Assembly (NCBI GenBank): GCA_003094555.1
Contig: NATW01000112.1
Span: 1-62,077, forward strand
DNA length: 62,077 bases
Source of the DNA: a gamma proteobacterium symbiont of Ctena orbiculata
Lineage (GTDB): Bacteria > Pseudomonadota > Gammaproteobacteria > Chromatiales > Chromatiaceae
Direction: 5' to 3'
Part shown: positions 1 through 62,077 of the stretch, in pieces
How the letters are laid out: every line of letters starts with the position of its first letter
Position numbering within the stretch: position 1 is the stretch's first letter
Translations under genes and position numbers: made by a program
The notes under the pieces: generated by a model
What the model was told of the DNA's origin: nothing
Databases searched by the model: none
Seen by the model: the letters and a program-made list of their open reading frames with translations, nothing else

Positions 1-60
1 ATGGAGCAGTTCTTCTTCGGCGAAGGCGCGGAGCTGCCCCCGGACTACCGTCCCCAATAG
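1..60 (+). CDS. 3' end of an upstream coding region (partial)
   Basis: Frame 1 is open from the window edge to a TAG stop at 58-60 and encodes a short acidic tail ending in DYRPQ. The first codon happens to be ATG, but no ribosome binding site can be seen, so this is more likely the C-terminus of a gene that starts outside the window. Nineteen residues are too few to name the product. Confidence 0.4.
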   Translation: MEQFFFGEGAELPPDYRPQ

Positions 61-80
61 GCCTCAGCGGGGGCGCAGAC

Positions 81-109
81 TTGACTCAACCGGACATCCC
101 CGGTTTAAT
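81..109 (+). promoter_or_regulatory. sigma-70 promoter of tRNA-Phe
   Basis: TTGACT at 81-86 and TTTAAT at 104-109 are separated by 17 bp. They are followed by a GC-rich discriminator (CGCCC), which is typical of stable-RNA promoters under stringent control. The tRNA begins 16 bp after the -10 box. Confidence 0.75.
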
Positions 110-125
110 ACGCCCTCTTCTCAAA

Positions 126-201
126 GGCCAGGTAGCTCAGTCGGTAGAGCAGGGGACTGAAAATCCCCGTGTCGGCAGTTCGATTCTGTCCCTGGCCACC
201 A
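126..201 (+). tRNA. tRNA-Phe (GAA anticodon)
   Basis: The 76-nt sequence folds into a complete cloverleaf. The acceptor stem pairs GGCCAGG with CCTGGCC and is followed by discriminator A and an encoded CCA at 199-201. The D stem is GCTC/GAGC, the anticodon stem GGGGA/TCCCC holds the loop CTGAAAA (anticodon GAA), and the T arm has TTCGATT. It is a single-copy, monocistronic gene here with its own promoter. The 188 bases between the tRNA and the next gene show no recognisable att-site duplication. Confidence 0.97.
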
Positions 202-389
202 TCCATACCTCCACCTGGTTTCGACACCGCAGCATTCTTTTGCTTAAATCTTTAAGTGATCGCGTTGTGATTTACGCAGATCGGTGTGTCTAGGCGAATT
301 CGGCAATATGTTTCAGTAAAGCCAGTCGCTGTGTTGGTTAACCAGCTGTTTATATGCGTAATTACCAGCAGTAATTCGTGGAGGAGTAC

Positions 390-2078
390 ATGAATGGTGA
401 TATACCGATTGAGTCACATTTTAATAAAGAACAGTTCTTTTCAGATATCGAGAACGCTAAGAAAAGGACCTTGACTGATGGTTCTGAGGAGGCCTACCTA
501 CGTGCTCGCGGTCTCCGTTATGTCATAGAAGCTCCGGAAGGATCAGATCAGGAAAGTGTGGGGGCTAGGGTGCGGGATTTCCTCCATCGGGATTTTCAGG
601 TAGAGCGGCTATTTGAGGATTTAGAAGGGGTTCCGGTGCCAGAAGAATTGCGCCAGTTCTATCTGATCATCTATGAGGGCGTGATGACGGAGGATCTGGA
701 ACAAAACCCTTATGAAGCTGCATATGAATTGCTTTTAAATACACCTTTCAAAAGTGTTGAACCAGATCTTGCATTTTCAGGTGATCCGATAAGTCAATGG
801 ACAAACCCATCACCGCAGAAGCAGGCAATGACAGATCGTGCTTGGGCGTTACGTAATATTCGAGCCGACAAGGCATGGTTGATACAACCGACAAACGGTC
901 TGCAGGATGGAGAAGGCATTTCCATTGCTCATCTCGATACAGGTTGGACAGACCATGTCGACCTCGATCAGTCAAATATCGATTTGAATCGGGCGATGGA
1001 TTACATAGATCAGCGGGGAAATGCCAAGGACCCAATGAATTATCGCGGTAATAAGGGACACGGAACGCGTACCGGTAGTGTGATTATGAGCAAGGGTGGG
1101 GTTAACAGCATCATTCCGCCAGGTACCGATCAGCCGGGTACGATTACCGGTGTTGCACGAAAAGTAACCTATGTGCCTGTCCGATGCATCAGATCTGTTG
1201 TCATTATCTTCAATAGTGATGTTGCACGAGCCGTGTACTATGCAACAGCCAACGGTTGCGATGTGATCTCCATGAGTTTAGGTGGGCGTCCTATGACCGC
1301 TTTACGACTCGCTATCCAGGATGCCGTTCTCAAAGATCTGATTGTTGTTTGCGCGGCTGGAAATCATGTGAGATTTGTAGTCTGGCCGGCTCGATATGAC
1401 GAGACTATAGCGCTCGCGGCCAGTAATGTGGCCGATCAACCATGGTCAGGTTCTTCGCGTGGTCGCAAGGTAGATATAACGGCACCAGGTGAAGATGTGT
1501 GGGTAGCTGAACCGGGCGTCAATGGAGTTGGTGACAAACAGGGTAACGGCACCTCTTACGCAACGGCTCATGTTGCCGGTGTGGCGGGACTCTGGTTGTC
1601 ATTTAATGGTAAACAGAAATTACGTCAGACCGCGATAAATTCAAGAACCATAGTACAGGAATTGTTCAGATCAGCCATCAAGCGCACAGCGAGAGTACCA
1701 GGTGGTTGGAACAGGAGGAAGTTTGGTGCGGGTATCGTAAATGTTGAGGCACTGCTTACTCAGCCATTAACTCTGTCTCCTTTTTCGGGGTATTCAAAGG
1801 AGGATATAGATTATATCGGCAGTCTGTTGAATGAAGAAGATCCGGAAGCGGGCACTAGACTGCTCGATAGACTCCTTATCAGAGATCAATATGTCTGGAA
1901 GGATCTGGAACCCGTTTTTGGGCACGAACTTGCAAATATACTCTTTGAATCACCTGAGTTGATTGATCGGTTGAAACAAATGAGCATAGAGACATCTGAA
2001 CAAATCGATATTTCAGCTGCCAGGGATTTGTTAGAAGAACGTATGTCCGAGACATTCAAAGCTGCATTGGGTTGGTGA
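390..2078 (+). CDS. subtilisin-like (S8) serine protease, no signal peptide
   Basis: A 562-residue protein with a full S8 catalytic set: Asp183 in AHLDTGW, His224 in GHGTRTG, oxyanion Asn325 in AAGNH and Ser389 in GTSYATAHVAG. About 150 residues precede the catalytic domain and about 130 follow it; neither part is recognised. No signal peptide or membrane segment is visible, so it should act in the cytoplasm unless exported by another route. The ATG at 390 is preferred over the upstream GTG at 378 because GGAGG (380-384) sits directly before it. The gene is visibly AT-richer than mazG and later genes, stands alone, and lies just after a tRNA, all of which hint at horizontal acquisition. Substrate unknown. 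Confidence 0.85.
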   Translation: MNGDIPIESHFNKEQFFSDIENAKKRTLTDGSEEAYLRARGLRYVIEAPEGSDQESVGARVRDFLHRDFQVERLFEDLEGVPVPEELRQFYLIIYEGVMTEDLEQNPYEAAYELLLNTPFKSVEPDLAFSGDPISQWTNPSPQKQAMTDRAWALRNIRADKAWLIQPTNGLQDGEGISIAHLDTGWTDHVDLDQSNIDLNRAMDYIDQRGNAKDPMNYRGNKGHGTRTGSVIMSKGGVNSIIPPGTDQPGTITGVARKVTYVPVRCIRSVVIIFNSDVARAVYYATANGCDVISMSLGGRPMTALRLAIQDAVLKDLIVVCAAGNHVRFVVWPARYDETIALAASNVADQPWSGSSRGRKVDITAPGEDVWVAEPGVNGVGDKQGNGTSYATAHVAGVAGLWLSFNGKQKLRQTAINSRTIVQELFRSAIKRTARVPGGWNRRKFGAGIVNVEALLTQPLTLSPFSGYSKEDIDYIGSLLNEEDPEAGTRLLDRLLIRDQYVWKDLEPVFGHELANILFESPELIDRLKQMSIETSEQIDISAARDLLEERMSETFKAALGW

Positions 2079-2199
2079 GGGTAAATACAGGATCAGAGAG
2101 CAGTTGTTTCTCAAATCCAGAGAAATTATCGCGCTGATACAAGTTTTAATATCGCTGGCATGAATCCTAATGCAGCAAACTAGGCTTGTCCCGGTATAT

Positions 2200-3006
2200 C
2201 TATGCTTTAGCGCCCGACTTATTTCGTTTCACCCTCTCCCATGCTGCATCCAGCTGCTCCAACGAAAGATCTTGCATGTTGGATATGCCTTCTGCAGAGA
2301 GCATGCTCTCCATAACACGGAAGCGTCTTTCAAACTTTCCGTTGGCGCGACTCAACGACTGTTCCGCATCCAGACCGAGCAGGCGTATCACATTCACCAT
2401 GGAAAACAAGAGATCGCCGAGTTCGTCTTCCAGACGATCCTGATCAGCTTTGCCGATCTCAGCCTGGACCTCATCAAACTCTTCACGCACCTTTTCGAGG
2501 GCGCCATTGGCATCAGGCCAGTCGAAACCGACGCGTGCCGCTCGCTTTTGCAGCTTCTCCGCCCTTATCAACGCCGGCAGGGCATGGGCCACCCCGTCCA
2601 TATGGCTGGCGGGGTCAGATGATTCCTTGCGTTGCGTCCGCTCCTCCGCCTTTTGTTGTTCCCAGGCATGACGTAACTCTACTTCGTTTTGATACTGCGC
2701 ATCTGAAAAGACATGGGGATGGCGGCGGATCATCTTGTCGCAGATGCCGCTCGCCACGTCGTTGAAATCGAAATGCCCTTCCTCCTTGGCGATCTGGCTG
2801 TAGAAGACGATCTGGAACAGCAGGTCACCGAGTTCGTCCCGCAGTTCAGCCATCTCACCCCGCTGGATGCTGTCCGCGACTTCGTAGGCCTCCTCAAGGG
2901 TGTAGGGGACTATGGTGCTGTAGGTCTGGCGCAGATCCCAGGGGCAACCCTTCACCGGGTCCCGTAGCTGTCCCATGATATCGAGTAGTCGCTGTAACGC
3001 TTCCAT
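2200..3006 (-). CDS. mazG: nucleoside triphosphate pyrophosphohydrolase MazG
   Basis: The 268-residue product has the length of Escherichia coli MazG (about 263) and the usual duplicated architecture. The N-terminal MazG domain carries KGCPWD, LEEAYEVAD and ELRDELGDLLFQ. The C-terminal domain repeats the metal-binding pattern as EEFDEVQAEI and LEDELGDLLFSM. The enzyme hydrolyses (d)NTPs to monophosphates plus pyrophosphate, a house-cleaning activity that in E. coli also influences ppGpp levels. A GGAG sequence lies about 10 bp before the start. It is transcribed alone, convergent with the subtilase gene, and no toxin-antitoxin partner lies beside it. Confidence 0.95.
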   Translation of the reverse strand: MEALQRLLDIMGQLRDPVKGCPWDLRQTYSTIVPYTLEEAYEVADSIQRGEMAELRDELGDLLFQIVFYSQIAKEEGHFDFNDVASGICDKMIRRHPHVFSDAQYQNEVELRHAWEQQKAEERTQRKESSDPASHMDGVAHALPALIRAEKLQKRAARVGFDWPDANGALEKVREEFDEVQAEIGKADQDRLEDELGDLLFSMVNVIRLLGLDAEQSLSRANGKFERRFRVMESMLSAEGISNMQDLSLEQLDAAWERVKRNKSGAKA

Positions 3007-3260
3007 CAGGTATTGTCTCCGGATAGATCAATGATTCGAATAGTTTAATCATTCAAATAACATACGTCTCGATCAAACGATCAGGGTGAATTGGTCAGTG
3101 TAGTGGGCTTGGGTGAACCTTGTTACAGAAACGCCTGTCTGAGGGTGATAGAGTGTAGCTCCAGGTCTTAAAGCATTGTCTGTGGCTGTGGATGGTCAGG
3201 ACTGTGTTTAGTGGATCACGATACGTTTAAATGGTAACAGGGAAAAGTTTAGGTGGAATT

Positions 3261-3551
3261 ATGAAACCAATGCTCGCAATGTTAGTGATCGTTAGTTTAA
3301 TTTTCTTATCACCGATTTGCGCAGCAGACGAGGCTTATGATGACTGCCTGCTGGTTCATCTAAAAGGTGCGAAACAGGATTATGCCGCACATCTGATCAG
3401 ACAAGCATGTAACGGGCTGTATAACCGGTCTGGTGTTTTATTAGAGAAAAGACGTCTGTTTTTTAATTGTTTATTGGAACACTTGGTGGGGGTGGAGAGT
3501 GCTCAGGCTGTGGAGGATATCCACCTGGCCTGTGGAAGAAAATATGATTGA
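3261..3551 (+). CDS. small secreted protein with duplicated Cys motif
   Basis: A 96-residue protein of unknown function. AGGTGG lies just before the ATG at 3261, which is preferred over an earlier in-frame ATG at 3231 because it starts a clean signal peptide (hydrophobic run LAMLVIVSLIFLSPIC followed by AADEA). The mature part has two copies of the pattern CLLxHL(K/V)Gx(A/V)-x(n)-I-x-x-AC, one at about residues 33-53 and one at about 66-86. The four Cys residues therefore pair naturally into two disulfide-bonded helical hairpins. It is probably periplasmic. It is not in an operon and converges on the histidine kinase gene. No family could be named. Confidence 0.7.
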   Translation: MKPMLAMLVIVSLIFLSPICAADEAYDDCLLVHLKGAKQDYAAHLIRQACNGLYNRSGVLLEKRRLFFNCLLEHLVGVESAQAVEDIHLACGRKYD

Positions 3552-3593
3552 TGTTGCCCTCGCATCCTCTCGCGATTTGGCAAGAGCAGCCGG

Positions 3594-5726
3594 TCATTTA
3601 GAAGAGAAACCGACTCGAAACTCCGCCCCGGGCTCCATATTCACCACGTCCACACGGCCGTTCATCGCCGTGGTTAACTGGTTTACCAGAGCCAAGCCGA
3701 TTCCCGTCCCGACTGTCTCACGGGTAAGTTCATTTTCGGATCTGTAGAAGAGCTTGAAGATCTTCTTCAGCTGATCCTTTGCGATCCCGGGTCCGTAGTC
3801 TCGTACCTTGAACACCACCGAGCTATCCTGTTGTACCCCACACTCAATATCTATGGCTTTTATCTCTGACTTGGCGGAAAACTTGATCGCATTGTCCACC
3901 AGGTTGATGATGATCTGGGTGAAATAGTCCGGATCGACCTGGAGTGTTCGAGCCGCACAGTCCGAGGGACAGTTGAGCCTGAGGTCGAATCCGGCACGCT
4001 TTGCCTGCGACTCGATCTTTGAGCCTATCATGTCCATCAACTCACCTGCCGTGACGGACTCGAGCTGCACCTGCAGACCGTTGCGGGTCATGCGTGCGAG
4101 CTGCAGCACATTGTTGATCAGGCGTGTCAGGCGTTCACTCTCATCTTGGATGTAGTCGTAGTAGTCACGCTTCTTATCCTCTTTTACCCAGCCTTCGCGC
4201 AGCATTTCTCCATACATGCGTATCGAGGTGAGGGGTGTCTTCAGCTCGTGGCTGACGGCGGACACGAAGTCCTGCTGTTGGCTGATCAGGTTTATCTGTC
4301 CCAGCCCCAAGCGGTAGATGGCATAGAAACCGCCGCTCAGCAGCAGAAACAGTATCACCGCGATCCATGCGATGACGGTGCCGCCCGGGCCTGCGGGAAG
4401 GCGTTGAATAGTGAATATCAGTTCCAGGCCGTTGAGGGGTGAGGTAAGCCGGGTTTGGTAGAGGAGGGCGCCACGCAGAGCTTGGGTGCCGGTCTGATAG
4501 CGCTCGCCCTCGGTTGCGGAGAATGCGGTCAACACATTGCCCTGGTAAGCGGTGATCAGCTCACTCATCAGCGCCAGGGATGTCGCGCGAAAGCTGGTTT
4601 CCATGACGCCACTCAGGAAGTCGCTCTGTTCCACCAGCATGCCTTGGATATAGCGCTGCTTGTCACGCCACACCTTTCTGTAGATTACGATGTGGCCGCT
4701 GTCGAGAAGACTCATTTCAAAGGGGTCGATCTCGCTTTCGAAGGTGCGGATGCGCAATGGCGCCGGTGCCACTGCCGCTGCCTGTGGGGCGGCCATGCTT
4801 GTGGATTGTGCGGGGAGGGATTCCGGTTCGGGCAGGGCACTGCGCTCTATGCGCGGGGTGCGTTTCGCCAGTTTTGTTTTCGTCTTGGGCGCAATCCGTT
4901 GTTGCCGCATAGGTGCCTGTGCGGCTTCAAAAGAGCTGTCCAGTTGCAGGTCTTCCACGCGGCCAAGCACGTTGGACCCGGGAAGCGCCTTTGAAGGGCG
5001 ATCCGCTTTTTGCTCCGACAGACGGTCAAACACAGCCTGCCCCGCAGCAAGCTCTTTCTTGATGCCGTCATCCACGGATGCCTTGTCACTCTCCACGGTT
5101 ATCTCACGATCCCGGGTGCGTCGCGGTTCCGTGCTGGAAAAATAGTTGGAACCCGTACTGTCGCTGAGTGGGATCTCAGCAGGTGTGACCATCTCTTCAG
5201 TGAGCGCGCCCGCTCTATCCTCGTGCTGCTCCGCGCTTAGCAATCGGTTTTCCCCAAGGATGGCCCGTAAACGATTCGCAAGTTCCTTGCGTTGTGTAAG
5301 TTCCTCGGCCTGAATGCCGTATTCGCTGGCGGCGAGGGTCGAATCGGGGAGCAGCGGGGTTTTAAAAACACCCTCGCTATCCACCTGAAAATAACCGATC
5401 AAGCCGGGTATCGGGGAGCGCACGGGAAAGTTCGACAATGCGGAACGTTGAATGAAGTTGCTCTTGGGATCGCCGGCAACGACGAGAAAATTGTAGTCGA
5501 CGAATGCGCGTCGTTCCTCCGCTTCGATGAGTTGGGCATAACCCTTGTCGATGCGCATTGCCAGCTCCTCGGCCAGCATCCGGTGGCGGTGAAAGGCCTC
5601 CCACTTCAGTTGATCGTAGGCCTGATAGACAAGCAGGCCGCTGGGAACGGCCAGGGCAAAGAAAAACACCATCAGCCAGAGGCGCAGCTTGTTCTTACTC
5701 AGGCCGTTGAGGGCGGTGCGAGCCAT
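3594..5726 (-). CDS. membrane sensor histidine kinase
   Basis: A 710-residue kinase with a TM segment near residues 16-35, a long periplasmic region of roughly 420 residues (low-complexity, Ala/Pro/Gln-rich in the middle, about 200-320), a second TM near residues 455-475, then HisKA with phospho-acceptor His493 in AVSHELKTP and a HATPase with NLVDNAIKF, DYGPGIA and GTGIGLALV. No HAMP domain lies between TM2 and HisKA, which is unusual. The start is 1 bp after the stop of the response-regulator gene and lacks a clear ribosome binding site, so translation is probably coupled. The divergent PspA-like operon suggests a role in envelope stress. Confidence 0.92.
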   Translation of the reverse strand: MARTALNGLSKNKLRLWLMVFFFALAVPSGLLVYQAYDQLKWEAFHRHRMLAEELAMRIDKGYAQLIEAEERRAFVDYNFLVVAGDPKSNFIQRSALSNFPVRSPIPGLIGYFQVDSEGVFKTPLLPDSTLAASEYGIQAEELTQRKELANRLRAILGENRLLSAEQHEDRAGALTEEMVTPAEIPLSDSTGSNYFSSTEPRRTRDREITVESDKASVDDGIKKELAAGQAVFDRLSEQKADRPSKALPGSNVLGRVEDLQLDSSFEAAQAPMRQQRIAPKTKTKLAKRTPRIERSALPEPESLPAQSTSMAAPQAAAVAPAPLRIRTFESEIDPFEMSLLDSGHIVIYRKVWRDKQRYIQGMLVEQSDFLSGVMETSFRATSLALMSELITAYQGNVLTAFSATEGERYQTGTQALRGALLYQTRLTSPLNGLELIFTIQRLPAGPGGTVIAWIAVILFLLLSGGFYAIYRLGLGQINLISQQQDFVSAVSHELKTPLTSIRMYGEMLREGWVKEDKKRDYYDYIQDESERLTRLINNVLQLARMTRNGLQVQLESVTAGELMDMIGSKIESQAKRAGFDLRLNCPSDCAARTLQVDPDYFTQIIINLVDNAIKFSAKSEIKAIDIECGVQQDSSVVFKVRDYGPGIAKDQLKKIFKLFYRSENELTRETVGTGIGLALVNQLTTAMNGRVDVVNMEPGAEFRVGFSSK

Positions 5727-5727
5727 T

Positions 5728-6429
5728 TCAATCGACCAACAGGCGATAACCGGCGCCCCGCACCGTGGTCAAGAACCGGGGTTGTGCCGAATCGGCTTCG
5801 ATCTTTCTGCGCAGTTTGGCGATATGGATATCCACGGTTCGGGTTTCGATATCGGCATTTTTCGCATAACCCCACACCTTGTTGAGCAGCTCTTCCCGGG
5901 ATACGGGGCGATCCCCGTGGCTGAACAGGTATTCGATGATATCCATCTCCCGTCTGGTAAATGAGAGCGGCTGGTCATCGCGTTTGCCGGAGAGGTTGAG
6001 AATATCGATCTCAATCCCGTCACCCAGGCGGATCCGGTCATGGCCGGTTGCGCTGTTTCGGGAGCGGCGCAATACGGCCTGCACGCGCAGCACCAGTTGC
6101 GCCACCGAAAAGGGTTTTGCCACATAGTCGTCCGCGCCCAGGGTCAGGCCATGGACGATGTCCTCATCGCTGGTCTTGGCGGTCAGCATGATGATGGGTT
6201 GGTCCTTGTCCTGCTCGCGTATCCGGTTACAGATATCGAAGCCGTTCATTCCGGGTAGCATCACATCGAGCAGGATCATATCGAAGGTGCCGGTCAGGGC
6301 CTTCTGCAGTCCTGCCGGACCTTGCGCCACACTATCCACGCTAAAGCCGTGGTAGATGAACACGTCCACCAGTCCCACCCGGATGGCTTCTTCATCTTCG
6401 ACGATCAGAATGCGTGGTTTTTGGCTCAT
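5728..6429 (-). CDS. OmpR/PhoB-family response regulator
   Basis: A 233-residue regulator with an N-terminal receiver domain (acidic pair Glu11/Asp12, phospho-acceptor Asp55 in LLDVMLPGMNG, Lys105 in AKPF) and a C-terminal winged helix (TRREMDIIEYLF and RTVDIHIAKLRRKI). It is the first gene of a two-gene operon with the sensor kinase. OmpR-family proteins bind head-to-tail half-sites about 11 bp apart. Two such direct repeats lie in the divergent intergenic region, so both autoregulation and control of the PspA-like operon are plausible. Confidence 0.95.
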   Translation of the reverse strand: MSQKPRILIVEDEEAIRVGLVDVFIYHGFSVDSVAQGPAGLQKALTGTFDMILLDVMLPGMNGFDICNRIREQDKDQPIIMLTAKTSDEDIVHGLTLGADDYVAKPFSVAQLVLRVQAVLRRSRNSATGHDRIRLGDGIEIDILNLSGKRDDQPLSFTRREMDIIEYLFSHGDRPVSREELLNKVWGYAKNADIETRTVDIHIAKLRRKIEADSAQPRFLTTVRGAGYRLLVD

Positions 6430-6477
6430 GCTGCTGTATCCATTCTTTCTCGTAAGGCTGTAGTAAAAAAAACAGTC

Positions 6478-6504
6478 CGCAAATGAACGCGAATAAACGC
6501 AAAT
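6478..6504. repeat. CGC(A/G)AAT triple repeat, 10-bp period
   Basis: CGCAAAT at 6478-6484, CGCGAAT at 6488-6494 and CGCAAAT at 6498-6504 are separated by 3-nt A/G-rich linkers, giving one unit per helical turn. The array lies just upstream of the response-regulator start. It may be a dispersed extragenic repeat or a regulator binding array. Confidence 0.55.
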
Positions 6505-6549
6505 ATTAAAAGTTAATCTGTATCTGGGCGCGGTATGGGCCCTCGCCTG

Positions 6550-6565
6550 TGGCTATATTCCTGCA
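6550..6565 (+). promoter_or_regulatory. possible sigma-54 promoter
   Basis: TGGC at 6550-6553 and TGCA at 6562-6565 place GG and GC at exactly the -24/-12 spacing. E. coli pspA is sigma-54 dependent, which makes the match interesting. However, the site is about 180 bp upstream of the start, the inner bases do not match the consensus, and no PspF-like activator is in the window. Confidence 0.3.
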
Positions 6566-6636
6566 TATGTAAAAAAGCAGACATAGATAAGCAATGATAG
6601 CTCCATTGGAAGACTAACAAGATTTCCCGTGGGAAA

Positions 6637-6654
6637 TGTAAATTCTATGTAAAT
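6637..6654 (+). promoter_or_regulatory. OmpR-type direct repeat TGTAAAT-N4-TGTAAAT
   Basis: Two identical heptamers are spaced 11 bp start to start (6637-6643 and 6648-6654), the geometry of tandem OmpR/PhoB-family half-sites. The repeat lies between the response-regulator gene and the PspA-like operon, so it is the leading candidate for that regulator's binding site. Confidence 0.6.
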
Positions 6655-6705
6655 CTGTACTTCGGAGTTTTACCTAACTCTGCCTACACGCCATGCCGTC
6701 CCCTT

Positions 6706-6723
6706 CTTAGACTTTGCTTAGAC
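6706..6723 (+). promoter_or_regulatory. second 7-4-7 direct repeat CTTAGAC-N4-CTTAGAC
   Basis: Two identical CTTAGAC heptamers, again 11 bp apart start to start, end 22 bp before the PspA-like start codon and just upstream of its AAGGAG. The geometry matches the TGTAAAT repeat but the sequence differs. It could be a second regulator site or a repressor site overlapping the transcription start. Confidence 0.5.
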
Positions 6724-6745
6724 ATTCAAACACAAGGAGACTCTC

Positions 6746-7294
6746 ATGGCACTCATCACACGTGTATCCCAACTGTTTCGAGCCGATGTGAATGCGGTTC
6801 TAGATCGTATGGAAGAGCCGGAAATCCTGCTCAAGCAGGCGGTCCGGGATATGGAGGAGGCGTTAAGCAAGGACGATCAACGGGTCAAGGTCATGCAGCT
6901 GGAGCAGAAGCAGATCCTGTCGCGCCAGAGTGAACTTGAGCAACGACTCGATCGGGTGACTGAAGAGTTGGATCTCTGTTTCGATACCGGTAACGAGGCT
7001 TTGGCAAGGACCCTGTTGAAGCGCAAGCTGGAGTCGGAACGCTATCTCAACTATCTCGCCCGCAAACAACAGGAGTTTGAGGAAGCGGGGGAGGCCCTCA
7101 AAAAACGTATCGATGAAAATCGCTCGCGTCTCGACTCCATGCGGCAGAAGGCGGAACTGCTGGCAGGCTCGGATAAGGAGGAGACCGAGCATACCAGCTG
7201 GAACGAACCGGATTTCATGGGGCAGTTCGCAGTCAGCGAGGATGACATCGAACTCGCCTTTCTGCGTGAAAAGCAGAGGAGGACCCAGTCATGA
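6746..7294 (+). CDS. PspA/IM30-family protein
   Basis: A 182-residue, highly charged coiled-coil protein beginning with the PspA-like amphipathic helix (LITRVSQLFRADVNAVLD) and continuing with EEPEILLKQAVRDMEEAL and long heptad-rich helices to about residue 145. It is shorter than E. coli PspA (about 222), so the C-terminal helices are reduced. Proteins of this family coat damaged inner membrane. AAGGAG precedes the start. It leads a three-gene operon: the next ORF overlaps its stop by 4 bp and the VWA gene follows. The divergent two-component system probably controls it. Confidence 0.85.
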   Translation: MALITRVSQLFRADVNAVLDRMEEPEILLKQAVRDMEEALSKDDQRVKVMQLEQKQILSRQSELEQRLDRVTEELDLCFDTGNEALARTLLKRKLESERYLNYLARKQQEFEEAGEALKKRIDENRSRLDSMRQKAELLAGSDKEETEHTSWNEPDFMGQFAVSEDDIELAFLREKQRRTQS

Positions 7295-7860
7295 AACGGC
7301 CCAGCTTTATGCAAGGCGTCGGCGTTGCGCTGGTCGCCACTATCGGTGGGGGCGTGCTGTTCAGTGCACTTACGACAGTTTTCGTCACCGACTTTATATT
7401 GCGTCTGCTTATCGCGGGCATGGGATTGTTGTATGTGCTCTACCTGTTGTATCGCAGTGGTGAAAAGGTCGGACGTTTTACCAGCATGAGTATCTGGTTG
7501 GTGGCGGCAGTTGGCATCTGGTTGATGGGATTGAGCCTGCCGATCTATCTCATGGCCCACCTGGGACTTGTCTGGTTGCTTCGCTCCCTCTATTTCTACT
7601 CCAGTCTCATCTCGGCATTGGTTGATATGGGCCTGGTGCTGTTCGGCCTGGCGGCTGCGGTATGGGCGATGCTGCAGACCGGTAACCTGTTTCTCAGTGT
7701 GTGGAGCTTTTTTCTCGTCCAGGCACTGTTTGTCTTTATCCCCAACACCTGGCAGCGATCGGGCAAATCAATTAACACAGTAAACGTTGCGGAAGATCGT
7801 TTCCAGCTCGCCCATCGCACGGCGCAAGCCGCCCTCACCAAACTATCCACTCAACGTTAG
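7291..7860 (+). CDS. multi-spanning inner-membrane protein of the PspA-VWA operon
   Basis: A 189-residue hydrophobic protein with about five predicted membrane segments in the first 150 residues and a short soluble C-terminal tail. It overlaps the PspA-like stop by 4 bp (ATGA) and has its own AGGAGG, so the two are translationally coupled. No family was recognised. From context it may be the membrane partner that recruits the PspA-like coat or carries the VWA protein. That role is inferred from position only. Confidence 0.75.
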   Translation: MKRPSFMQGVGVALVATIGGGVLFSALTTVFVTDFILRLLIAGMGLLYVLYLLYRSGEKVGRFTSMSIWLVAAVGIWLMGLSLPIYLMAHLGLVWLLRSLYFYSSLISALVDMGLVLFGLAAAVWAMLQTGNLFLSVWSFFLVQALFVFIPNTWQRSGKSINTVNVAEDRFQLAHRTAQAALTKLSTQR

Positions 7861-7877
7861 TTAACATGGAGAAGATC

Positions 7878-9092
7878 ATGAAATCGACAATTATTGCAGC
7901 AGCACTGTTCACCTTTACCGCCGGTGGTATCGCATTCTATCCCGCCCTCAAGGATGTGGGTGCAGTTAACATGCCCCTGCCGGATCCGGTCCAGGTGCCG
8001 GCGGTGCACACCATTAACCAGGAACAACCGAAAATAGAAGTGGTATTCGCCCTGGATACCACTGGAAGCATGGGGGGCTTGATCGAGGCGTCCAAGGAGA
8101 AGATCTGGTCTATTGCCTCAACCATGGCCCAGGCCCAGCCCGCACCCGAGATCAGGATGGGGTTGGTGGCCTATCGGGACCGGGGTGACAGCTACGTCAC
8201 CCAGGTGGTGGACCTATCGGAAGATCTCGACTCGGTCTACGCGACACTGATGGATTTTCGCGCCGAAGGGGGTGGTGACAGTCCCGAAAGTGTCAACCAG
8301 GCGCTGCATGATGCGGTCAACAAGATCTCCTGGAGCCAGGATGAGGATGCCTATCGTGTGGTCTTCCTGGTGGGGGATGCGCCGCCTCACATGGACTATC
8401 AGGATGATGTGAAGTATCCGCAGACCCTGAAGTTGGCCAACGCCAGGGGGATAGTTGTGAATACCATTCAGGCCGGTAACAGCGTCCCGACACGCCTGGT
8501 CTGGAGCAAGATTGCCCTGGCCGGCCTAGGGCAGTACGCCCAGGTCTCTCAAGACGGAAACGCGGTGGCGATTCACACGCCGTTCGATGAGAAACTGGCC
8601 AGGCTCTCCAGGAAGCTGGATGCAACCCGCCTCTACTATGGATCGGAAGAGGTGCTGGAGAAGAAACGTCAAAAACTGAAGGCGGCTGATAAGTTGCATG
8701 AGTCTGCCTCGGTGGCATCCCGTGCCCGTCGTGCCACGTTCAATGCCACCAAGAGCGGTAAATCCAATCTGTTGGGTGACAGTGAACTGGTTGACGATGT
8801 GGCTAGCGGCCGGGTGGAACTCGACTCTATCGACCGGGACCATCTGCCCGCATCCATAAAGGCCATGGCACCACAGGAGCAACGGGTGGTGATCAGCGAG
8901 AAGGCCCAACAGCGTCAGGCCCTGCAGAAGGAGATCGATACCCTGTCGGCACAACGCAAGGAGTATCTTGAACAGGAAGTGAAGAAGTCGGGTGGAGCCA
9001 AGGGCTCACTTGACCATAAACTCTACAGCGCCATACGCGAGCAGGCCGAGCGCAGCGGCATCCACTATGAGGCGGAAGCCCTCACTTATTAG
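7878..9092 (+). CDS. secreted von Willebrand factor A domain protein
   Basis: A 404-residue protein with a signal peptide or N-terminal anchor (STIIAAALFTFTAGGIAF) and a VWA domain from about residue 50 to 240. The metal-binding motif is the variant DTTGSMG, followed by GGGDSPES and a third acidic site in VVFLVGDAPPH. The C-terminal 140 residues are Lys/Arg/Glu-rich and helical. The ATG at 7878 is preferred over 7866 because GGAGAAG then lies 5 bp upstream. It is the last gene of the PspA-like operon. VWA domains often act as metal-dependent adaptors for other proteins, so a periplasmic sensing or scaffolding role is likely. Confidence 0.88.
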   Translation: MKSTIIAAALFTFTAGGIAFYPALKDVGAVNMPLPDPVQVPAVHTINQEQPKIEVVFALDTTGSMGGLIEASKEKIWSIASTMAQAQPAPEIRMGLVAYRDRGDSYVTQVVDLSEDLDSVYATLMDFRAEGGGDSPESVNQALHDAVNKISWSQDEDAYRVVFLVGDAPPHMDYQDDVKYPQTLKLANARGIVVNTIQAGNSVPTRLVWSKIALAGLGQYAQVSQDGNAVAIHTPFDEKLARLSRKLDATRLYYGSEEVLEKKRQKLKAADKLHESASVASRARRATFNATKSGKSNLLGDSELVDDVASGRVELDSIDRDHLPASIKAMAPQEQRVVISEKAQQRQALQKEIDTLSAQRKEYLEQEVKKSGGAKGSLDHKLYSAIREQAERSGIHYEAEALTY

Positions 9093-9103
9093 TGGCGAAA
9101 GGT

Positions 9104-9157
9104 AGCGAAATAGCGGATTTCGCTTTAAAAGCCGAGCCCGGCATACATGCCGGGCTC
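9104..9157. terminator. two adjacent stem-loops between convergent genes
   Basis: The first hairpin pairs AGCGAAAT (9104-9111) with ATTTCGCT (9117-9124). The second pairs GAGCCCGGCA (9134-9143) with TGCCGGGCTC (9148-9157) around a TACA loop. On the minus strand the second stem is followed by GGCTTTTAAAG, so it can end the SRPBCC transcript. On the plus strand the T-tract is weak. Confidence 0.7.
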
Positions 9158-9226
9158 CAGGTTATGCAGCAGTTGTCGAATCAAGGCCAGGCATATGTCT
9201 GACTTTTTATGTCTAATACATGAATT

Positions 9227-10228
9227 CTACTTGATGGGTATGTAGATCGAAGTAACGATCTCATTGCTATGGCTGAGCGTGGTGGGATCGTTCTCATACA
9301 CCTCCCGTGAGGCATGTTTGTGCAGGGGTTTAATCTTCTGCATTTGCAAGTGGGCATAGGCCTGGTACCAGGCGAGTTCGAGAAACTCGTAGCTGCCTTG
9401 CAGGCGGGTCTTATAGTAGCGCCCCCCGGGAAACGATTTGATCTCGAAACCAGAGGAGCTAGTCTCCGCGGCCACCGGCATCGCCATGTCGCAGTTGAAA
9501 TGCATGCTTTTAAGATCGACCTTGTGGTAGATGGTGAATGGATAACCTGTGGCCGACAGCTGTTTCTCATCCAAATAGCTGCCGAGTCTTGGAAACCCCT
9601 CCTTCATGGCTGTTTTCATCGCTTCCAGATGACCATCGAACGGGATGGTCAGCGCGGTTTGGTTAGGCAGTTCCACAGGACCGTCAAAAGTGATGCGCGG
9701 GACCTCCGCATCCGCAACCAGTTCGCCGCGTAGCATGTAGAGCCCGGTGTCGTAATCCTTGCTGATATAGTCCGACATCCTCTTTGCCATGAAGCGGAGC
9801 AGGAAGGGCATGCTGCCGGCCATGTTCCAGTGGACCAGGGTGGTGGTGCCGCTTGTCGGTTCAAACTCCCACCAGACGCTGCACACAGACTTGAAGGGGC
9901 GCTTGAATTCGATCCGCTGTTCGATCTTCTCCGTACCGATGAATCTTTCATGGGTCAGCTTGCCTGCGCCGACGGTTTTGCCGTCCCAGCTGTACCAGCC
10001 CCCCTCCTGGTCCGGTGTCTCGGAGAAGGCGAGGGTGGTGTCAGGCTCATGCATCAACCAGGGGCTCCAATCGGACCAGCTCTTGAAATCCCGGATCTTG
10101 TCGAACAGGGTTTGTTGCCCGGCGGCGATCTCCAGGGAGCGTCTCACCTTGTAATTGCCATCCAGGGTGGCCAGGTAGATCAGGGGAATGGCAATCAGAA
10201 TGATGATTACAATGAGTGCTGTTGTCAT
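9227..10228 (-). CDS. SRPBCC-domain protein with GyrI-like C-terminal domain
   Basis: A 333-residue protein: an N-terminal membrane anchor (TALIVIIILIAIPLIYLA), a START/SRPBCC-type hydrophobic-pocket domain (about residues 30-175, including FKSWSDWSPW) and a GyrI/AraC effector-binding-like domain (about 185-330). The ATG at 10228 is chosen because GGAGGGAG precedes it and the anchor starts there; the frame is open further upstream but would run into the divergent lhr gene. The domain pair implies small-molecule binding at the inner face of the membrane. The ligand is unknown. Confidence 0.8.
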   Translation of the reverse strand: MTTALIVIIILIAIPLIYLATLDGNYKVRRSLEIAAGQQTLFDKIRDFKSWSDWSPWLMHEPDTTLAFSETPDQEGGWYSWDGKTVGAGKLTHERFIGTEKIEQRIEFKRPFKSVCSVWWEFEPTSGTTTLVHWNMAGSMPFLLRFMAKRMSDYISKDYDTGLYMLRGELVADAEVPRITFDGPVELPNQTALTIPFDGHLEAMKTAMKEGFPRLGSYLDEKQLSATGYPFTIYHKVDLKSMHFNCDMAMPVAAETSSSGFEIKSFPGGRYYKTRLQGSYEFLELAWYQAYAHLQMQKIKPLHKHASREVYENDPTTLSHSNEIVTSIYIPIK

Positions 10229-10330
10229 GCTAAGACTCCCTCCACCGCTGATTTCGTTTTTTTCTGCCGATAACAGTATATCGAGTATAGGATTAGCTCC
10301 CAGGTAAGGAAATAGCGCTATCATGGGGGC

Positions 10331-13300
10331 ATGTCCAGGTTCCAATTTCATCCGGCTGTCAGTACATGGTTTGAACGCCATTTTCATGCACCCACCGAGG
10401 CCCAGTCCCAGGCCTGGCCGGCGATTCAGGCCGGGCAGAACACCCTGATCTCGGCACCGACGGGTTCAGGCAAGACCCTGGCGGCCTTTCTGGCGGCGAT
10501 CGACCGGCTGGTGGGTGAAGGGCTGGAATCTCCCCTGGCCGATGAGACCCACGTCCTCTATGTATCACCGCTGAAGGCGCTCTCCAACGATATCCACAAG
10601 AATCTGGAGTTGCCATTGAACGGTATCCGGGATGCCCTGTTGGAGTGTGGATGCCCGGACGTGCCGATTCGCGCCCTGGTGCGAACCGGGGATACCACCA
10701 CGGCAGAACGGGCGTCGATGAAACGCTCCCCGCCCCATATCCTGGTGACCACCCCGGAGTCCCTCTATATCCTGCTGACCTCCGAGTCGGGGCGTGAGAT
10801 GCTGCGCACGGTGCGCAGCGTGATCGTGGATGAGATCCATGCCCTGGCCGGCAACAAGCGCGGCGCCCATCTGACATTGAGCCTGGAACGGCTCAACCAG
10901 TTGTGTGACAGGCCGCCGGTGCGCATCGGCATCTCTGCCACCCAGAAACCGATCGAGGCGATGGCCCGCTACCTCACCGGGCAACACGACGACCCGCTGC
11001 AGCGGGCCTGTACCATTGTCGACACCGGTCATGTACGCGATCGGGATCTCGCCATCGAGCTGACCGGTTCACCCCTGGAGGCGGTGATGGCCAACGAGGC
11101 CTGGGAGGATATCTACCGCCGGCTCGAGCAGCTTATAACGCAACACAAGACTACCCTGATCTTCGTCAATACCCGCCGCCTCGCCGAACGTGCGGCGGCG
11201 GCACTGGCGAGGCGCCTGGGCGAGGAGGCGGTGACCTCCCACCACGGTAGCCTGGCGAAGGAGCACCGCTTGGATGCCGAGCAGCGCCTGAAGTCGGGGT
11301 CCCTGCGTGCCCTGGTGGCGACCGCTTCCCTGGAACTCGGTATCGATATCGGCGATGTGGAGCTGGTGTGCCAGATGGGCTCGCCACGCAGCATCAGCAC
11401 CTTCCTGCAGCGGGCGGGCCGTTCCGGGCACCAACTGACAGGAACCCCCAAGGCGAGGCTCTTCCCCCTCAGCCGTGACGATCTGGTGGAGTCGGTGGCC
11501 ATGCTCGACGCCATTCGCAGGGGCGAACTCGACCATATCCCGATTCCCGAACATCCACTGGACGTGCTGGCGCAGCAGATCGTCGCCGAGGTCTCGGCCC
11601 GGGAGTGGGATGAGCAGGCCCTCTATCGGGTATTCAAATGCGCACACCCCTATAACAATCTCGCTGAGAAGGATTTCATCGATCTGGTGAAGATGCTTGC
11701 GGATGGTTTTCACACCCGGCGGGGAAGACGCAGTGACTATCTCCACCGGGATGGGGTGAACGGTATGCTGCGACCACGCCGCAGTGCCCGTTTGACGGCC
11801 ATCACCAACGGCGGTGCCATACCCGATCAGTTCGACTACGATGTCATTCTGCAGCCTGAAGGGCTCTTCGTTGGCAGCCTGAACGAGGATTTTGCCTTCG
11901 AGAGCATGCCGGGGGATATCTTCCAGCTCGGCAATTTCTCCTATCGCATGCTGAAGATCGAGCAGGGCCGGGTATTTGTGGAGGATGCCCACGGCCAACC
12001 CCCCTCGATCCCCTTCTGGTTCGGCGAGGCGCCCGGCCGGAGTGAAGAGCTCTCCCAAGCGGTCTCCCGTCTGCGTGAGACCCTGGACCGGTTGCTGGAC
12101 AGGGGGCAGCAGGCAGCACTCGATCACCTGGAGCAGGCCCATGACCTCGACCCGGTTGTCGCCTCACAGCTGGTGGAATACCTGGCGGCCAGCAAGGCCC
12201 TGTTGGGTGTGCTGCCGAGTCAACGACATATTGTCTTCGAGCGCTTCTTCGACGAGAGCGGCGATATGCATTTCGTCATTCACGCGCCTTTCGGTTCCCG
12301 GGTGAACAAGGCCTGGGGCCTGGCCCTGCGCAAGCGCTTCTGCCGCCGTTTCAATTTCGAACTGCAGGCGGCCGCCAACGAGGACAACCTGATCCTCTCC
12401 CTGGGGCCGACCCACAGCTTTCCCCTGGAGGAGCCGGCGGGTTATCTGAAAGCAAAGAGTGTCGAACAGGTATTGATTCAGGCCCTGCTGGCAGCACCCA
12501 TGTTTCCGACCCGCTGGCGCTGGGTGACCAATATCTCCCTGGCGGTGCCGCGCATGCGCGGTGGCAAGCGGGTGCCCGCACCCTTCCAGCGCAATGACGC
12601 GGAGGATCTGGTGGCGCTGGTATTTCCGGACCAGCTCGCCTGTTTTGAAAACATCCAGGGCGATCGCGAGGTGCCGGACCACCCGCTGGTGAACCAGGTG
12701 GTGTGGGACTGCCTGCATGAGCTGATGGATATCGAGGGCCTGAAGCAAGTGCTGGATGCTATCGAACAAGGGCGCATTCAAGTGACCGCAAAGGAGTTGC
12801 CCACGCCATCGCCCATGGCGCTGGAGATCCTAAACGCCCGACCCTACGCCTTCCTCGATGATGCACCGGCGGAAGAGCGACGCGCTCTGGCGGTACAACA
12901 GCGACGCCACCTGGACCCACACAGCGCTGCCGAATTGGGGCGCTTGAATCCGCAGGCGATTGAGCGGGTGAGACAGGAGGCCTGGCCACAACCGCGCAAC
13001 GCGGATGAGCTGCACGATGGGTTGCTGATCGCCGGCTTTATCGAAGAGGGGGAAATCGCCACAGGGGTGCTTGGGCAATGGCAGGATTACCTTGCCGAAT
13101 TGCAGCGACAACGGCGTGCGACACGGCTCTCCAATGGGAGTGGGGTTTTATGGGTCGCGGCAGAGCGGCTGCAGGCGCTATCGTTGATCTGCCCTGAACA
13201 TACCCTGTCACCGGAGATTGAGGCCTTGCCGGCAAAAGAGGCGCAAACAGTGGCGTCGGCTGTCACTGAAGTACTACGCAGCCGGTTGGAGAGTTTAGGG

Positions 13301-14632
13301 CCGGTTACCGTTGAACAGTTGGCAAAACCGCTGGGCCTGGCAACCGCCGAGGTGGAAAGGGCGTTAACTGAGTTGGAGCAGGAGGGGTATGTGATCCAGG
13401 GCCACTTCGATCCCCGGGAATCGAAGCTTGAATGGTGCGAGCGGGGTCTGCTGGCACGTATCCACCGCTACACCCTGAAACAGTTGCGCAGTGAGATCGA
13501 ACCGGTGAGTCCCGCTGACTTCATGCGCTTCCTGTTCAGTTGGCAGGGATTGGAGGAACCCGCACAGGGTGTGGCTGCCCTGGAACGGGTGATGCTGCAG
13601 CTCGAAGGTGTCAGCCTGCCCGCTGGCAGTTGGGAAGGGGAGATATTGCCCGCTCGGCTGCAGCCCTACTTCTCAAGTGAGCTGGACGAGTTGTGTGCTG
13701 CGGGCAAGCTTGCCTGGCTGCGTTTGCATCCAACTGATGTCAAACAGAGTAAACGCAAGAGTCCGGCAATCAAGACCACACCCCTGGCATTCGTCTTTCG
13801 ACCACACCTCTCTGTCTGGTGTCAGGCCGAAACCACAGTCCCGGACGGGGTGAGTGCCACAGCGATCAAGGTGCTGGATGTGCTGAAACAATGGGGTGCC
13901 AGTTTCTTCGATGACCTGCAGCAGCAAACCGGTCTGCTGAAGACCCAGCTCGAGGGCGCATTGGGTGAGCTGGTGGCCTGGGGTCTGGTCAACTCGGACC
14001 AGTACCAGGGCTTGCGTGCCATGATCACACCGGAGAAAAACCGCAAACGCAGTCCGCGTCGCACGGCACTGCAGGCACCCCTGGCCTCGGGTGGACGCTG
14101 GTCGTTGATTCGAGCGCCAATAGGTCATGAGGAGGAGTCGCAACGGATCGAGCAGATCGCCAGGACCCTGCTGACCCGCTATGGCGTTGTATTTAGAAAA
14201 CTGCTCGAGCGCGAGAGTAATCTACCCTCCTGGCGCGAGCTGCTGTATTGTTTTAGACGTCTGGAGGCGCGGGGTGAAATCAGGGGAGGCCGTTTCGTGC
14301 AGCAATTTGCCGGTGAGCACTTCGCCCTGCCGGAGGCCGTGAGTATGCTGCGTGAGGTGCGTAAGCGAAAAGATGGGGATGAGTTGGTAAACATCAGTAG
14401 TGCAGACCCCCTGAACCTAACCGGCATCATTACGCCCGGCAAGCGAATTACTGCCCAAGCAGGTCATCGTATTCTCTACAAAGATGGAAAGCCCATCGCA
14501 ACCAATCAGGGTGGGGAGATCAGCATCGACGATGGCGTGCCGGAGAGTGAACATTGGCATATAAAAAACCTGCTGACACGCAAACAGCATCCGGCCAATT
14601 ATCACAAGCCCCATCAAGGACCTTTATTTTAG
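10331..14632 (+). CDS. lhr: large superfamily 2 helicase Lhr
   Basis: A 1433-residue protein (E. coli Lhr is about 1538). It has Walker A APTGSGKT at residues 42-49, a DEIH box at 167-170, motif III-like SATQKPIEA, and the second RecA-like domain with TASLELGIDIGDVE and QRAGRSGHQ. A winged helix and the long Lhr-specific C-terminal region follow. Lhr proteins are 3'-5' ATP-dependent DNA/RNA-DNA helicases linked to DNA repair. The gene stands alone, about 100 bp from the divergent SRPBCC start, with no nuclease or ligase neighbour of the kind seen in mycobacterial Lhr operons. Many long antisense open frames here are shadows of its GC-rich codon use. Confidence 0.95.
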   Translation: MSRFQFHPAVSTWFERHFHAPTEAQSQAWPAIQAGQNTLISAPTGSGKTLAAFLAAIDRLVGEGLESPLADETHVLYVSPLKALSNDIHKNLELPLNGIRDALLECGCPDVPIRALVRTGDTTTAERASMKRSPPHILVTTPESLYILLTSESGREMLRTVRSVIVDEIHALAGNKRGAHLTLSLERLNQLCDRPPVRIGISATQKPIEAMARYLTGQHDDPLQRACTIVDTGHVRDRDLAIELTGSPLEAVMANEAWEDIYRRLEQLITQHKTTLIFVNTRRLAERAAAALARRLGEEAVTSHHGSLAKEHRLDAEQRLKSGSLRALVATASLELGIDIGDVELVCQMGSPRSISTFLQRAGRSGHQLTGTPKARLFPLSRDDLVESVAMLDAIRRGELDHIPIPEHPLDVLAQQIVAEVSAREWDEQALYRVFKCAHPYNNLAEKDFIDLVKMLADGFHTRRGRRSDYLHRDGVNGMLRPRRSARLTAITNGGAIPDQFDYDVILQPEGLFVGSLNEDFAFESMPGDIFQLGNFSYRMLKIEQGRVFVEDAHGQPPSIPFWFGEAPGRSEELSQAVSRLRETLDRLLDRGQQAALDHLEQAHDLDPVVASQLVEYLAASKALLGVLPSQRHIVFERFFDESGDMHFVIHAPFGSRVNKAWGLALRKRFCRRFNFELQAAANEDNLILSLGPTHSFPLEEPAGYLKAKSVEQVLIQALLAAPMFPTRWRWVTNISLAVPRMRGGKRVPAPFQRNDAEDLVALVFPDQLACFENIQGDREVPDHPLVNQVVWDCLHELMDIEGLKQVLDAIEQGRIQVTAKELPTPSPMALEILNARPYAFLDDAPAEERRALAVQQRRHLDPHSAAELGRLNPQAIERVRQEAWPQPRNADELHDGLLIAGFIEEGEIATGVLGQWQDYLAELQRQRRATRLSNGSGVLWVAAERLQALSLICPEHTLSPEIEALPAKEAQTVASAVTEVLRSRLESLGPVTVEQLAKPLGLATAEVERALTELEQEGYVIQGHFDPRESKLEWCERGLLARIHRYTLKQLRSEIEPVSPADFMRFLFSWQGLEEPAQGVAALERVMLQLEGVSLPAGSWEGEILPARLQPYFSSELDELCAAGKLAWLRLHPTDVKQSKRKSPAIKTTPLAFVFRPHLSVWCQAETTVPDGVSATAIKVLDVLKQWGASFFDDLQQQTGLLKTQLEGALGELVAWGLVNSDQYQGLRAMITPEKNRKRSPRRTALQAPLASGGRWSLIRAPIGHEEESQRIEQIARTLLTRYGVVFRKLLERESNLPSWRELLYCFRRLEARGEIRGGRFVQQFAGEHFALPEAVSMLREVRKRKDGDELVNISSADPLNLTGIITPGKRITAQAGHRILYKDGKPIATNQGGEISIDDGVPESEHWHIKNLLTRKQHPANYHKPHQGPLF

Positions 14633-14686
14633 TGTTTAAATTTACACTGAGAGTAAACTTAAACTGTTAAAGTTATTAGTGATAAC

Positions 14687-14706
14687 CATGCTTGCCATCA
14701 AGCATG
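14687..14706. terminator. stem-loop downstream of lhr
   Basis: CATGCTTG (14687-14694) pairs perfectly with CAAGCATG (14699-14706) across a CCAT loop. A second, weaker CCCC/GGGG hairpin follows. No T-tract is present, so intrinsic termination is doubtful. Confidence 0.4.
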
Positions 14707-14773
14707 CGGAAGAGCCCCTGCTTATGGGGTGTGATAGGGTTTGGTTTCCAACCGTCTTCTGGTGCATAGGGAA

Positions 14774-15148
14774 ATGAATAAAGCTGTTTTATTATTGAGA
14801 CTGAGCTATTGGATCGCGGCAATTGCAGATATCGTGGTTGCAGTGCTGGTGTGGATGCCTGAAAGAATGGGGGTATCGGCAACGGTATATCCCATGGGGC
14901 TGGCTTCGGTAATTGCATTCTCCTGGGCAGTGATGTTGCTGATCGCCGATAGAAGGCCTTTGCAGAGAAGATGGATTCTGATTCCAACCATGCTTGTTGT
15001 GGCATTGATTGCCGCAGTACGTATCGTATTTTCCCTGGAGGGTGCGGTTGAGTTCAGTTTGCTTATCACCCTTTTTGCCGTTGCGCTGATTGCTTTAATG
15101 GCTTACAGCTATCACTATTCAGGTAAATATGACGGGAGGCAGGTTTGA
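14774..15148 (+). CDS. small four-TM membrane protein
   Basis: A 124-residue protein with four hydrophobic segments (about residues 8-28, 38-55, 64-82 and 88-106) and a polar C-terminal tail. The ATG at 14774 follows an AGGGA motif and gives a normal first membrane helix; an earlier in-frame ATG at 14741 would add eleven polar residues. Its stop overlaps the TTG start of the flavin reductase gene, so the two form an operon. No family is recognised. Confidence 0.65.
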   Translation: MNKAVLLLRLSYWIAAIADIVVAVLVWMPERMGVSATVYPMGLASVIAFSWAVMLLIADRRPLQRRWILIPTMLVVALIAAVRIVFSLEGAVEFSLLITLFAVALIALMAYSYHYSGKYDGRQV

Positions 15149-15672
15149 AACTATTAGCATTCGCAGCGAGCAGTAGTAAAAAATCGATTAACAAGCGATT
15201 GGTGACCTATGCCTGCAGCCTGATGGATGATGCAGAAGTTGAAATATTGGACCTCAATGATTACGAGTTGCCCCTGTTCAGCGTCGACAGGGAAGAGGAG
15301 CTTGGACAGCCGAAATTAGCCCATGACTTTTTAGCGAAGATAGCCTCCTGTGATGGGTTGATCATCTCCTTTGCCGAGCACAATGGCTCATACAGTGTGG
15401 CCTACAAAAACCTGTTTGATTGGTGTTCAAGGATACGCAAGGAGATATTCAGCGATAAACCGGTGGTGGTCCTGTCCACGTCACCAGGGGCGCGCGGTGG
15501 CGCCAGTGTACTGGCCTTGGCAACCGCATCGCTTCCCCGCTTTAGCGCCTTGCTCAAGGGCAGCCTCCCTGTTCCAAGTTTTTATGACAACTTTGATATG
15601 CAACAGGGAGTGCTTAAAAACAGTGAACTGAACGAGAAGTTAATTGAGGTGGTGGCTTCACTGAAGGGCTAG
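15145..15672 (+). CDS. NAD(P)H-dependent FMN reductase-like flavoprotein
   Basis: A 175-residue flavodoxin-fold protein. The FMN-phosphate loop is AASSSKKSINKRL near the N-terminus, the flavin-binding turn is AEHNGSYS (about residues 77-84), and STSPGARGGASVL (about 112-124) matches the chromate/FMN reductase family. It starts with TTG, supported by GGGAGG six bases upstream, and overlaps the stop of the membrane protein gene. Likely activity is NAD(P)H:flavin or quinone reduction in the cytoplasm. The physiological substrate cannot be read from the sequence. Confidence 0.85.
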   Translation: MKLLAFAASSSKKSINKRLVTYACSLMDDAEVEILDLNDYELPLFSVDREEELGQPKLAHDFLAKIASCDGLIISFAEHNGSYSVAYKNLFDWCSRIRKEIFSDKPVVVLSTSPGARGGASVLALATASLPRFSALLKGSLPVPSFYDNFDMQQGVLKNSELNEKLIEVVASLKG

Positions 15673-15681
15673 CCAATCGCT

Positions 15682-16683
15682 CTATTTTTCGCTGTCACCG
15701 GATAATAGCTTTGTATGGTTGCGGTAGATGGGGCTCTCGGCGGGGAAGTACTCCAGCATCACCGCCGTGTAACGATCGAAGGGGTTCTCAATCTGTGCGA
15801 TCCGCCTTCGGGTTGCCTTGTTAAGGTCGTAGCTGTTATGGCGTACCGTAAAGGGAACCGGAAAATCGCTACCGAAGAGGATCTTCTCATGTACCTGCTG
15901 CTGTTCCGAGAGATGACGCAATGCCCTGGCGCGAAGGGGCGCCAGGATTGCGGAGATATCGGCGTAGAGATTCTGGTATTGGGTCAACATCTCGAGTAAG
16001 CGAAAATAGTCTCTGTCGAAGTAACAGGGTTGTCTGCTGAGATTTCTCCATGCACGTAATTTGTATTCGTAACGCCCCAACCCCATATGGGCGGCAATCA
16101 CTGTGACCCCGGTACCCAGTGGTAGATCCAACATCTCCACCCGTTCATAGCTTGGATAGGAGTGAATGGTGTATTCACTTCCAATATGCACAATCAATGG
16201 CAGCCGATGCTGTTTCAATTTTTCATAATAGGGGATCAGCTGTTCACTATTCAGATCGACTCCCCAGTAGTTCTGCAGAAACTTGGCGCCACGACATCCT
16301 CTCTCCGCAAATTCGTCGATCAGATCAAGGGCACCGGGCCGCCTTGGATTGACCGACAGGAAAGGGATGAACTGATCGGGATAGCTGGCGGCGACCGCCA
16401 CTACATCCTCGTTCATGGCGCAGACGGTCCTGTCTCGATCGACCTCTCTGCCCTGTTCATTGAAACGGGCATCGACACCGAACAGACAGGTCTTCCGCAC
16501 ATAGTTGGACTCAGCGACTGCCCTGGCCATGGCCTCAATATAGGTTTGATAGGGTTGCTGCTTTAAGGCCCGCGGATCGGCCCCAAGACTGCGGGCAAAG
16601 AGATGTACGGCGGCTCTGTCGAATGGGCGATCGAAGGCGACTTCCCGGTTTAGCAGATGGGTATGGATGTCGATTGTCTGCAT
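15682..16683 (-). CDS. amidohydrolase-superfamily (ACMSD-like) protein
   Basis: A 333-residue TIM-barrel metal hydrolase or decarboxylase. The metal-binding HxH is in IDIHTHLL at the N-terminus, a central His is in PLIVHIGSEY, another in VIAAHMGLGRYEY, and the late catalytic Asp is in ILFGSDFPVP. This pattern fits the ACMSD/amidohydrolase-2 family (decarboxylases and lactonases). It is monocistronic and converges on the flavin reductase gene with 9 bp between them. The real substrate is unknown. Confidence 0.85.
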   Translation of the reverse strand: MQTIDIHTHLLNREVAFDRPFDRAAVHLFARSLGADPRALKQQPYQTYIEAMARAVAESNYVRKTCLFGVDARFNEQGREVDRDRTVCAMNEDVVAVAASYPDQFIPFLSVNPRRPGALDLIDEFAERGCRGAKFLQNYWGVDLNSEQLIPYYEKLKQHRLPLIVHIGSEYTIHSYPSYERVEMLDLPLGTGVTVIAAHMGLGRYEYKLRAWRNLSRQPCYFDRDYFRLLEMLTQYQNLYADISAILAPLRARALRHLSEQQQVHEKILFGSDFPVPFTVRHNSYDLNKATRRRIAQIENPFDRYTAVMLEYFPAESPIYRNHTKLLSGDSEK

Positions 16684-16811
16684 AACCCTAGCCTACCTTG
16701 CCAACTGGGTATTGACGAGGTTCGCCGGCGACTAAAGCGTGCAGGACCGAGTGCGAATCGGCTGAATCCCCGATCCTAGGCAGCGCCAATTCAGATAGAA
16801 TTGTAATGTGG

Positions 16812-16862
16812 TATATCGACATATATGACGAAATATATGCTATAATTGTAATTTATTCGTCA
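16812..16862. promoter_or_regulatory. hipBA promoter and operator-like palindromes
   Basis: A 24-bp imperfect palindrome at 16812-16835 centres on CATATATG with TCG/CGA arms. TATAAT at 16841-16846 is a perfect -10 box, and TCGACA at 16816-16821 is a possible -35 with a 19-bp spacer. A second inverted pair, TGACGAA (16826-16832) and TTCGTCA (16856-16862), brackets the -10. Repressor binding here would block the promoter, as expected for HipB autoregulation. Confidence 0.65.
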
Positions 16863-16955
16863 AATATTGAGAAATATTTTATAAATGCCTTAGTGGTCGC
16901 AACAATTTACGATATAAGTAGATTGAACCTAGCTATTTCTTAATATAAGGCGAAT

Positions 16956-17306
16956 ATGAAGATATCAGATCTAGTCTCAGATGAGGCAGTCCTGGCGGAG
17001 ATAGGCCAGCGTATTCTACAGCGTCGTCTCGAAATGCAGATGACCCAGGCGGTCTTGGCCGAGCAGGCGGGGGTTGCCAAGCGTACCGTGGAGCGGATCG
17101 AGGCCGGCTCCTCGGCACAGATGTCGAGTATGATCCGCCTGCTGCGTGTGTTGGAACTGCTGTCCGGATTGGATCTGCTGTTTCCTGAGCAGATCCAGCG
17201 GCCGATGGATCTGCTGAAGCGTAGAGGGAAGGTGCGCAGGCGGGCATCCACCCCGCGTAACAAGGCTGACAAGGATAAGCCCTGGCGCTGGGGTGATGAG
17301 TCGTGA
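16956..17306 (+). CDS. HipB-like helix-turn-helix antitoxin
   Basis: A 116-residue DNA-binding protein. A Xre-type HTH spans about residues 17-75 (LEMQMTQAVLAEQAGVAKRT and VERIEAGSSAQM). The C-terminal 40 residues are Arg/Lys-rich. Antitoxins of this type bind the cognate HipA kinase and repress the operon. Its stop overlaps the GTG start of the HipA gene by 4 bp. The upstream region carries operator-like palindromes, in line with autorepression. Confidence 0.88.
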   Translation: MKISDLVSDEAVLAEIGQRILQRRLEMQMTQAVLAEQAGVAKRTVERIEAGSSAQMSSMIRLLRVLELLSGLDLLFPEQIQRPMDLLKRRGKVRRRASTPRNKADKDKPWRWGDES

Positions 17307-18607
17307 CGACGGTTGCCGAGGTGCGTCTCTGGGGGCGCTCCATAGGTGCTGTTTCGCTGCAGGATGGTGAGAGCGCGGCGGTGTTTGAATATGATCCGGC
17401 CTTTGTTCACAGCGGTATCGAGGTGGCGCCGATGATGATGCCGCTGTCGAGTCGTCTGTATCGTTTTCCGCAGCTTGCCCGGGAGACCTTTCATGGTCTG
17501 CCCGGGCTGTTGGCGGACTCACTGCCAGACAGGTTTGGCAATCTCCTGATCGACGCCTGGCTCGCCTCCCAAGGAAGATCGAGCCAGGATTTCAATGGTA
17601 TTGAACGTCTCTGTTACACCGGGCAACGCGGCATGGGGGCGCTGGAGTATGTCCCGGCGATCGGACCCCGTACCCGCTATACGAGCCCCATCGAGATCGA
17701 CAGGCTGGTTGAACTGGCATCCCGGGTGCTCACCCAGCGTCAGCAGTTATACCACTCTTTCGCCGACTCCGACAAGGGGCAGGCGCTCAGGGATATTCTG
17801 CGTGTCGGTACCTCCGCCGGGGGCGCGCGGGCGAAGGCGGTAATTGCCTGGAATCCCCTCAGCAACGAGGTTCGCTCAGGTCAGGTCAGCGCCGATGAGG
17901 GGTTCGAATACTGGCTGCTGAAGTTCGACGGTGTCAGTGGTAACCGGGATAGAGAGTTGCAGGACCCCCAGGGATACGGCGCCATTGAATATGCCTACTA
18001 TCTGATGGCTAAGGCGAGCGGAATCCATATCAACGATTCGCGCCTGTTCGAAGAGGGTGGACGGCGTCACTTCATGACCAAGCGATTCGACCGCCTGGAC
18101 GGGGGTGAAAAGCTGCATATGCAGTCCCTCTGCGCGATGGCCCACTACGACTTCAATATGGCGGGTGGCTACAGCTATGAACAGGCATTGATGGTGATAC
18201 GCCAACTGGGTCTGCCGATGCAGACGACCGAGGAGCAGTTTCGCCGTATGGCATTCAATATCATCGGCCGCAATCAGGACGACCATGTCAAGAATATCGC
18301 TTTTCTGATGGATAAGTCGGGTAGCTGGTCACTGTCGCCGGCCTTCGACATGACCTACAGCTTCAATCCGGACGGGCTTTGGACCGCAACCCACCAGATG
18401 ACCCTCAATGGCAAGCGAGACGGCTTCAGCATGGATGATTTCAAGGCCTGTGCCAAGTCGGCCTCGATGAAACGGGGCCGTGGGGAGGCGATCGTCGCAG
18501 AGGTACTCGAGGTGGTCTCAAACTGGCGTCAATACGCCGAACAGGCGGGGGTACCGGTTGAGATGCAGAGACAGATTCAAAACGCGCTGCGCTTGGAACT
18601 CTCTTGA
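17303..18607 (+). CDS. HipA-family serine/threonine kinase toxin
   Basis: A 434-residue HipA-family kinase. The N-terminal HipA domain includes HGLPGLLADSLPDRFG (about 64-79). A Gly-rich loop SAGGARAK lies at 171-178. The catalytic loop NQDDHVKN has Asp326, and the metal-binding Asp349 is in SPAFDMTYS. In characterised systems HipA phosphorylates glutamyl-tRNA synthetase and induces growth arrest; whether this homologue shares that target is unknown. The GTG start overlaps the antitoxin stop. All catalytic residues appear intact, so the pair is probably functional. Confidence 0.9.
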   Translation: MTTVAEVRLWGRSIGAVSLQDGESAAVFEYDPAFVHSGIEVAPMMMPLSSRLYRFPQLARETFHGLPGLLADSLPDRFGNLLIDAWLASQGRSSQDFNGIERLCYTGQRGMGALEYVPAIGPRTRYTSPIEIDRLVELASRVLTQRQQLYHSFADSDKGQALRDILRVGTSAGGARAKAVIAWNPLSNEVRSGQVSADEGFEYWLLKFDGVSGNRDRELQDPQGYGAIEYAYYLMAKASGIHINDSRLFEEGGRRHFMTKRFDRLDGGEKLHMQSLCAMAHYDFNMAGGYSYEQALMVIRQLGLPMQTTEEQFRRMAFNIIGRNQDDHVKNIAFLMDKSGSWSLSPAFDMTYSFNPDGLWTATHQMTLNGKRDGFSMDDFKACAKSASMKRGRGEAIVAEVLEVVSNWRQYAEQAGVPVEMQRQIQNALRLELS

Positions 18608-18672
18608 TCAATAGTTACCCAAACCCCCGTGGATTAAATCGGGCGAACCAAAGGAGATGTGTCAGCAGTCAT

Positions 18673-20397
18673 ATGCGGCAGCTAGTTTTTATTTTAGCCT
18701 GGGTGTTGTGCCCAATACCTCTGTATGCCCTTGACGTGGTAGTCAAAGTCGATGGATTGGATGCAAAACTGAAGGATAACGTCCTGGCCTACCTGTCGGT
18801 GGAGCGGGAGCGGGAGCGTGAATCCATGAACCCTGCGCGATTGAGCCTGCTGCATGATAAAGCCGAGGAGGAGATTCAGGCTGCATTGCGCCCGTTCGGG
18901 TATTTCAAGCCGACTGTCACCGCATCGATGGTTCGCACCGATCAGGGTTTCTCGTTGTCATATTTTATTCAGCCGGGTCCCCCGTTGAAACTGAGCGAAG
19001 TCGATTTCCAGTTGCTCGGTGAAGGTGCGCAGGATCCGCGATTGGTAAAAAGCTTTTCCATGACGGTTGGCGAGGTGCTGGACCAAACACGCTACGAGCA
19101 GGCCAAGCAACAGATCTTGGCGGAGATTATCGAACAGGGATATCTGGATGCCCGCTTTACCCAACATCAGTTGCGTGTCGACCTGCAGCGCTATACCGCA
19201 TCCATCACGCTTCACCTCGATACCGGGATGCAGTTGCGATTTGGTGAGGTGAGGATGCAGCAGAAGGTCATGAATCCGGAGTTTCTCGCCCGTTTCGTCC
19301 CTTTCAATTCAGGCGACCCCTTCAGCCAGGAGTCGCTGCTGAGTCTGCAGAGTGACTTGATCGATACAGAGTATTTTAAACAGGTCGAGGTGGTGACCCG
19401 GCGTGATCAGCGTGAGGGGGACAGGGTTCCCATCGATATCAATCTGAAACCCAACAAACGCAATCGTTACCGAATCGGTCTGGGTTACTCCACCGACATG
19501 GGGCCTCGGCTGACCCTGGATTGGAAGAACCGCCGGCGTGGACGTAACGGACATCGCATGCGTAGCGAGCTGCAGATTTCAAAACCGCTCACTACACTGA
19601 GTACGGAATATATCGTTCCACTGCAACGCCCGACGGTTGATTTTGTCAGCTTCGGGGCCTCATTGGAGCGCTTCGACACGGACACCAATAAAGGCAACCG
19701 GGCGCTGCTGAGTGCCAGCCATTCGGTTGGTTTGGAACGGGGTTGGCGGCGCGACCTGGGATTGGAGTACAGCTATGAGGATTTCGAGGTGGGTGAACAG
19801 GAGGACAGCTCGCGCCTGTTGGTGCCCAGCATTAGCTGGTTGCGCATAAAGAGCGACCGCAAGGCCTATATCCAACGTGGGAAAAGGTTGGAACTTCGTC
19901 TTGAAGGTGCCTCGGAATCCCTGCTTTCAACCACCAACTATTTTCAGCTCTATGCTGCGGCCAAGTTCATCCGGGGATTCGGTGACGGTGACTGGCGGGT
20001 GTTGAATCGCATGGAACTGGGGGCGACCTGGGCCGATGATCTGACTGAGCTGCCACCCAGTAAACGCTTCTTCGCCGGCGGTGATAATACGGTGCGGGGT
20101 TTTGGTTATCAGGACCTGGGACCCAGGGACGAGAACGATGAGGTGATTGGCGGGCGCTATTTCGCCGTCGGCAGCCTGGAGCTGGAACGGCACATCAGCG
20201 GTAAATGGAGCGGAGCGTTGTTCGTGGATGCGGGCAATGCCTTTGATCCCGATTACGATTCGGAAACGGCTTACAGTCTCGGATTGGGAGCCCGTTGGCG
20301 TTCACCCGTCGGGCCGATCAGGATCGATATCGCCCGTGGCAGGGTCGAGGATGAACGCCACTGGCGCCTGCATATCGTGATAGGGCCGGAGTTATGA
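18673..20397 (+). CDS. tamA: outer-membrane translocation module TamA
   Basis: A 574-residue Omp85-family protein, matching E. coli TamA in length. Signal peptide QLVFILAWVLCPIPLYAL, three POTRA domains (about residues 20-260), then a C-terminal beta-barrel with the family motif FFAGGDNTVRGFGY and VDAGNAF, ending in a terminal beta-strand. The start at 18673 is set by the signal peptide; the frame is open back to a TTG overlapping the hipA stop. TamA pairs with TamB to insert autotransporters and move lipids to the outer membrane. tamB overlaps it by 4 bp. Confidence 0.93.
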   Translation: MRQLVFILAWVLCPIPLYALDVVVKVDGLDAKLKDNVLAYLSVERERERESMNPARLSLLHDKAEEEIQAALRPFGYFKPTVTASMVRTDQGFSLSYFIQPGPPLKLSEVDFQLLGEGAQDPRLVKSFSMTVGEVLDQTRYEQAKQQILAEIIEQGYLDARFTQHQLRVDLQRYTASITLHLDTGMQLRFGEVRMQQKVMNPEFLARFVPFNSGDPFSQESLLSLQSDLIDTEYFKQVEVVTRRDQREGDRVPIDINLKPNKRNRYRIGLGYSTDMGPRLTLDWKNRRRGRNGHRMRSELQISKPLTTLSTEYIVPLQRPTVDFVSFGASLERFDTDTNKGNRALLSASHSVGLERGWRRDLGLEYSYEDFEVGEQEDSSRLLVPSISWLRIKSDRKAYIQRGKRLELRLEGASESLLSTTNYFQLYAAAKFIRGFGDGDWRVLNRMELGATWADDLTELPPSKRFFAGGDNTVRGFGYQDLGPRDENDEVIGGRYFAVGSLELERHISGKWSGALFVDAGNAFDPDYDSETAYSLGLGARWRSPVGPIRIDIARGRVEDERHWRLHIVIGPEL

Positions 20398-23300
20398 CCG
20401 GGGATGTCTTAAAACGCTTTGCCCGCTATCTCTCCCTCACCTTCCTGGTGGTCCTGCTACTGGCCTGCGCGATCCTCTATTACCTCATGTTCACCCATGA
20501 CGGAAGCCGACGCCTGTTTTATACGGCGCAAAGGCTGGCGCCGGGGGATCTCCAGGTGGACATCTTGCACGGGCGCCTGGCTGGCCCCCTGGAGCTGACC
20601 GGTCTGGTCTATCAACAAGGGGATGGTCTGAGGTTCGAGAGTGAGCGGATCTTTCTGGATTGGCGGCCTTCCCAGCTGTTGGGGTTGCACCTGGATATTG
20701 CTGAACTCTCATTCAAGGAGACCCGTGTCAATCTGCCGGCGGGTCAACAGGACAGCCAAGCCCCACCCCCTGTCGAACCTTTTCAGGGCATTGCCTTGCC
20801 CCTGGCTATTACCCTGTCGCGGTTCTCGTCAGAAGGGTTTGAACTGGTTCAGGGAGATGCTGCTGATCCGATACGGATCGACACACTCAACCTTTCGGCA
20901 GCAACCGAAGGTGATCGCCTCATACTCTCTCAATTCGATGTGGCGGGATTCTCATCCGAGCTGTCGCTCCAGGGCTCGATAGGGTTGGATGCACAACTGC
21001 CGATGGCAATCGATCTCGCCTGGACCCATGCACTCCCGGAGGGGCCGGAACTGGCCGGCGAGGGACGATTGAGTGGGGATCTGCAGCAGATAACACTCAC
21101 TCAACAGCTCGCGCCACCCCTCAAGGGTGAGCTGGAGGCACTGTTGTCAGATCTGCAGGGTGAGCCTGGATGGCGGGCCGAGCTGAAGCTGGAGAGGGGT
21201 GAGCTGGCGGCGTTCAGCCAGGAATTTCCGGCACTGCTAACGGGTCAGTTGCATGCCAGTGGCAGTTTCGACGTGGTGGATCTGACAGCAGATCTGCAGC
21301 TTGTAGAGCCCCGGATCGGTGAGATCGATGCTGAACTCCGTGGAGATTACAACCAGGGCGCCATCCGGATCGGTGGGCTGCGTATCAGTAATGGGGATGG
21401 TTTGGATCTAACCGCCGAAGGGGCTTACCTTGCGCAGAGTGGTGAACTCACTGCCGATCTGCAGTGGCAGGGTTTGCGCTGGCCGCTGATTGGGGAGATC
21501 ACAGAGATCAGCAGCGATGCGGGCAGTTTGCAACTGCAGGGGAGACGCGATGCCTATCGCTATCAGTTGGCGATGCAGGCCGCCAGGCGCGAAGTGGGTG
21601 CATTGCAACTGGATGCTGCCGGCACCGGGACAGGGCAACAGATCGATCTGGCGACCCTGGCGGTTGAATTGCCGCAAGGTAAGATCGAAGGCAGTGGCAA
21701 GCTGGCCTGGAGTCCGACGCTCTCTTGGCAGATGGGATTGTCAGGGGAAGGGGTGGATCCTGCGTTGGTACACCCCATGTTCCCCGGTGACCTGGGATTC
21801 GACCTCGTTACCCAAGGCGGGATAGAGGAGGGTAAGACGGATGCTGAGTTCCAGCTCAGCGACCTGTCTGGTTCTCTACGTGACTATGCCGTGAATGGGC
21901 AGGGAGAGCTGACACTCAAACAGGGAGATTTGAACATCCACAGCCTGGAATTGGTCACGGGTCGGAACCGTATAGCCGTGAACGGCACACTCGGCGATCG
22001 CCTGGCAATGAGCTGGTCGGTGGATGCCCCGGAGCTGGCCTCCTTTTGGCCTGGATTGAGCGGCATGCTGCAGGCCGAGGGAGATCTGGGTGGTACCCTT
22101 CAAGCACCCATCCTGAAGGCGGATATCGAGGCCGGAGAGCTGGGCCTGGCGGCATACCGGGTGGGGCAGCTGAAGGGTGATTTGGAGCTGCAGATGTCCG
22201 CCGAGCAGCGCTTGGCAATCACATTGCAGTCCAAAGATCTGAGCGGATTCGGCAGACAGTGGGTATCTCTGGATATTAATGTCGAGGGACGTATCCCAGA
22301 GCATCGTCTGCAGATCGATCTGGTGGGTGAGGATGTGCCTCAGCTCTCCCTGGTGGCTGATTCCGGGATCGATGAGGAGAATATTATGCAGGGGGAGCTA
22401 CAGCAACTAGAGCTATCGGCGCCAGAGGCGGGTGAGTGGCGACTTGAATCGGCCATGGCCTATAGACTGGGTGTTGCCGAGCAGGATCTGAAACCCCTCT
22501 GCCTGGTTTCGGGGGAGGCGCGGGTTTGTGCCAGCTTCTCCGGGCAAAATGCTGGTTGGGAGTCAAAATTGGAGGCCAGTCAGCTACCGTTGAGTCTACT
22601 GCAAACCTTTTTGCCGGATGAGACGCGGATTGCCGGAGCGGCTGACCTGGAGGCGCAATTCAAAGCCGATGCCGGGGCTGGCATCAGCGGTGACGCTAAA
22701 CTGACAATCCCCCGGGGTGGACTTGATTTTCCCCTGGGCGCCGCTCAGGAGCAGGTGGATTTTTCCGGCAGTCAGGCCACTGCCAGCATCGACCGGGAGG
22801 GCATGCGGGCCGATATGGCCCTGCCCTTGCAGCAGCTGGGCGGATTCAATCTGACCTTGGGGCTGCCGAAGATTGACCTGGCTGACCTGAACCTCGATGA
22901 ACAGATCCTGCACGGCGCCATCCAAGGCGGGATCAAGGACCTGAGCATGCTCACCGCTCTCTCACCCCAACTGCAAAACAGTCAAGGTGAGCTGGCTGTC
23001 GATATGACCCTGGGTGGGTATCTGCGGGCGCCGAGTGTGCATGGCGATGCCAAGCTTACCCGGGGGGCAGTGGATATCCCGATACTGGGCATAGAGTTGC
23101 GTGACATGGAGATGCTTATGCAGACCCCGGATCTGAAGACCCTCACCCTGGAGGGCAAGGTACGATCCGGAAAGGGGAGCTTATCAATTCAGGGAACCAC
23201 TCGAATGGATGCCGAAAAAGGCTTTCCCTCGACGATCAAGATCAAGGGAGAAGAGTGGTTGCTGGTGAACACGCCAGAGGCGGAAGTGCAGCTCTCACCC

Positions 23301-24158
23301 GATCTAAGCCTCGAACACAGTGCGCAAAAGAGTGTGCTCAAGGGCAGGGTTCATCTGCCCTATGCCAGGATCAGGCCACGCACTCTGCCGGAGACGGCGG
23401 TCTCGGATAGTTCAGACCTGGTGATCGTTGGTGATTCGGAGACAGAGCAGGAGCAACCCGATACCCCGCTGCATGCTGAAATCCGCCTGAGTCTGGGTAA
23501 GCGGGTCAGTTTCGACGGCTTCGGACTGCGGGGTAGATTTACCGGCGGCCTGATGATTATCGACGAACCGGGGCGGCCGGTTGTGGGTCGTGGGCGCTTG
23601 GGCATCAGCGATGGCATCTACCAGGCCTATGGCCAGGATCTGAAAATCGAGCGGGGATACGCCCTGTTTGCCGACTCACCGGTGGACAATCCCGGTCTCG
23701 ATGTGCGCGCAGTCAGGGAGATTGATGAGATCAAGGCCGGGATGCGTATTTCAGGGACCATGAAAAAGCCCAAGCTGAAGCTGTTTTCATCCCCCTCCAT
23801 GTCAGAGAGCGATATCCTCTCCTATATCGTCACCGGCCGCCCGGCGGGTGAGTCCTCGGGCAAGACCGCGGGCATGCTCGCGGTCCTGCAGGCGACGGGC
23901 GCAAGCAGTGTTGCCACGGAATTGGGACGGCAGCTGGGCCTGGAGGAGTTGCGGGTGGAGACGGGGAGTTCATTGGAAGAGGCCGCCCTGGTGGCGGGTA
24001 CCTATCTGTCACCCCGGCTCTATGTTCAATATGTCAACGAACTGGCGACCAGCGAGACCAAGGTGCGCATGCGTTATGATCTGACCGACCGCTGGCAGCT
24101 GGAGGCGGAGACGGGGCGTACCCAGTCTGGAGATTTCTTCTATACCTTTGATCGTTGA
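20394..24158 (+). CDS. tamB: translocation and assembly module protein TamB
   Basis: A 1254-residue protein (E. coli TamB is about 1259). An N-terminal inner-membrane anchor (FLVVLLLACAILYYLM) is followed by a very long beta-rich repetitive region, predicted to form the periplasm-spanning lipid-binding taco, and the conserved C-terminal DUF490 domain (about residues 920-1254, with SDILSYIVTGRP and YLSPRLYVQY). It spans from inner membrane to TamA. The 4-bp overlap with tamA indicates coupled expression. Confidence 0.94.
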   Translation: MTGDVLKRFARYLSLTFLVVLLLACAILYYLMFTHDGSRRLFYTAQRLAPGDLQVDILHGRLAGPLELTGLVYQQGDGLRFESERIFLDWRPSQLLGLHLDIAELSFKETRVNLPAGQQDSQAPPPVEPFQGIALPLAITLSRFSSEGFELVQGDAADPIRIDTLNLSAATEGDRLILSQFDVAGFSSELSLQGSIGLDAQLPMAIDLAWTHALPEGPELAGEGRLSGDLQQITLTQQLAPPLKGELEALLSDLQGEPGWRAELKLERGELAAFSQEFPALLTGQLHASGSFDVVDLTADLQLVEPRIGEIDAELRGDYNQGAIRIGGLRISNGDGLDLTAEGAYLAQSGELTADLQWQGLRWPLIGEITEISSDAGSLQLQGRRDAYRYQLAMQAARREVGALQLDAAGTGTGQQIDLATLAVELPQGKIEGSGKLAWSPTLSWQMGLSGEGVDPALVHPMFPGDLGFDLVTQGGIEEGKTDAEFQLSDLSGSLRDYAVNGQGELTLKQGDLNIHSLELVTGRNRIAVNGTLGDRLAMSWSVDAPELASFWPGLSGMLQAEGDLGGTLQAPILKADIEAGELGLAAYRVGQLKGDLELQMSAEQRLAITLQSKDLSGFGRQWVSLDINVEGRIPEHRLQIDLVGEDVPQLSLVADSGIDEENIMQGELQQLELSAPEAGEWRLESAMAYRLGVAEQDLKPLCLVSGEARVCASFSGQNAGWESKLEASQLPLSLLQTFLPDETRIAGAADLEAQFKADAGAGISGDAKLTIPRGGLDFPLGAAQEQVDFSGSQATASIDREGMRADMALPLQQLGGFNLTLGLPKIDLADLNLDEQILHGAIQGGIKDLSMLTALSPQLQNSQGELAVDMTLGGYLRAPSVHGDAKLTRGAVDIPILGIELRDMEMLMQTPDLKTLTLEGKVRSGKGSLSIQGTTRMDAEKGFPSTIKIKGEEWLLVNTPEAEVQLSPDLSLEHSAQKSVLKGRVHLPYARIRPRTLPETAVSDSSDLVIVGDSETEQEQPDTPLHAEIRLSLGKRVSFDGFGLRGRFTGGLMIIDEPGRPVVGRGRLGISDGIYQAYGQDLKIERGYALFADSPVDNPGLDVRAVREIDEIKAGMRISGTMKKPKLKLFSSPSMSESDILSYIVTGRPAGESSGKTAGMLAVLQATGASSVATELGRQLGLEELRVETGSSLEEAALVAGTYLSPRLYVQYVNELATSETKVRMRYDLTDRWQLEAETGRTQSGDFFYTFDR

Positions 24159-24278
24159 GATTGAGTGTCGTCTGTCACCGGCCCTCTGGTGATGGTCGCT
24201 TAAAGCGGGTTCTTAACAGAGGACGCCATTCGATCGACGATGAGTTGATGGGTGACAGCCTGGATTGGGTTGTTTTAT

Positions 24279-24300
24279 GGCGTGGGATTTCACCCACGCC
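24279..24300. repeat. perfect 8-bp stem-loop (REP-like)
   Basis: GGCGTGGG (24279-24286) pairs with CCCACGCC (24293-24300) around a six-base loop. It lies downstream of tamB in a 239-bp gap before the convergent small gene. No T-tract follows on the plus strand. It looks more like a dispersed palindromic element than a classical terminator. Confidence 0.45.
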
Positions 24301-24397
24301 CGTACGAGGGAGGTAGACACAGCGTGCTTACTGTATCGCGATAAAACTGCATCGGGCAGCGATTGCCAGACAGCTGTCCAGGGTTGAGCGGCAAGCT

Positions 24398-24598
24398 TTA
24401 GTTGCTGCTGCGGACCGCGTCAAAATCATCCGCGATGAGCAGATTGGTCAGGAAGAAGGCCTTGGTCTTGGATACCTTCTTGTTCTGTCTCTTTTCAATC
24501 TGAATCGGGCACTCACCGGGCTGCCAATCACAGGCGATCCCGTTGATGATCTGATGGGGGCACTCTCTGCAGGTGCGGGTCTTGTATAAGCCAGTCAT
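24398..24598 (-). CDS. small Cys-rich protein, possible metal site
   Basis: A 66-residue protein. The N-terminal half has CRECPHQ, then IACDW and GECPI, giving four Cys and one His in a spacing suited to a zinc or iron-sulfur site. The C-terminal half is Lys-rich then hydrophobic. No good ribosome binding site is seen before the ATG, which lowers confidence. It stands alone between tamB and the GspA-like gene. No family is recognised. Confidence 0.5.
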   Translation of the reverse strand: MTGLYKTRTCRECPHQIINGIACDWQPGECPIQIEKRQNKKVSKTKAFFLTNLLIADDFDAVRSSN

Positions 24599-25040
24599 GG
24601 TCGTAAACTCGATCGGTCATTTGTACAACAAAAATTAGCAAAATATCAATAAATTACAAGTCAATCTTGAAGATAATTAGTTAAATAGTGTGATAAATTA
24701 CCTATATTGATAGTGATAAATTGACTATTTCACCCCTGAGCTACCTTTACTCGTCAGTTATGAGGTCCTGGGACGGCTATCTGAAAATACGGGGTAACCC
24801 TTGTGTCTCATATAGTTAGTCGGCAAATACCTCACAATATTTACCCCTGTAGACAGCGATTAACTGATTTATTTTTATACAAAGGGCGAAAAATAATCGC
24901 TAATTTCTCAAACTGAGATTCATCTCTCGTTTTGCTTGCCGAAAACACTTTGGAAGTGTTTAGGTATACTCAAACCTCGAGCACTGGAAATACACCCCAA
25001 GCCGAGACATGCGAAGCAGCAAGAGAATCAACCTGCCACT
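24599..25040. other. AT-rich intergenic region upstream of gspA-like gene
   Basis: These 442 bases hold no convincing gene. Visible elements are a direct repeat GTGATAAATT at 24690 and 24713 (23 bp apart) and a perfect hairpin AACACTT-TGG-AAGTGTT at 24944-24960. An in-frame extension of the downstream gene back to 24936 is judged untranslated. The low GC fits a regulatory or leader region. Confidence 0.5.
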
Positions 25041-26831
25041 ATGTATCAGAACTATTTCGGACTGACTGAGGATCCCTTTTCCATTACCCCGGATCCAAAG
25101 TATCTTTTTCTGAGCGAGAGGCATCGCAATGGTTTCGCCCATCTGCTGTATGGCGTCACCGAAGGTGGAGGATTCTTGCAACTCACCGGCGAGGTGGGCA
25201 CAGGCAAGACAGTGCTGTGCCGCAAATTGTTGGATGAATTGCCTAGAGCGGTCGATGTGGCATTCATCTTCAATCCCCGCCTGACACCCTTGGAGTTGGT
25301 GGCGGCAATCTGTGATGAATTGAATATTCTCTACCCCCTGGGCTGTACCAGCATCAAGGAGATCGTCGATTTTCTGAATGCCTTTCTGCTGGAGACTCAT
25401 AGCCAGGGACGCCACACTGTGGTGATCATCGACGAGGCGCAGAACCTCAGTTACGAGTCCCTCGAGCAGATACGCCTGCTCACCAATCTTGAGACACAGA
25501 AACATAAGCTGCTGCAGATCATTCTGGTCGGTCAACCTGAATTAAGAAGCTTATTGCAGCAGGATAGGTTGCGTCAGCTGGCGCAACGGGTGACGGCACG
25601 TTATCACCTGACACCGCTCTCCAAGTCCGAGTCCCGGGCCTATGTTCTGCATCGCCTCAGGGTGGCGGGAGCGCAGCATCTCCTGTTCAGCGGCGCTGCA
25701 TTGCGCAACATCTACCACTATAGCAAGGGTGTTCCAAGGGTTATCAATATCCTCTGTCATCGGGGGATGTTGATGGCCTATGCCGAGCGTGGCAAGCAGG
25801 TGACCGGGGGCATGATCAAACGGGTGTACCAGGAACTGAGCGGATTGGGTGAGGGTTCCCGTCGCCAGCTTACATGGGCCTGGGTTGTTGTCACCCTGCT
25901 TGGATGTACCTTGGCGGTGCTACTCGCTTGGAACGCCGATCAACTGATTCGCTTGGTTCCATCCCTCGCTTCGACCGAGGCCCAGCCCGATACAGCGCCG
26001 GTTGAGGAGAGTCTCGGGGATCAGCAAGCCATGACAACCACCCCGCAGTCTGTTGCGGGGGCGGGGGCGGCTGAAACCGTCAATCCAGCCCCAATGGACA
26101 TGGTGTCCCCATCGGCAGCCGGAAACCCGCCTGCTCAAGACACGGCCACTCCTGAGTCCCATGTTGCGTCTGTCACGGAGCTTCAGCAAGTGACCATGGA
26201 GGATGGGGGTCAGACGGGGCTTGGCAGCATGTTAGGTAATGAAAACAGTGCATTTATCACTCTGTTTAGTTATTGGCAGCGTGTCTATCCCTTGGAAGGT
26301 GCATCACGTTCATCCTGTGACAAGGCGGAAGAGGTGGGATTGAGTTGTATCTACGGCCGTGGCTCCTGGGAAAATCTGGATTACTATAATCGACCTGCAG
26401 TGCTGGAGCTGATCATGGAGGATGGGCAACGCTACAACGTGGTTGCAATCTCGCTGACGGATAGTGAAGTGACCCTCGATCTGAATGGCCGCCGTTTTGA
26501 CTTCTCCCGCGAGGAGATCGATCAACTCTGGAGCGGCAGTTATATCATATTATGGCGTCCACCCAGGCTCAGTAGTGATAGGTTGAGTATCGGTCATGTA
26601 GGGAAGGATGTGGCATGGCTGAAATCGATGCTTGATCGCATCGAGGGGACTGAATCGAGTTTTGACCCGTCGAGTGCCAGGTTCGATGCGGAGACACAGC
26701 AGCGGGTGATGCGTTTTCAGCGTGCCCAGGGTCTTTTGGCGGACGGCATTGTGGGCAGGCAGACAATAATTCAGTTGAATGGCAGCGTGACTGACTCAAC
26801 CAGGCCGGTGTTGCGCCGGATGGGGGGCTGA
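25041..26831 (+). CDS. GspA/ExeA-like AAA ATPase with peptidoglycan-binding domain
   Basis: A 596-residue protein starting with the family signature MYQNYFGL and a TEDPFSITPDP stretch, which fixes the start at 25041 although the ribosome binding site is weak. An AAA domain carries Walker A GEVGTGKT (50-57) and Walker B with Asp131 in IIDEAQ. A single TM lies near residues 275-295, then a Pro/Ala-rich linker, and a C-terminal PG_binding_1 domain (about 510-580, FDAETQQRVMRFQ). In Aeromonas, ExeA with ExeB helps the type II secretin cross peptidoglycan. Here gspB follows directly, but no secretin or other Gsp gene is nearby. Confidence 0.9.
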   Translation: MYQNYFGLTEDPFSITPDPKYLFLSERHRNGFAHLLYGVTEGGGFLQLTGEVGTGKTVLCRKLLDELPRAVDVAFIFNPRLTPLELVAAICDELNILYPLGCTSIKEIVDFLNAFLLETHSQGRHTVVIIDEAQNLSYESLEQIRLLTNLETQKHKLLQIILVGQPELRSLLQQDRLRQLAQRVTARYHLTPLSKSESRAYVLHRLRVAGAQHLLFSGAALRNIYHYSKGVPRVINILCHRGMLMAYAERGKQVTGGMIKRVYQELSGLGEGSRRQLTWAWVVVTLLGCTLAVLLAWNADQLIRLVPSLASTEAQPDTAPVEESLGDQQAMTTTPQSVAGAGAAETVNPAPMDMVSPSAAGNPPAQDTATPESHVASVTELQQVTMEDGGQTGLGSMLGNENSAFITLFSYWQRVYPLEGASRSSCDKAEEVGLSCIYGRGSWENLDYYNRPAVLELIMEDGQRYNVVAISLTDSEVTLDLNGRRFDFSREEIDQLWSGSYIILWRPPRLSSDRLSIGHVGKDVAWLKSMLDRIEGTESSFDPSSARFDAETQQRVMRFQRAQGLLADGIVGRQTIIQLNGSVTDSTRPVLRRMGG

Positions 26832-26832
26832 T

Positions 26833-27747
26833 ATGTCTTCCATACTCGATGCGTTGGAAAGGGCTTCCCAGGAGAGGATGCCGGGTAAAACCGATATTCT
26901 GCCTAATACCACGTCGCTTCCTGAAGAGGATCATTCCGCGTTGCGACGCTGGCTTGTGTTAGCAATACTCCTGTTATTGATCGTTGCTATATTCTGGTTT
27001 CTGTTTACTGATCATGCGGGCAAACCTGAGGCGCCTGGCCAAAACGAACAGCAGGGACCTACGCTGACGAAACAACAAGCAACACAGGCTAGCGTGCAAG
27101 ACACTAGTGCCGGAGCCACACAAAAAAACAAACCGACGGTACAAAAAGAGAGATTGACTGCTGAGCGAATACGTAACAGTGGCCAGCCTAATCAGCGACC
27201 CTTGGTCAGTGAGGCGATGTTGAGCCAGAAGCGGCAGCCGAAGAAGATATCGGACCGTCCTGAGCCCGCTCGTATGGAACAGGCGCAGACTCCGTCGAGG
27301 CAAACTCTAAAAGAGTCAACCGGGTCGCAATCAACCCTGCCCGCTGTTGTACCTAAAGCGCCACTACCCAGGGTCGTAGCTGAAAGGGACACTGTTAAGG
27401 AGAAGTCACAGCAAGGCGTAACAGTGTCTGATGTCGATGACAAACAGGTTGCTGCAGTTGAATCGAGAGTGAATGAAGCTGCGGATGCTGAGCAGATGGA
27501 ACAACAACAGATTCCATTGATTTGGGAGATGGACCAGGTCTTGCGGGAGGAGTTGGAACAGCTTAACACCACAATCCATGTCTACCATGAGAAACCGGCG
27601 CAACGATTTGTGATTATCAATATGCGACGCTACAGTGAAGGCGACACCCTTGGTGTGAACGGCTATCGTCTACATGCCATCGACAGGGACGGTATCGTGG
27701 TCGACTATGGGGAAGGTTTGGTGCGGTTGCTGCGTGACAAGTACTAG
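26833..27747 (+). CDS. GspB/ExeB-like secretion accessory protein
   Basis: A 304-residue bitopic protein. It opens with SSILDALERASQER, typical of GspB-type proteins, has one TM near residues 39-58, then a long Gln/Lys/Thr-rich periplasmic linker, and ends in the GspB C-terminal domain (about 225-304, with RFVIINMRRYSEGD and VDYGEGLVRLL). The start lies 1 bp after the ATPase stop, so they form a two-gene operon. The expected role is to couple the GspA ATPase to secretin assembly. Confidence 0.88.
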   Translation: MSSILDALERASQERMPGKTDILPNTTSLPEEDHSALRRWLVLAILLLLIVAIFWFLFTDHAGKPEAPGQNEQQGPTLTKQQATQASVQDTSAGATQKNKPTVQKERLTAERIRNSGQPNQRPLVSEAMLSQKRQPKKISDRPEPARMEQAQTPSRQTLKESTGSQSTLPAVVPKAPLPRVVAERDTVKEKSQQGVTVSDVDDKQVAAVESRVNEAADAEQMEQQQIPLIWEMDQVLREELEQLNTTIHVYHEKPAQRFVIINMRRYSEGDTLGVNGYRLHAIDRDGIVVDYGEGLVRLLRDKY

Positions 27748-27758
27748 GGCCAAAGCTG

Positions 27759-27941
27759 TTATCCGCTGTTGCTCTCTTTCGTCTGGCTCTTGTACAAAAT
27801 CCCCTTCTGGCTCAGCCACTCCTGGAATCGGGCTATCTTCATGTCTAGTGAACAGCTCGGAGGCAGGGTGTCAAGATGGTGGCCAAAGGCCTCCCGGAGC
27901 TTGACCTGCCGCTGCCGATCTAATTGCTCCCAATCGATCAT
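27759..27941 (-). CDS. small hypothetical protein
   Basis: A 60-residue soluble protein beginning MIDWEQLDRQRQVKL with an excellent AAGGAG six bases upstream. The sequence is amphipathic and helical, with one Cys. A longer in-frame start at 27968 lacks a ribosome binding site. It converges on gspB and lies divergently from the methyltransferase gene. Function unknown. Confidence 0.65.
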   Translation of the reverse strand: MIDWEQLDRQRQVKLREAFGHHLDTLPPSCSLDMKIARFQEWLSQKGILYKSQTKESNSG

Positions 27942-28092
27942 GTTCTCTCCTTTACTATATATGTGCACAGTGAAGGCGTCACATTGTTCGAATCCGGTAA
28001 AGTCTTGCTAGAGTGTGTATTCGCAATATGACTGTAACAGCATTCGGTTAAGATCTCTTTACAGTCGAAGTGGATTATGGTTGTAAAAAAAT

Positions 28093-28749
28093 ATGAACTG
28101 GTTGAGAGCGCTTTTTTTCCCATTCAAGGCCATGTTGCTGGCAAAGGTTTGTGTCCGTCTACGCGACAAGCCAATGGGCAACTCACCGAGCGGCATTGAT
28201 ATTCTGTTGCTCGCGCTGGCTTGGGGGAACCTCGGATATGCTGCAGGATTATCCTACCTCCGGCATGTGGGTGGACACGTGATTCGTTCCAAAGGGGCTG
28301 TTCTGGAGTGCGGTTCCGGTGCTACCACCCTGCTGGTGGGTGCCCTTACCAGGGATAGGGGCCGCCAGTTTATCGTCCTGGAACATAATAAAACCTGGTA
28401 CGACTACCTGCGCAAGATCCTTGATTACCTCGAGTTCTCCCATATTACCTTGCTGTACACGCCACTGGTGGATTATGACGGTTACCGATGGTACCTGATA
28501 CCCCAGGGCCTGGTGGTGAATAAGATTTCATTGGTGATATGCGACGGTCCACCCAGCAGTAATCCAGGCGGTCGTTACGGTCTACTGCCCACCATGATGG
28601 AGCATCTGGGTGAGAAGTGCGTGATTCTCATGGATGATACTCATCGAAGGGCAGAGCAGCATATTATCGATGCCTGGACTGAGTGTCGTTGCCTGAAGGC
28701 GAATCGGATCGGCCGTTTCGGGACCCATGCCGAGGTTGTTTTTTGTTGA
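28093..28749 (+). CDS. class I SAM-dependent methyltransferase-like protein
   Basis: A 218-residue protein with a SAM-binding motif I (VLECGSGATTLLVGAL, about residues 71-86), an acidic motif II residue in IVLEHN and a motif-IV-like LVICDGPPSS. A hydrophobic N-terminus may bring it to the membrane. No ribosome binding site is obvious before the ATG. Its stop overlaps the start region of the HAD hydrolase gene, suggesting an operon. Substrate unknown; it could be a small-molecule or lipid methyltransferase. Confidence 0.7.
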   Translation: MNWLRALFFPFKAMLLAKVCVRLRDKPMGNSPSGIDILLLALAWGNLGYAAGLSYLRHVGGHVIRSKGAVLECGSGATTLLVGALTRDRGRQFIVLEHNKTWYDYLRKILDYLEFSHITLLYTPLVDYDGYRWYLIPQGLVVNKISLVICDGPPSSNPGGRYGLLPTMMEHLGEKCVILMDDTHRRAEQHIIDAWTECRCLKANRIGRFGTHAEVVFC

Positions 28750-28751
28750 GT

Positions 28752-29432
28752 ATGTTTGATCAACACCGACTCATAATACTCGATGCGGATGGCACCACCA
28801 TTGATGCGTTCGAGGCGATCAATATGGCGTTTTCAGCGCACAATATGGATATCGGTGATATACAACGTTTTCAGGGTCGGCGTAAGATTTTCAAATATAT
28901 CGGTGGTCTCAAGGAGTTGCCGAAAAATCTACGTAAGCAGCTGAAGGAGAAGCAGCGTACCGATCTGATTATTACCCTGACTGATATCTACAGGGAACAG
29001 GCCAGGTTGTTTGAAGGTATGGGGGGTATGATCAACAGACTGATTGCGCAACCCGATCTCAGGGTGGGTATGATTACCCGCAATATCACCCATGAGCCGG
29101 AAAAGACCCTGCGTAAACTATATCTGCGCAATGGGGTTGATGTTACGGGGCTCGATTTTCTCATCCACCTGCCATTGAGAAAGCAGAAGCTGACGGCGTT
29201 CCAGGCGATTCGTGAGAGTTTGCAGATCAATCCTGCCCGGGCCTACGCAACGGGCGATGAGAAATGCGACTATGTGGCCGCTGTCGGTTCGGGGATGCAC
29301 CCATTCATGGTGTCGTTCGGTTTTGAAAGCTACCAACGTCTGACCAGGAAGATCGGGGTGCCAGCCGCGCTGATCTCCCGCCAGCCCCTTGAGCTGAAAC
29401 AACGTGTGCTGCATGCCTTGGATATTACCTGA
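28752..29432 (+). CDS. HAD-superfamily hydrolase
   Basis: A 226-residue protein with the four HAD motifs: motif I LDADGTTID, motif II MITRNI, Lys in the LRKQK segment, and motif IV ATGDEKCDYVAA. It is expected to be a phosphatase or phosphoglycolate-like enzyme in the cytoplasm. The ATG at 28752 lies 2 bp after the methyltransferase stop. A short non-coding gap separates it from the patatin gene downstream. Confidence 0.85.
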   Translation: MFDQHRLIILDADGTTIDAFEAINMAFSAHNMDIGDIQRFQGRRKIFKYIGGLKELPKNLRKQLKEKQRTDLIITLTDIYREQARLFEGMGGMINRLIAQPDLRVGMITRNITHEPEKTLRKLYLRNGVDVTGLDFLIHLPLRKQKLTAFQAIRESLQINPARAYATGDEKCDYVAAVGSGMHPFMVSFGFESYQRLTRKIGVPAALISRQPLELKQRVLHALDIT

Positions 29433-29519
29433 TCACTGCTTCCGTGACCTGCTGTATAATCAGTCCATGTAAGCTGATTGTGGCATCTTAGTGCTGGATT
29501 GGAGAGGGATGGTGGTCTG

Positions 29520-30443
29520 GTGGAGTTGAAAGTCGGTTTGGCCCTTGGCAGCGGTGCGGCCCGTGGTTGGTCCCATATTGGAATTATCAACGGCCTGGCT
29601 GAGATGGGCATCGAGCCTGAAATTGTCAGTGGCAGTTCCATCGGTGCCTTGGTAGGGGCCGCCTATGCCGCGGATAAGCTGGAACTACTCCAAGCCTGGA
29701 CCTGTTCCCTTACCTGGAAAGAGATCATCCGGTTTCTGGATCCCACCCTGTTGGGGGGCGGCCTGATTCAAGGGGACAGGCTGACCGAGTTTATCAGTGA
29801 ATATGTCAAGGACCTGGATTTCAATGACTTGAAACGCCAGCTTGGGGTGGTCGCTACAGAGCTGGAGACAGGTAGGGAAATCTGGTTTCGTCAGGGTCCG
29901 GTGATGGAGGCGGTAAGGGCGTCCATCAGTCTTCCCGGCCTGTTTACGCCATTGCAACATGAAGGTCGTTGGCTGGTGGATGGCGGGCTGGCCAATCCGG
30001 TGCCGGTTTCCCTGTGTCGCGCAATGGGCGCAGACATTGTGATAGCGGTCAATCTGAATGGCGACATACTCGGCAAACATCTCCGCCAAAACAGCACTGA
30101 TCAAGAAAAGCTGACCGAGGGCAGGGACGACGACCTGTGGGGGCGTATCACAGGTCAGGTGATGAGCAGCCTGCATACAAGGAAGCGGGAGCTCATGAAC
30201 CGCCTACTGGGAGAGAATCGGAATGTTCCCGGATTGTATGAAGTGCTGGCCAGCTCAATCAATATCATGCAGGACAGAATCACCCGCAGTCGCATGGCTG
30301 GTGATCCACCGGAGATCACCCTGGCCCCCCGGATGTCGAAATTGGGACTGATGGAGTTTGACGAGGCTGAAATGGCAATTGATGAAGGCCTGAAGGAGAT
30401 CCGGCGTATGCGACCCGCATTGGAGCAGTTGTTTGAACGCTGA
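29520..30443 (+). CDS. rssA: RssA-like patatin phospholipase
   Basis: A 307-residue patatin-like protein. The oxyanion loop GSGAARGW is near residue 10, the nucleophile elbow is GSSIG with Ser40, and the catalytic Asp154 lies in VDGGLANPVP. The GTG at 29520 is favoured by GGAGAGG 12 bases upstream and by the family N-terminus (VELKVGLALG). Homologues are serine acyl hydrolases of unknown substrate; E. coli rssA lies beside rssB, which is absent here. It is about 85 bp from the HAD gene. Confidence 0.87.
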   Translation: MELKVGLALGSGAARGWSHIGIINGLAEMGIEPEIVSGSSIGALVGAAYAADKLELLQAWTCSLTWKEIIRFLDPTLLGGGLIQGDRLTEFISEYVKDLDFNDLKRQLGVVATELETGREIWFRQGPVMEAVRASISLPGLFTPLQHEGRWLVDGGLANPVPVSLCRAMGADIVIAVNLNGDILGKHLRQNSTDQEKLTEGRDDDLWGRITGQVMSSLHTRKRELMNRLLGENRNVPGLYEVLASSINIMQDRITRSRMAGDPPEITLAPRMSKLGLMEFDEAEMAIDEGLKEIRRMRPALEQLFER

Positions 30444-30478
30444 CAGGGGCGGCGGATATCAGGCATAGGCGCTGTAAG

Positions 30479-31363
30479 CTATTCATTCACGAATGGATAA
30501 AATGGCTCGTTGACGCTCTGTGTGAGCGGTTTTTCATGCATTATGCGGGCCTTGACCCTGGTTGTGGTCAGGCCTTTCTCATCGAGTATCTCGGGAAATA
30601 GACGGTAGACTCGGCTGGTTTCCAGGGGGCGTTCCCATGCGGCTCTCTCCAGTCGTATGCGAATTTCAGGGCTGAGTGGCAACTGCAGTAGCCAGGGTGC
30701 CTGCCAATTCAGAAAATCAGAGACCAGTTGTTGTTGCACGGCGTCGTTCCAACACTCTCGCAGTAGCAATGTCGGAAACATCGTTTTGGGATAGTGCTTG
30801 CCATGTTGGTCATTACCCGAACCATCACGATTTCGTTCTATCCATATGGCGGTTGGCTGTTTACCTGCTGCATGCCTGACCAGGTGGATGAGCTCATCTG
30901 TACCGCCAGCTGCAGAGCTGAATTGTCTGCCAGCCTGACCTCCTGGATACCAGACAGGGTTGTCATAAGGTGTGCGAATATCCCCGTCGAGCGCGCTATC
31001 GAGTAAGGCCAAGGGATGACCGCTTTGCTCGTCCAGCAACCAGAGTTCATGAAAATCCATGCTTTTAAAGGGGATCTGCTGTGCAAATTGCTCGACCGCG
31101 TCAAGTAAATGGTCACCTATCTGCTCGATCAGGTTGGACGGTATGGCGCCGCGGATTCGTGAGCGACTGAGTCCTTGGGCAGGATTCCAACTGCCGTAAA
31201 CAATCTCGGAAAGGCCGGTATGGCTGACAATACTTTCATCAGCCACATAGAGTTTCCAGTCCCAACCATTCATGCTCTCCGCAACACCACCTGTCACGTC
31301 GATTATCTGTTGTAATCCGTGAAAGGGGGCAAGCAGACGGCGGCTATATGTATCAATACCCAT
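30479..31363 (-). CDS. uncharacterised protein
   Basis: A 294-residue soluble protein with no recognised domain and no signal peptide. It has Trp-rich and acidic stretches (MNGWDWKLYVADES, DFHELWLLDEQSG) and a central Gly/Asn-rich part. The start is uncertain: ATG at 31363 or an upstream TTG at 31439-31441, neither with a clear ribosome binding site. It converges on rssA and is divergent from the Nudix gene. Confidence 0.6.
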   Translation of the reverse strand: MGIDTYSRRLLAPFHGLQQIIDVTGGVAESMNGWDWKLYVADESIVSHTGLSEIVYGSWNPAQGLSRSRIRGAIPSNLIEQIGDHLLDAVEQFAQQIPFKSMDFHELWLLDEQSGHPLALLDSALDGDIRTPYDNPVWYPGGQAGRQFSSAAGGTDELIHLVRHAAGKQPTAIWIERNRDGSGNDQHGKHYPKTMFPTLLLRECWNDAVQQQLVSDFLNWQAPWLLQLPLSPEIRIRLERAAWERPLETSRVYRLFPEILDEKGLTTTRVKARIMHEKPLTQSVNEPFYPFVNE

Positions 31364-31544
31364 GAGAAAAGTTTGGACCTTGATGGTCGATTCAGCAACA
31401 ATTATTCCGTGCAACCATTCAGATCCATATTCGAACAGCAATCGAAAAGGTATTCACGCCTGGATGGCGCTGTTGAGTATGGATGGAGTGGGAGCGTTAA
31501 ATAAACATGTGCTATTTTCCATTAATTTTCGGGGGGATATTGAC

Positions 31545-32099
31545 ATGGGGGCTGGCGTAATCCCGTTCTGCGTGCGTGATGGGCGTGTCATTTTTCTCTT
31601 TCAGTCCACATTCAGTGGCCGTAAAGTAGGCTATTTTATCGATTTTGGCGGTGGTCTGGGGATGGGTGAGGAGTATAGGGCGACTGCGGTCAGAGAGTTT
31701 GTCGAGGAGACTGAGACCATGTATTTCGCACAGGACCTGCAGCAGGCATGCCGGGACGCCAATCAGGTCAAGCAACAGATCCCTATCGTCGAAACACTTT
31801 TTGAAAAGACCCTGTCGATCTATCCGGACTGGTGGTGTGCACGTCTCCACCCCAAAAGCTGGAGGACCTATTTCATCGAGTTCCCCTATCGGGATGTCGA
31901 TCTGCTGAATCGGGAGTGGCGGGACGATAGGGTGGGAAGGTTCAAAAAGCGACGTGAACTCAGCTGGATCGCTGCTGATGAGTTGCTGGCTATTTATGAA
32001 CACAGTCCTGACCGGCTGTGGAAGCGTGTCAGGCAGTTAGAGCTGGCGCCGGATCTGATCAGAGAAATAGTCAGGGAGAAGGGTGCCGCCAATCCGTGA
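31545..32099 (+). CDS. Nudix hydrolase
   Basis: A 184-residue protein with a near-canonical Nudix box: Gly, five residues, Glu, seven residues, REFVEE, then Thr-Glu where the family usually has a Gly. The core REXXEE metal site is intact. The start at 31545 follows a GGGGGG-rich stretch and begins MGAGVIPFCV, the normal first strand; the frame is open further upstream but overlaps the divergent gene. It likely hydrolyses a nucleoside diphosphate derivative. The lost Gly makes the exact substrate class uncertain. Confidence 0.85.
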   Translation: MGAGVIPFCVRDGRVIFLFQSTFSGRKVGYFIDFGGGLGMGEEYRATAVREFVEETETMYFAQDLQQACRDANQVKQQIPIVETLFEKTLSIYPDWWCARLHPKSWRTYFIEFPYRDVDLLNREWRDDRVGRFKKRRELSWIAADELLAIYEHSPDRLWKRVRQLELAPDLIREIVREKGAANP

Positions 32100-32291
32100 T
32101 AGCCATGCCAATGTTTATCTTGAATCTGTTTATTATGTTATAAATCAATCATATAATCATTGATAGGATTTATATGCCTTGAATTCTCAAATAGTGATCG
32201 ATGTGTAAAGTTTTCCTTTACCTGCCGATACATCTCAAGAACCAAACCTAGAATTTGTGCCTATCTATATCAGACAGGGAGTAAGTTACAT

Positions 32292-33263
32292 ATGGTAATA
32301 ATTCCAACGGCTAAAAATGTTATGGCAATGCTGCTGGTTTTGCTTATTGCGCTGCCATTCAGCCAGGCAATGGCCAATAAATGCCTGTTTATCTCCTCCT
32401 ACCATAAAGGCTATGCATGGTCTGACGGGGTTGAGAATGGATTGCGTGAAACCTTGGATGGTAAATGCAATTTAAAACAATTTGATATGGACACAAAACG
32501 GCACAAGGATGAAGCGTCAAAAAAAGAGGCGGCGCTAAAAGCAAAAGAGTTGATAGAGAGTTGGAAGCCCGATGTGGTGATCACTGCAGATGATAATGCT
32601 GCGAAATATGTCATTAAACCATTTTTCAAGGATCACCAGATTCCTTTCGTGTTTTGTGGTGTTAACTGGAATGTTGATGAGTACGGTTTTCCATATAGCA
32701 ATGCTACCGGGATTGTTGAAGTGGCGCCTATCGATGTGCTGTTTGACAATGCAAGACATATACAGGGTGGTGCCCACCAGGCAATCTATATTGGCGCAAA
32801 TACCCTGACTGAAAAGAAAAACCTTAATCGATTCAAACGTGCTGCTGAAAAGCACGGTATCTTGATGGATTATCGCCTTGTGAATACAACAAAGGAATGG
32901 CTTGACGTTTACAAAGAGGCTCAGGGTTATGATTTTGTTGTGGTTGGCAGTAATTCCGGCATTAATGACTGGAATACGGTGTCCGTTTCAGATTACGTGG
33001 TAAAAAACACAACCACGCTGACCTTGACCAATCATGGTTGGATGATGCCCTATACACTGCTTGGCCTGACAAAAATACCAGAAGAGCATGGGGAGTGGGC
33101 CGCACTGGCGGCATTGGCTATTCTGGATGGGATCAAACCCTCTGAAATCCCTATTGTCTCGAATCGCAAATGGGATATCTGGATTAATCATGCAATCATG
33201 CAACAGAGCGGTATCAGGTTTCCGGAATCACTGCTAAGAAAGGCGAAGAAAGTCAATTCATGA
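32292..33263 (+). CDS. periplasmic ABC-type substrate-binding protein
   Basis: A 323-residue exported protein. AGGGAG precedes the ATG at 32292. A signal peptide (NVMAMLLVLLIALPFSQAMA) leads into FISSYHKGYAWSDGVENGL, a typical first strand of the ABC_sub_bind type I fold. No permease or ATPase gene is nearby. Instead the next gene, a CHASE-PAS-GGDEF-EAL protein, overlaps its stop by 4 bp, so the binding protein is probably a ligand-presenting sensor partner and not a transporter subunit. The ligand is unknown. Confidence 0.85.
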   Translation: MVIIPTAKNVMAMLLVLLIALPFSQAMANKCLFISSYHKGYAWSDGVENGLRETLDGKCNLKQFDMDTKRHKDEASKKEAALKAKELIESWKPDVVITADDNAAKYVIKPFFKDHQIPFVFCGVNWNVDEYGFPYSNATGIVEVAPIDVLFDNARHIQGGAHQAIYIGANTLTEKKNLNRFKRAAEKHGILMDYRLVNTTKEWLDVYKEAQGYDFVVVGSNSGINDWNTVSVSDYVVKNTTTLTLTNHGWMMPYTLLGLTKIPEEHGEWAALAALAILDGIKPSEIPIVSNRKWDIWINHAIMQQSGIRFPESLLRKAKKVNS

Positions 33264-36079
33264 TGTACTTTAATTCCAGAGAAAAGGTTTTTACAGGTTA
33301 TCGGGCTGTTGTTCTCTGGTTGTTGGTTTTGTTGTTCTCGTGGATCTCTCTCATGATGTCTATTTGGGTGGAGATGCGGGCGGTCGATAGTGTGTTCAAT
33401 GATCGTGCCGGAGAGGTTCATCGTACTCTGACACAGCGGATCTCGAACCTTGAAACAGTCTTAACCTCTCTGGTGGGGTTGTACCATGCGAGTGATTTTC
33501 TCGGTATCGCTGAGCAGACCTCGTTCTCGCAGGAGATGCTGAAAGCCTACCCATTCATCTGTGGAATATTGCATATGACAAGAATTCCCGATGAGAGGCG
33601 CGAAGAGTTCGAAGCGCAAATGCGGGAACAGGGATATGTCAGCTTTACATTGATGAACGATCGGCAGTTGAATGAAATGCAGGTGAGTAACGACAACTAT
33701 CATCTGCCGGTGAGTTTCATCGAACCCATGGACCCGCGCTCTGCGAATTTACTCGGTTATGACCTGATGCGACAGCCGGGTGCATTTGAGACCCTGCAAC
33801 GATCGATTAAAAGCGGCGATATCGTAACTTTCGGACCTGTTGATATAAATAGATCGGGCAAAACACAATATTTTGTCCTAAAGCCTGTCTACCTTGGCCG
33901 CTACCCTCCGAAAAAGGTGCATGAACGACTTGATATGTTCAGTGGTATGGCGGTTCTAAGTATTGAACTTGAACAGTTTATCAATGGGCTTGCCGGCCCC
34001 GATGTACCGTATGAAATATCCCTGCTGCCTATGCTAGGCAGTGAACAGTTGCAGGGAGCTGGAATTCTATCCCGTCTCAGTAAGTCCAGTATAGCTAAAT
34101 TGGCAGTTGATCTGAGCACGCTCAAGTATAGTCATATGATAGAGATCTATGGCACTGATTTTGAATTATCTGTCACCCAAAGAATGAGAGTGAATGTCAT
34201 AGATTGGTGGAAAGTGCTAGCAATATGGATGTTGTCATTGTTGATTCTCGGATTGGCTATCGGTGTCTACCGAAACATGCGCATTGCACAGTTCAAAGAA
34301 GATGAAGCGAATGCAGCAATCGCAGCAGAAGACGAGAGATTCTCGCACGTCATCGACACCGCATTCGATGCTGTGATAACGGCAGATGCCAACTGTATGA
34401 TCCTAAGCTGGAACAGGCAGGCGGTTGAGGTGTTCGGATATAAAGAGGAAGATGTGCTTGGTGTCCACCTGCTGCAACTCATCCTTACCCATCGGTCACT
34501 GGTGGAAGCGACAGAAGCGCTCGAACCGATGTTCAAGGGCTCTAAGGATCACCCCACCGGTGTCCGCTTGGAAGTAGAAGGCAGGGATAACAATAGTCGT
34601 AAGTTCCCCCTCGATCTGGCTATCTCCTGTTCTAGAATTGGAGAAATGTTTACCCTGAGTGTATTCGCCAGAGATATCACTGAGCGCAAGCAGTGGGATG
34701 AAAAGATCCGTATGCTCGCATATAGCGATTCATTGACAAAGCTGCCAAATCGTCAGGCGTTCAAAGAACAGGTTACGCGAGCAATTAAAGTCGCCAAGCG
34801 ACATCAGCGTGTCGGCGCGATTCTATATCTTGATCTTGATGAATTTAAGCGTATCAATGACACCTTGGGTCATGATATTGGTGATATGTTGCTGAAAAAT
34901 ATTACCAACCGTTTGGAAGGACAGCTCAGGGAAACGGACCTTGTGGGAGCTAATTACGGAGATGAGACAGAGTGTCGGAATATTGCCAGGCTTGGTGGTG
35001 ACGAATTTACCGTGTTACTCGAGGATATTCAAAAGCCGGAAGTGGCGGCTTTGGTCGCTAAAAGGGTTCAGGATGCGATTGCCCGTTCGTATAACCTGAA
35101 TGGACATGAGGTCTACATTACGCCCAGCATCGGTATAGCCATTTTCCCAAGGGATGGACACGATGTTGAGGAGTTGTTGAAGAACGCTGATACAGCGATG
35201 TATCATGCCAAAGCGGTAGGAAAAAATAATTACCAGTTCTATTCCGAGCAGATGAATGTATTGGCAACCACGCGTTTAAAATTGGAAGGGAAGCTGCGTA
35301 AGGCCCTGACATGCAATGAGATGGAGCTCTTTTATCAACCCCAGATCGATCTCGCTACTGGTGAGATTGTATCCGCTGAAGCCTTGCTGCGCTGGGATGA
35401 GCCGGAGTTGGGTATGGTTTCTCCAGTGGAATTCATTCCAATCGCGGAAGAGACAGGAATGATTATTGAGCTTGGAGAGTGGGTGCTGCTCGAGGCCTGT
35501 AGGCAGAACAAGGAGTGGCAGGATGCCGGTTATAACCCAATCCGGATAGCAGTTAATCTGAGTAGTATGCAATTTATTCAACGCGACTTGAGTGCGACGG
35601 TCGCGATGGCACTTAAAAACACCCGCTTGAATCCAAAATATCTGGAGTTGGAGATAACCGAAAGTGTCATCATGCGCAATGTAAACGAGACCATAACCAC
35701 GCTGAATGATTTCAAAGAGATGGGTATCAGTATCTCTGTTGATGATTTCGGTACTGGCTATTCCTCGCTAAATTATCTGAAACGTTTCCCCCTGGATAAT
35801 TTGAAGGTCGATCGTACCTTCGTCAAAGATATTCCTGATAATGAAGACGATGTAACCATAACATCGGCGATCATAGCGTTGGCTCAAAGTTTGGGTCTTG
35901 GTGTGGTCGCAGAGGGTGTCGAGACAGAGAGTCAATTGCAGTTTTTAGAACAACAGGGTTGTGAAATGGCTCAAGGTTATCTGTTCAGCAGGCCGCTACC
36001 GGCGGAGCAGTTGGTGAGCATGCTGAGTCTCACAAATCAAAGTGAGAGAGTGGGAGTTACTTTAAACGGTAATTCTTGA
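33260..36079 (+). CDS. CHASE-PAS-GGDEF-EAL c-di-GMP enzyme
   Basis: A 939-residue inner-membrane protein: TM1 near residues 12-35, a periplasmic CHASE domain (about 55-290), TM2 near 310-330, PAS (about 350-480), GGDEF (about 490-660; the GGDEF motif at 579-583 is intact) and EAL (about 680-925; intact EALLRW at about 707-712). Both cyclase and phosphodiesterase motifs look active. An RETD I-site lies at 557-560, but 18 residues precede GGDEF where five are usual, an apparent 13-residue insertion. It overlaps the substrate-binding protein gene, so ligand binding probably controls c-di-GMP turnover. Confidence 0.93.
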   Translation: MMYFNSREKVFTGYRAVVLWLLVLLFSWISLMMSIWVEMRAVDSVFNDRAGEVHRTLTQRISNLETVLTSLVGLYHASDFLGIAEQTSFSQEMLKAYPFICGILHMTRIPDERREEFEAQMREQGYVSFTLMNDRQLNEMQVSNDNYHLPVSFIEPMDPRSANLLGYDLMRQPGAFETLQRSIKSGDIVTFGPVDINRSGKTQYFVLKPVYLGRYPPKKVHERLDMFSGMAVLSIELEQFINGLAGPDVPYEISLLPMLGSEQLQGAGILSRLSKSSIAKLAVDLSTLKYSHMIEIYGTDFELSVTQRMRVNVIDWWKVLAIWMLSLLILGLAIGVYRNMRIAQFKEDEANAAIAAEDERFSHVIDTAFDAVITADANCMILSWNRQAVEVFGYKEEDVLGVHLLQLILTHRSLVEATEALEPMFKGSKDHPTGVRLEVEGRDNNSRKFPLDLAISCSRIGEMFTLSVFARDITERKQWDEKIRMLAYSDSLTKLPNRQAFKEQVTRAIKVAKRHQRVGAILYLDLDEFKRINDTLGHDIGDMLLKNITNRLEGQLRETDLVGANYGDETECRNIARLGGDEFTVLLEDIQKPEVAALVAKRVQDAIARSYNLNGHEVYITPSIGIAIFPRDGHDVEELLKNADTAMYHAKAVGKNNYQFYSEQMNVLATTRLKLEGKLRKALTCNEMELFYQPQIDLATGEIVSAEALLRWDEPELGMVSPVEFIPIAEETGMIIELGEWVLLEACRQNKEWQDAGYNPIRIAVNLSSMQFIQRDLSATVAMALKNTRLNPKYLELEITESVIMRNVNETITTLNDFKEMGISISVDDFGTGYSSLNYLKRFPLDNLKVDRTFVKDIPDNEDDVTITSAIIALAQSLGLGVVAEGVETESQLQFLEQQGCEMAQGYLFSRPLPAEQLVSMLSLTNQSERVGVTLNGNS

Positions 36080-36128
36080 GTCGCTTATTCTGCTTGTCTG
36101 CCTCTAACGGTTTATTCGATGGTAGTCT

Positions 36129-39100
36129 TTAAGGTTGTTTTGGCGGGGTGTTGATATTGACCGCCAATGGATCAGTATTGATCAGATGAAGATCCCGTTG
36201 TGGGAATGGGATTTCAATAGCGGCCTCGATGAATTTGTTATTGATTGCTTCATGTAGTGCGGTTATTGTCGCCAGACGGTTGTCCATCGACCCGAGATAG
36301 GCGCGAAGTAACAGGGTCAGCGCGCTATCTCCAAAGGCTTCAAAGGTAGCCACTGGCCTGGGGTCCTGTAGTACGTTTTCATTCTCTTCCGCGGCTTCGA
36401 TCATCAATCCCATGGCTTTATTGACATCGCTGCCATAGGCAACACCCACATTGATGATGACCCGATTGACCTTGTCGGTCAGGGTCCAATTGATAACCCG
36501 GCCTGTAATGAACTCCTTATTCGGAATCAATAATTCCTGCTTGTCATAATTAGTGATGGTGGTTGCGCGGATGCGAATGCGGGAGACGACACCTGTCGTT
36601 GAATCGAGGGTTACTACATCACCGACGCGAATTGGCCGTTCGAACAGAAGAATAATACCGCTGATGAAATTAGCGACAATCTCCTGTAGACCGAATCCGA
36701 GTCCCACCCCTAGTGCCGCAACCAACCATTGAATATTGGACCACTGAAAGCCGATCAGACTGAAAGCGATGATTAGCCCTGTACCGGCGATGAAGTACTG
36801 TAGCAGAGTGGTCAGTGCGTAACGTGCTCCGGATTCGAGAGGTAGGCGTTGGAGCAGGGTGATTTCAAGCACGCCGGGCAGGTTTTTGGCTGCAAGAAAA
36901 GTGATTATTAATATGACAACACCGGTTATTACGTCGCGTAGCGTCAAGGGTGTCTCTGTGATCACGCCGTCGATCATCTGGCTCGTATTTACAGGCAGCT
37001 GGATGTTGTTGAGAAAATCGAGTGCTGGGAGCAGGTCCGACCATATCAACCAGGTTCCGATCACGGAACCGAGTAGATAACCGAAGCGTACCAGTCTTTT
37101 CGCCTGTTCACTCAAGGCATCGAAGTTCAGTTCAGGGATCTCGGCTGTAATTACGCTACTCTCATCCTCGATTTGTGGTTGCTCCTGATCTCTCTGAGCA
37201 CGTAGTTCATTCCGTCTTTGCAATGCGTTGTGATAGCGTAATCTACGTTCGGCAATATAGAGATAGCGCAGCAGCAGTTCCCTTAAGGTATACAGGCCGA
37301 TGAAAAACCAGATGGTTGTTTCCACATGATCAAGTAGCCTTAAGGTTAGAGTCATGTAGCCGAACCCGGTGGAGAAGATCAGGCCGATCCCTATGAGTAG
37401 CAAAAAAGGGAACCATAAAAAATGCAATTGCAACAGCAAGGCATGTGGATTCATGCTGCTCCAGGTAAGCATGAGTGATCCCTGCTTGCGTAACAAACGG
37501 TAGATGAACGCAATAAAAAGGATCATTAATGCAATGGTTGCCACGCTACTGAGCGCCAGCGCCTCGACAGGCAAGCCCTCACCCGCACCAAGGGCAATCA
37601 GGAAACGCAGTGGCGCACCCACGGGGATGGCCCAGCGTAGCTCATATGCCACTGATTGACAGATCTTGTTGTTCCAACGCAGGTGACGTGTGCCTATACC
37701 CTCGGGTAGGCATAATTGATACAACAGCAGGGCTGCCGCCAGCGTTATACCTACCGTGATCAGGGCTGTGGCCATGGCCAGGGTGAAAGGTGCGGCAGTC
37801 GGTAGTGCTTTCAACAGCAGGCCTAAGCCTATCATCAGCACGGGTAGGGCCATGATCTTTACCAGGGTGAAAAACAGCGCCTTGAGTGTGAGGCGTATCG
37901 AATCAGTAGCTATTTTACGTGTGGCTCTGGCGAGATTGGGTATCTGCAGTCGCGCGAAGGGCTGTTTCCAGACAACGATCAAAAGAACCAATAGCAGAAG
38001 GAAGGCGTAGTGGACATTGAATCGGCTTGTGCTCACCAAATCAGCGCCCAGCTCTTGCCAATGTTCTGGAGATACAAGCCAAACAAGGCTTGATGCGAGC
38101 TGGGTGGGTTTGAACAATTGACTTACATCGTCTCCTGATATCCAGATTAACTGCTCGTTGATGAAGTCGGTGTAAGATTTGGATAAATTCAGCAGTTGGC
38201 GTTCTGCAAGATCAAATGAGGTGAGTTGACTGATGTAACGGCCGTAGGCCTTTTGCAATTCATTCAGTGCTTCGCGTCTGGCGCCTGCAAGCGATAATGC
38301 CTGCTTCTGTAGAAGCTTCGATTCCTTATCGGATAAGTCATCCAGTAACGATTGAGTGATAGCGTCGACATGGTTTGAGATATTGCCGCGCTCCAGGAGC
38401 AGCTCTTCGATCTCGATCTGGCGGTCCGTGGCCTTGTTTATTTCCTGTTTACGTTTCGCGGAAGAGCGGCTGTAGCTTCTCAGGGATGGTAGCGCAGCCC
38501 GGCGGCGGGATAACATCTTTCCTATCGCTTTACTACTACCCACAACGTCGACACGCTGGTTGCTGTGCTCGAAGTCAGACTGTATCTGCTCTAATTTTCG
38601 TTTGGTTGCTGTCAGTTGCTGTTGAACACGCTTTTCCCAATACACAAGTTGTTCGAGTTCAGAGCGGGTCTTGGCATTTTCCCTGGCAATGATCTGCAGT
38701 GGCAGCGGGAGAGAGGCAGTCTCCTGTTGCAACTGTTCAGCGGCCTGACGAGCCTGTTTTGCCTCTGTTTCCCTGATTTCGGCGGCAGCCTGGTTCAGAC
38801 GCTTCAGACTTACCTGTAGCTGGCTGATATGGGCTATGTTCGCGTCCCTTTGAACCTGGGTGAGATTGGTCAACAGGCTCAGGTTTCCCAACCTGAGCGT
38901 GAGCAGATCAAACTCCGCTTCGCGCAGTGCTTCTCTAGCCATCAATGACATCAGTCGGGCTTGTCTGATCTGCTTTAATTCATTTTGTGGCAATGTCTCT
39001 ATATCGGAACGAATCTGTGCCAGGGCCTCGCTTCGCGCTGAGATTTCAGTGTTGATTTGTCTGCTGCCAGCCAACAGTGTGGCAAGTTCGTCCAACTGGG

Positions 39101-39557
39101 TTTCTTGATCATCCCGCGCCTGGACCAGGTTCAGCTCCTCTTTGCTGATACGTACTTCCAAGGTGGCGAGATCTGATGATTGAATGAAACCCTCAAGGGA
39201 TTCATCCAGATCAGTGGTTCGGTTCATGTCCGTTCTGAGATCCTGAATCCTTTGCGGTGCATCCTGGATCAGTTTTTCAAGACGTGTAATCTCCCCCCTT
39301 ACCTTGTTGGCTTGTCGTAACCAGTTGTCTGCCTGGTTGAGTAGCTCGACAGCCTTATCCTTCTGGCCTTGATCCAGGCTGGCGTCACGGCTGATAGTTG
39401 TGCGGGTCTGCTCCAACTGGTCGAGGGTGATAGGCTGATTCTGTTTGAGTGGCAGGGTTGGAGCTTCGGCCCATGTCGGCAGTGCGTGACAGAGACTTAG
39501 GAGAACAAAAAATATCGCTCTTAGCTGTGGCGGGCGGATTGTTGCGGAGTAGGGCAT
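36129..39557 (-). CDS. MscK/KefA-like mechanosensitive channel
   Basis: A 1142-residue protein, matching the size of E. coli MscK and MscM. A signal peptide is followed by a long periplasmic coiled coil (about residues 40-470), a bundle of membrane helices, and the C-terminal MS_channel pore (LGVGLGFGLQEIVANFISG, then FERPIRVGDVVTL). It relieves turgor at osmotic downshift. No ribosome binding site is obvious. It converges on the GGDEF-EAL gene and lies 112 bp downstream of the cyclase-FHA gene, so it may be read from its own promoter. Confidence 0.93.
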   Translation of the reverse strand: MPYSATIRPPQLRAIFFVLLSLCHALPTWAEAPTLPLKQNQPITLDQLEQTRTTISRDASLDQGQKDKAVELLNQADNWLRQANKVRGEITRLEKLIQDAPQRIQDLRTDMNRTTDLDESLEGFIQSSDLATLEVRISKEELNLVQARDDQETQLDELATLLAGSRQINTEISARSEALAQIRSDIETLPQNELKQIRQARLMSLMAREALREAEFDLLTLRLGNLSLLTNLTQVQRDANIAHISQLQVSLKRLNQAAAEIRETEAKQARQAAEQLQQETASLPLPLQIIARENAKTRSELEQLVYWEKRVQQQLTATKRKLEQIQSDFEHSNQRVDVVGSSKAIGKMLSRRRAALPSLRSYSRSSAKRKQEINKATDRQIEIEELLLERGNISNHVDAITQSLLDDLSDKESKLLQKQALSLAGARREALNELQKAYGRYISQLTSFDLAERQLLNLSKSYTDFINEQLIWISGDDVSQLFKPTQLASSLVWLVSPEHWQELGADLVSTSRFNVHYAFLLLLVLLIVVWKQPFARLQIPNLARATRKIATDSIRLTLKALFFTLVKIMALPVLMIGLGLLLKALPTAAPFTLAMATALITVGITLAAALLLYQLCLPEGIGTRHLRWNNKICQSVAYELRWAIPVGAPLRFLIALGAGEGLPVEALALSSVATIALMILFIAFIYRLLRKQGSLMLTWSSMNPHALLLQLHFLWFPFLLLIGIGLIFSTGFGYMTLTLRLLDHVETTIWFFIGLYTLRELLLRYLYIAERRLRYHNALQRRNELRAQRDQEQPQIEDESSVITAEIPELNFDALSEQAKRLVRFGYLLGSVIGTWLIWSDLLPALDFLNNIQLPVNTSQMIDGVITETPLTLRDVITGVVILIITFLAAKNLPGVLEITLLQRLPLESGARYALTTLLQYFIAGTGLIIAFSLIGFQWSNIQWLVAALGVGLGFGLQEIVANFISGIILLFERPIRVGDVVTLDSTTGVVSRIRIRATTITNYDKQELLIPNKEFITGRVINWTLTDKVNRVIINVGVAYGSDVNKAMGLMIEAAEENENVLQDPRPVATFEAFGDSALTLLLRAYLGSMDNRLATITALHEAINNKFIEAAIEIPFPQRDLHLINTDPLAVNINTPPKQP

Positions 39558-39669
39558 GTAAATGTGTCAGTATTCCGAAGTTGCATTAGTGGTGTAAATG
39601 ATTGAAAGGTTTCTCTATGTGGTTAAAAGTTTGTGGCTGATCACACTTGTAACAGGATTTGTATTCGTA

Positions 39670-40566
39670 TCAAGGTTCCATGAGATGGTAACTGATAACA
39701 TGCTGGTTATCATCTGATACAGGTTCTCCCAGGCCGATCTTGCCACTGCCCAAGAGGGGTGCAGTCTCACGCCTTAGATAGAGTGATTGCTGGGTTTGAT
39801 TTGTCAGGTAAGTGCCGTTGGTACTGGTATCTGAAAGCACATATTTACCGCGGTTGTACTCGACTACGGCATGGGCTCTGGAGGCTGCGGCAGCGTTGAC
39901 AACAAGCTCATTGCTGGCGTCACGCCCGATATGCATGCTGTTCTGTTGGGGTTGGAATTGATAGCGCTGATGGCCATATTCCAGGACCAGGACTCTTGCC
40001 AGCGTACTTTGCGTCAGTGGCGATGTATGCAGGAAGGTAACATCATCTTTTCGCCACAAGAGATCATAAATGACCATTCGCGCCAGTTTGCCTTTTACCT
40101 TTACTTTATCGAATCGGCGTACGATTATCTGTTGCTCGTCGGACAGGTTTTGCACCACCTGTTCTGTCGTAATGATCTGCTGGGACTGGGCGATCGATGC
40201 CATGCGTGCGGCAACATTCACCGAGTCACCGTACATCCGGCCACCTTCAACAATGGCGGGTCCATAGTGGAGTCCGATTCTGGCTGATAAAGTCATACCC
40301 GACCGTTTTGCATATTCATCGACCCGCTCCTGCATGAGACAGGCACCCTCTACTGCATCGCTTACATGCGCATAGCGACTCATGACCTCATCGCCAACAA
40401 CCTCTACCACATTACCGCCGGTCTCGGCAACGACCTTGGCTAAGACCTCCTCCAGCTCCGTGATCAGTTGTTTGGCTCGGCTGTCACCCAGATTCTCATA
40501 CATGCGGGTGCTGCCCACGATATCGGCAAAGACGATGGCATATGATTGTTGAGCCGCTTTAGACAT
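39670..40566 (-). CDS. class III nucleotide cyclase fused to FHA domain
   Basis: A 298-residue soluble protein. The N-terminal adenylate/guanylate cyclase domain (about 8-175) has metal-binding Asp15 in FADIVGST and Asp59 in VVGDEVM. The C-terminal FHA domain (about 200-290) has IGRDASNELVV, SRAHAV and DTSTNGTYL. FHA domains bind phosphothreonine, so cyclase output may be tied to a phosphoprotein. It overlaps the CbiX-like gene by 8 bp and is the last gene of the signalling operon. Whether it makes cAMP or cGMP cannot be read from the motifs. Confidence 0.92.
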   Translation of the reverse strand: MSKAAQQSYAIVFADIVGSTRMYENLGDSRAKQLITELEEVLAKVVAETGGNVVEVVGDEVMSRYAHVSDAVEGACLMQERVDEYAKRSGMTLSARIGLHYGPAIVEGGRMYGDSVNVAARMASIAQSQQIITTEQVVQNLSDEQQIIVRRFDKVKVKGKLARMVIYDLLWRKDDVTFLHTSPLTQSTLARVLVLEYGHQRYQFQPQQNSMHIGRDASNELVVNAAAASRAHAVVEYNRGKYVLSDTSTNGTYLTNQTQQSLYLRRETAPLLGSGKIGLGEPVSDDNQHVISYHLMEP

Positions 40567-41410
40567 GGTCCTGTGTGGAAGGCATTGCCTTCAATCCTGA
40601 TTCCAATCTATCCCGTAGAATCCCGATCAGTTGGGGATGCTCCCCTACCAAGGGGGTTATGTCTATTTTCAGTCCAGGGTAACGCTGCTCGGTTTCTCTG
40701 CATATGCTGGCGATGTCACCACCCTGTCCAGCGTGTCTGCCAGGGAGGAGAAACAGCAGTGAGATGGCAATAGGAGTGTGCTGGTTTAGCTGCGCCTCAC
40801 GTTCCAGTATCTGCTCAAGCCGCTCACCGTTGAAGTCGTATTCGCTCCCTTCACGACGCTCCATTACAGCCTCAAGAAAATGAGTCTCGGACGGGAGCAG
40901 ATTACGTAGCTCTGAGGCGATACGCGAGCGAACCTCTGCTACTTCTCGCAGTGGTGAACCGTGGTCAACCAGAATGACCCGTGGTTGAACAACCCCGGCG
41001 ATGAGTGGATCAATCTGATCCTTCAGGATGCTGACTAATCTCGGCTCTCCCTGGGGCTGGGGATAGAGTACGTCGGCAATATGCAGCTGGAATAGGCCGT
41101 GTTTTGATTGCAGTGACTCCACCAGACTGGGAATGAGTGAAGTCAGTGCACGACTGACACCGAAAAACAGCGGGACGATCAGGAAATCTCTACTCCCATG
41201 ATTAAGCTGGGTCGAGAGAAATGATTCCAGTAGCTGGGCAGGGTTTCCGTCCAGCTGATCATTGGGAATCCTATCCGCATGTTGCAGTGAGACCGGATGT
41301 ACCCTGGATCCGCTACATTGACTGAGTTCGGCAGCCAGGTGTCTCAGGTTGAGAGTTGCCCGGGGTTGTATGGATCCGTTGTCGACTAGCAAGACCTGTG
41401 GAATATTCAT
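40559..41410 (-). CDS. two-domain CbiX/SirB-like protein, N-half degenerate
   Basis: A 283-residue protein with two chelatase-like halves. The C-terminal half keeps the class II chelatase signature (ILVDHGSPLREVA and LLFLLPGRHAGQGGD, with candidate metal His residues). The N-terminal half starts LLVDNGSIQPRA: the usual His of the HGS motif is Asn, so its metal site is probably lost. Such proteins insert Co, Fe or Ni into tetrapyrroles. No cobalamin or sirohaem gene is nearby; instead it sits in a signalling operon and overlaps the cyclase gene. It may be a sensor or scaffold. Confidence 0.8.
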   Translation of the reverse strand: MNIPQVLLVDNGSIQPRATLNLRHLAAELSQCSGSRVHPVSLQHADRIPNDQLDGNPAQLLESFLSTQLNHGSRDFLIVPLFFGVSRALTSLIPSLVESLQSKHGLFQLHIADVLYPQPQGEPRLVSILKDQIDPLIAGVVQPRVILVDHGSPLREVAEVRSRIASELRNLLPSETHFLEAVMERREGSEYDFNGERLEQILEREAQLNQHTPIAISLLFLLPGRHAGQGGDIASICRETEQRYPGLKIDITPLVGEHPQLIGILRDRLESGLKAMPSTQDHV

Positions 41411-41424
41411 ATATCCCGAACTTA

Positions 41425-42516
41425 TCAGTCGTCGTCGCGGTAGAGGAGTGCGATATTCATGAACTCATCCTGTAGCTGGAGGAATGCTTCCACGATATCC
41501 GGATCGAGATGGCTGCCTGCGCTCTGTCTGACGATCTCCACCGCTGTTTCGTGGCTATAGGCCTCCTTGTAGACCCGCTTGTTGATGAGTGCGTCATAGA
41601 CGTCGGCAATTGCCATCAAACGGCCTGAAATGGGAATGTCATCACCTTTCAATCCGCGTGGATATCCGCTACCGTCCCAGCGTTCGTGGTGGGTATAGGC
41701 GATCTCCCTGGCCATCAGCAGGAAATCGGTACTTCCCAACTCCTGTTCTGCCCGCAACAGGGCGTCATGGCCATATTGGGCATGTTTCTTCATCAATATC
41801 CACTCCTCCTCATCGAGCTTGCCAGGTTTCAGCAGAATGCGATCGGGCACGCCGACCTTTCCGATGTCGTGTAGCGGGGATGTCTTGCTTAACATCTCGA
41901 TGGTGCCATCAATTTGCAGGTAATCTGCAAATCGTGGGTGAGTCTTAAGATGATCTGCGAGTACCTTGATATAGTTCTGGGTACGCAGGATATGTTTGCC
42001 GGTTTCGCTGTCACGGGTTTCGGCCAGGGTGGCCATACAGAAGATAGCCACATCCTTTGTCCGGTTGAGTTCCTCTGTGCGGGCGCCGACCCGCTGTTCC
42101 AACTGCTCGTTATGATCCTGCAATTGTTGTTGAGCTTGGTGCAGTGCCAAGTGGGATTTTACCCGTGCACGTACAATGGGCGGACTCATCGGTTTGGCAA
42201 TATAGTCGACAGCGCCGAGCTCGAAACCCCTCACCTCGTCAGTGACTTCACTTTTCACTGTCAGGAAGATCACCGGAATACCCCTGGTACGCGGATCCTC
42301 CTTGAGTAGGCGGCAGACTTCGTAACCGTCCATGCCCGGCATCAGGATATCCAACAATACCAGGTCGGGGATTGGTTCATCGACAGCCCGCTTCAGTGCC
42401 TGGGCACCACTCTTTGATACCACTGTCGAGTAGTCATCTTTCAATAGATCGACCAGAATATCGATATACAGCGTCTCGTCATCAACAATTAGTATTTTTG
42501 CTCTGTCAGCTTCCAT
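41425..42516 (-). CDS. response regulator with HD-GYP c-di-GMP phosphodiesterase
   Basis: A 363-residue protein: receiver domain with phospho-acceptor Asp56 in LLDILMPGMDG, a coiled linker (about 125-165), then an HD-GYP domain with LHDIGKVGVPD, HH-E in THHERWDGSGYPRG and IADVYDAL. All catalytic motifs are present, so it should hydrolyse c-di-GMP. GGGGAGGAAT precedes the start, which lies 1 bp after the hybrid kinase stop. The kinase's HPt domain is the obvious phospho-donor. Confidence 0.94.
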   Translation of the reverse strand: MEADRAKILIVDDETLYIDILVDLLKDDYSTVVSKSGAQALKRAVDEPIPDLVLLDILMPGMDGYEVCRLLKEDPRTRGIPVIFLTVKSEVTDEVRGFELGAVDYIAKPMSPPIVRARVKSHLALHQAQQQLQDHNEQLEQRVGARTEELNRTKDVAIFCMATLAETRDSETGKHILRTQNYIKVLADHLKTHPRFADYLQIDGTIEMLSKTSPLHDIGKVGVPDRILLKPGKLDEEEWILMKKHAQYGHDALLRAEQELGSTDFLLMAREIAYTHHERWDGSGYPRGLKGDDIPISGRLMAIADVYDALINKRVYKEAYSHETAVEIVRQSAGSHLDPDIVEAFLQLQDEFMNIALLYRDDD

Positions 42517-42517
42517 A

Positions 42518-45500
42518 TCATTCCTCCCCTAGGTGCGCTCTCAACGCCGCCAAGCTCTCCCTGGCCAGGTCGAAGTCGTAATCCCGGATCTGACTTCCCA
42601 GGCGGTTAGTAAGGTCAACCGCATCCTTTTGCTTCAGTAATTGGTTCAATGATTGAAATAATCTCTTTGCATCCGGATCTCCCATGGCCAACATATCATC
42701 GAGTGAAGTTATCAATTTGTCGATACTGACCTGGCTTTCCCCAGGCATGGGGCTGGCTGCGTCTGTCACTGGGGTATCAGATGATGCCGACTCTTCCAGG
42801 AAATTACGCAGTCCATTGAAAAGCTCTGCAAAGGTTTGACGATAGGCATCGGGCAGGTGTGGTAACGGACTGTTTCCTTCTTTTGTCAATTCAAAGTGCA
42901 GGTCTTTCGATGCCTGCTGCAGGCTGTGGGCGCCAATATTGCCCGAGACCCCTTCTAGGGTATGCAAGGTGCGTTTGGCGTTGTCCAGCTCGGCGTGTTG
43001 TAAATTCTTTTCAAGTTTCGCGATATCATGGCTGTGGTTGGCGACGAATTCTTTAAGCAGGTTGCGAAATAGGCGTCGATTGCCGCCTACACGCTGCAGG
43101 CCCCATTGCAGGTCGATACCGGGTAGAGTGGGGGGGAACTCAATATTGAGGTCCTGCGGACGCTGCAGGCGTTGTTGTTTTGAATGTGCACCGGCAGGCT
43201 TTAACCAACGGCTGAGAACCCTGTGGAGACGTGTTGGTTCGATCGGTTTGGGTATATGCTCATCCATGCCGGTGGCAAGGCATCGCTCACGTTCGTCGGC
43301 CATGGCGTGGGCAGTCATGGCGATCAACGGCAGCTCTGTGTGCCTGGTGTCGGCACGAATGCGTCGAGTTGCTTCATAACCATCCATCTCTGGCATCTGT
43401 AGATCCATCAACACCAGGTCGAAGCGATGCCGGTCGATGGCTTCGATCGCCTGCTGGCCGTTGCTAACCGTATGCACCATTAGTCCAAAACCCTCGAGCA
43501 GCTCCTGAGCCACCTGCTGATTGATCACATTGTCCTCGACCAAGAGTACCGAGCCTGAGAGTCGTTGACCAGACATTGTTGCATCGGCCTTGACGGGGGC
43601 GATCTCATCCTCATCATTCAAGACCCGGATCAGGGTATCGAACAGAACTGATGGACTGACGGGTTTGATCAGGATGGCATCCAGCCCCGCCTCTTCCGCC
43701 TGTAACATAACCTCTTCCCGTCCATAGGCGGTAATGAGTATCACTGCCGGGACTGTTGAGAGCTTGGCGCTGTTCTGCTTGATGCGGTGACCGGCTTCAA
43801 TACCGTTGAGCCCCGGCATGCGCCAATCCATCAGGACCAGGTGGTAGGGTTTTTTCTCGTTCTGATCGGCTTGTCGCAGCAGTTCCAGGGCTTCGCTGGC
43901 ATTCATGCTGGAAGTGACGTCAAAGGTGAATGAAATCAGGCGTTCACTGAGCAATTCAAGGGCGGTGGGGTTGTCATCAACCACCAACGCTCTCAGGCCG
44001 CGTAGATCTGGGTCCGGTATCCAGCTCTGTCTGGCTGTTGCCTCACTGCTGCCCAAGGGGATGACAAAGCTGAAGGTACTGCCTTTGCCGGGGTGGCTGT
44101 CGACCTGGAGATCCCCCTGCATTAGCTTGACCAGGTGCCTGCAGATGCTCAGGCCGAGACCGCTGCCGCCATGGCGCCTGGTGGTGGAACCGTCCAACTG
44201 GTTGAAGGGTTTGAACAGGCGCGGCAACTCGGCTTGATCGATGCCAATGCCGGTATCCTTGACGCTGAATTGTATCCATAACCCCGTTTCATCCTGCCTC
44301 ACCAATACCGCGCTGACCATGACCTCTCCCCGCTCCGTGAACTTGATGGCATTCCCGGTAAGATTGATTAGCACCTGTCCAAGCCTTAGTGGGTCGCCAA
44401 TCAGTGTACCGGGTATATTCAGGTCGCGATTGAAGAGAATCTCCAAATCCTTTTCATCGGCTCGCATGACAGTCAGGCTGGCCAGGTTGTCCATGACCTC
44501 GTCCAACGAAAAGGGGATTTTATCGATCTCCAGCTTACCGGCTTCGATCTTTGAGAAATCGAGGATGTCATTGATCACCCCGAGTAGGGTGTGAGAGGCG
44601 CTCTTGATCTTATCCACATAGTGGAACTGTCTCGGTGTCAGCTGGGTCTGCAGGGCGAGGTGGCTGAATCCCATTATGGCGTTCATCGGGGTGCGGATCT
44701 CATGGCTCATATTGGCCAGGAAATAGCTCTTGAATCGGTTGGCTTGTTCTGCCTCCGCCTTGGCCAACGCCAAGGCCGCCTTTTGGCGCCGAATCTGGGC
44801 TGTCCACAGCAGCGAGATCAGCAGCAGTGAGCCGGCCACCGCCAACACCTGCCAGAGCAGTGTATAATCCACTTCCACGTCATAGCGAATGGCCAGTGAA
44901 TCCTGGCGTATTGCGCGCCGTTCATTCTCATCGATCCTCGCCAGGGCCTTGTTCAGGATCGATTGCAACTCCGGCCAATCCTTACGCACACCGATGGCCA
45001 GATCATTGGCATAGGGGGTGGGAGCGGCAACCTTGAGATTGCCAAGGCCCAGCTTGTCGATGAGATAACTGCCAAGGGTCAGGTTGCCGATGTAGGCATC
45101 GACCTCACCGCTGGCGAGTGCCTGCAAGGCTTCGGCGGTGGTGTCCATCTTTCTCAGGTTGAGTTGCGGATAGTCCTTTTCCAGGTACTCAACGGTCACA
45201 TACTCCTTCTCAACCGCGATCTTGAGACCATGCAGATCATCGATGCCGGTTACCAAGGGGGTGTCAGTACGGGTGAACACCATGAATGGGAAGTGAAGAT
45301 AGGGTTGGGTGAAATTGAGATACTCAAAGCGTGACGGCGATGGTGTCAGTGCCGGTAAGATGTCTATTTCGCCCGCTTTGGCACCCGCCATTACCTGGGC
45401 CCAGCTGAGGGATGTGGAATAGGTGAATTCAACGCCCAGCATATCCCGGATACGGGAGAGGAAATCGGCGGAGAGACCACGATGTCTCCCCTGTTCATCG

Positions 45501-48500
45501 ACGAACTCGATGGGCTCCCAGAAGCGATCGATACCAATTCGAATCTCTCGATGATCATCCAGCCAGGTCTGCTCTTGCGGGGTCAACAGCAAGCGCTTCA
45601 TCCCCGGGGTGGCTTGCTCCCTCTCCTCGGCGCTTGGCACCCATTTCTTGAGAATGCCACGCAGTTCATTGTGCGAGAGTGTACCCAGGGCCTTCTGCAA
45701 TATGTCGCGTAGAATAGGCCAGTCGTCCCTAACACCGATAGCGTTGACCGAGACACTCTCATCGAGCTTGCTCTGTATCTTGAGATTTGAGATCAGTTCG
45801 TGTTCGATAAGGTAGAGAGCCACGGCACGATTGCCCACATAGGCCTCCACCTCGCCCCGGGAGACCGCATCCAGGGCGTCGCTGGTGTTGCTGTATTCCA
45901 CCTGTTTTATCGCTGGGTAACGATCTGCGAGTATCCTGCCTAACATGAAATTCTGCTCCAGGGCGACCCGCTTACCGGTCAAATTCGATATCCTCTGGAC
46001 GGGTGGGTACCCCTTATGCGTTACGATCACATGGGGGATGGTGAGGTAGGGATCGGTGAACAGGAAATGGCGCCTGCGCTCGGATGTCGGCGTGATGTCC
46101 ATGAGTGCGGGCAGACGCTTCTCCTTCACGGCAGTATAAATATCATTCCATGGGGCAGGTTGGGGATATAACACCCCGCCCAGACGCCGATTCAACGCCT
46201 GGATAATGTCGGCACCAATACCGGTGGCATGCCCCCGTGCATCGATAAAGTCCATGGGCGGCCAGGCATTCATCACCCCGATATCGATGCGTTGATGTTG
46301 AGCCAGCCACTCCCGCTCCTTTTTGCTGAGTACCAATGAGGTGTTCATGGGTTCCCGTTCACTGGTGAGCCAGTGATGTTTCAACATCCGATGCTCTTCC
46401 GGGGGGGTGTCTGCAAGGACCTTGTCAATTATGCTTGCCAGTATCGGCCAGTCTTTTCTGACCCCCATGCGTAGTTTGGTCTTACTCAGGCTTTCACCGG
46501 GTGAGACTGCCTTGAGGTGGTTCAGTCGATATTCATCGATCAGCAGATCGGCCACGGCCTGGCTGCCGAGATAGGCATCCGCTTGGCCGATTTGCACTGC
46601 TTCCAACGCCTGTCGGGTATTCTCTACGATCAGAAGTTGCAGGGAAGGGTGCTCTATTGAGAGTCGCTCGTGCAGCCAGTAGTCTTTTTCCACGGCGACC
46701 CGTTTGCCTTCAAGGTTGTCAAGTCCGCCAATGTGCATGTCCTTGCGGATGTAGAGCTTGATCGGTGAGACATGATAAGGGAGGGTGAATGTCATGTATT
46801 GATGGCGTTCATCGGATAATGAAACAGTACCGATCAGATCCAGTTCATGTGACTGGATCTGATCGAGCAGTCCGGACCAGTCACTATCGGTCACCACGGT
46901 GAAGGTCAAGCCGAGTCGCCTTTCAAGGAGTTTGAGATAATCGGCCGAGAGTCCGCGATAGTCTCCATCCGCGGTCATAAAGCTGATCGGTTTTGCCTGG
47001 GTCTCGACACCGACCCGAATCACCGGGTGTTGTGCTATCCACGACTGCTCCTTGGGGGTAAGGCCATACAGCGTCTTGTCTTGATCACCGACATCCAGGA
47101 AGACCCAGCGACGCCGAATGGTGTCGCGTTGCTCCTCATCAATGGATAGCAATGCCTTCTCCAGTATGCTCGCAAGTTCAGGCCAGTCATTACGGCTCGC
47201 GATGGAAAGGCGACTGGGTTGACCCAGGGTGCCGACCACTCTCAGATTGGTGATCTCATGCCTGTCCAGCCAGTAACCCGCCACGCCACTGCTGAGGATT
47301 GTGGCATCCGCTGCACCGAAGGCGACTTGCTGGAGTGCTGTCGGAATATCCGCCACTTCGTTGATCTTCACCTTTGGCCACTTCTTGCGCACGATAGAGA
47401 TGATCGAGTAGCCGCTGGGCAGTGCCAGGGTTTTCTGGGACAGATCCGCTTCTGTCTGGATGTCGCTTTGTTGTCGCCGCGTGATGATATGGCGTTGGGA
47501 GAGAAGATAGGGTTCGGTGAAATCGAGGAACGCCTCTCTTTGCTGGGTGCGATTCGCCAGCGGTAGGAGATCGACCTGCCGTTTCGCGGCCATATCAAGG
47601 GTCTGCTCCCAGCTCTTGGTTGGTATCAACTGGAGGTTGATATTGAGCTTACGGCCGATGAGTTTGAGCATATCCGCAGATACACCATGGTGACGACCCT
47701 GATCGTCAGCGAATTCATAGGGGGCGAAATCGGGATCGATGGCGATGCGTAGCGTGTTGTGCTGTTGCAGCCAGGCCTCTTCCTGTGGATTGAGTTTTAA
47801 CGACGATTGTAAAGGTAGATCGATGGCGATACGTGCAGATTTGTCGACCCATCGCGCAAGGATGGCGTCCATCTCCTGGCGGTTGATCTTACCGAGTCCG
47901 TCCTTGACCACCGCAAGCAGTTTCGGGCTTTCTTTTACGACGGCGGCGCGTAAGGAGATTTTGAACAATACCTTGTTTAATGCAATGAATTCGCCCCGCA
48001 AACCAAGGCGCAGAAGAGCAAAATCGGTTGAGGGCCGATCAGCAATAAAGGCATCTAGTTCACCACGTTCCACGGCGTGTATCATCTGTGGGATATTTTC
48101 GAAAACCACCTGTGATGCCTGGGGAAAGAGTCTGCTGAATAGATCTTTTGGAATAGGGCCCTGTGTGCCGATGCGTGAAGCTGTGAAATCGCTCAGTGAA
48201 CGATCTTTACTGTTGTTGAACAGGTAGTATAGATAGGCCGGGGTTTCCAGATACGGGGCTGTGAAGTCGAGCCAGGCGCTACGTTCCTTCGAGAGTAAAA
48301 GACCGGCATGCAGACCGGCGCGTCCATCCTTCATCGCATCCAGGGATCTTGAGATGTCGGTGAGACGGAAGCGCACTGGTATGCCTGTCTTTTTAGACCA
48401 CAGGCGCCACATGTCTATACCAACACCGATCGGTTCCCCTTGCTGGTTCAACATGCTGAAGGGCGGAATGTTACGGCTTCCAACGATTGTCAGTACATCC

Positions 48501-48724
48501 TGATGTTCGGTATGTACCTGGCCCAGCCAATGGTGTTCGATACTGGTAGGTTCTTCGGCTGCCTCTCCCTGCTGGTTGCGGTAGCTCAGTGGTGGTGGGT
48601 TCGATTCGTGGGCTGGCTTTACCCTAGCCTGATCGTCCCCCATGGCTTGACAGGTGCAGGTAAAGAACAAGAGTAGAAAAAACAACCCTTTCATCTGTTT
48701 CACTGACGTTAAAGCAAAGTCCAT
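42518..48724 (-). CDS. giant hybrid kinase with five solute-binding domains
   Basis: A 2068-residue BvgS/EvgS-like sensor. After a signal peptide, five SBP_bac_3 domains start near residues 76, 325, 568, 813 and 1061, a regular period of about 245. Each is introduced by a linker like [12 protein letters not shown]. One TM lies near 1285-1300, HisKA near 1340 ([11 protein letters not shown]), HATPase at 1410-1560 ([10 protein letters not shown]), REC1 at 1580-1690 ([10 protein letters not shown]), REC2 at 1728-1830 ([10 protein letters not shown]) and HPt at about 1890-1930 ([10 protein letters not shown]). It heads a four-gene operon with the HD-GYP regulator. The ligands are probably amino acids or similar small molecules. 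An alternative start is Met11. Confidence 0.93.
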
Positions 48725-48972
48725 ATCTTTCTTGGTTATCCCTGCTCCGCTTAAGTCATGCAGCCCGAGTGCTTTAGTGAAGTGTGGACAAAGGTTACAT
48801 GCAAAAGCAAGTTATTTATTCCTTTAAGGATTTAGTGTCGCATCCTGTTGACGTTGACGCTTCAAGTCTTGAAACCTAAGTCCCTCCCTCCTCTTTACAC
48901 GGATGACGAGTGATCTCACCAGAGCGCCGCTGGCTGTAGGTTTGCATTTGAGACGCAAGGGTACGTCCCATC

Positions 48973-48988
48973 CCTGGAGATCTCCAGG
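48973..48988. repeat. perfect 16-bp palindrome
   Basis: CCTGGAGA is followed directly by its exact reverse complement, with no spacer. It lies 12 bp before the OxyR-like site and is a candidate repressor operator. Confidence 0.55.
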
Positions 48989-48999
48989 CCTCTTTAACG

Positions 49000-51276
<2,277 letters not shown>

Positions 51277-51296
51277 CTATTTACATCGATGTGATT

Positions 51297-51334
51297 GGGG
51301 GCGGCGTTTTAGGATTATCAAAAACGCCGCCCCC
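51297..51334 (+). terminator. strong intrinsic terminator after katG
   Basis: A perfect 14-bp stem pairs 51297-51310 (G-rich, ending TTTT) with 51321-51334 around a 10-base loop. GATTTAT follows. The stem carries A/T flanks on both sides, so it may act in both directions. Confidence 0.85.
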
Positions 51335-51350
51335 GATTTATATACTGGAT

Positions 51351-51398
51351 ATGCATAAATGCATAAATGCATAAATGCATAAATGCGTAAATGCGTAA
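51351..51398. repeat. six-unit 8-bp tandem repeat
   Basis: Four copies of ATGCATAA are followed by two copies of the variant ATGCGTAA, without gaps. The array lies between the katG terminator and the chemoreceptor gene, about 100 bp before its start. Short perfect arrays like this can gain or lose units by slippage. Confidence 0.9.
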
Positions 51399-51501
51399 AT
51401 TCGAAAAGTTAAATCTGCTGTATGCAATTGCTTAAAGCTTTTTAGTGAATGGCCGATACCAGATCTAACAAGTTTTTATAAGGGAATATGAGGGAACACC
51501 C

Positions 51502-52599
51502 ATGGGATGGTTTAATAACGACGATAAGTTGCGTATCGGACAGCTGGAAGCAGAAAAAGAACAACTGAAACAGAGAATAGCTGAACTGGAGCGACAACTA
51601 GAGGGGCAGGAACAGATCCTGGCCGCGAATCAGTGGCTTGAATCCAGTGAAACTCAACTCAATGACCTGATGGAGTTCGAGAACAGGCAGTTGAAAGCGG
51701 GGCTTGGGATCGTGCAGTCCGATCTGGCAGGCTCTGTTGAGTCGGCTAAATTGACTCTCGGTTGTGCTAACAATGTACATTCCTATTTTTCAGGTCTCAG
51801 CACCGACATCGCCAAGATTACCGGGTCACTGGACGATTTGGCTAAACTATCCACCAACGCTGATGGCTCCGTAAAGAGCATGTCATCCCGCGCCACGGAG
51901 ATCAGCTCAATTCTGGCGCTGATTAAGGGGATTGCGGAGCAGACCAATCTGCTTGCATTGAATGCTGCAATCGAGGCGGCCCGTGCCGGTGAACAGGGGC
52001 GAGGTTTCGCGGTTGTGGCTGACGAGGTGCGTGGCTTGGCTGACAAGACCCAATCGGCAATCAGCGAGACCAATGAAGTTATCCAGTCGATGCAGCAGAA
52101 TGTGGAATCTGTTGGTGGTGACTCAACCCGCCTGATCGAATATATCAATCAGGTACAGGACGAAGTGCAGGGATTCGAACAGAATCTTAATCGCATCAAT
52201 GGCGAGGTAAAGGGTTACTTCGGTGACATCTCCGCCACCACAGACAGTGTATTCATGGGGTTAGCGAAGCTGGACCACCTGTTGTGGAAGGTGAACACCT
52301 ATCTCTCCATCAATCAAGGACAACCGGCATTTGATTTTGTCGATCACCACAACTGTCGGCTTGGTAAGTGGTATGAAGAGGGAGAGGGCAATGAGTTTTT
52401 CTCCTCCTCTCCGGCTTACAAGGATCTTGAGCGCCCTCATGAAGTCGTACATGAAACCACACGTGCGATATTTGACCTATTGCAAGGTGAACGGGATTAT
52501 GACGCCCTCATGCGCAGCCTGAAGGTGATGGAAGAGCACAGTATGCAGGTGTTCGGTAAGCTCGACGAGATCAAACAGAGCGTGGAGTCGGGTAACTGA
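51502..52599 (+). CDS. cytosolic chemoreceptor with CZB zinc-binding-type domain
   Basis: A 365-residue methyl-accepting-type protein without any membrane segment. An N-terminal coiled coil (about 8-50) leads into the MCP signalling hairpin (about 125-200, [20 protein letters not shown] and [13 protein letters not shown]). A C-terminal CZB domain (about 270-360) has [13 protein letters not shown] and the His pair in HEVVHE, the 3His/1Cys zinc-site pattern. CZB receptors respond to zinc or to oxidants such as hypochlorite via the zinc-thiolate. GAGGGA precedes the start. No che genes are in the window, so it must signal to an array encoded elsewhere. Confidence 0.92.
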
Positions 52600-52978
52600 A
52601 TCAATGTCTTTACCGATATCATTCCCAAACGCTAAACGGTCGATAAATCGATAGTGGCGACAGTGTATTATGAAGACGGCAATGATGAGAGTCACGTCCT
52701 CTGGTTGAGGATCAGCTTACATTGTATGGTGGATTTAAAATCCTATTGCGGCGCAAATAAGATTTGGGGCGCTTTTCATGCTGTTGCTCTAGCTGGTAGG
52801 CGCGATGGATTACGATACCGAGTTAAACATAGTAAATTTATTCAACGATCAAGGTTATCTTAAGATTATAAATTGTTCACTTTCGTTTAATCTGGTTATA
52901 CTCCAGCATGGTTCGGGCTACATTTTGTTGCGCTCCGATCCACTCTCAGTGATTCTTGGAGTATGTTCAGAGGAAACA
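52600..52978. other. intergenic region before bacteriohemerythrin gene
   Basis: A 379-bp gap with no convincing ORF. A likely promoter, TTGTTC (52873-52878) and TATACT (52897-52902) with an 18-bp spacer, lies about 77 bp before the next start. A short palindrome ATCTTAAGAT is at about 52857-52866. The remainder shows nothing recognisable. Confidence 0.5.
52873..52902 (+). promoter_or_regulatory. candidate promoter of bacteriohemerythrin gene
   Basis: TTGTTC and TATACT (five of six bases match the -10 consensus) are 18 bp apart and directed toward the start at 52979. The leader would be about 70 nt. Confidence 0.5.
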
Positions 52979-53440
52979 ATGGCTCATCTGACATGGAAAA
53001 AGGACCTCGATACCGGCATTGAGGTCATCGACGGGCAGCATAAACAAATTGTCAATTACATCAACCAACTCGATGACGCAAGGGTGACAAAAAACCGTGT
53101 AGTCATTGCTAAGGTCATCGACGACACCGTTGATTATACCGTTTCCCACTTCGGCTTCGAGGAGACACTGATCGAGGATGCCGATTATGAATTCACACGG
53201 CCCCACAAGCGGGTACATGAGCTTTTCATAAAACGGGTGAGTGAATACAAGCAGCGATTTGACGATGGTGAAGACATTGCCGATGAACTCCATGGCCTAC
53301 TGTCGAGATGGCTTTTTAGCCATATCCAGAATGATGACGCTGCGTATGTGCCCAGTGTGAAAACCTCGCTGGCCAAACTCGAAAAAAACAATAAGAAACA
53401 AGGCTTCTTCTCACGTTCACTAAAGAAATTCTTCGGCTGA
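52979..53440 (+). CDS. bacteriohemerythrin
   Basis: A 153-residue four-helix oxygen carrier. All seven di-iron ligands are visible: His21 (DGQHKQI), His57 and Glu61 (HFGFEE), His76 and His80 (RPHKRVH), His115 and Asp120 (SHIQNDD). A basic C-terminal tail (about 140-153) is extra. The ATG at 52979 follows AGAGGAAAC; the frame is open further upstream but without a plausible start. It binds oxygen reversibly and may store or sense it. Its neighbourhood (KatG, CZB chemoreceptor, OxyR) suggests oxygen or oxidant adaptation. Confidence 0.94.
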   Translation: MAHLTWKKDLDTGIEVIDGQHKQIVNYINQLDDARVTKNRVVIAKVIDDTVDYTVSHFGFEETLIEDADYEFTRPHKRVHELFIKRVSEYKQRFDDGEDIADELHGLLSRWLFSHIQNDDAAYVPSVKTSLAKLEKNNKKQGFFSRSLKKFFG

Positions 53441-53718
53441 TACCCTTCTCCCGGTTCACTTCGCGCAACGGCTCAATCAACCGATCCAGAGTTGTTCTGC
53501 GCATGCTCGACTTACACCTTTAAACGGCTACCCGTAAAGTTGTGAAATGAAATATTGACTCATGACCTGTGCAATATTCACATCACAAACGGATTCGCCC
53601 TTAGTAAATTTACACTGCCGATAGCGATTCGAAAATCAATTGGCTATGTGAAAGGAAAGACAAAAATACAGATTCTATCTGCGGATGTCGTTGATCACAT
53701 TAGCAAAGGAGAATGGAA

Positions 53719-54306
53719 ATGAATTTTAAGACAAAATTGCGCTTAACCGTAACGACCCTGGCATTGACTGCCACCACATCACTGCTTGCCCAGCCACCTC
53801 ACGACCCCGATCTCATCAGTGACGGCAACCGCTGGACCATAACCGCCTATGATGACAGCAGTCCCGTCCACACCCAGTGGGCAACCCAGGGGATATGCTT
53901 CTACCCTGATGCTTTTGTTGGGACACACCAGCGTTATGTATGGGTTTCGGACACCTATCCAGACTGGAATGGACGTGCCAGCCAGGAAGGTGATCAGATA
54001 TTTATGCATGGTGATTTCCAGTGGCCATATGGCGCCAACAAGGATGGTGGTCACGATGGTATGGAGTGGGAGATCGTCACCGAGAGCCGTGCCAATGGAG
54101 GTGCTGGGCACTGGAAGGAGTGGATAGAAGACGGAGGCTTCGGCATCACCATCGGTTTTGCCAATGCGACACTGAAACGGGTGGGTAAATGCAAGTATGC
54201 AACGGCCGAGGAAGCCATCAAGGCCGGTCATGAGCTGGAACTGCCCAAGGACGAGCAGGGTAATTACCTCTACAGTCCGTTCGGTGTATCCGAGGTGCTC
54301 AAGTAA
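53719..54306 (+). CDS. small exported protein of unknown function
   Basis: A 195-residue protein with a signal peptide (KLRLTVTTLALTATTSLLA, cut near QPPH). The mature part is rich in Trp, Tyr, Asp and Gly, has two Cys (in GICFYPD and GKCKYAT) that could form a disulfide, and looks like a compact beta-rich periplasmic or secreted domain. AAAGGAGA supports the ATG at 53719 over 53713. It is monocistronic, ended by a strong terminator, and was not matched to a known family. About 278 bp upstream hold nothing recognisable. Confidence 0.75.
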   Translation: MNFKTKLRLTVTTLALTATTSLLAQPPHDPDLISDGNRWTITAYDDSSPVHTQWATQGICFYPDAFVGTHQRYVWVSDTYPDWNGRASQEGDQIFMHGDFQWPYGANKDGGHDGMEWEIVTESRANGGAGHWKEWIEDGGFGITIGFANATLKRVGKCKYATAEEAIKAGHELELPKDEQGNYLYSPFGVSEVLK

Positions 54307-54340
54307 TCTACGTCGACCATTGCATGATAATGCTATCGGT

Positions 54341-54372
54341 AAGCCGCCTTGTGAGAAACAAGGCGGCTTTTC
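54341..54372 (+). terminator. intrinsic terminator
   Basis: AAGCCGCCTTGT (54341-54352) pairs perfectly with ACAAGGCGGCTT (54358-54369) around GAGAA, followed by TTC. It ends the small exported-protein gene and insulates oxyR. Confidence 0.9.
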
Positions 54373-54484
54373 TGTATCTATAGGCATATTCTTTTGATCC
54401 TTGTTGGATTGATATCTGTCATTGGTAATGATAGAGGCGAATAGGGTAAAATGCGCTTCACGATTGATAGAACCGATTACAATC

Positions 54485-55399
54485 ATGAATCTGCGTGACT
54501 TGAAATATCTTATTGCTGTTGCCGAGACCGAACATTTCGGCCATGCGGCCGCCCAGTGCTATATCAGCCAACCCACCCTCAGCGGACAAATCAAGAAGCT
54601 CGAGCAGGAGCTTGGCGTCACCATTTTCGAACGTACCAATCGCTCGGTCTCAACCACCCCGATCGGTCTGGAGATCGTCAAGCACGCCAAGCTGATCCTG
54701 GAACAGGCCGACGTGATCAAGCAGTTGGCCCGGGCACAACGGGATCCTTTGGCGGGTGCGCTCCGGGTAGGTGCCATCCCGACTGTCAGTCCCTATCTGA
54801 TACCGTTGATTCTAATGCCACTCAAGGAGCAGTATCCGCAGATGCGCCTGATACTCTCCGAAGAGATCACCGATATGCTGACCCAGCGGTTGTTGGATCA
54901 TCAGATCGATGTGGCTATCCTGGCCACTAACGTGAAAGAACCAGAGCTGGAGGTTATGCCTCTGTTCGAGGAACCCTTCTGGTTGGCTCACCCCAGAAAT
55001 CATGAGCTCTACAACAAGGACGAGATCAATCGCCGCGATCTGAGTCGCATCAATCTATTGTTGTTGGCAGATGGACATTGCCTCACCAATCAGGTGATGG
55101 ATGTGTGCCGGATCAAGGAGGGTGCTATCGATGATGAGATGGCGGATCTGCGGGCCGCCAGTCTGGAGACCCTGCTGCAATTGGTCGGTGCTGGATTTGG
55201 CTGTACTCTGGTGCCCGCCTTGGCGGTACAGGGGAGTTGGACAACCGATTCGGGGATCATCGCCCGTAAACTGCAGCTCAAGGATGCCTATCGGCGGGTG
55301 CAGTTTGTTTTCAGGAAAACCTTCCCGCGTAAAAAGGCGATCGAGGCCCTGGCAAACGTTATCCGGTCTCAATTGCCGAATACAGTCAGAAAACTCTGA
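54485..55399 (+). CDS. oxyR: hydrogen peroxide sensor OxyR
   Basis: A 304-residue LysR-type regulator (E. coli OxyR: 305). The HTH is at the N-terminus (FGHAAAQCYISQPTLSGQI). With the start at 54485 the redox cysteines fall exactly at Cys199 (ADGHCL) and Cys208 (VMDVC), as in E. coli. Peroxide oxidises them to a disulfide, switching the tetramer to activate katG-type targets. An OxyR-like site lies before katG in this window. The next gene follows after 42 bp and may be co-transcribed. Confidence 0.97.
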   Translation: MNLRDLKYLIAVAETEHFGHAAAQCYISQPTLSGQIKKLEQELGVTIFERTNRSVSTTPIGLEIVKHAKLILEQADVIKQLARAQRDPLAGALRVGAIPTVSPYLIPLILMPLKEQYPQMRLILSEEITDMLTQRLLDHQIDVAILATNVKEPELEVMPLFEEPFWLAHPRNHELYNKDEINRRDLSRINLLLLADGHCLTNQVMDVCRIKEGAIDDEMADLRAASLETLLQLVGAGFGCTLVPALAVQGSWTTDSGIIARKLQLKDAYRRVQFVFRKTFPRKKAIEALANVIRSQLPNTVRKL

Positions 55400-55441
55400 A
55401 AACCGACAGAGCAGAGCCGCATTACCAGGAGTGCCACCTAT

Positions 55442-56692
55442 ATGACGCGCGTGAATTCCGGCGATAGCACAAACCAATTTTCCGACCTGTTACAAGTCAA
55501 CGGTGATGGGAGCGCAACCCTGCTCCCCGGTGTGCATCCGTTGCCCAATCTCTTGTCACTGGAAACCGATCAGGTTTTGGATGCATTTCGCCAGAGTCAA
55601 CTGAGAGACTTTACCCGGGTGATCAATGAACTCGAAGCGGATGACAATCCCCTGCACCAGCTGTTTGAGCAGATGCGGGTCATCGCCGACAGGGAACCTG
55701 GAAACAGGTTCAGTGAATTGGATCTGTTCAAACCCGGGGCGTTGCAGGCGTTGTTCCTTGAACTCCATGAGCATGTCATGTTGCATCCGGTCTGGAGTCA
55801 TCCCTGCTTTGTGCGCATCTTCAGGGGTGAGTTCGATGCAGTACAATTGGCTGGATTCGCAACCAACTATTTCAATCAGGTCAAGAATACCCGCCAGTGT
55901 GTCGCCCTGGCTCAGGGACGCTTCTCCGGTTTCATTTCTCTCCCTTATGGCAGTCTCAATGAACGGGTGTCCGAGCTGGCGCAGATTATCCTGGCCCAGT
56001 TGCTGGCCGATGAGTATGGGGTAGGTACCCATAGCATCGACAGTTACCCGGATCTGTCGGGTCTGCTCAATTCCACCACCCATATTGTGATGTACCGCCA
56101 GCTCTTTGATGGACTGGGCATACCATTCGAAGGGCAGGATGTACCGATGCTGCACGGGGTGGCGGATAATGTACTTACCCAGCGCCTGTTGGCCGGCCAT
56201 CCATCGTTTAGCCTGGTGGAGTCCCTGGCCTCCGTAGGCCTGGGCATGGAGTGGGGGGTGCCGGAATTTTTCAGTCTTTTGCTGGGGGGCATGATTCGCT
56301 GGGCCTGGCATGAGAATGTGCCATTGACCCAGCGCCACCTGATCGTATTCATCGCCCATGTGCAATACGATGTACTGCATGCCATCTCGGTGATGTTGGC
56401 AACCAGCCTGTTTGGCCACGAGAAAGAGACTATGCAGCAGATCAAGCAGGCGACCAACATGCTGATGTCGAGCCGCTACAACATGATGAGTGATCTCTAC
56501 CGGCAGTTGTTTGCCGAGCCCTGCGCCGACATCGACGCCATTGGGCTCGACGCCCGCTACCATATCACTGACCGGCGTATCGAGGAGGCCCTGCTCTCAG
56601 CCCGTCAGGAGGTTGCCGGGGAGAGGGTGGTGAATGCAGCAGACTACAAGGCCGGTAAGGGGGTTCCGTTTGTCTTCGCTGACGCGGTTTAA
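55442..56692 (+). CDS. haem-oxygenase-fold iron-containing redox enzyme
   Basis: A 416-residue all-helical protein resembling the PqqC/TenA/iron-containing redox enzyme families. The segment HPVWSHPCFVRIFRGEFD and the later His/Glu-bearing helices (for example LLADEYGVGTHS and LGMEWGVPEF) are compatible with a di-iron or cofactor-binding helical bundle. AGGAG lies upstream. It follows oxyR closely, suggesting joint expression and a role in oxygen or peroxide chemistry. Substrate unknown. Confidence 0.75.
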   Translation: MTRVNSGDSTNQFSDLLQVNGDGSATLLPGVHPLPNLLSLETDQVLDAFRQSQLRDFTRVINELEADDNPLHQLFEQMRVIADREPGNRFSELDLFKPGALQALFLELHEHVMLHPVWSHPCFVRIFRGEFDAVQLAGFATNYFNQVKNTRQCVALAQGRFSGFISLPYGSLNERVSELAQIILAQLLADEYGVGTHSIDSYPDLSGLLNSTTHIVMYRQLFDGLGIPFEGQDVPMLHGVADNVLTQRLLAGHPSFSLVESLASVGLGMEWGVPEFFSLLLGGMIRWAWHENVPLTQRHLIVFIAHVQYDVLHAISVMLATSLFGHEKETMQQIKQATNMLMSSRYNMMSDLYRQLFAEPCADIDAIGLDARYHITDRRIEEALLSARQEVAGERVVNAADYKAGKGVPFVFADAV

Positions 56693-56712
56693 GCGTTCAC
56701 ATGCTGCACTAC

Positions 56713-56730
56713 GGTGCGGCAGGCCGCACC
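56713..56730. repeat. REP-like palindrome
   Basis: GGTGCGGC (56713-56720) pairs with GCCGCACC (56723-56730) around AG. GC-rich palindromes of this kind are often dispersed extragenic repeats. It lies between the redox enzyme and YbiB-like genes and has no T-tract. Confidence 0.5.
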
Positions 56731-56784
56731 CTATGCTGTTCAGAGGTTTGTAACTGCGGTATGGAGTCCGCCGGGAGCTGAGTA

Positions 56785-57822
56785 ATGCAACAACCGAGGA
56801 GCCAGGCTGCCGAGCTGTTTCGCAAACGCCTGATCTCAACCGCAAAGGGGCCCCGTGGGGCCAAGGATATGAGCCGCGAAGAGGCGCGCGAGGCCTTGAC
56901 CTTCCTCATCTCCAGTGAGGCGCAACCGGCCCAGGTCGGGGCCTTTCTCACCGCGATGCGCTTCAAGGGGGCGCGGGTGGAGGAGTTGAAGGGATTTCTC
57001 GATGCCATGGAGGCGAGTGCAACCTTGATCGCCCCTGAAGTCGATGGCTTGCTGAACTGCAACGGTCCCTACGATGGACGCAAAAACGCACTCCATCTCA
57101 GTCTGGCGGCGGCGATCGTAACCGCCTCGGCAGATGTCCCGGTGGTGATGCACTCCAGCAGCGGGCTACCGCCCAAGGACGGTGTTACCACCGCGCGTCT
57201 GTTGGAGGCATTGGGCATTCCCGCCTGTCGAGAGCCTGATCGGGTATCGAGGGATATTGAAGAGAAGGGATTCGGTCACCTGCATGCCAGCTGCTATCTG
57301 TATGGGGTGGAGAGATTGAAACCGATACGCCAGACGCTCTTCTATCGATCCTTTCTCCACGCCTGCGAGGTGATGCTAAATCCTGCTGGCGCCGCATGTT
57401 CATTGCTGGGCGCCGCTCATAAAAACTTCCTGGAGCGCTTTGCTTGTGCCGCCGGTGAACGCGGACAACAGCGGGTGATGGTGGTGCAGGGGCTGGACGG
57501 CTGCGATGAGCTGCCGTTGGAAGCGGTGGCCGTGGCCGATTTCAACCATGGCGAAGTCGCTCAATATATCCTCGATCCTGCCGATTTTGGATTTAAGCAT
57601 CGCCCTCATCATCCCTGCGAGTCAGTGGATGCGACAGCGCGTAGAGTTGAGGATGCCCTTATGGGAAAGAGCGAGCAACATCTCGATGCCATTCTCTACA
57701 ATGCGGGAGTCAGGCTCTATCTGAGCAACAAGGTTGATGATATCGGGGCGGGTGTGGCGATGGCGAAGGTGCAGTTCGAGTCGGGACGAGTGGCGGAAAA
57801 ATTGCTCGAATTGCAACACTGA
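56785..57822 (+). CDS. ybiB: TrpD2/YbiB-like phosphoribosyltransferase-fold protein
   Basis: A 345-residue member of the anthranilate phosphoribosyltransferase fold family lacking true TrpD specificity. The N-terminal helical domain (about 1-75) has LTFLISSEAQPAQVGAFLTA. The Gly-rich PRPP-type loop is altered (HSSSGLPPKDGVTTARLLEA, about 114-133). E. coli YbiB (TrpD2) binds nucleic acids and is LexA-regulated, and is not an anthranilate enzyme. GGGAG precedes the start. No trp genes lie nearby, in line with the TrpD2 assignment. Confidence 0.85.
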   Translation: MQQPRSQAAELFRKRLISTAKGPRGAKDMSREEAREALTFLISSEAQPAQVGAFLTAMRFKGARVEELKGFLDAMEASATLIAPEVDGLLNCNGPYDGRKNALHLSLAAAIVTASADVPVVMHSSSGLPPKDGVTTARLLEALGIPACREPDRVSRDIEEKGFGHLHASCYLYGVERLKPIRQTLFYRSFLHACEVMLNPAGAACSLLGAAHKNFLERFACAAGERGQQRVMVVQGLDGCDELPLEAVAVADFNHGEVAQYILDPADFGFKHRPHHPCESVDATARRVEDALMGKSEQHLDAILYNAGVRLYLSNKVDDIGAGVAMAKVQFESGRVAEKLLELQH

Positions 57823-57912
57823 GCACGGTTATTAAGTTGTGCGCGGTGTGAAATGAGACAACGATGACGGCTGTTTCAATACCTGATTCGCGGCGTTTAA
57901 AAGGAAGCGACG

Positions 57913-58359
57913 ATGAGACCGTTTCATTTGATTTTGGGATGCCTGCTTGTGGCGTTGACAGGCGGTTCTGCCAGTGCGGACGCTATCTATAAATGGCGGG
58001 ATGAAAACGGGAAGGTGCATTTTGGCGATCGGCCGCCGGTAATGGAAGAGTCTCAACCTGTAACGGTCAAACCAAACATCTATCAGGCGCCGAAGTATAA
58101 GCCCAATACCGGTTCCGGTCGTGAAAAGGTGGTGATGTACAGTACTAAAAGGTGCGGTTACTGCAAACAGGCCCGTCAATATTTCAAACGCAAGGCTATC
58201 CCGTATGTGGAATACGATGTGGAGACGAGCCAAAAAGGCAGGCGTGACTATAAAAAGCTGGGGGGTAGGGGGGTGCCGATCATCCTGGTGGGTGAGCGAC
58301 GGCTGAACGGCTTTTCCAAGGCCGGTTTCCGTCGGATCTATCGAAATCAGGGTGACTGA
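57913..58359 (+). CDS. periplasmic DUF4124-glutaredoxin fusion
   Basis: A 148-residue exported protein. The signal peptide (FHLILGCLLVALTGGSASA) is followed by a DUF4124 domain (about 24-45, IYKWRDENGKVHFGDRPP) and a glutaredoxin domain (about 70-148) with the redox-active CGYC motif and the cis-Pro loop GVPIIL. A periplasmic glutaredoxin would reduce or isomerise disulfides or handle glutathionylated proteins. AAGGAAG precedes the start. It is about 100 bp from the downstream HlyD-like gene and probably independent of it. Confidence 0.9.
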   Translation: MRPFHLILGCLLVALTGGSASADAIYKWRDENGKVHFGDRPPVMEESQPVTVKPNIYQAPKYKPNTGSGREKVVMYSTKRCGYCKQARQYFKRKAIPYVEYDVETSQKGRRDYKKLGGRGVPIILVGERRLNGFSKAGFRRIYRNQGD

Positions 58360-58460
58360 GCGACCGGGGGAATCGGCGCCAGTTCAATGGACGACACATA
58401 AAGATATCCTAAACACTACCGAAAACAGTGGTTAGGGCTGTTTAGGAATCTAAGTGAAGT

Positions 58461-60209
58461 ATGTCGTTACCTTCCCAGGTCGTGATACAGCAATGGCTGG
58501 TGCAATTATGCCGTTTGATCAGTGGTATAGAGTCGGCTGTTGTCGTTGAAAAAGGCGCAGTTGACGAAAAGCGATCGTCTCATGTGGTCTGGCCTCAGGG
58601 TAAGGAGCCGGAGAGGGATCTGTTGAAGCTCAGCCGGAAGGCGATTGAAACCCGCAGAAAGCTGATAGTCTCCGCCGGCAGGCACAACGTTAAGAACGCT
58701 GATCTCATGGCCCTGCCCCTGGTCGCGGGTGGTGAGGTAAAAGGGGCTGTGGCTTTGTGTCTGAGTGCCCGGGCGGCACAAAACCAACAGGCGGCCATGC
58801 AGGCGCTGCAGTGGAGTCTGCATTGGCTGCATCTGTTGCAGAAACAGGCCGCTGCGAGCGGCGCGGTACCCAGGGTATGGATAGAGCAGCTGTCGCAGGA
58901 TCAACTATCCCCAGCCTCTATAGTGGGTCTTGTTGCCGAACAGTTTCATTGCGACCGGGTCACACTTGCCGTTGGTGATGCACGTCGACTTGAGATCGCT
59001 GCGACCTCTCCCGCTGTTAAGATTGAACATGAAAGCGGATTGCTTCGTGCCATCAAGGAGGCAATGTTCGAAGCCCTCGATCAACGGCAGCTGTTGTTCT
59101 ACCCGCCCTTGAAATCTTCCGCTGAAAAGCTGCTGCGAAGCCATGAGTCATTTGCCAAGACGGTGGGTCAGGCAACCCTCTGCAGTATACCCTTGACGGT
59201 GGCTGACTGTACGGTTGGTGTTTTGTTGTTGGAGCGTCACAGCCGGCAGCCGTTCACGCAGCGGGAGCGGGAGCTCTGTCAACAGGCGGCTGGATTGCTC
59301 GGTCTGCTGCTACAGCAGCGACAATATTGTGATCGGCCCCTTATTGGATTGATGGCTGATCGAGTGCGGCTGCGAGTGCATTCCTTGCTGGGACCCCGGG
59401 GTCTCTGGTTGAAGCTGGGGCTGCCGGGACTGGCCTTGATTCTACTGTTCTCCGGCTTGTTTCAGGGCGACTACCGAATCGAGGCGAGGGCCAATCTGGA
59501 GGGACGCATACAGCGTGTCATCACGGCGCCGTTTGACGGTTATCTGCAACAGGCCGCTGTCAGGGCGGGTGATATCGTGGAGCGGGGGGCCGTGCTGTGT
59601 CAACTGGATGACAGGGACCTGAGACTCGAGCAGGCAAAATGGCAGACGGAGCTGGCAAAGTTGCAACGTGAGCAGCGTGAGGCGCTGGCGACCCATGATC
59701 GTAGTAGGATAGCGATTCTTCAGGCCCAGGCGGAACAGGCCAATGCGGAGCTCGAGCGGGTGGAGATGAAGCTTGAGAGGAGCCGGATCAAGGCACCCTT
59801 GCAGGGTGTCATCGTCAGTGGGGATCTGAGTCAGAATCTGGGTGCGCCGCTGAAGCGTGGCGAGGAGTTGTTCAAGATCGCGCCTCTCGAAAGCTATCGT
59901 GTCATGCTGCAGGTTGATGAGGCGGACATCGGTGCTGTGGAGGTCGGCCAGCCGGGTAACCTTCGACTTGCCGGTTATCCCCACCTGCTCCATCCGTTTT
60001 CCGTGAAGCGCGTCCTGCCCCTTTCGACGGCGGCGGAAGGAAGCTATCTGTTCACTCTGGAGGCGGAACTGAATACGATCGACGAGGAGCTGAGACCGGG
60101 GCTGCAGGGGGTGGCGAAAATCGATGCGGGCAGGCGTAGTCTGCTATGGCTTGCCGGTCACCGTTTACACGACTGGTTGCGACTGATGTTCTGGCGTTGG
60201 TGGGGATGA
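58461..60209 (+). CDS. GAF-domain HlyD-family membrane-fusion protein
   Basis: A 582-residue inner-membrane protein. The cytoplasmic N-terminal part has two GAF-like regions (about 15-120 and 150-280). One TM lies near 325-345. The periplasmic part is a HlyD-type adaptor: split lipoyl domain (ITAPFDGYLQQAAV and IKAPLQGVIVSG) around a coiled-coil hairpin, then a beta-barrel. GAF domains on a membrane-fusion protein are unusual and imply ligand-controlled export. Its stop overlaps the start of the M50 protease-like gene. Confidence 0.88.
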   Translation: MSLPSQVVIQQWLVQLCRLISGIESAVVVEKGAVDEKRSSHVVWPQGKEPERDLLKLSRKAIETRRKLIVSAGRHNVKNADLMALPLVAGGEVKGAVALCLSARAAQNQQAAMQALQWSLHWLHLLQKQAAASGAVPRVWIEQLSQDQLSPASIVGLVAEQFHCDRVTLAVGDARRLEIAATSPAVKIEHESGLLRAIKEAMFEALDQRQLLFYPPLKSSAEKLLRSHESFAKTVGQATLCSIPLTVADCTVGVLLLERHSRQPFTQRERELCQQAAGLLGLLLQQRQYCDRPLIGLMADRVRLRVHSLLGPRGLWLKLGLPGLALILLFSGLFQGDYRIEARANLEGRIQRVITAPFDGYLQQAAVRAGDIVERGAVLCQLDDRDLRLEQAKWQTELAKLQREQREALATHDRSRIAILQAQAEQANAELERVEMKLERSRIKAPLQGVIVSGDLSQNLGAPLKRGEELFKIAPLESYRVMLQVDEADIGAVEVGQPGNLRLAGYPHLLHPFSVKRVLPLSTAAEGSYLFTLEAELNTIDEELRPGLQGVAKIDAGRRSLLWLAGHRLHDWLRLMFWRWWG

Positions 60210-62077
60210 TGGAGGCTCTCTGGCAGAGGATAGCCGGGGCCCGTCCCCGTCTCAATCCGCAGATCTCGATCCGCCGGCAACTCTACCGCAAGGAGCTTTG
60301 GTATCTGCTGCAGGACCCGATCGGAGAGCGCCATTTTCGTCTGACTCCGGCGGCTTATCAGATAGTCAGCCGGTTTGACGGCAAGCAGACCCTCGAGGTG
60401 ATCTGGCAACAGGCGCAAAGGCATCTGTCGCAGCCGCCACAGCTGGAGGACTTTATCCGTCTGCTGATTCAGCTGCAGGGGGGTGGGGCGCTTGTTGATA
60501 ACAGGGAGAGCGAGGCCCTGAAACTGCTCGAGCGTCGTAAACAACCGCGACAATGGCTGCGCCAGTTACGTAATCCCCTCTCCCTGCGCATCCCGTTATG
60601 GGATCCTGACAGGCTGTTGAATGGACTGATGCCGATGCTGCGGCCCTTGTTCAGTCGTTTCGGCATGGCCTTGTGGATGCTGGTGGTGCTGAGCGGATTG
60701 CTCCAATTGGCACTGAATTGGCCGTTGATAGCCGACAATGTCACCAGTCAGCTGCTCTCCGCAGAGAATCTGCTGTTGATGGCTGCAGTCTATCTGCTGA
60801 TGAAGCTGTTCCACGAGGCGGCACATGGAGTTGCCACCAAGCATTGGGGAGGGGAGGTGCATCAGGTAGGGGTGATGCTGCTCGCCCTGATACCCATGCC
60901 CTATGTGGATGCCTCCGCCGCCAACGGTTTCAGTGAGCGGCGTGCGCGGATAGCGGTTGGCGCCGCGGGGATCATGACCGAGCTGTTGTTGGCAAGCCTG
61001 GGACTTTGGCTGTGGTTGGCCACCGCGCCCGGTTGGGTCAATGCAGCGGCCTACAATATGATGCTGATCGGCGGTCTCTCCGCACTGCTGATCAACGGCA
61101 ATCCTCTACTCAGATTCGACGGTTACTATGTCCTGTCAGATTTGATCGACATCCCCAACCTCTCCACTCGCGCCAACCGCTATCTCGGCTATCTGTTGCA
61201 GCACTATCTGTTTGGTGTGGATGAGACCCGGTCGCCGACGCAATCCGACTGGGAGCGAGGTTGGTTCATATTCTATGGCATCACTGCCTTCTTCTATCGT
61301 CTCTTTATTCTTGTCACGATTATGTTCTTGGTGGCGGAACGCTATCCGCTTGTGGGTGGGATTATCGCGCTTTGGGCCCTGATCGGAATGGTGATCATGC
61401 CCTTGGTCGGCCAGATCAAATTCCTCTTCACCAGTCGTCAATTAGCGAAACGACGGACCCGTGCTCTGCTAAGTGTCGCATCGATTAGCGTTTTGCTTGT
61501 ACTGTCATTGTTTGTTGTTCCTGCTCCTCATGCCACTTTTGTGGAGGGGGTTGTACTACCACCTGATGGTTCTGAAATCCGTGCGGGGGCTCAAGGCGAG
61601 GTCGTGGAATTGCTTGCTCAGCCAGACACTCATGTCTCGGCCGGGCAGCCATTGCTGGTGATGGAGGATCCCTACCTCGAGACGGAATTGAAGCGCCTGG
61701 CCGCTCAACAGCGTGAGTTGATGGCTGAATATGAGGTATTGGTCAGCAGTCATGAGATGGTGAGGGCGGATATCCTGCGGCAGGAGCTCAGTCTGGTTGA
61801 GAAGGAGATCTCCCGGAAGCGGACATTGGCGGCAAACCTCACGCTGCACAGCCCTGTTGCGGGTCTCTTGCTGGTTCAGCAGCCTGGCGACCTGCCTGGA
61901 CGTTTTCTCCATCAGGGTGATCTGGTCGGTTATGTATTCGACAACCACCAGGCTGAGGTCAGCGTGGCTGTATCGCAGGAGGCTATCGGCCTGGTTCGCC
62001 GCTCCGCTGAGACAGTGCAGGCGCGCTACGCCAACAGGCCCGGAGAGTTGTTGCCGGTTAAGGTGGTTGCGGAGATT
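60206..62077 (+). CDS. PqqD-like / M50 metalloprotease / HlyD-like protein (partial)
   Basis: The frame is open from ATG 60206 (or 60209) to the window edge, at least 624 residues. An N-terminal PqqD-like region (about 20-100, FRLTPAAYQIVSRFDG) suggests peptide recognition. A membrane zinc protease core follows, with HEAAH at 203-207 and the third ligand in NGNPLLRFDGYY (Asp305). After several TM segments, a periplasmic lipoyl/HlyD-like domain begins near residue 450. It overlaps the GAF-HlyD stop by 4 bp. Together they look like a peptide or exopolymer export-processing machine. The C-terminus lies outside the window. Confidence 0.85.
   Translation, partial: MMEALWQRIAGARPRLNPQISIRRQLYRKELWYLLQDPIGERHFRLTPAAYQIVSRFDGKQTLEVIWQQAQRHLSQPPQLEDFIRLLIQLQGGGALVDNRESEALKLLERRKQPRQWLRQLRNPLSLRIPLWDPDRLLNGLMPMLRPLFSRFGMALWMLVVLSGLLQLALNWPLIADNVTSQLLSAENLLLMAAVYLLMKLFHEAAHGVATKHWGGEVHQVGVMLLALIPMPYVDASAANGFSERRARIAVGAAGIMTELLLASLGLWLWLATAPGWVNAAAYNMMLIGGLSALLINGNPLLRFDGYYVLSDLIDIPNLSTRANRYLGYLLQHYLFGVDETRSPTQSDWERGWFIFYGITAFFYRLFILVTIMFLVAERYPLVGGIIALWALIGMVIMPLVGQIKFLFTSRQLAKRRTRALLSVASISVLLVLSLFVVPAPHATFVEGVVLPPDGSEIRAGAQGEVVELLAQPDTHVSAGQPLLVMEDPYLETELKRLAAQQRELMAEYEVLVSSHEMVRADILRQELSLVEKEISRKRTLAANLTLHSPVAGLLLVQQPGDLPGRFLHQGDLVGYVFDNHQAEVSVAVSQEAIGLVRRSAETVQARYANRPGELLPVKVVAEI

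Follow-up and report, generated by a model that had tools for sequence, protein, structure and literature searches.

Two probably separate modules, a kinase/HD-GYP pair and a chelatase-cyclase group, lie end to end in part of Candidatus Thiodiazotropha

The RpfC/RpfG system of Xanthomonas pairs a hybrid kinase, equipped with a receiver and a C-terminal Hpt domain, with a c-di-GMP-cleaving receiver-HD-GYP protein encoded alongside it (PMC3749722). A related sensor architecture is found in the BvgS family (BvgS, EvgS), where tandem SBP_bac_3 (flytrap) domains are followed by a membrane segment, kinase, receiver and Hpt; members without PAS exist, and the set described in the available part of PMC5829827 was selected for two flytrap domains. 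A link between cyclic mononucleotides and c-di-GMP has been described for XC_0250/XC_0249 of Xanthomonas campestris, where the cGMP of a class III cyclase acts on c-di-GMP metabolism by stimulating c-di-GMP synthesis through a cNMP-GGDEF protein (PMC3770947), and RpfG is said to contact XC_0249 (PMC3749722). Among class II chelatases, Paracoccus CbiX and Salmonella CbiK have a two-half fold with one active half and the catalytic His pair in the C-half (PMC4063343, in the text available).

All parts of the locus described here belong to known kinds or are variants of them. It lies in the window (the whole stretch of DNA analysed, 62,077 nucleotides), which belongs to a genome of 193 contigs (G000). 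The genus, assigned from named kin, is Candidatus Thiodiazotropha, for which 22 genomes were compared, including G000 and a second genome of the same species (G093). The ORF listing of the window confirms four minus-strand ORFs where the original prediction had placed them; these and the neighbouring features are as follows.

36129-39557, minus strand: MscK-like mechanosensitive channel gene, the fifth gene, 112 bp beyond CYC
39670-40566, minus strand: CYC, 298 aa, class III nucleotidyl cyclase with an FHA domain
40559-41410, minus strand: CBIX, 283 aa, two-half class II chelatase-type protein
41425-42516, minus strand: HDGYP, 363 aa, receiver and HD-GYP phosphodiesterase-type protein with intact motifs
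42518-48724, minus strand: KIN, 2068 aa, hybrid kinase with five SBP_bac_3 (flytrap) domains, a hydrophobic segment, HisKA, HATPase_c, two receivers and Hpt
41411-54421: stretch between CBIX and the LysR-type gene, holding HDGYP, KIN, katG, an MCP-CZB gene, a hemerythrin gene and a 197-aa ORF
54422-55399, plus strand: LysR-type regulator gene, beyond katG

The coordinates give spacings of 1 bp between KIN and HDGYP and 14 bp between HDGYP and CBIX and an 8-bp overlap between CBIX and CYC, in agreement with the gaps or overlaps of 1-15 bp proposed earlier, and the domain content proposed for all four genes was recovered by Pfam with every match above cut-off. The MscK-like gene was absent from the earlier set of four, yet it is the usual neighbour of CYC. 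Comparison of G000 with G093 gives dN/dS values of 0.27 for KIN, 0.02 for HDGYP, 0.26 for CBIX and 0.06 for CYC, so that all four are real genes under constraint. KIN and HDGYP are also constrained between G000 and G019, a genome of another species (dN/dS 0.16 and 0.10, with dS above 1).

The Pfam matches of KIN comprise five SBP_bac_3 stretches, HisKA, HATPase_c, two Response_reg and Hpt. The flytrap domains share 23-35% mutual identity, and the protein contains one hydrophobic segment, at aa 1285-1303. KIN thus has the tandem SBP_bac_3 domains ahead of a hybrid kinase with receiver and Hpt that mark the BvgS family, but differs from it in carrying five flytrap domains instead of the two by which the published set was selected, in its two receivers and in its HD-GYP partner. 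The NCBIfam models BarA and EvgS match KIN below their own cut-offs. The Hpt motif of KIN is HTLEG instead of the usual form with Lys, a point against the relay set out below. HDGYP matches Response_reg and HD_5/HD, its motifs HDIGK and HHERWDGSGYP are present, and the nearest solved HD-GYP chain is 4r8z. The two genes place an Hpt-bearing hybrid kinase beside a receiver-HD-GYP protein, as in RpfC/RpfG, from which they differ in the sensor of five periplasmic flytrap domains and in the second receiver of KIN.

The pairing of these two genes recurs across the genus. At an identity of at least 50%, the 22 genomes hold 17 HD-GYP loci (one partial, in G013), and in 16 of them the gene immediately upstream of the HD-GYP gene encodes a hybrid kinase. 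This conservation renders plausible the relay from kinase to HD-GYP that had been proposed. The flytrap part is matched by the kinase in nine of the 16 kinase/HD-GYP loci and is unmatched at E 1e-15 in the other seven, whose kinases therefore have another sensor. In five loci (L116-L120, from G011, G009, G002, G008 and G016) kinases paired with a 62-64% identical HD-GYP match the flytrap part over aa 794-1300 only, and the number of flytrap domains may thus vary within this kinase group. KIN and HDGYP are best read as a relay of the RpfC/RpfG type whose sensor is of the BvgS type, in which ligands of the five periplasmic flytrap domains would change the activity of the kinase, phosphate would pass from HisKA to receiver to Hpt to the receiver of HDGYP, and the HD-GYP domain would hydrolyse c-di-GMP.

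CBIX is matched by Pfam CbiX in two stretches. An AF2 model from four sequences (pLDDT 85.7, with residues 187-192 under 50) finds SirB as its best PDB fold match (E 2.8e-10), followed by FetB, CbiK, HemH and the CbiX structure 4ccs; 4ccs and 1qgo are among these matches at 15-16% identity. Model and fold matches together place CBIX in the two-half fold of class II chelatases. The claim that one of its halves is dead proved correct: the His of the N-half DHGS motif is replaced by Asn (N11) in all 39 aligned relatives. The C-half residues H150, E184, H226 and H258 are kept in the same 39. Three of these, H150, E184 and H226, supply the His...Glu...His metal site in one half and correspond to His10, Glu43 and His76 of SirB by order and spacing, a match of sequence order and not of superposed sites. 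An active site has been reported in the C-half for Paracoccus CbiX and CbiK and in the N-half for SirB and CbiXL (PMC4063343, in the text available), so that a dead half is normal in this family. The best explanation of CBIX, from sequence and model, is a predicted class II chelatase-type enzyme that works from its C-half; it differs from Paracoccus CbiX and Salmonella CbiK in that its neighbours are not siroheme or cobalamin genes.

The CysG N-terminal domain is present in 21 of 21 genus genomes searched, which rules out CBIX as the sole siroheme route, and a role as cobalt chelatase for cobalamin was rejected because CbiD and CobN-type proteins gave no match in the same 21 genomes. These pathway markers do not point to a substrate for CBIX. 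This outcome would also suit a protein that has given up cofactor synthesis and serves CYC as a sensor subunit by binding a metal or tetrapyrrole, as would the observations that CBIX always adjoins CYC where the genus has CYC and that the heme-linked protein FetB is among the fold matches. We regard such a sensor as unlikely: the four C-half residues are kept in 39 of 39 sequences, including those of 17 non-genus genomes without a CYC match in the fetched flanks, which suggests that CBIX as an enzyme is older than its link to CYC.

Selenocysteine or readthrough was considered for CBIX in G010, G020 and G004 and rejected, as the internal TGA reflects a match overrunning the normal stop and the ORFs end at 277-279 aa. 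In other genera of the family (G021-G057), a CobN/BchH-type large subunit occurs in 16 of 17 clear CBIX genomes and in none of 20 others, a co-occurrence that could reflect the shared ancestry of phototrophs; CBIX is found without this subunit in all 21 genus genomes, and the subunit without CBIX in five of 35 other-family genomes.

CYC matches Pfam Guanylate_cyc and FHA. In an alignment of 34 rows, 18 from the genus and 16 from elsewhere, every row keeps the two metal aspartates and the catalytic Arg, and the catalytic Asn position holds Asn in 27 rows, His in six and Ala in one. The purine-selecting positions, set by alignment with the solved cyclases 3mr7 and Ma1120 (Lys and Asp there), are E55 and R110. 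The same E/R pair is seen in 20 rows (the 18 genus genomes, G049 and G141), next to K/D in seven, R/D in two, E/Q in two, G/Q in two and S/Q in one. A basic residue goes with Asp in nine of nine rows and Asp occurs in none of the other 25 (Fisher p 2e-8, descriptive only, as the rows are related). The members of a further cyclase-FHA group, five of the 34 rows (G217, G218, G219, G050 and G037; L153-L155, L158 and L159), combine an E/Q, G/Q or S/Q pair with His for the catalytic Asn.

In class III cyclases, Lys with Asp (or Thr) sets ATP use and Glu with Cys (or Ser) sets GTP use; the second position is less conserved, Glu plays the main part in the choice of GTP, and the basis of guanylate cyclase specificity is called poorly understood (PMC7384201, in the part available). 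CYC has neither residue of the adenylate pair. Its first position carries the Glu of guanylate cyclases (E55), and its second carries Arg (R110) in place of Cys or Ser. With one of the two guanylate marks fitting, CYC may prefer GTP. Alternatively, E55/R110 could be a charge-reversed salt bridge that keeps the shape of the pocket in a protein that is not a guanylate cyclase and uses ATP, both nucleotides or neither. The Arg at the second position favours such a bridge, and so does the pairing of basic with Asp versus other with other, which holds in all 34 rows (nine and 25), though a specificity switch predicts the same. That Glu is given the main part in GTP choice (PMC7384201, in the part available) tells against it, and use of neither nucleotide is made less credible by the catalytic residues: the metal aspartates and catalytic Arg are kept throughout the 34 rows, and each of the 20 E/R rows has the catalytic Asn, so that activity is likely. 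We consider the salt bridge possible but doubtful, and favour CYC as a class III cyclase that would probably make cGMP. The E/R pocket is the part of this locus most worth a bench test, and the family offers Lys/Asp and Glu/Arg members that can be compared for ATP versus GTP use.

The second domain of CYC points to regulation by phosphorylated partners. FHA domains that bind phosphopeptides conserve a set of Arg, Ser, Arg, His and Asn, and the corresponding R215, S229, R230, H232 and N250 are kept in 34 of 34 rows. Phosphothreonine proteins bound by this domain could set the activity or location of CYC. The genome of the window has 10 Pkinase and 16 cNMP_binding matches, which makes FHA partners and cNMP receptors possible; it also has five class III cyclase matches in all, and CYC therefore need not be the sole source of cyclic mononucleotide. 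XC_0250 differs from CYC in having TPR repeats instead of FHA and in being described, in the text available, as without the usual catalytic Asn and Arg.

The distribution of the genes separates them into two groups. CBIX was searched in 93 genomes (21 of the genus including G000, 37 other family members and 35 from other families) and found in 39, namely 21 of 21, 18 of 37 and none of 35, respectively. One of these, G049, was matched at E 6.6e-4 only, and this weak match was not recovered in tblastn of fetched loci. CBIX loci were settled by tblastn, as ORF picking alone missed CBIX in eight of 41 loci, including G019. The closest named loci are those of Candidatus Thiodiazotropha endolucinida (72%) and of a symbiont of the clam Ctena orbiculata (73%). 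CYC is present in 18 of 22 genus genomes and adjoins CBIX every time, with MscK next in 17 of these 18 (the exception is G017). No CYC match was found in the remaining four genomes (G005, G014, G015 and G018), where the ORF that follows CBIX is 94-138 aa long; in G014 (L045) it is of glyoxalase type, and CBIX is flanked on its opposite side by a catalase gene. Outside the genus, CYC was not matched in the fetched flanks, some of them short, of 17 of 18 CBIX loci, and CBIX gave no match near 16 fetched CYC relatives, 11 of which have a flank of about 1.5 kb or less.

KIN and HDGYP, for their part, lie directly upstream of CBIX in only three of 22 genus genomes (G000, G093 and G019), which are also the only ones in the fetched stretches with CBIX and CYC behind a kinase/HD-GYP pair. 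CBIX directly faces the divergent LysR-type gene in 13 other genus genomes, and 14 of the 17 HD-GYP loci are without CBIX or CYC in the fetched stretch. The kinase, HD-GYP, hemerythrin and MCP genes of the stretch that intervenes in G000 are also present in that of G019, where katG gave no match.

In a four-protein tree, for which G015 and G017 have under half of the columns, G006 is sister to G019 (support 100/100), and G010, G020 and G004, none of which has a kinase/HD-GYP pair at this site, are sister to G000/G093 (100/99). The alignment with G019 of the 860 bases of G006 leading up to and into CBIX (L038, contig C128, 1-860) falls into three segments, one of 305 columns at 91%, one of 343 columns at 69% whose end lies about 50 nt short of the G019 kinase, and one of 126 columns at 70% over the 3' end of the HD-GYP gene and the start of CBIX. 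This is a deletion scar: the region upstream of KIN survives as a decayed piece of about 340 nt and the 3' end of HDGYP as one of about 105 nt, and the 85 nt between them take the place of about 7.1 kb in G019. The CBIX, CYC and MscK genes of G006 are open. The common ancestor of the two thus had the arrangement, and G006 lost the kinase and HD-GYP genes and kept CBIX, CYC and MscK.

Fourfold-site mismatch between G000 and G019 is 0.48 for KIN and 0.44 for HDGYP, against 0.69 for CBIX, 0.59 for CYC and 0.58 for MscK (Fisher p 0.0004 for HDGYP versus CBIX). A recent transfer of KIN and HDGYP between the two lines was rejected, since four ORFs in a control region around cysG give a similar mismatch of 0.45-0.51; this fits vertical descent, with the CBIX block diverging faster. 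(Seven control ORFs were listed; a 255-aa row with mismatch 0.08 and 49% identity, probably not a gene, was set aside, and for two others G019 gave no match.) The 60 nt preceding CBIX in G010 are similar to those of G003 (score reached in 0 of 500 plain base shuffles) and G001 (2 of 500), and are unlike those of G007 (483 of 500) and G017 (313 of 500). The pair may have come to CBIX by one gain with losses or by two gains, and G010, G020 and G004 may have lost it or never had it.

The reported operon is thus probably two separately inherited modules that adjoin in a small fraction of the genus, and CBIX and CYC, usually with MscK, are the group more widely kept at this site. The original prediction of one conserved four-gene system is not borne out: the order occurs in three of 22 genomes, the pair was lost in G006 and it is absent here from G010, G020 and G004, so that conservation of gene order in relatives, by which the prediction was to be judged, largely fails. 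A single dedicated system, in which sensed solutes would bring c-di-GMP down and shift cAMP/cGMP together, all from one transcript, would account for the gaps of 1 and 14 bp, the 8-bp overlap, the constraint on all four genes and the order kept in G093 and in G019. Close spacing of HDGYP and CBIX in two species (14 bp in G000/G093, 1 bp in G019) is also what selection for coupling would produce, and to that extent counts against two modules, as does the constraint on KIN and HDGYP between G000 and G019. We nonetheless judge such a system improbable, given its restriction to three genomes, the loss of one half in G006 with the rest kept, and a kinase pair that forms a unit at 16 of 17 HD-GYP loci, 14 of 17 being without CBIX or CYC in the fetched stretch.

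Two separate modules may still be coupled in this lineage. Here 14 bp separate the end of HDGYP from CBIX, and read-through from the kinase promoter could add to the expression of CBIX, CYC and MscK. Mere neighbourhood, in which a promoter of their own within the HDGYP 3' end drives these three genes and the kinase pair has no effect on them, is a tentative possibility. It would agree with the upstream region of its own that CBIX has in most genus genomes, facing the LysR-type gene, and with G006, which works without the pair. The 14 bp in G000 and 1 bp in G019, however, leave no intergenic promoter, and promoter-like matches inside HDGYP are at chance level. Across 39400-49300, such matches are not above shuffles (7 versus a mean of 7.4), nor are terminator-like matches more frequent (10 versus a mean of 8.0), and operon structure is therefore not readable from them. 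The two-module data fit weak coupling and no coupling alike, and this lineage might control c-di-GMP and a cyclic mononucleotide jointly.

The boldest reading holds that an FHA-gated cyclase subfamily (18 genus genomes, G049 and G141), with a charge-reversed Glu/Arg pocket in place of Lys/Asp, whose second base-reading residue is unlisted for guanylate cyclases in the available part of PMC7384201, makes cGMP and in this lineage is wired with a chelatase-type protein and MscK behind a five-flytrap kinase/HD-GYP relay, such that a single transcript lets one solute signal bring c-di-GMP down and cGMP up. We hold this to be unlikely. As for the novelty originally claimed for the link, the exact four-gene combination was indeed not found in the literature searched, where a relative could exist among reports on HD-GYP/guanylyl cyclase/hybrid histidine kinase operons, and no description of Thiodiazotropha with c-di-GMP was found there either; the concept, however, is known from RpfC/RpfG (PMC3749722) and from the cGMP-to-c-di-GMP link in Xanthomonas (PMC3770947), as far as the available texts go. 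The locus illustrates how genes packed tightly on one strand can pass for a dedicated operon even though in relatives they fall into two modules. If relay and cyclase are co-transcribed, it would exemplify in nature a rearrangement that brought the control of c-di-GMP and that of a cyclic mononucleotide together.

Several further genes lie near these modules. The stretch common to G019 includes an MCP-type protein with a zinc-binding CZB domain (51502-52599) and a hemerythrin-type protein (52805-53440). A CHASE-PAS-GGDEF-EAL gene at 33260-36079 on the plus strand, convergent to the MscK gene, is a further c-di-GMP gene at the locus, and its counterpart stands beside MscK in many genus genomes.
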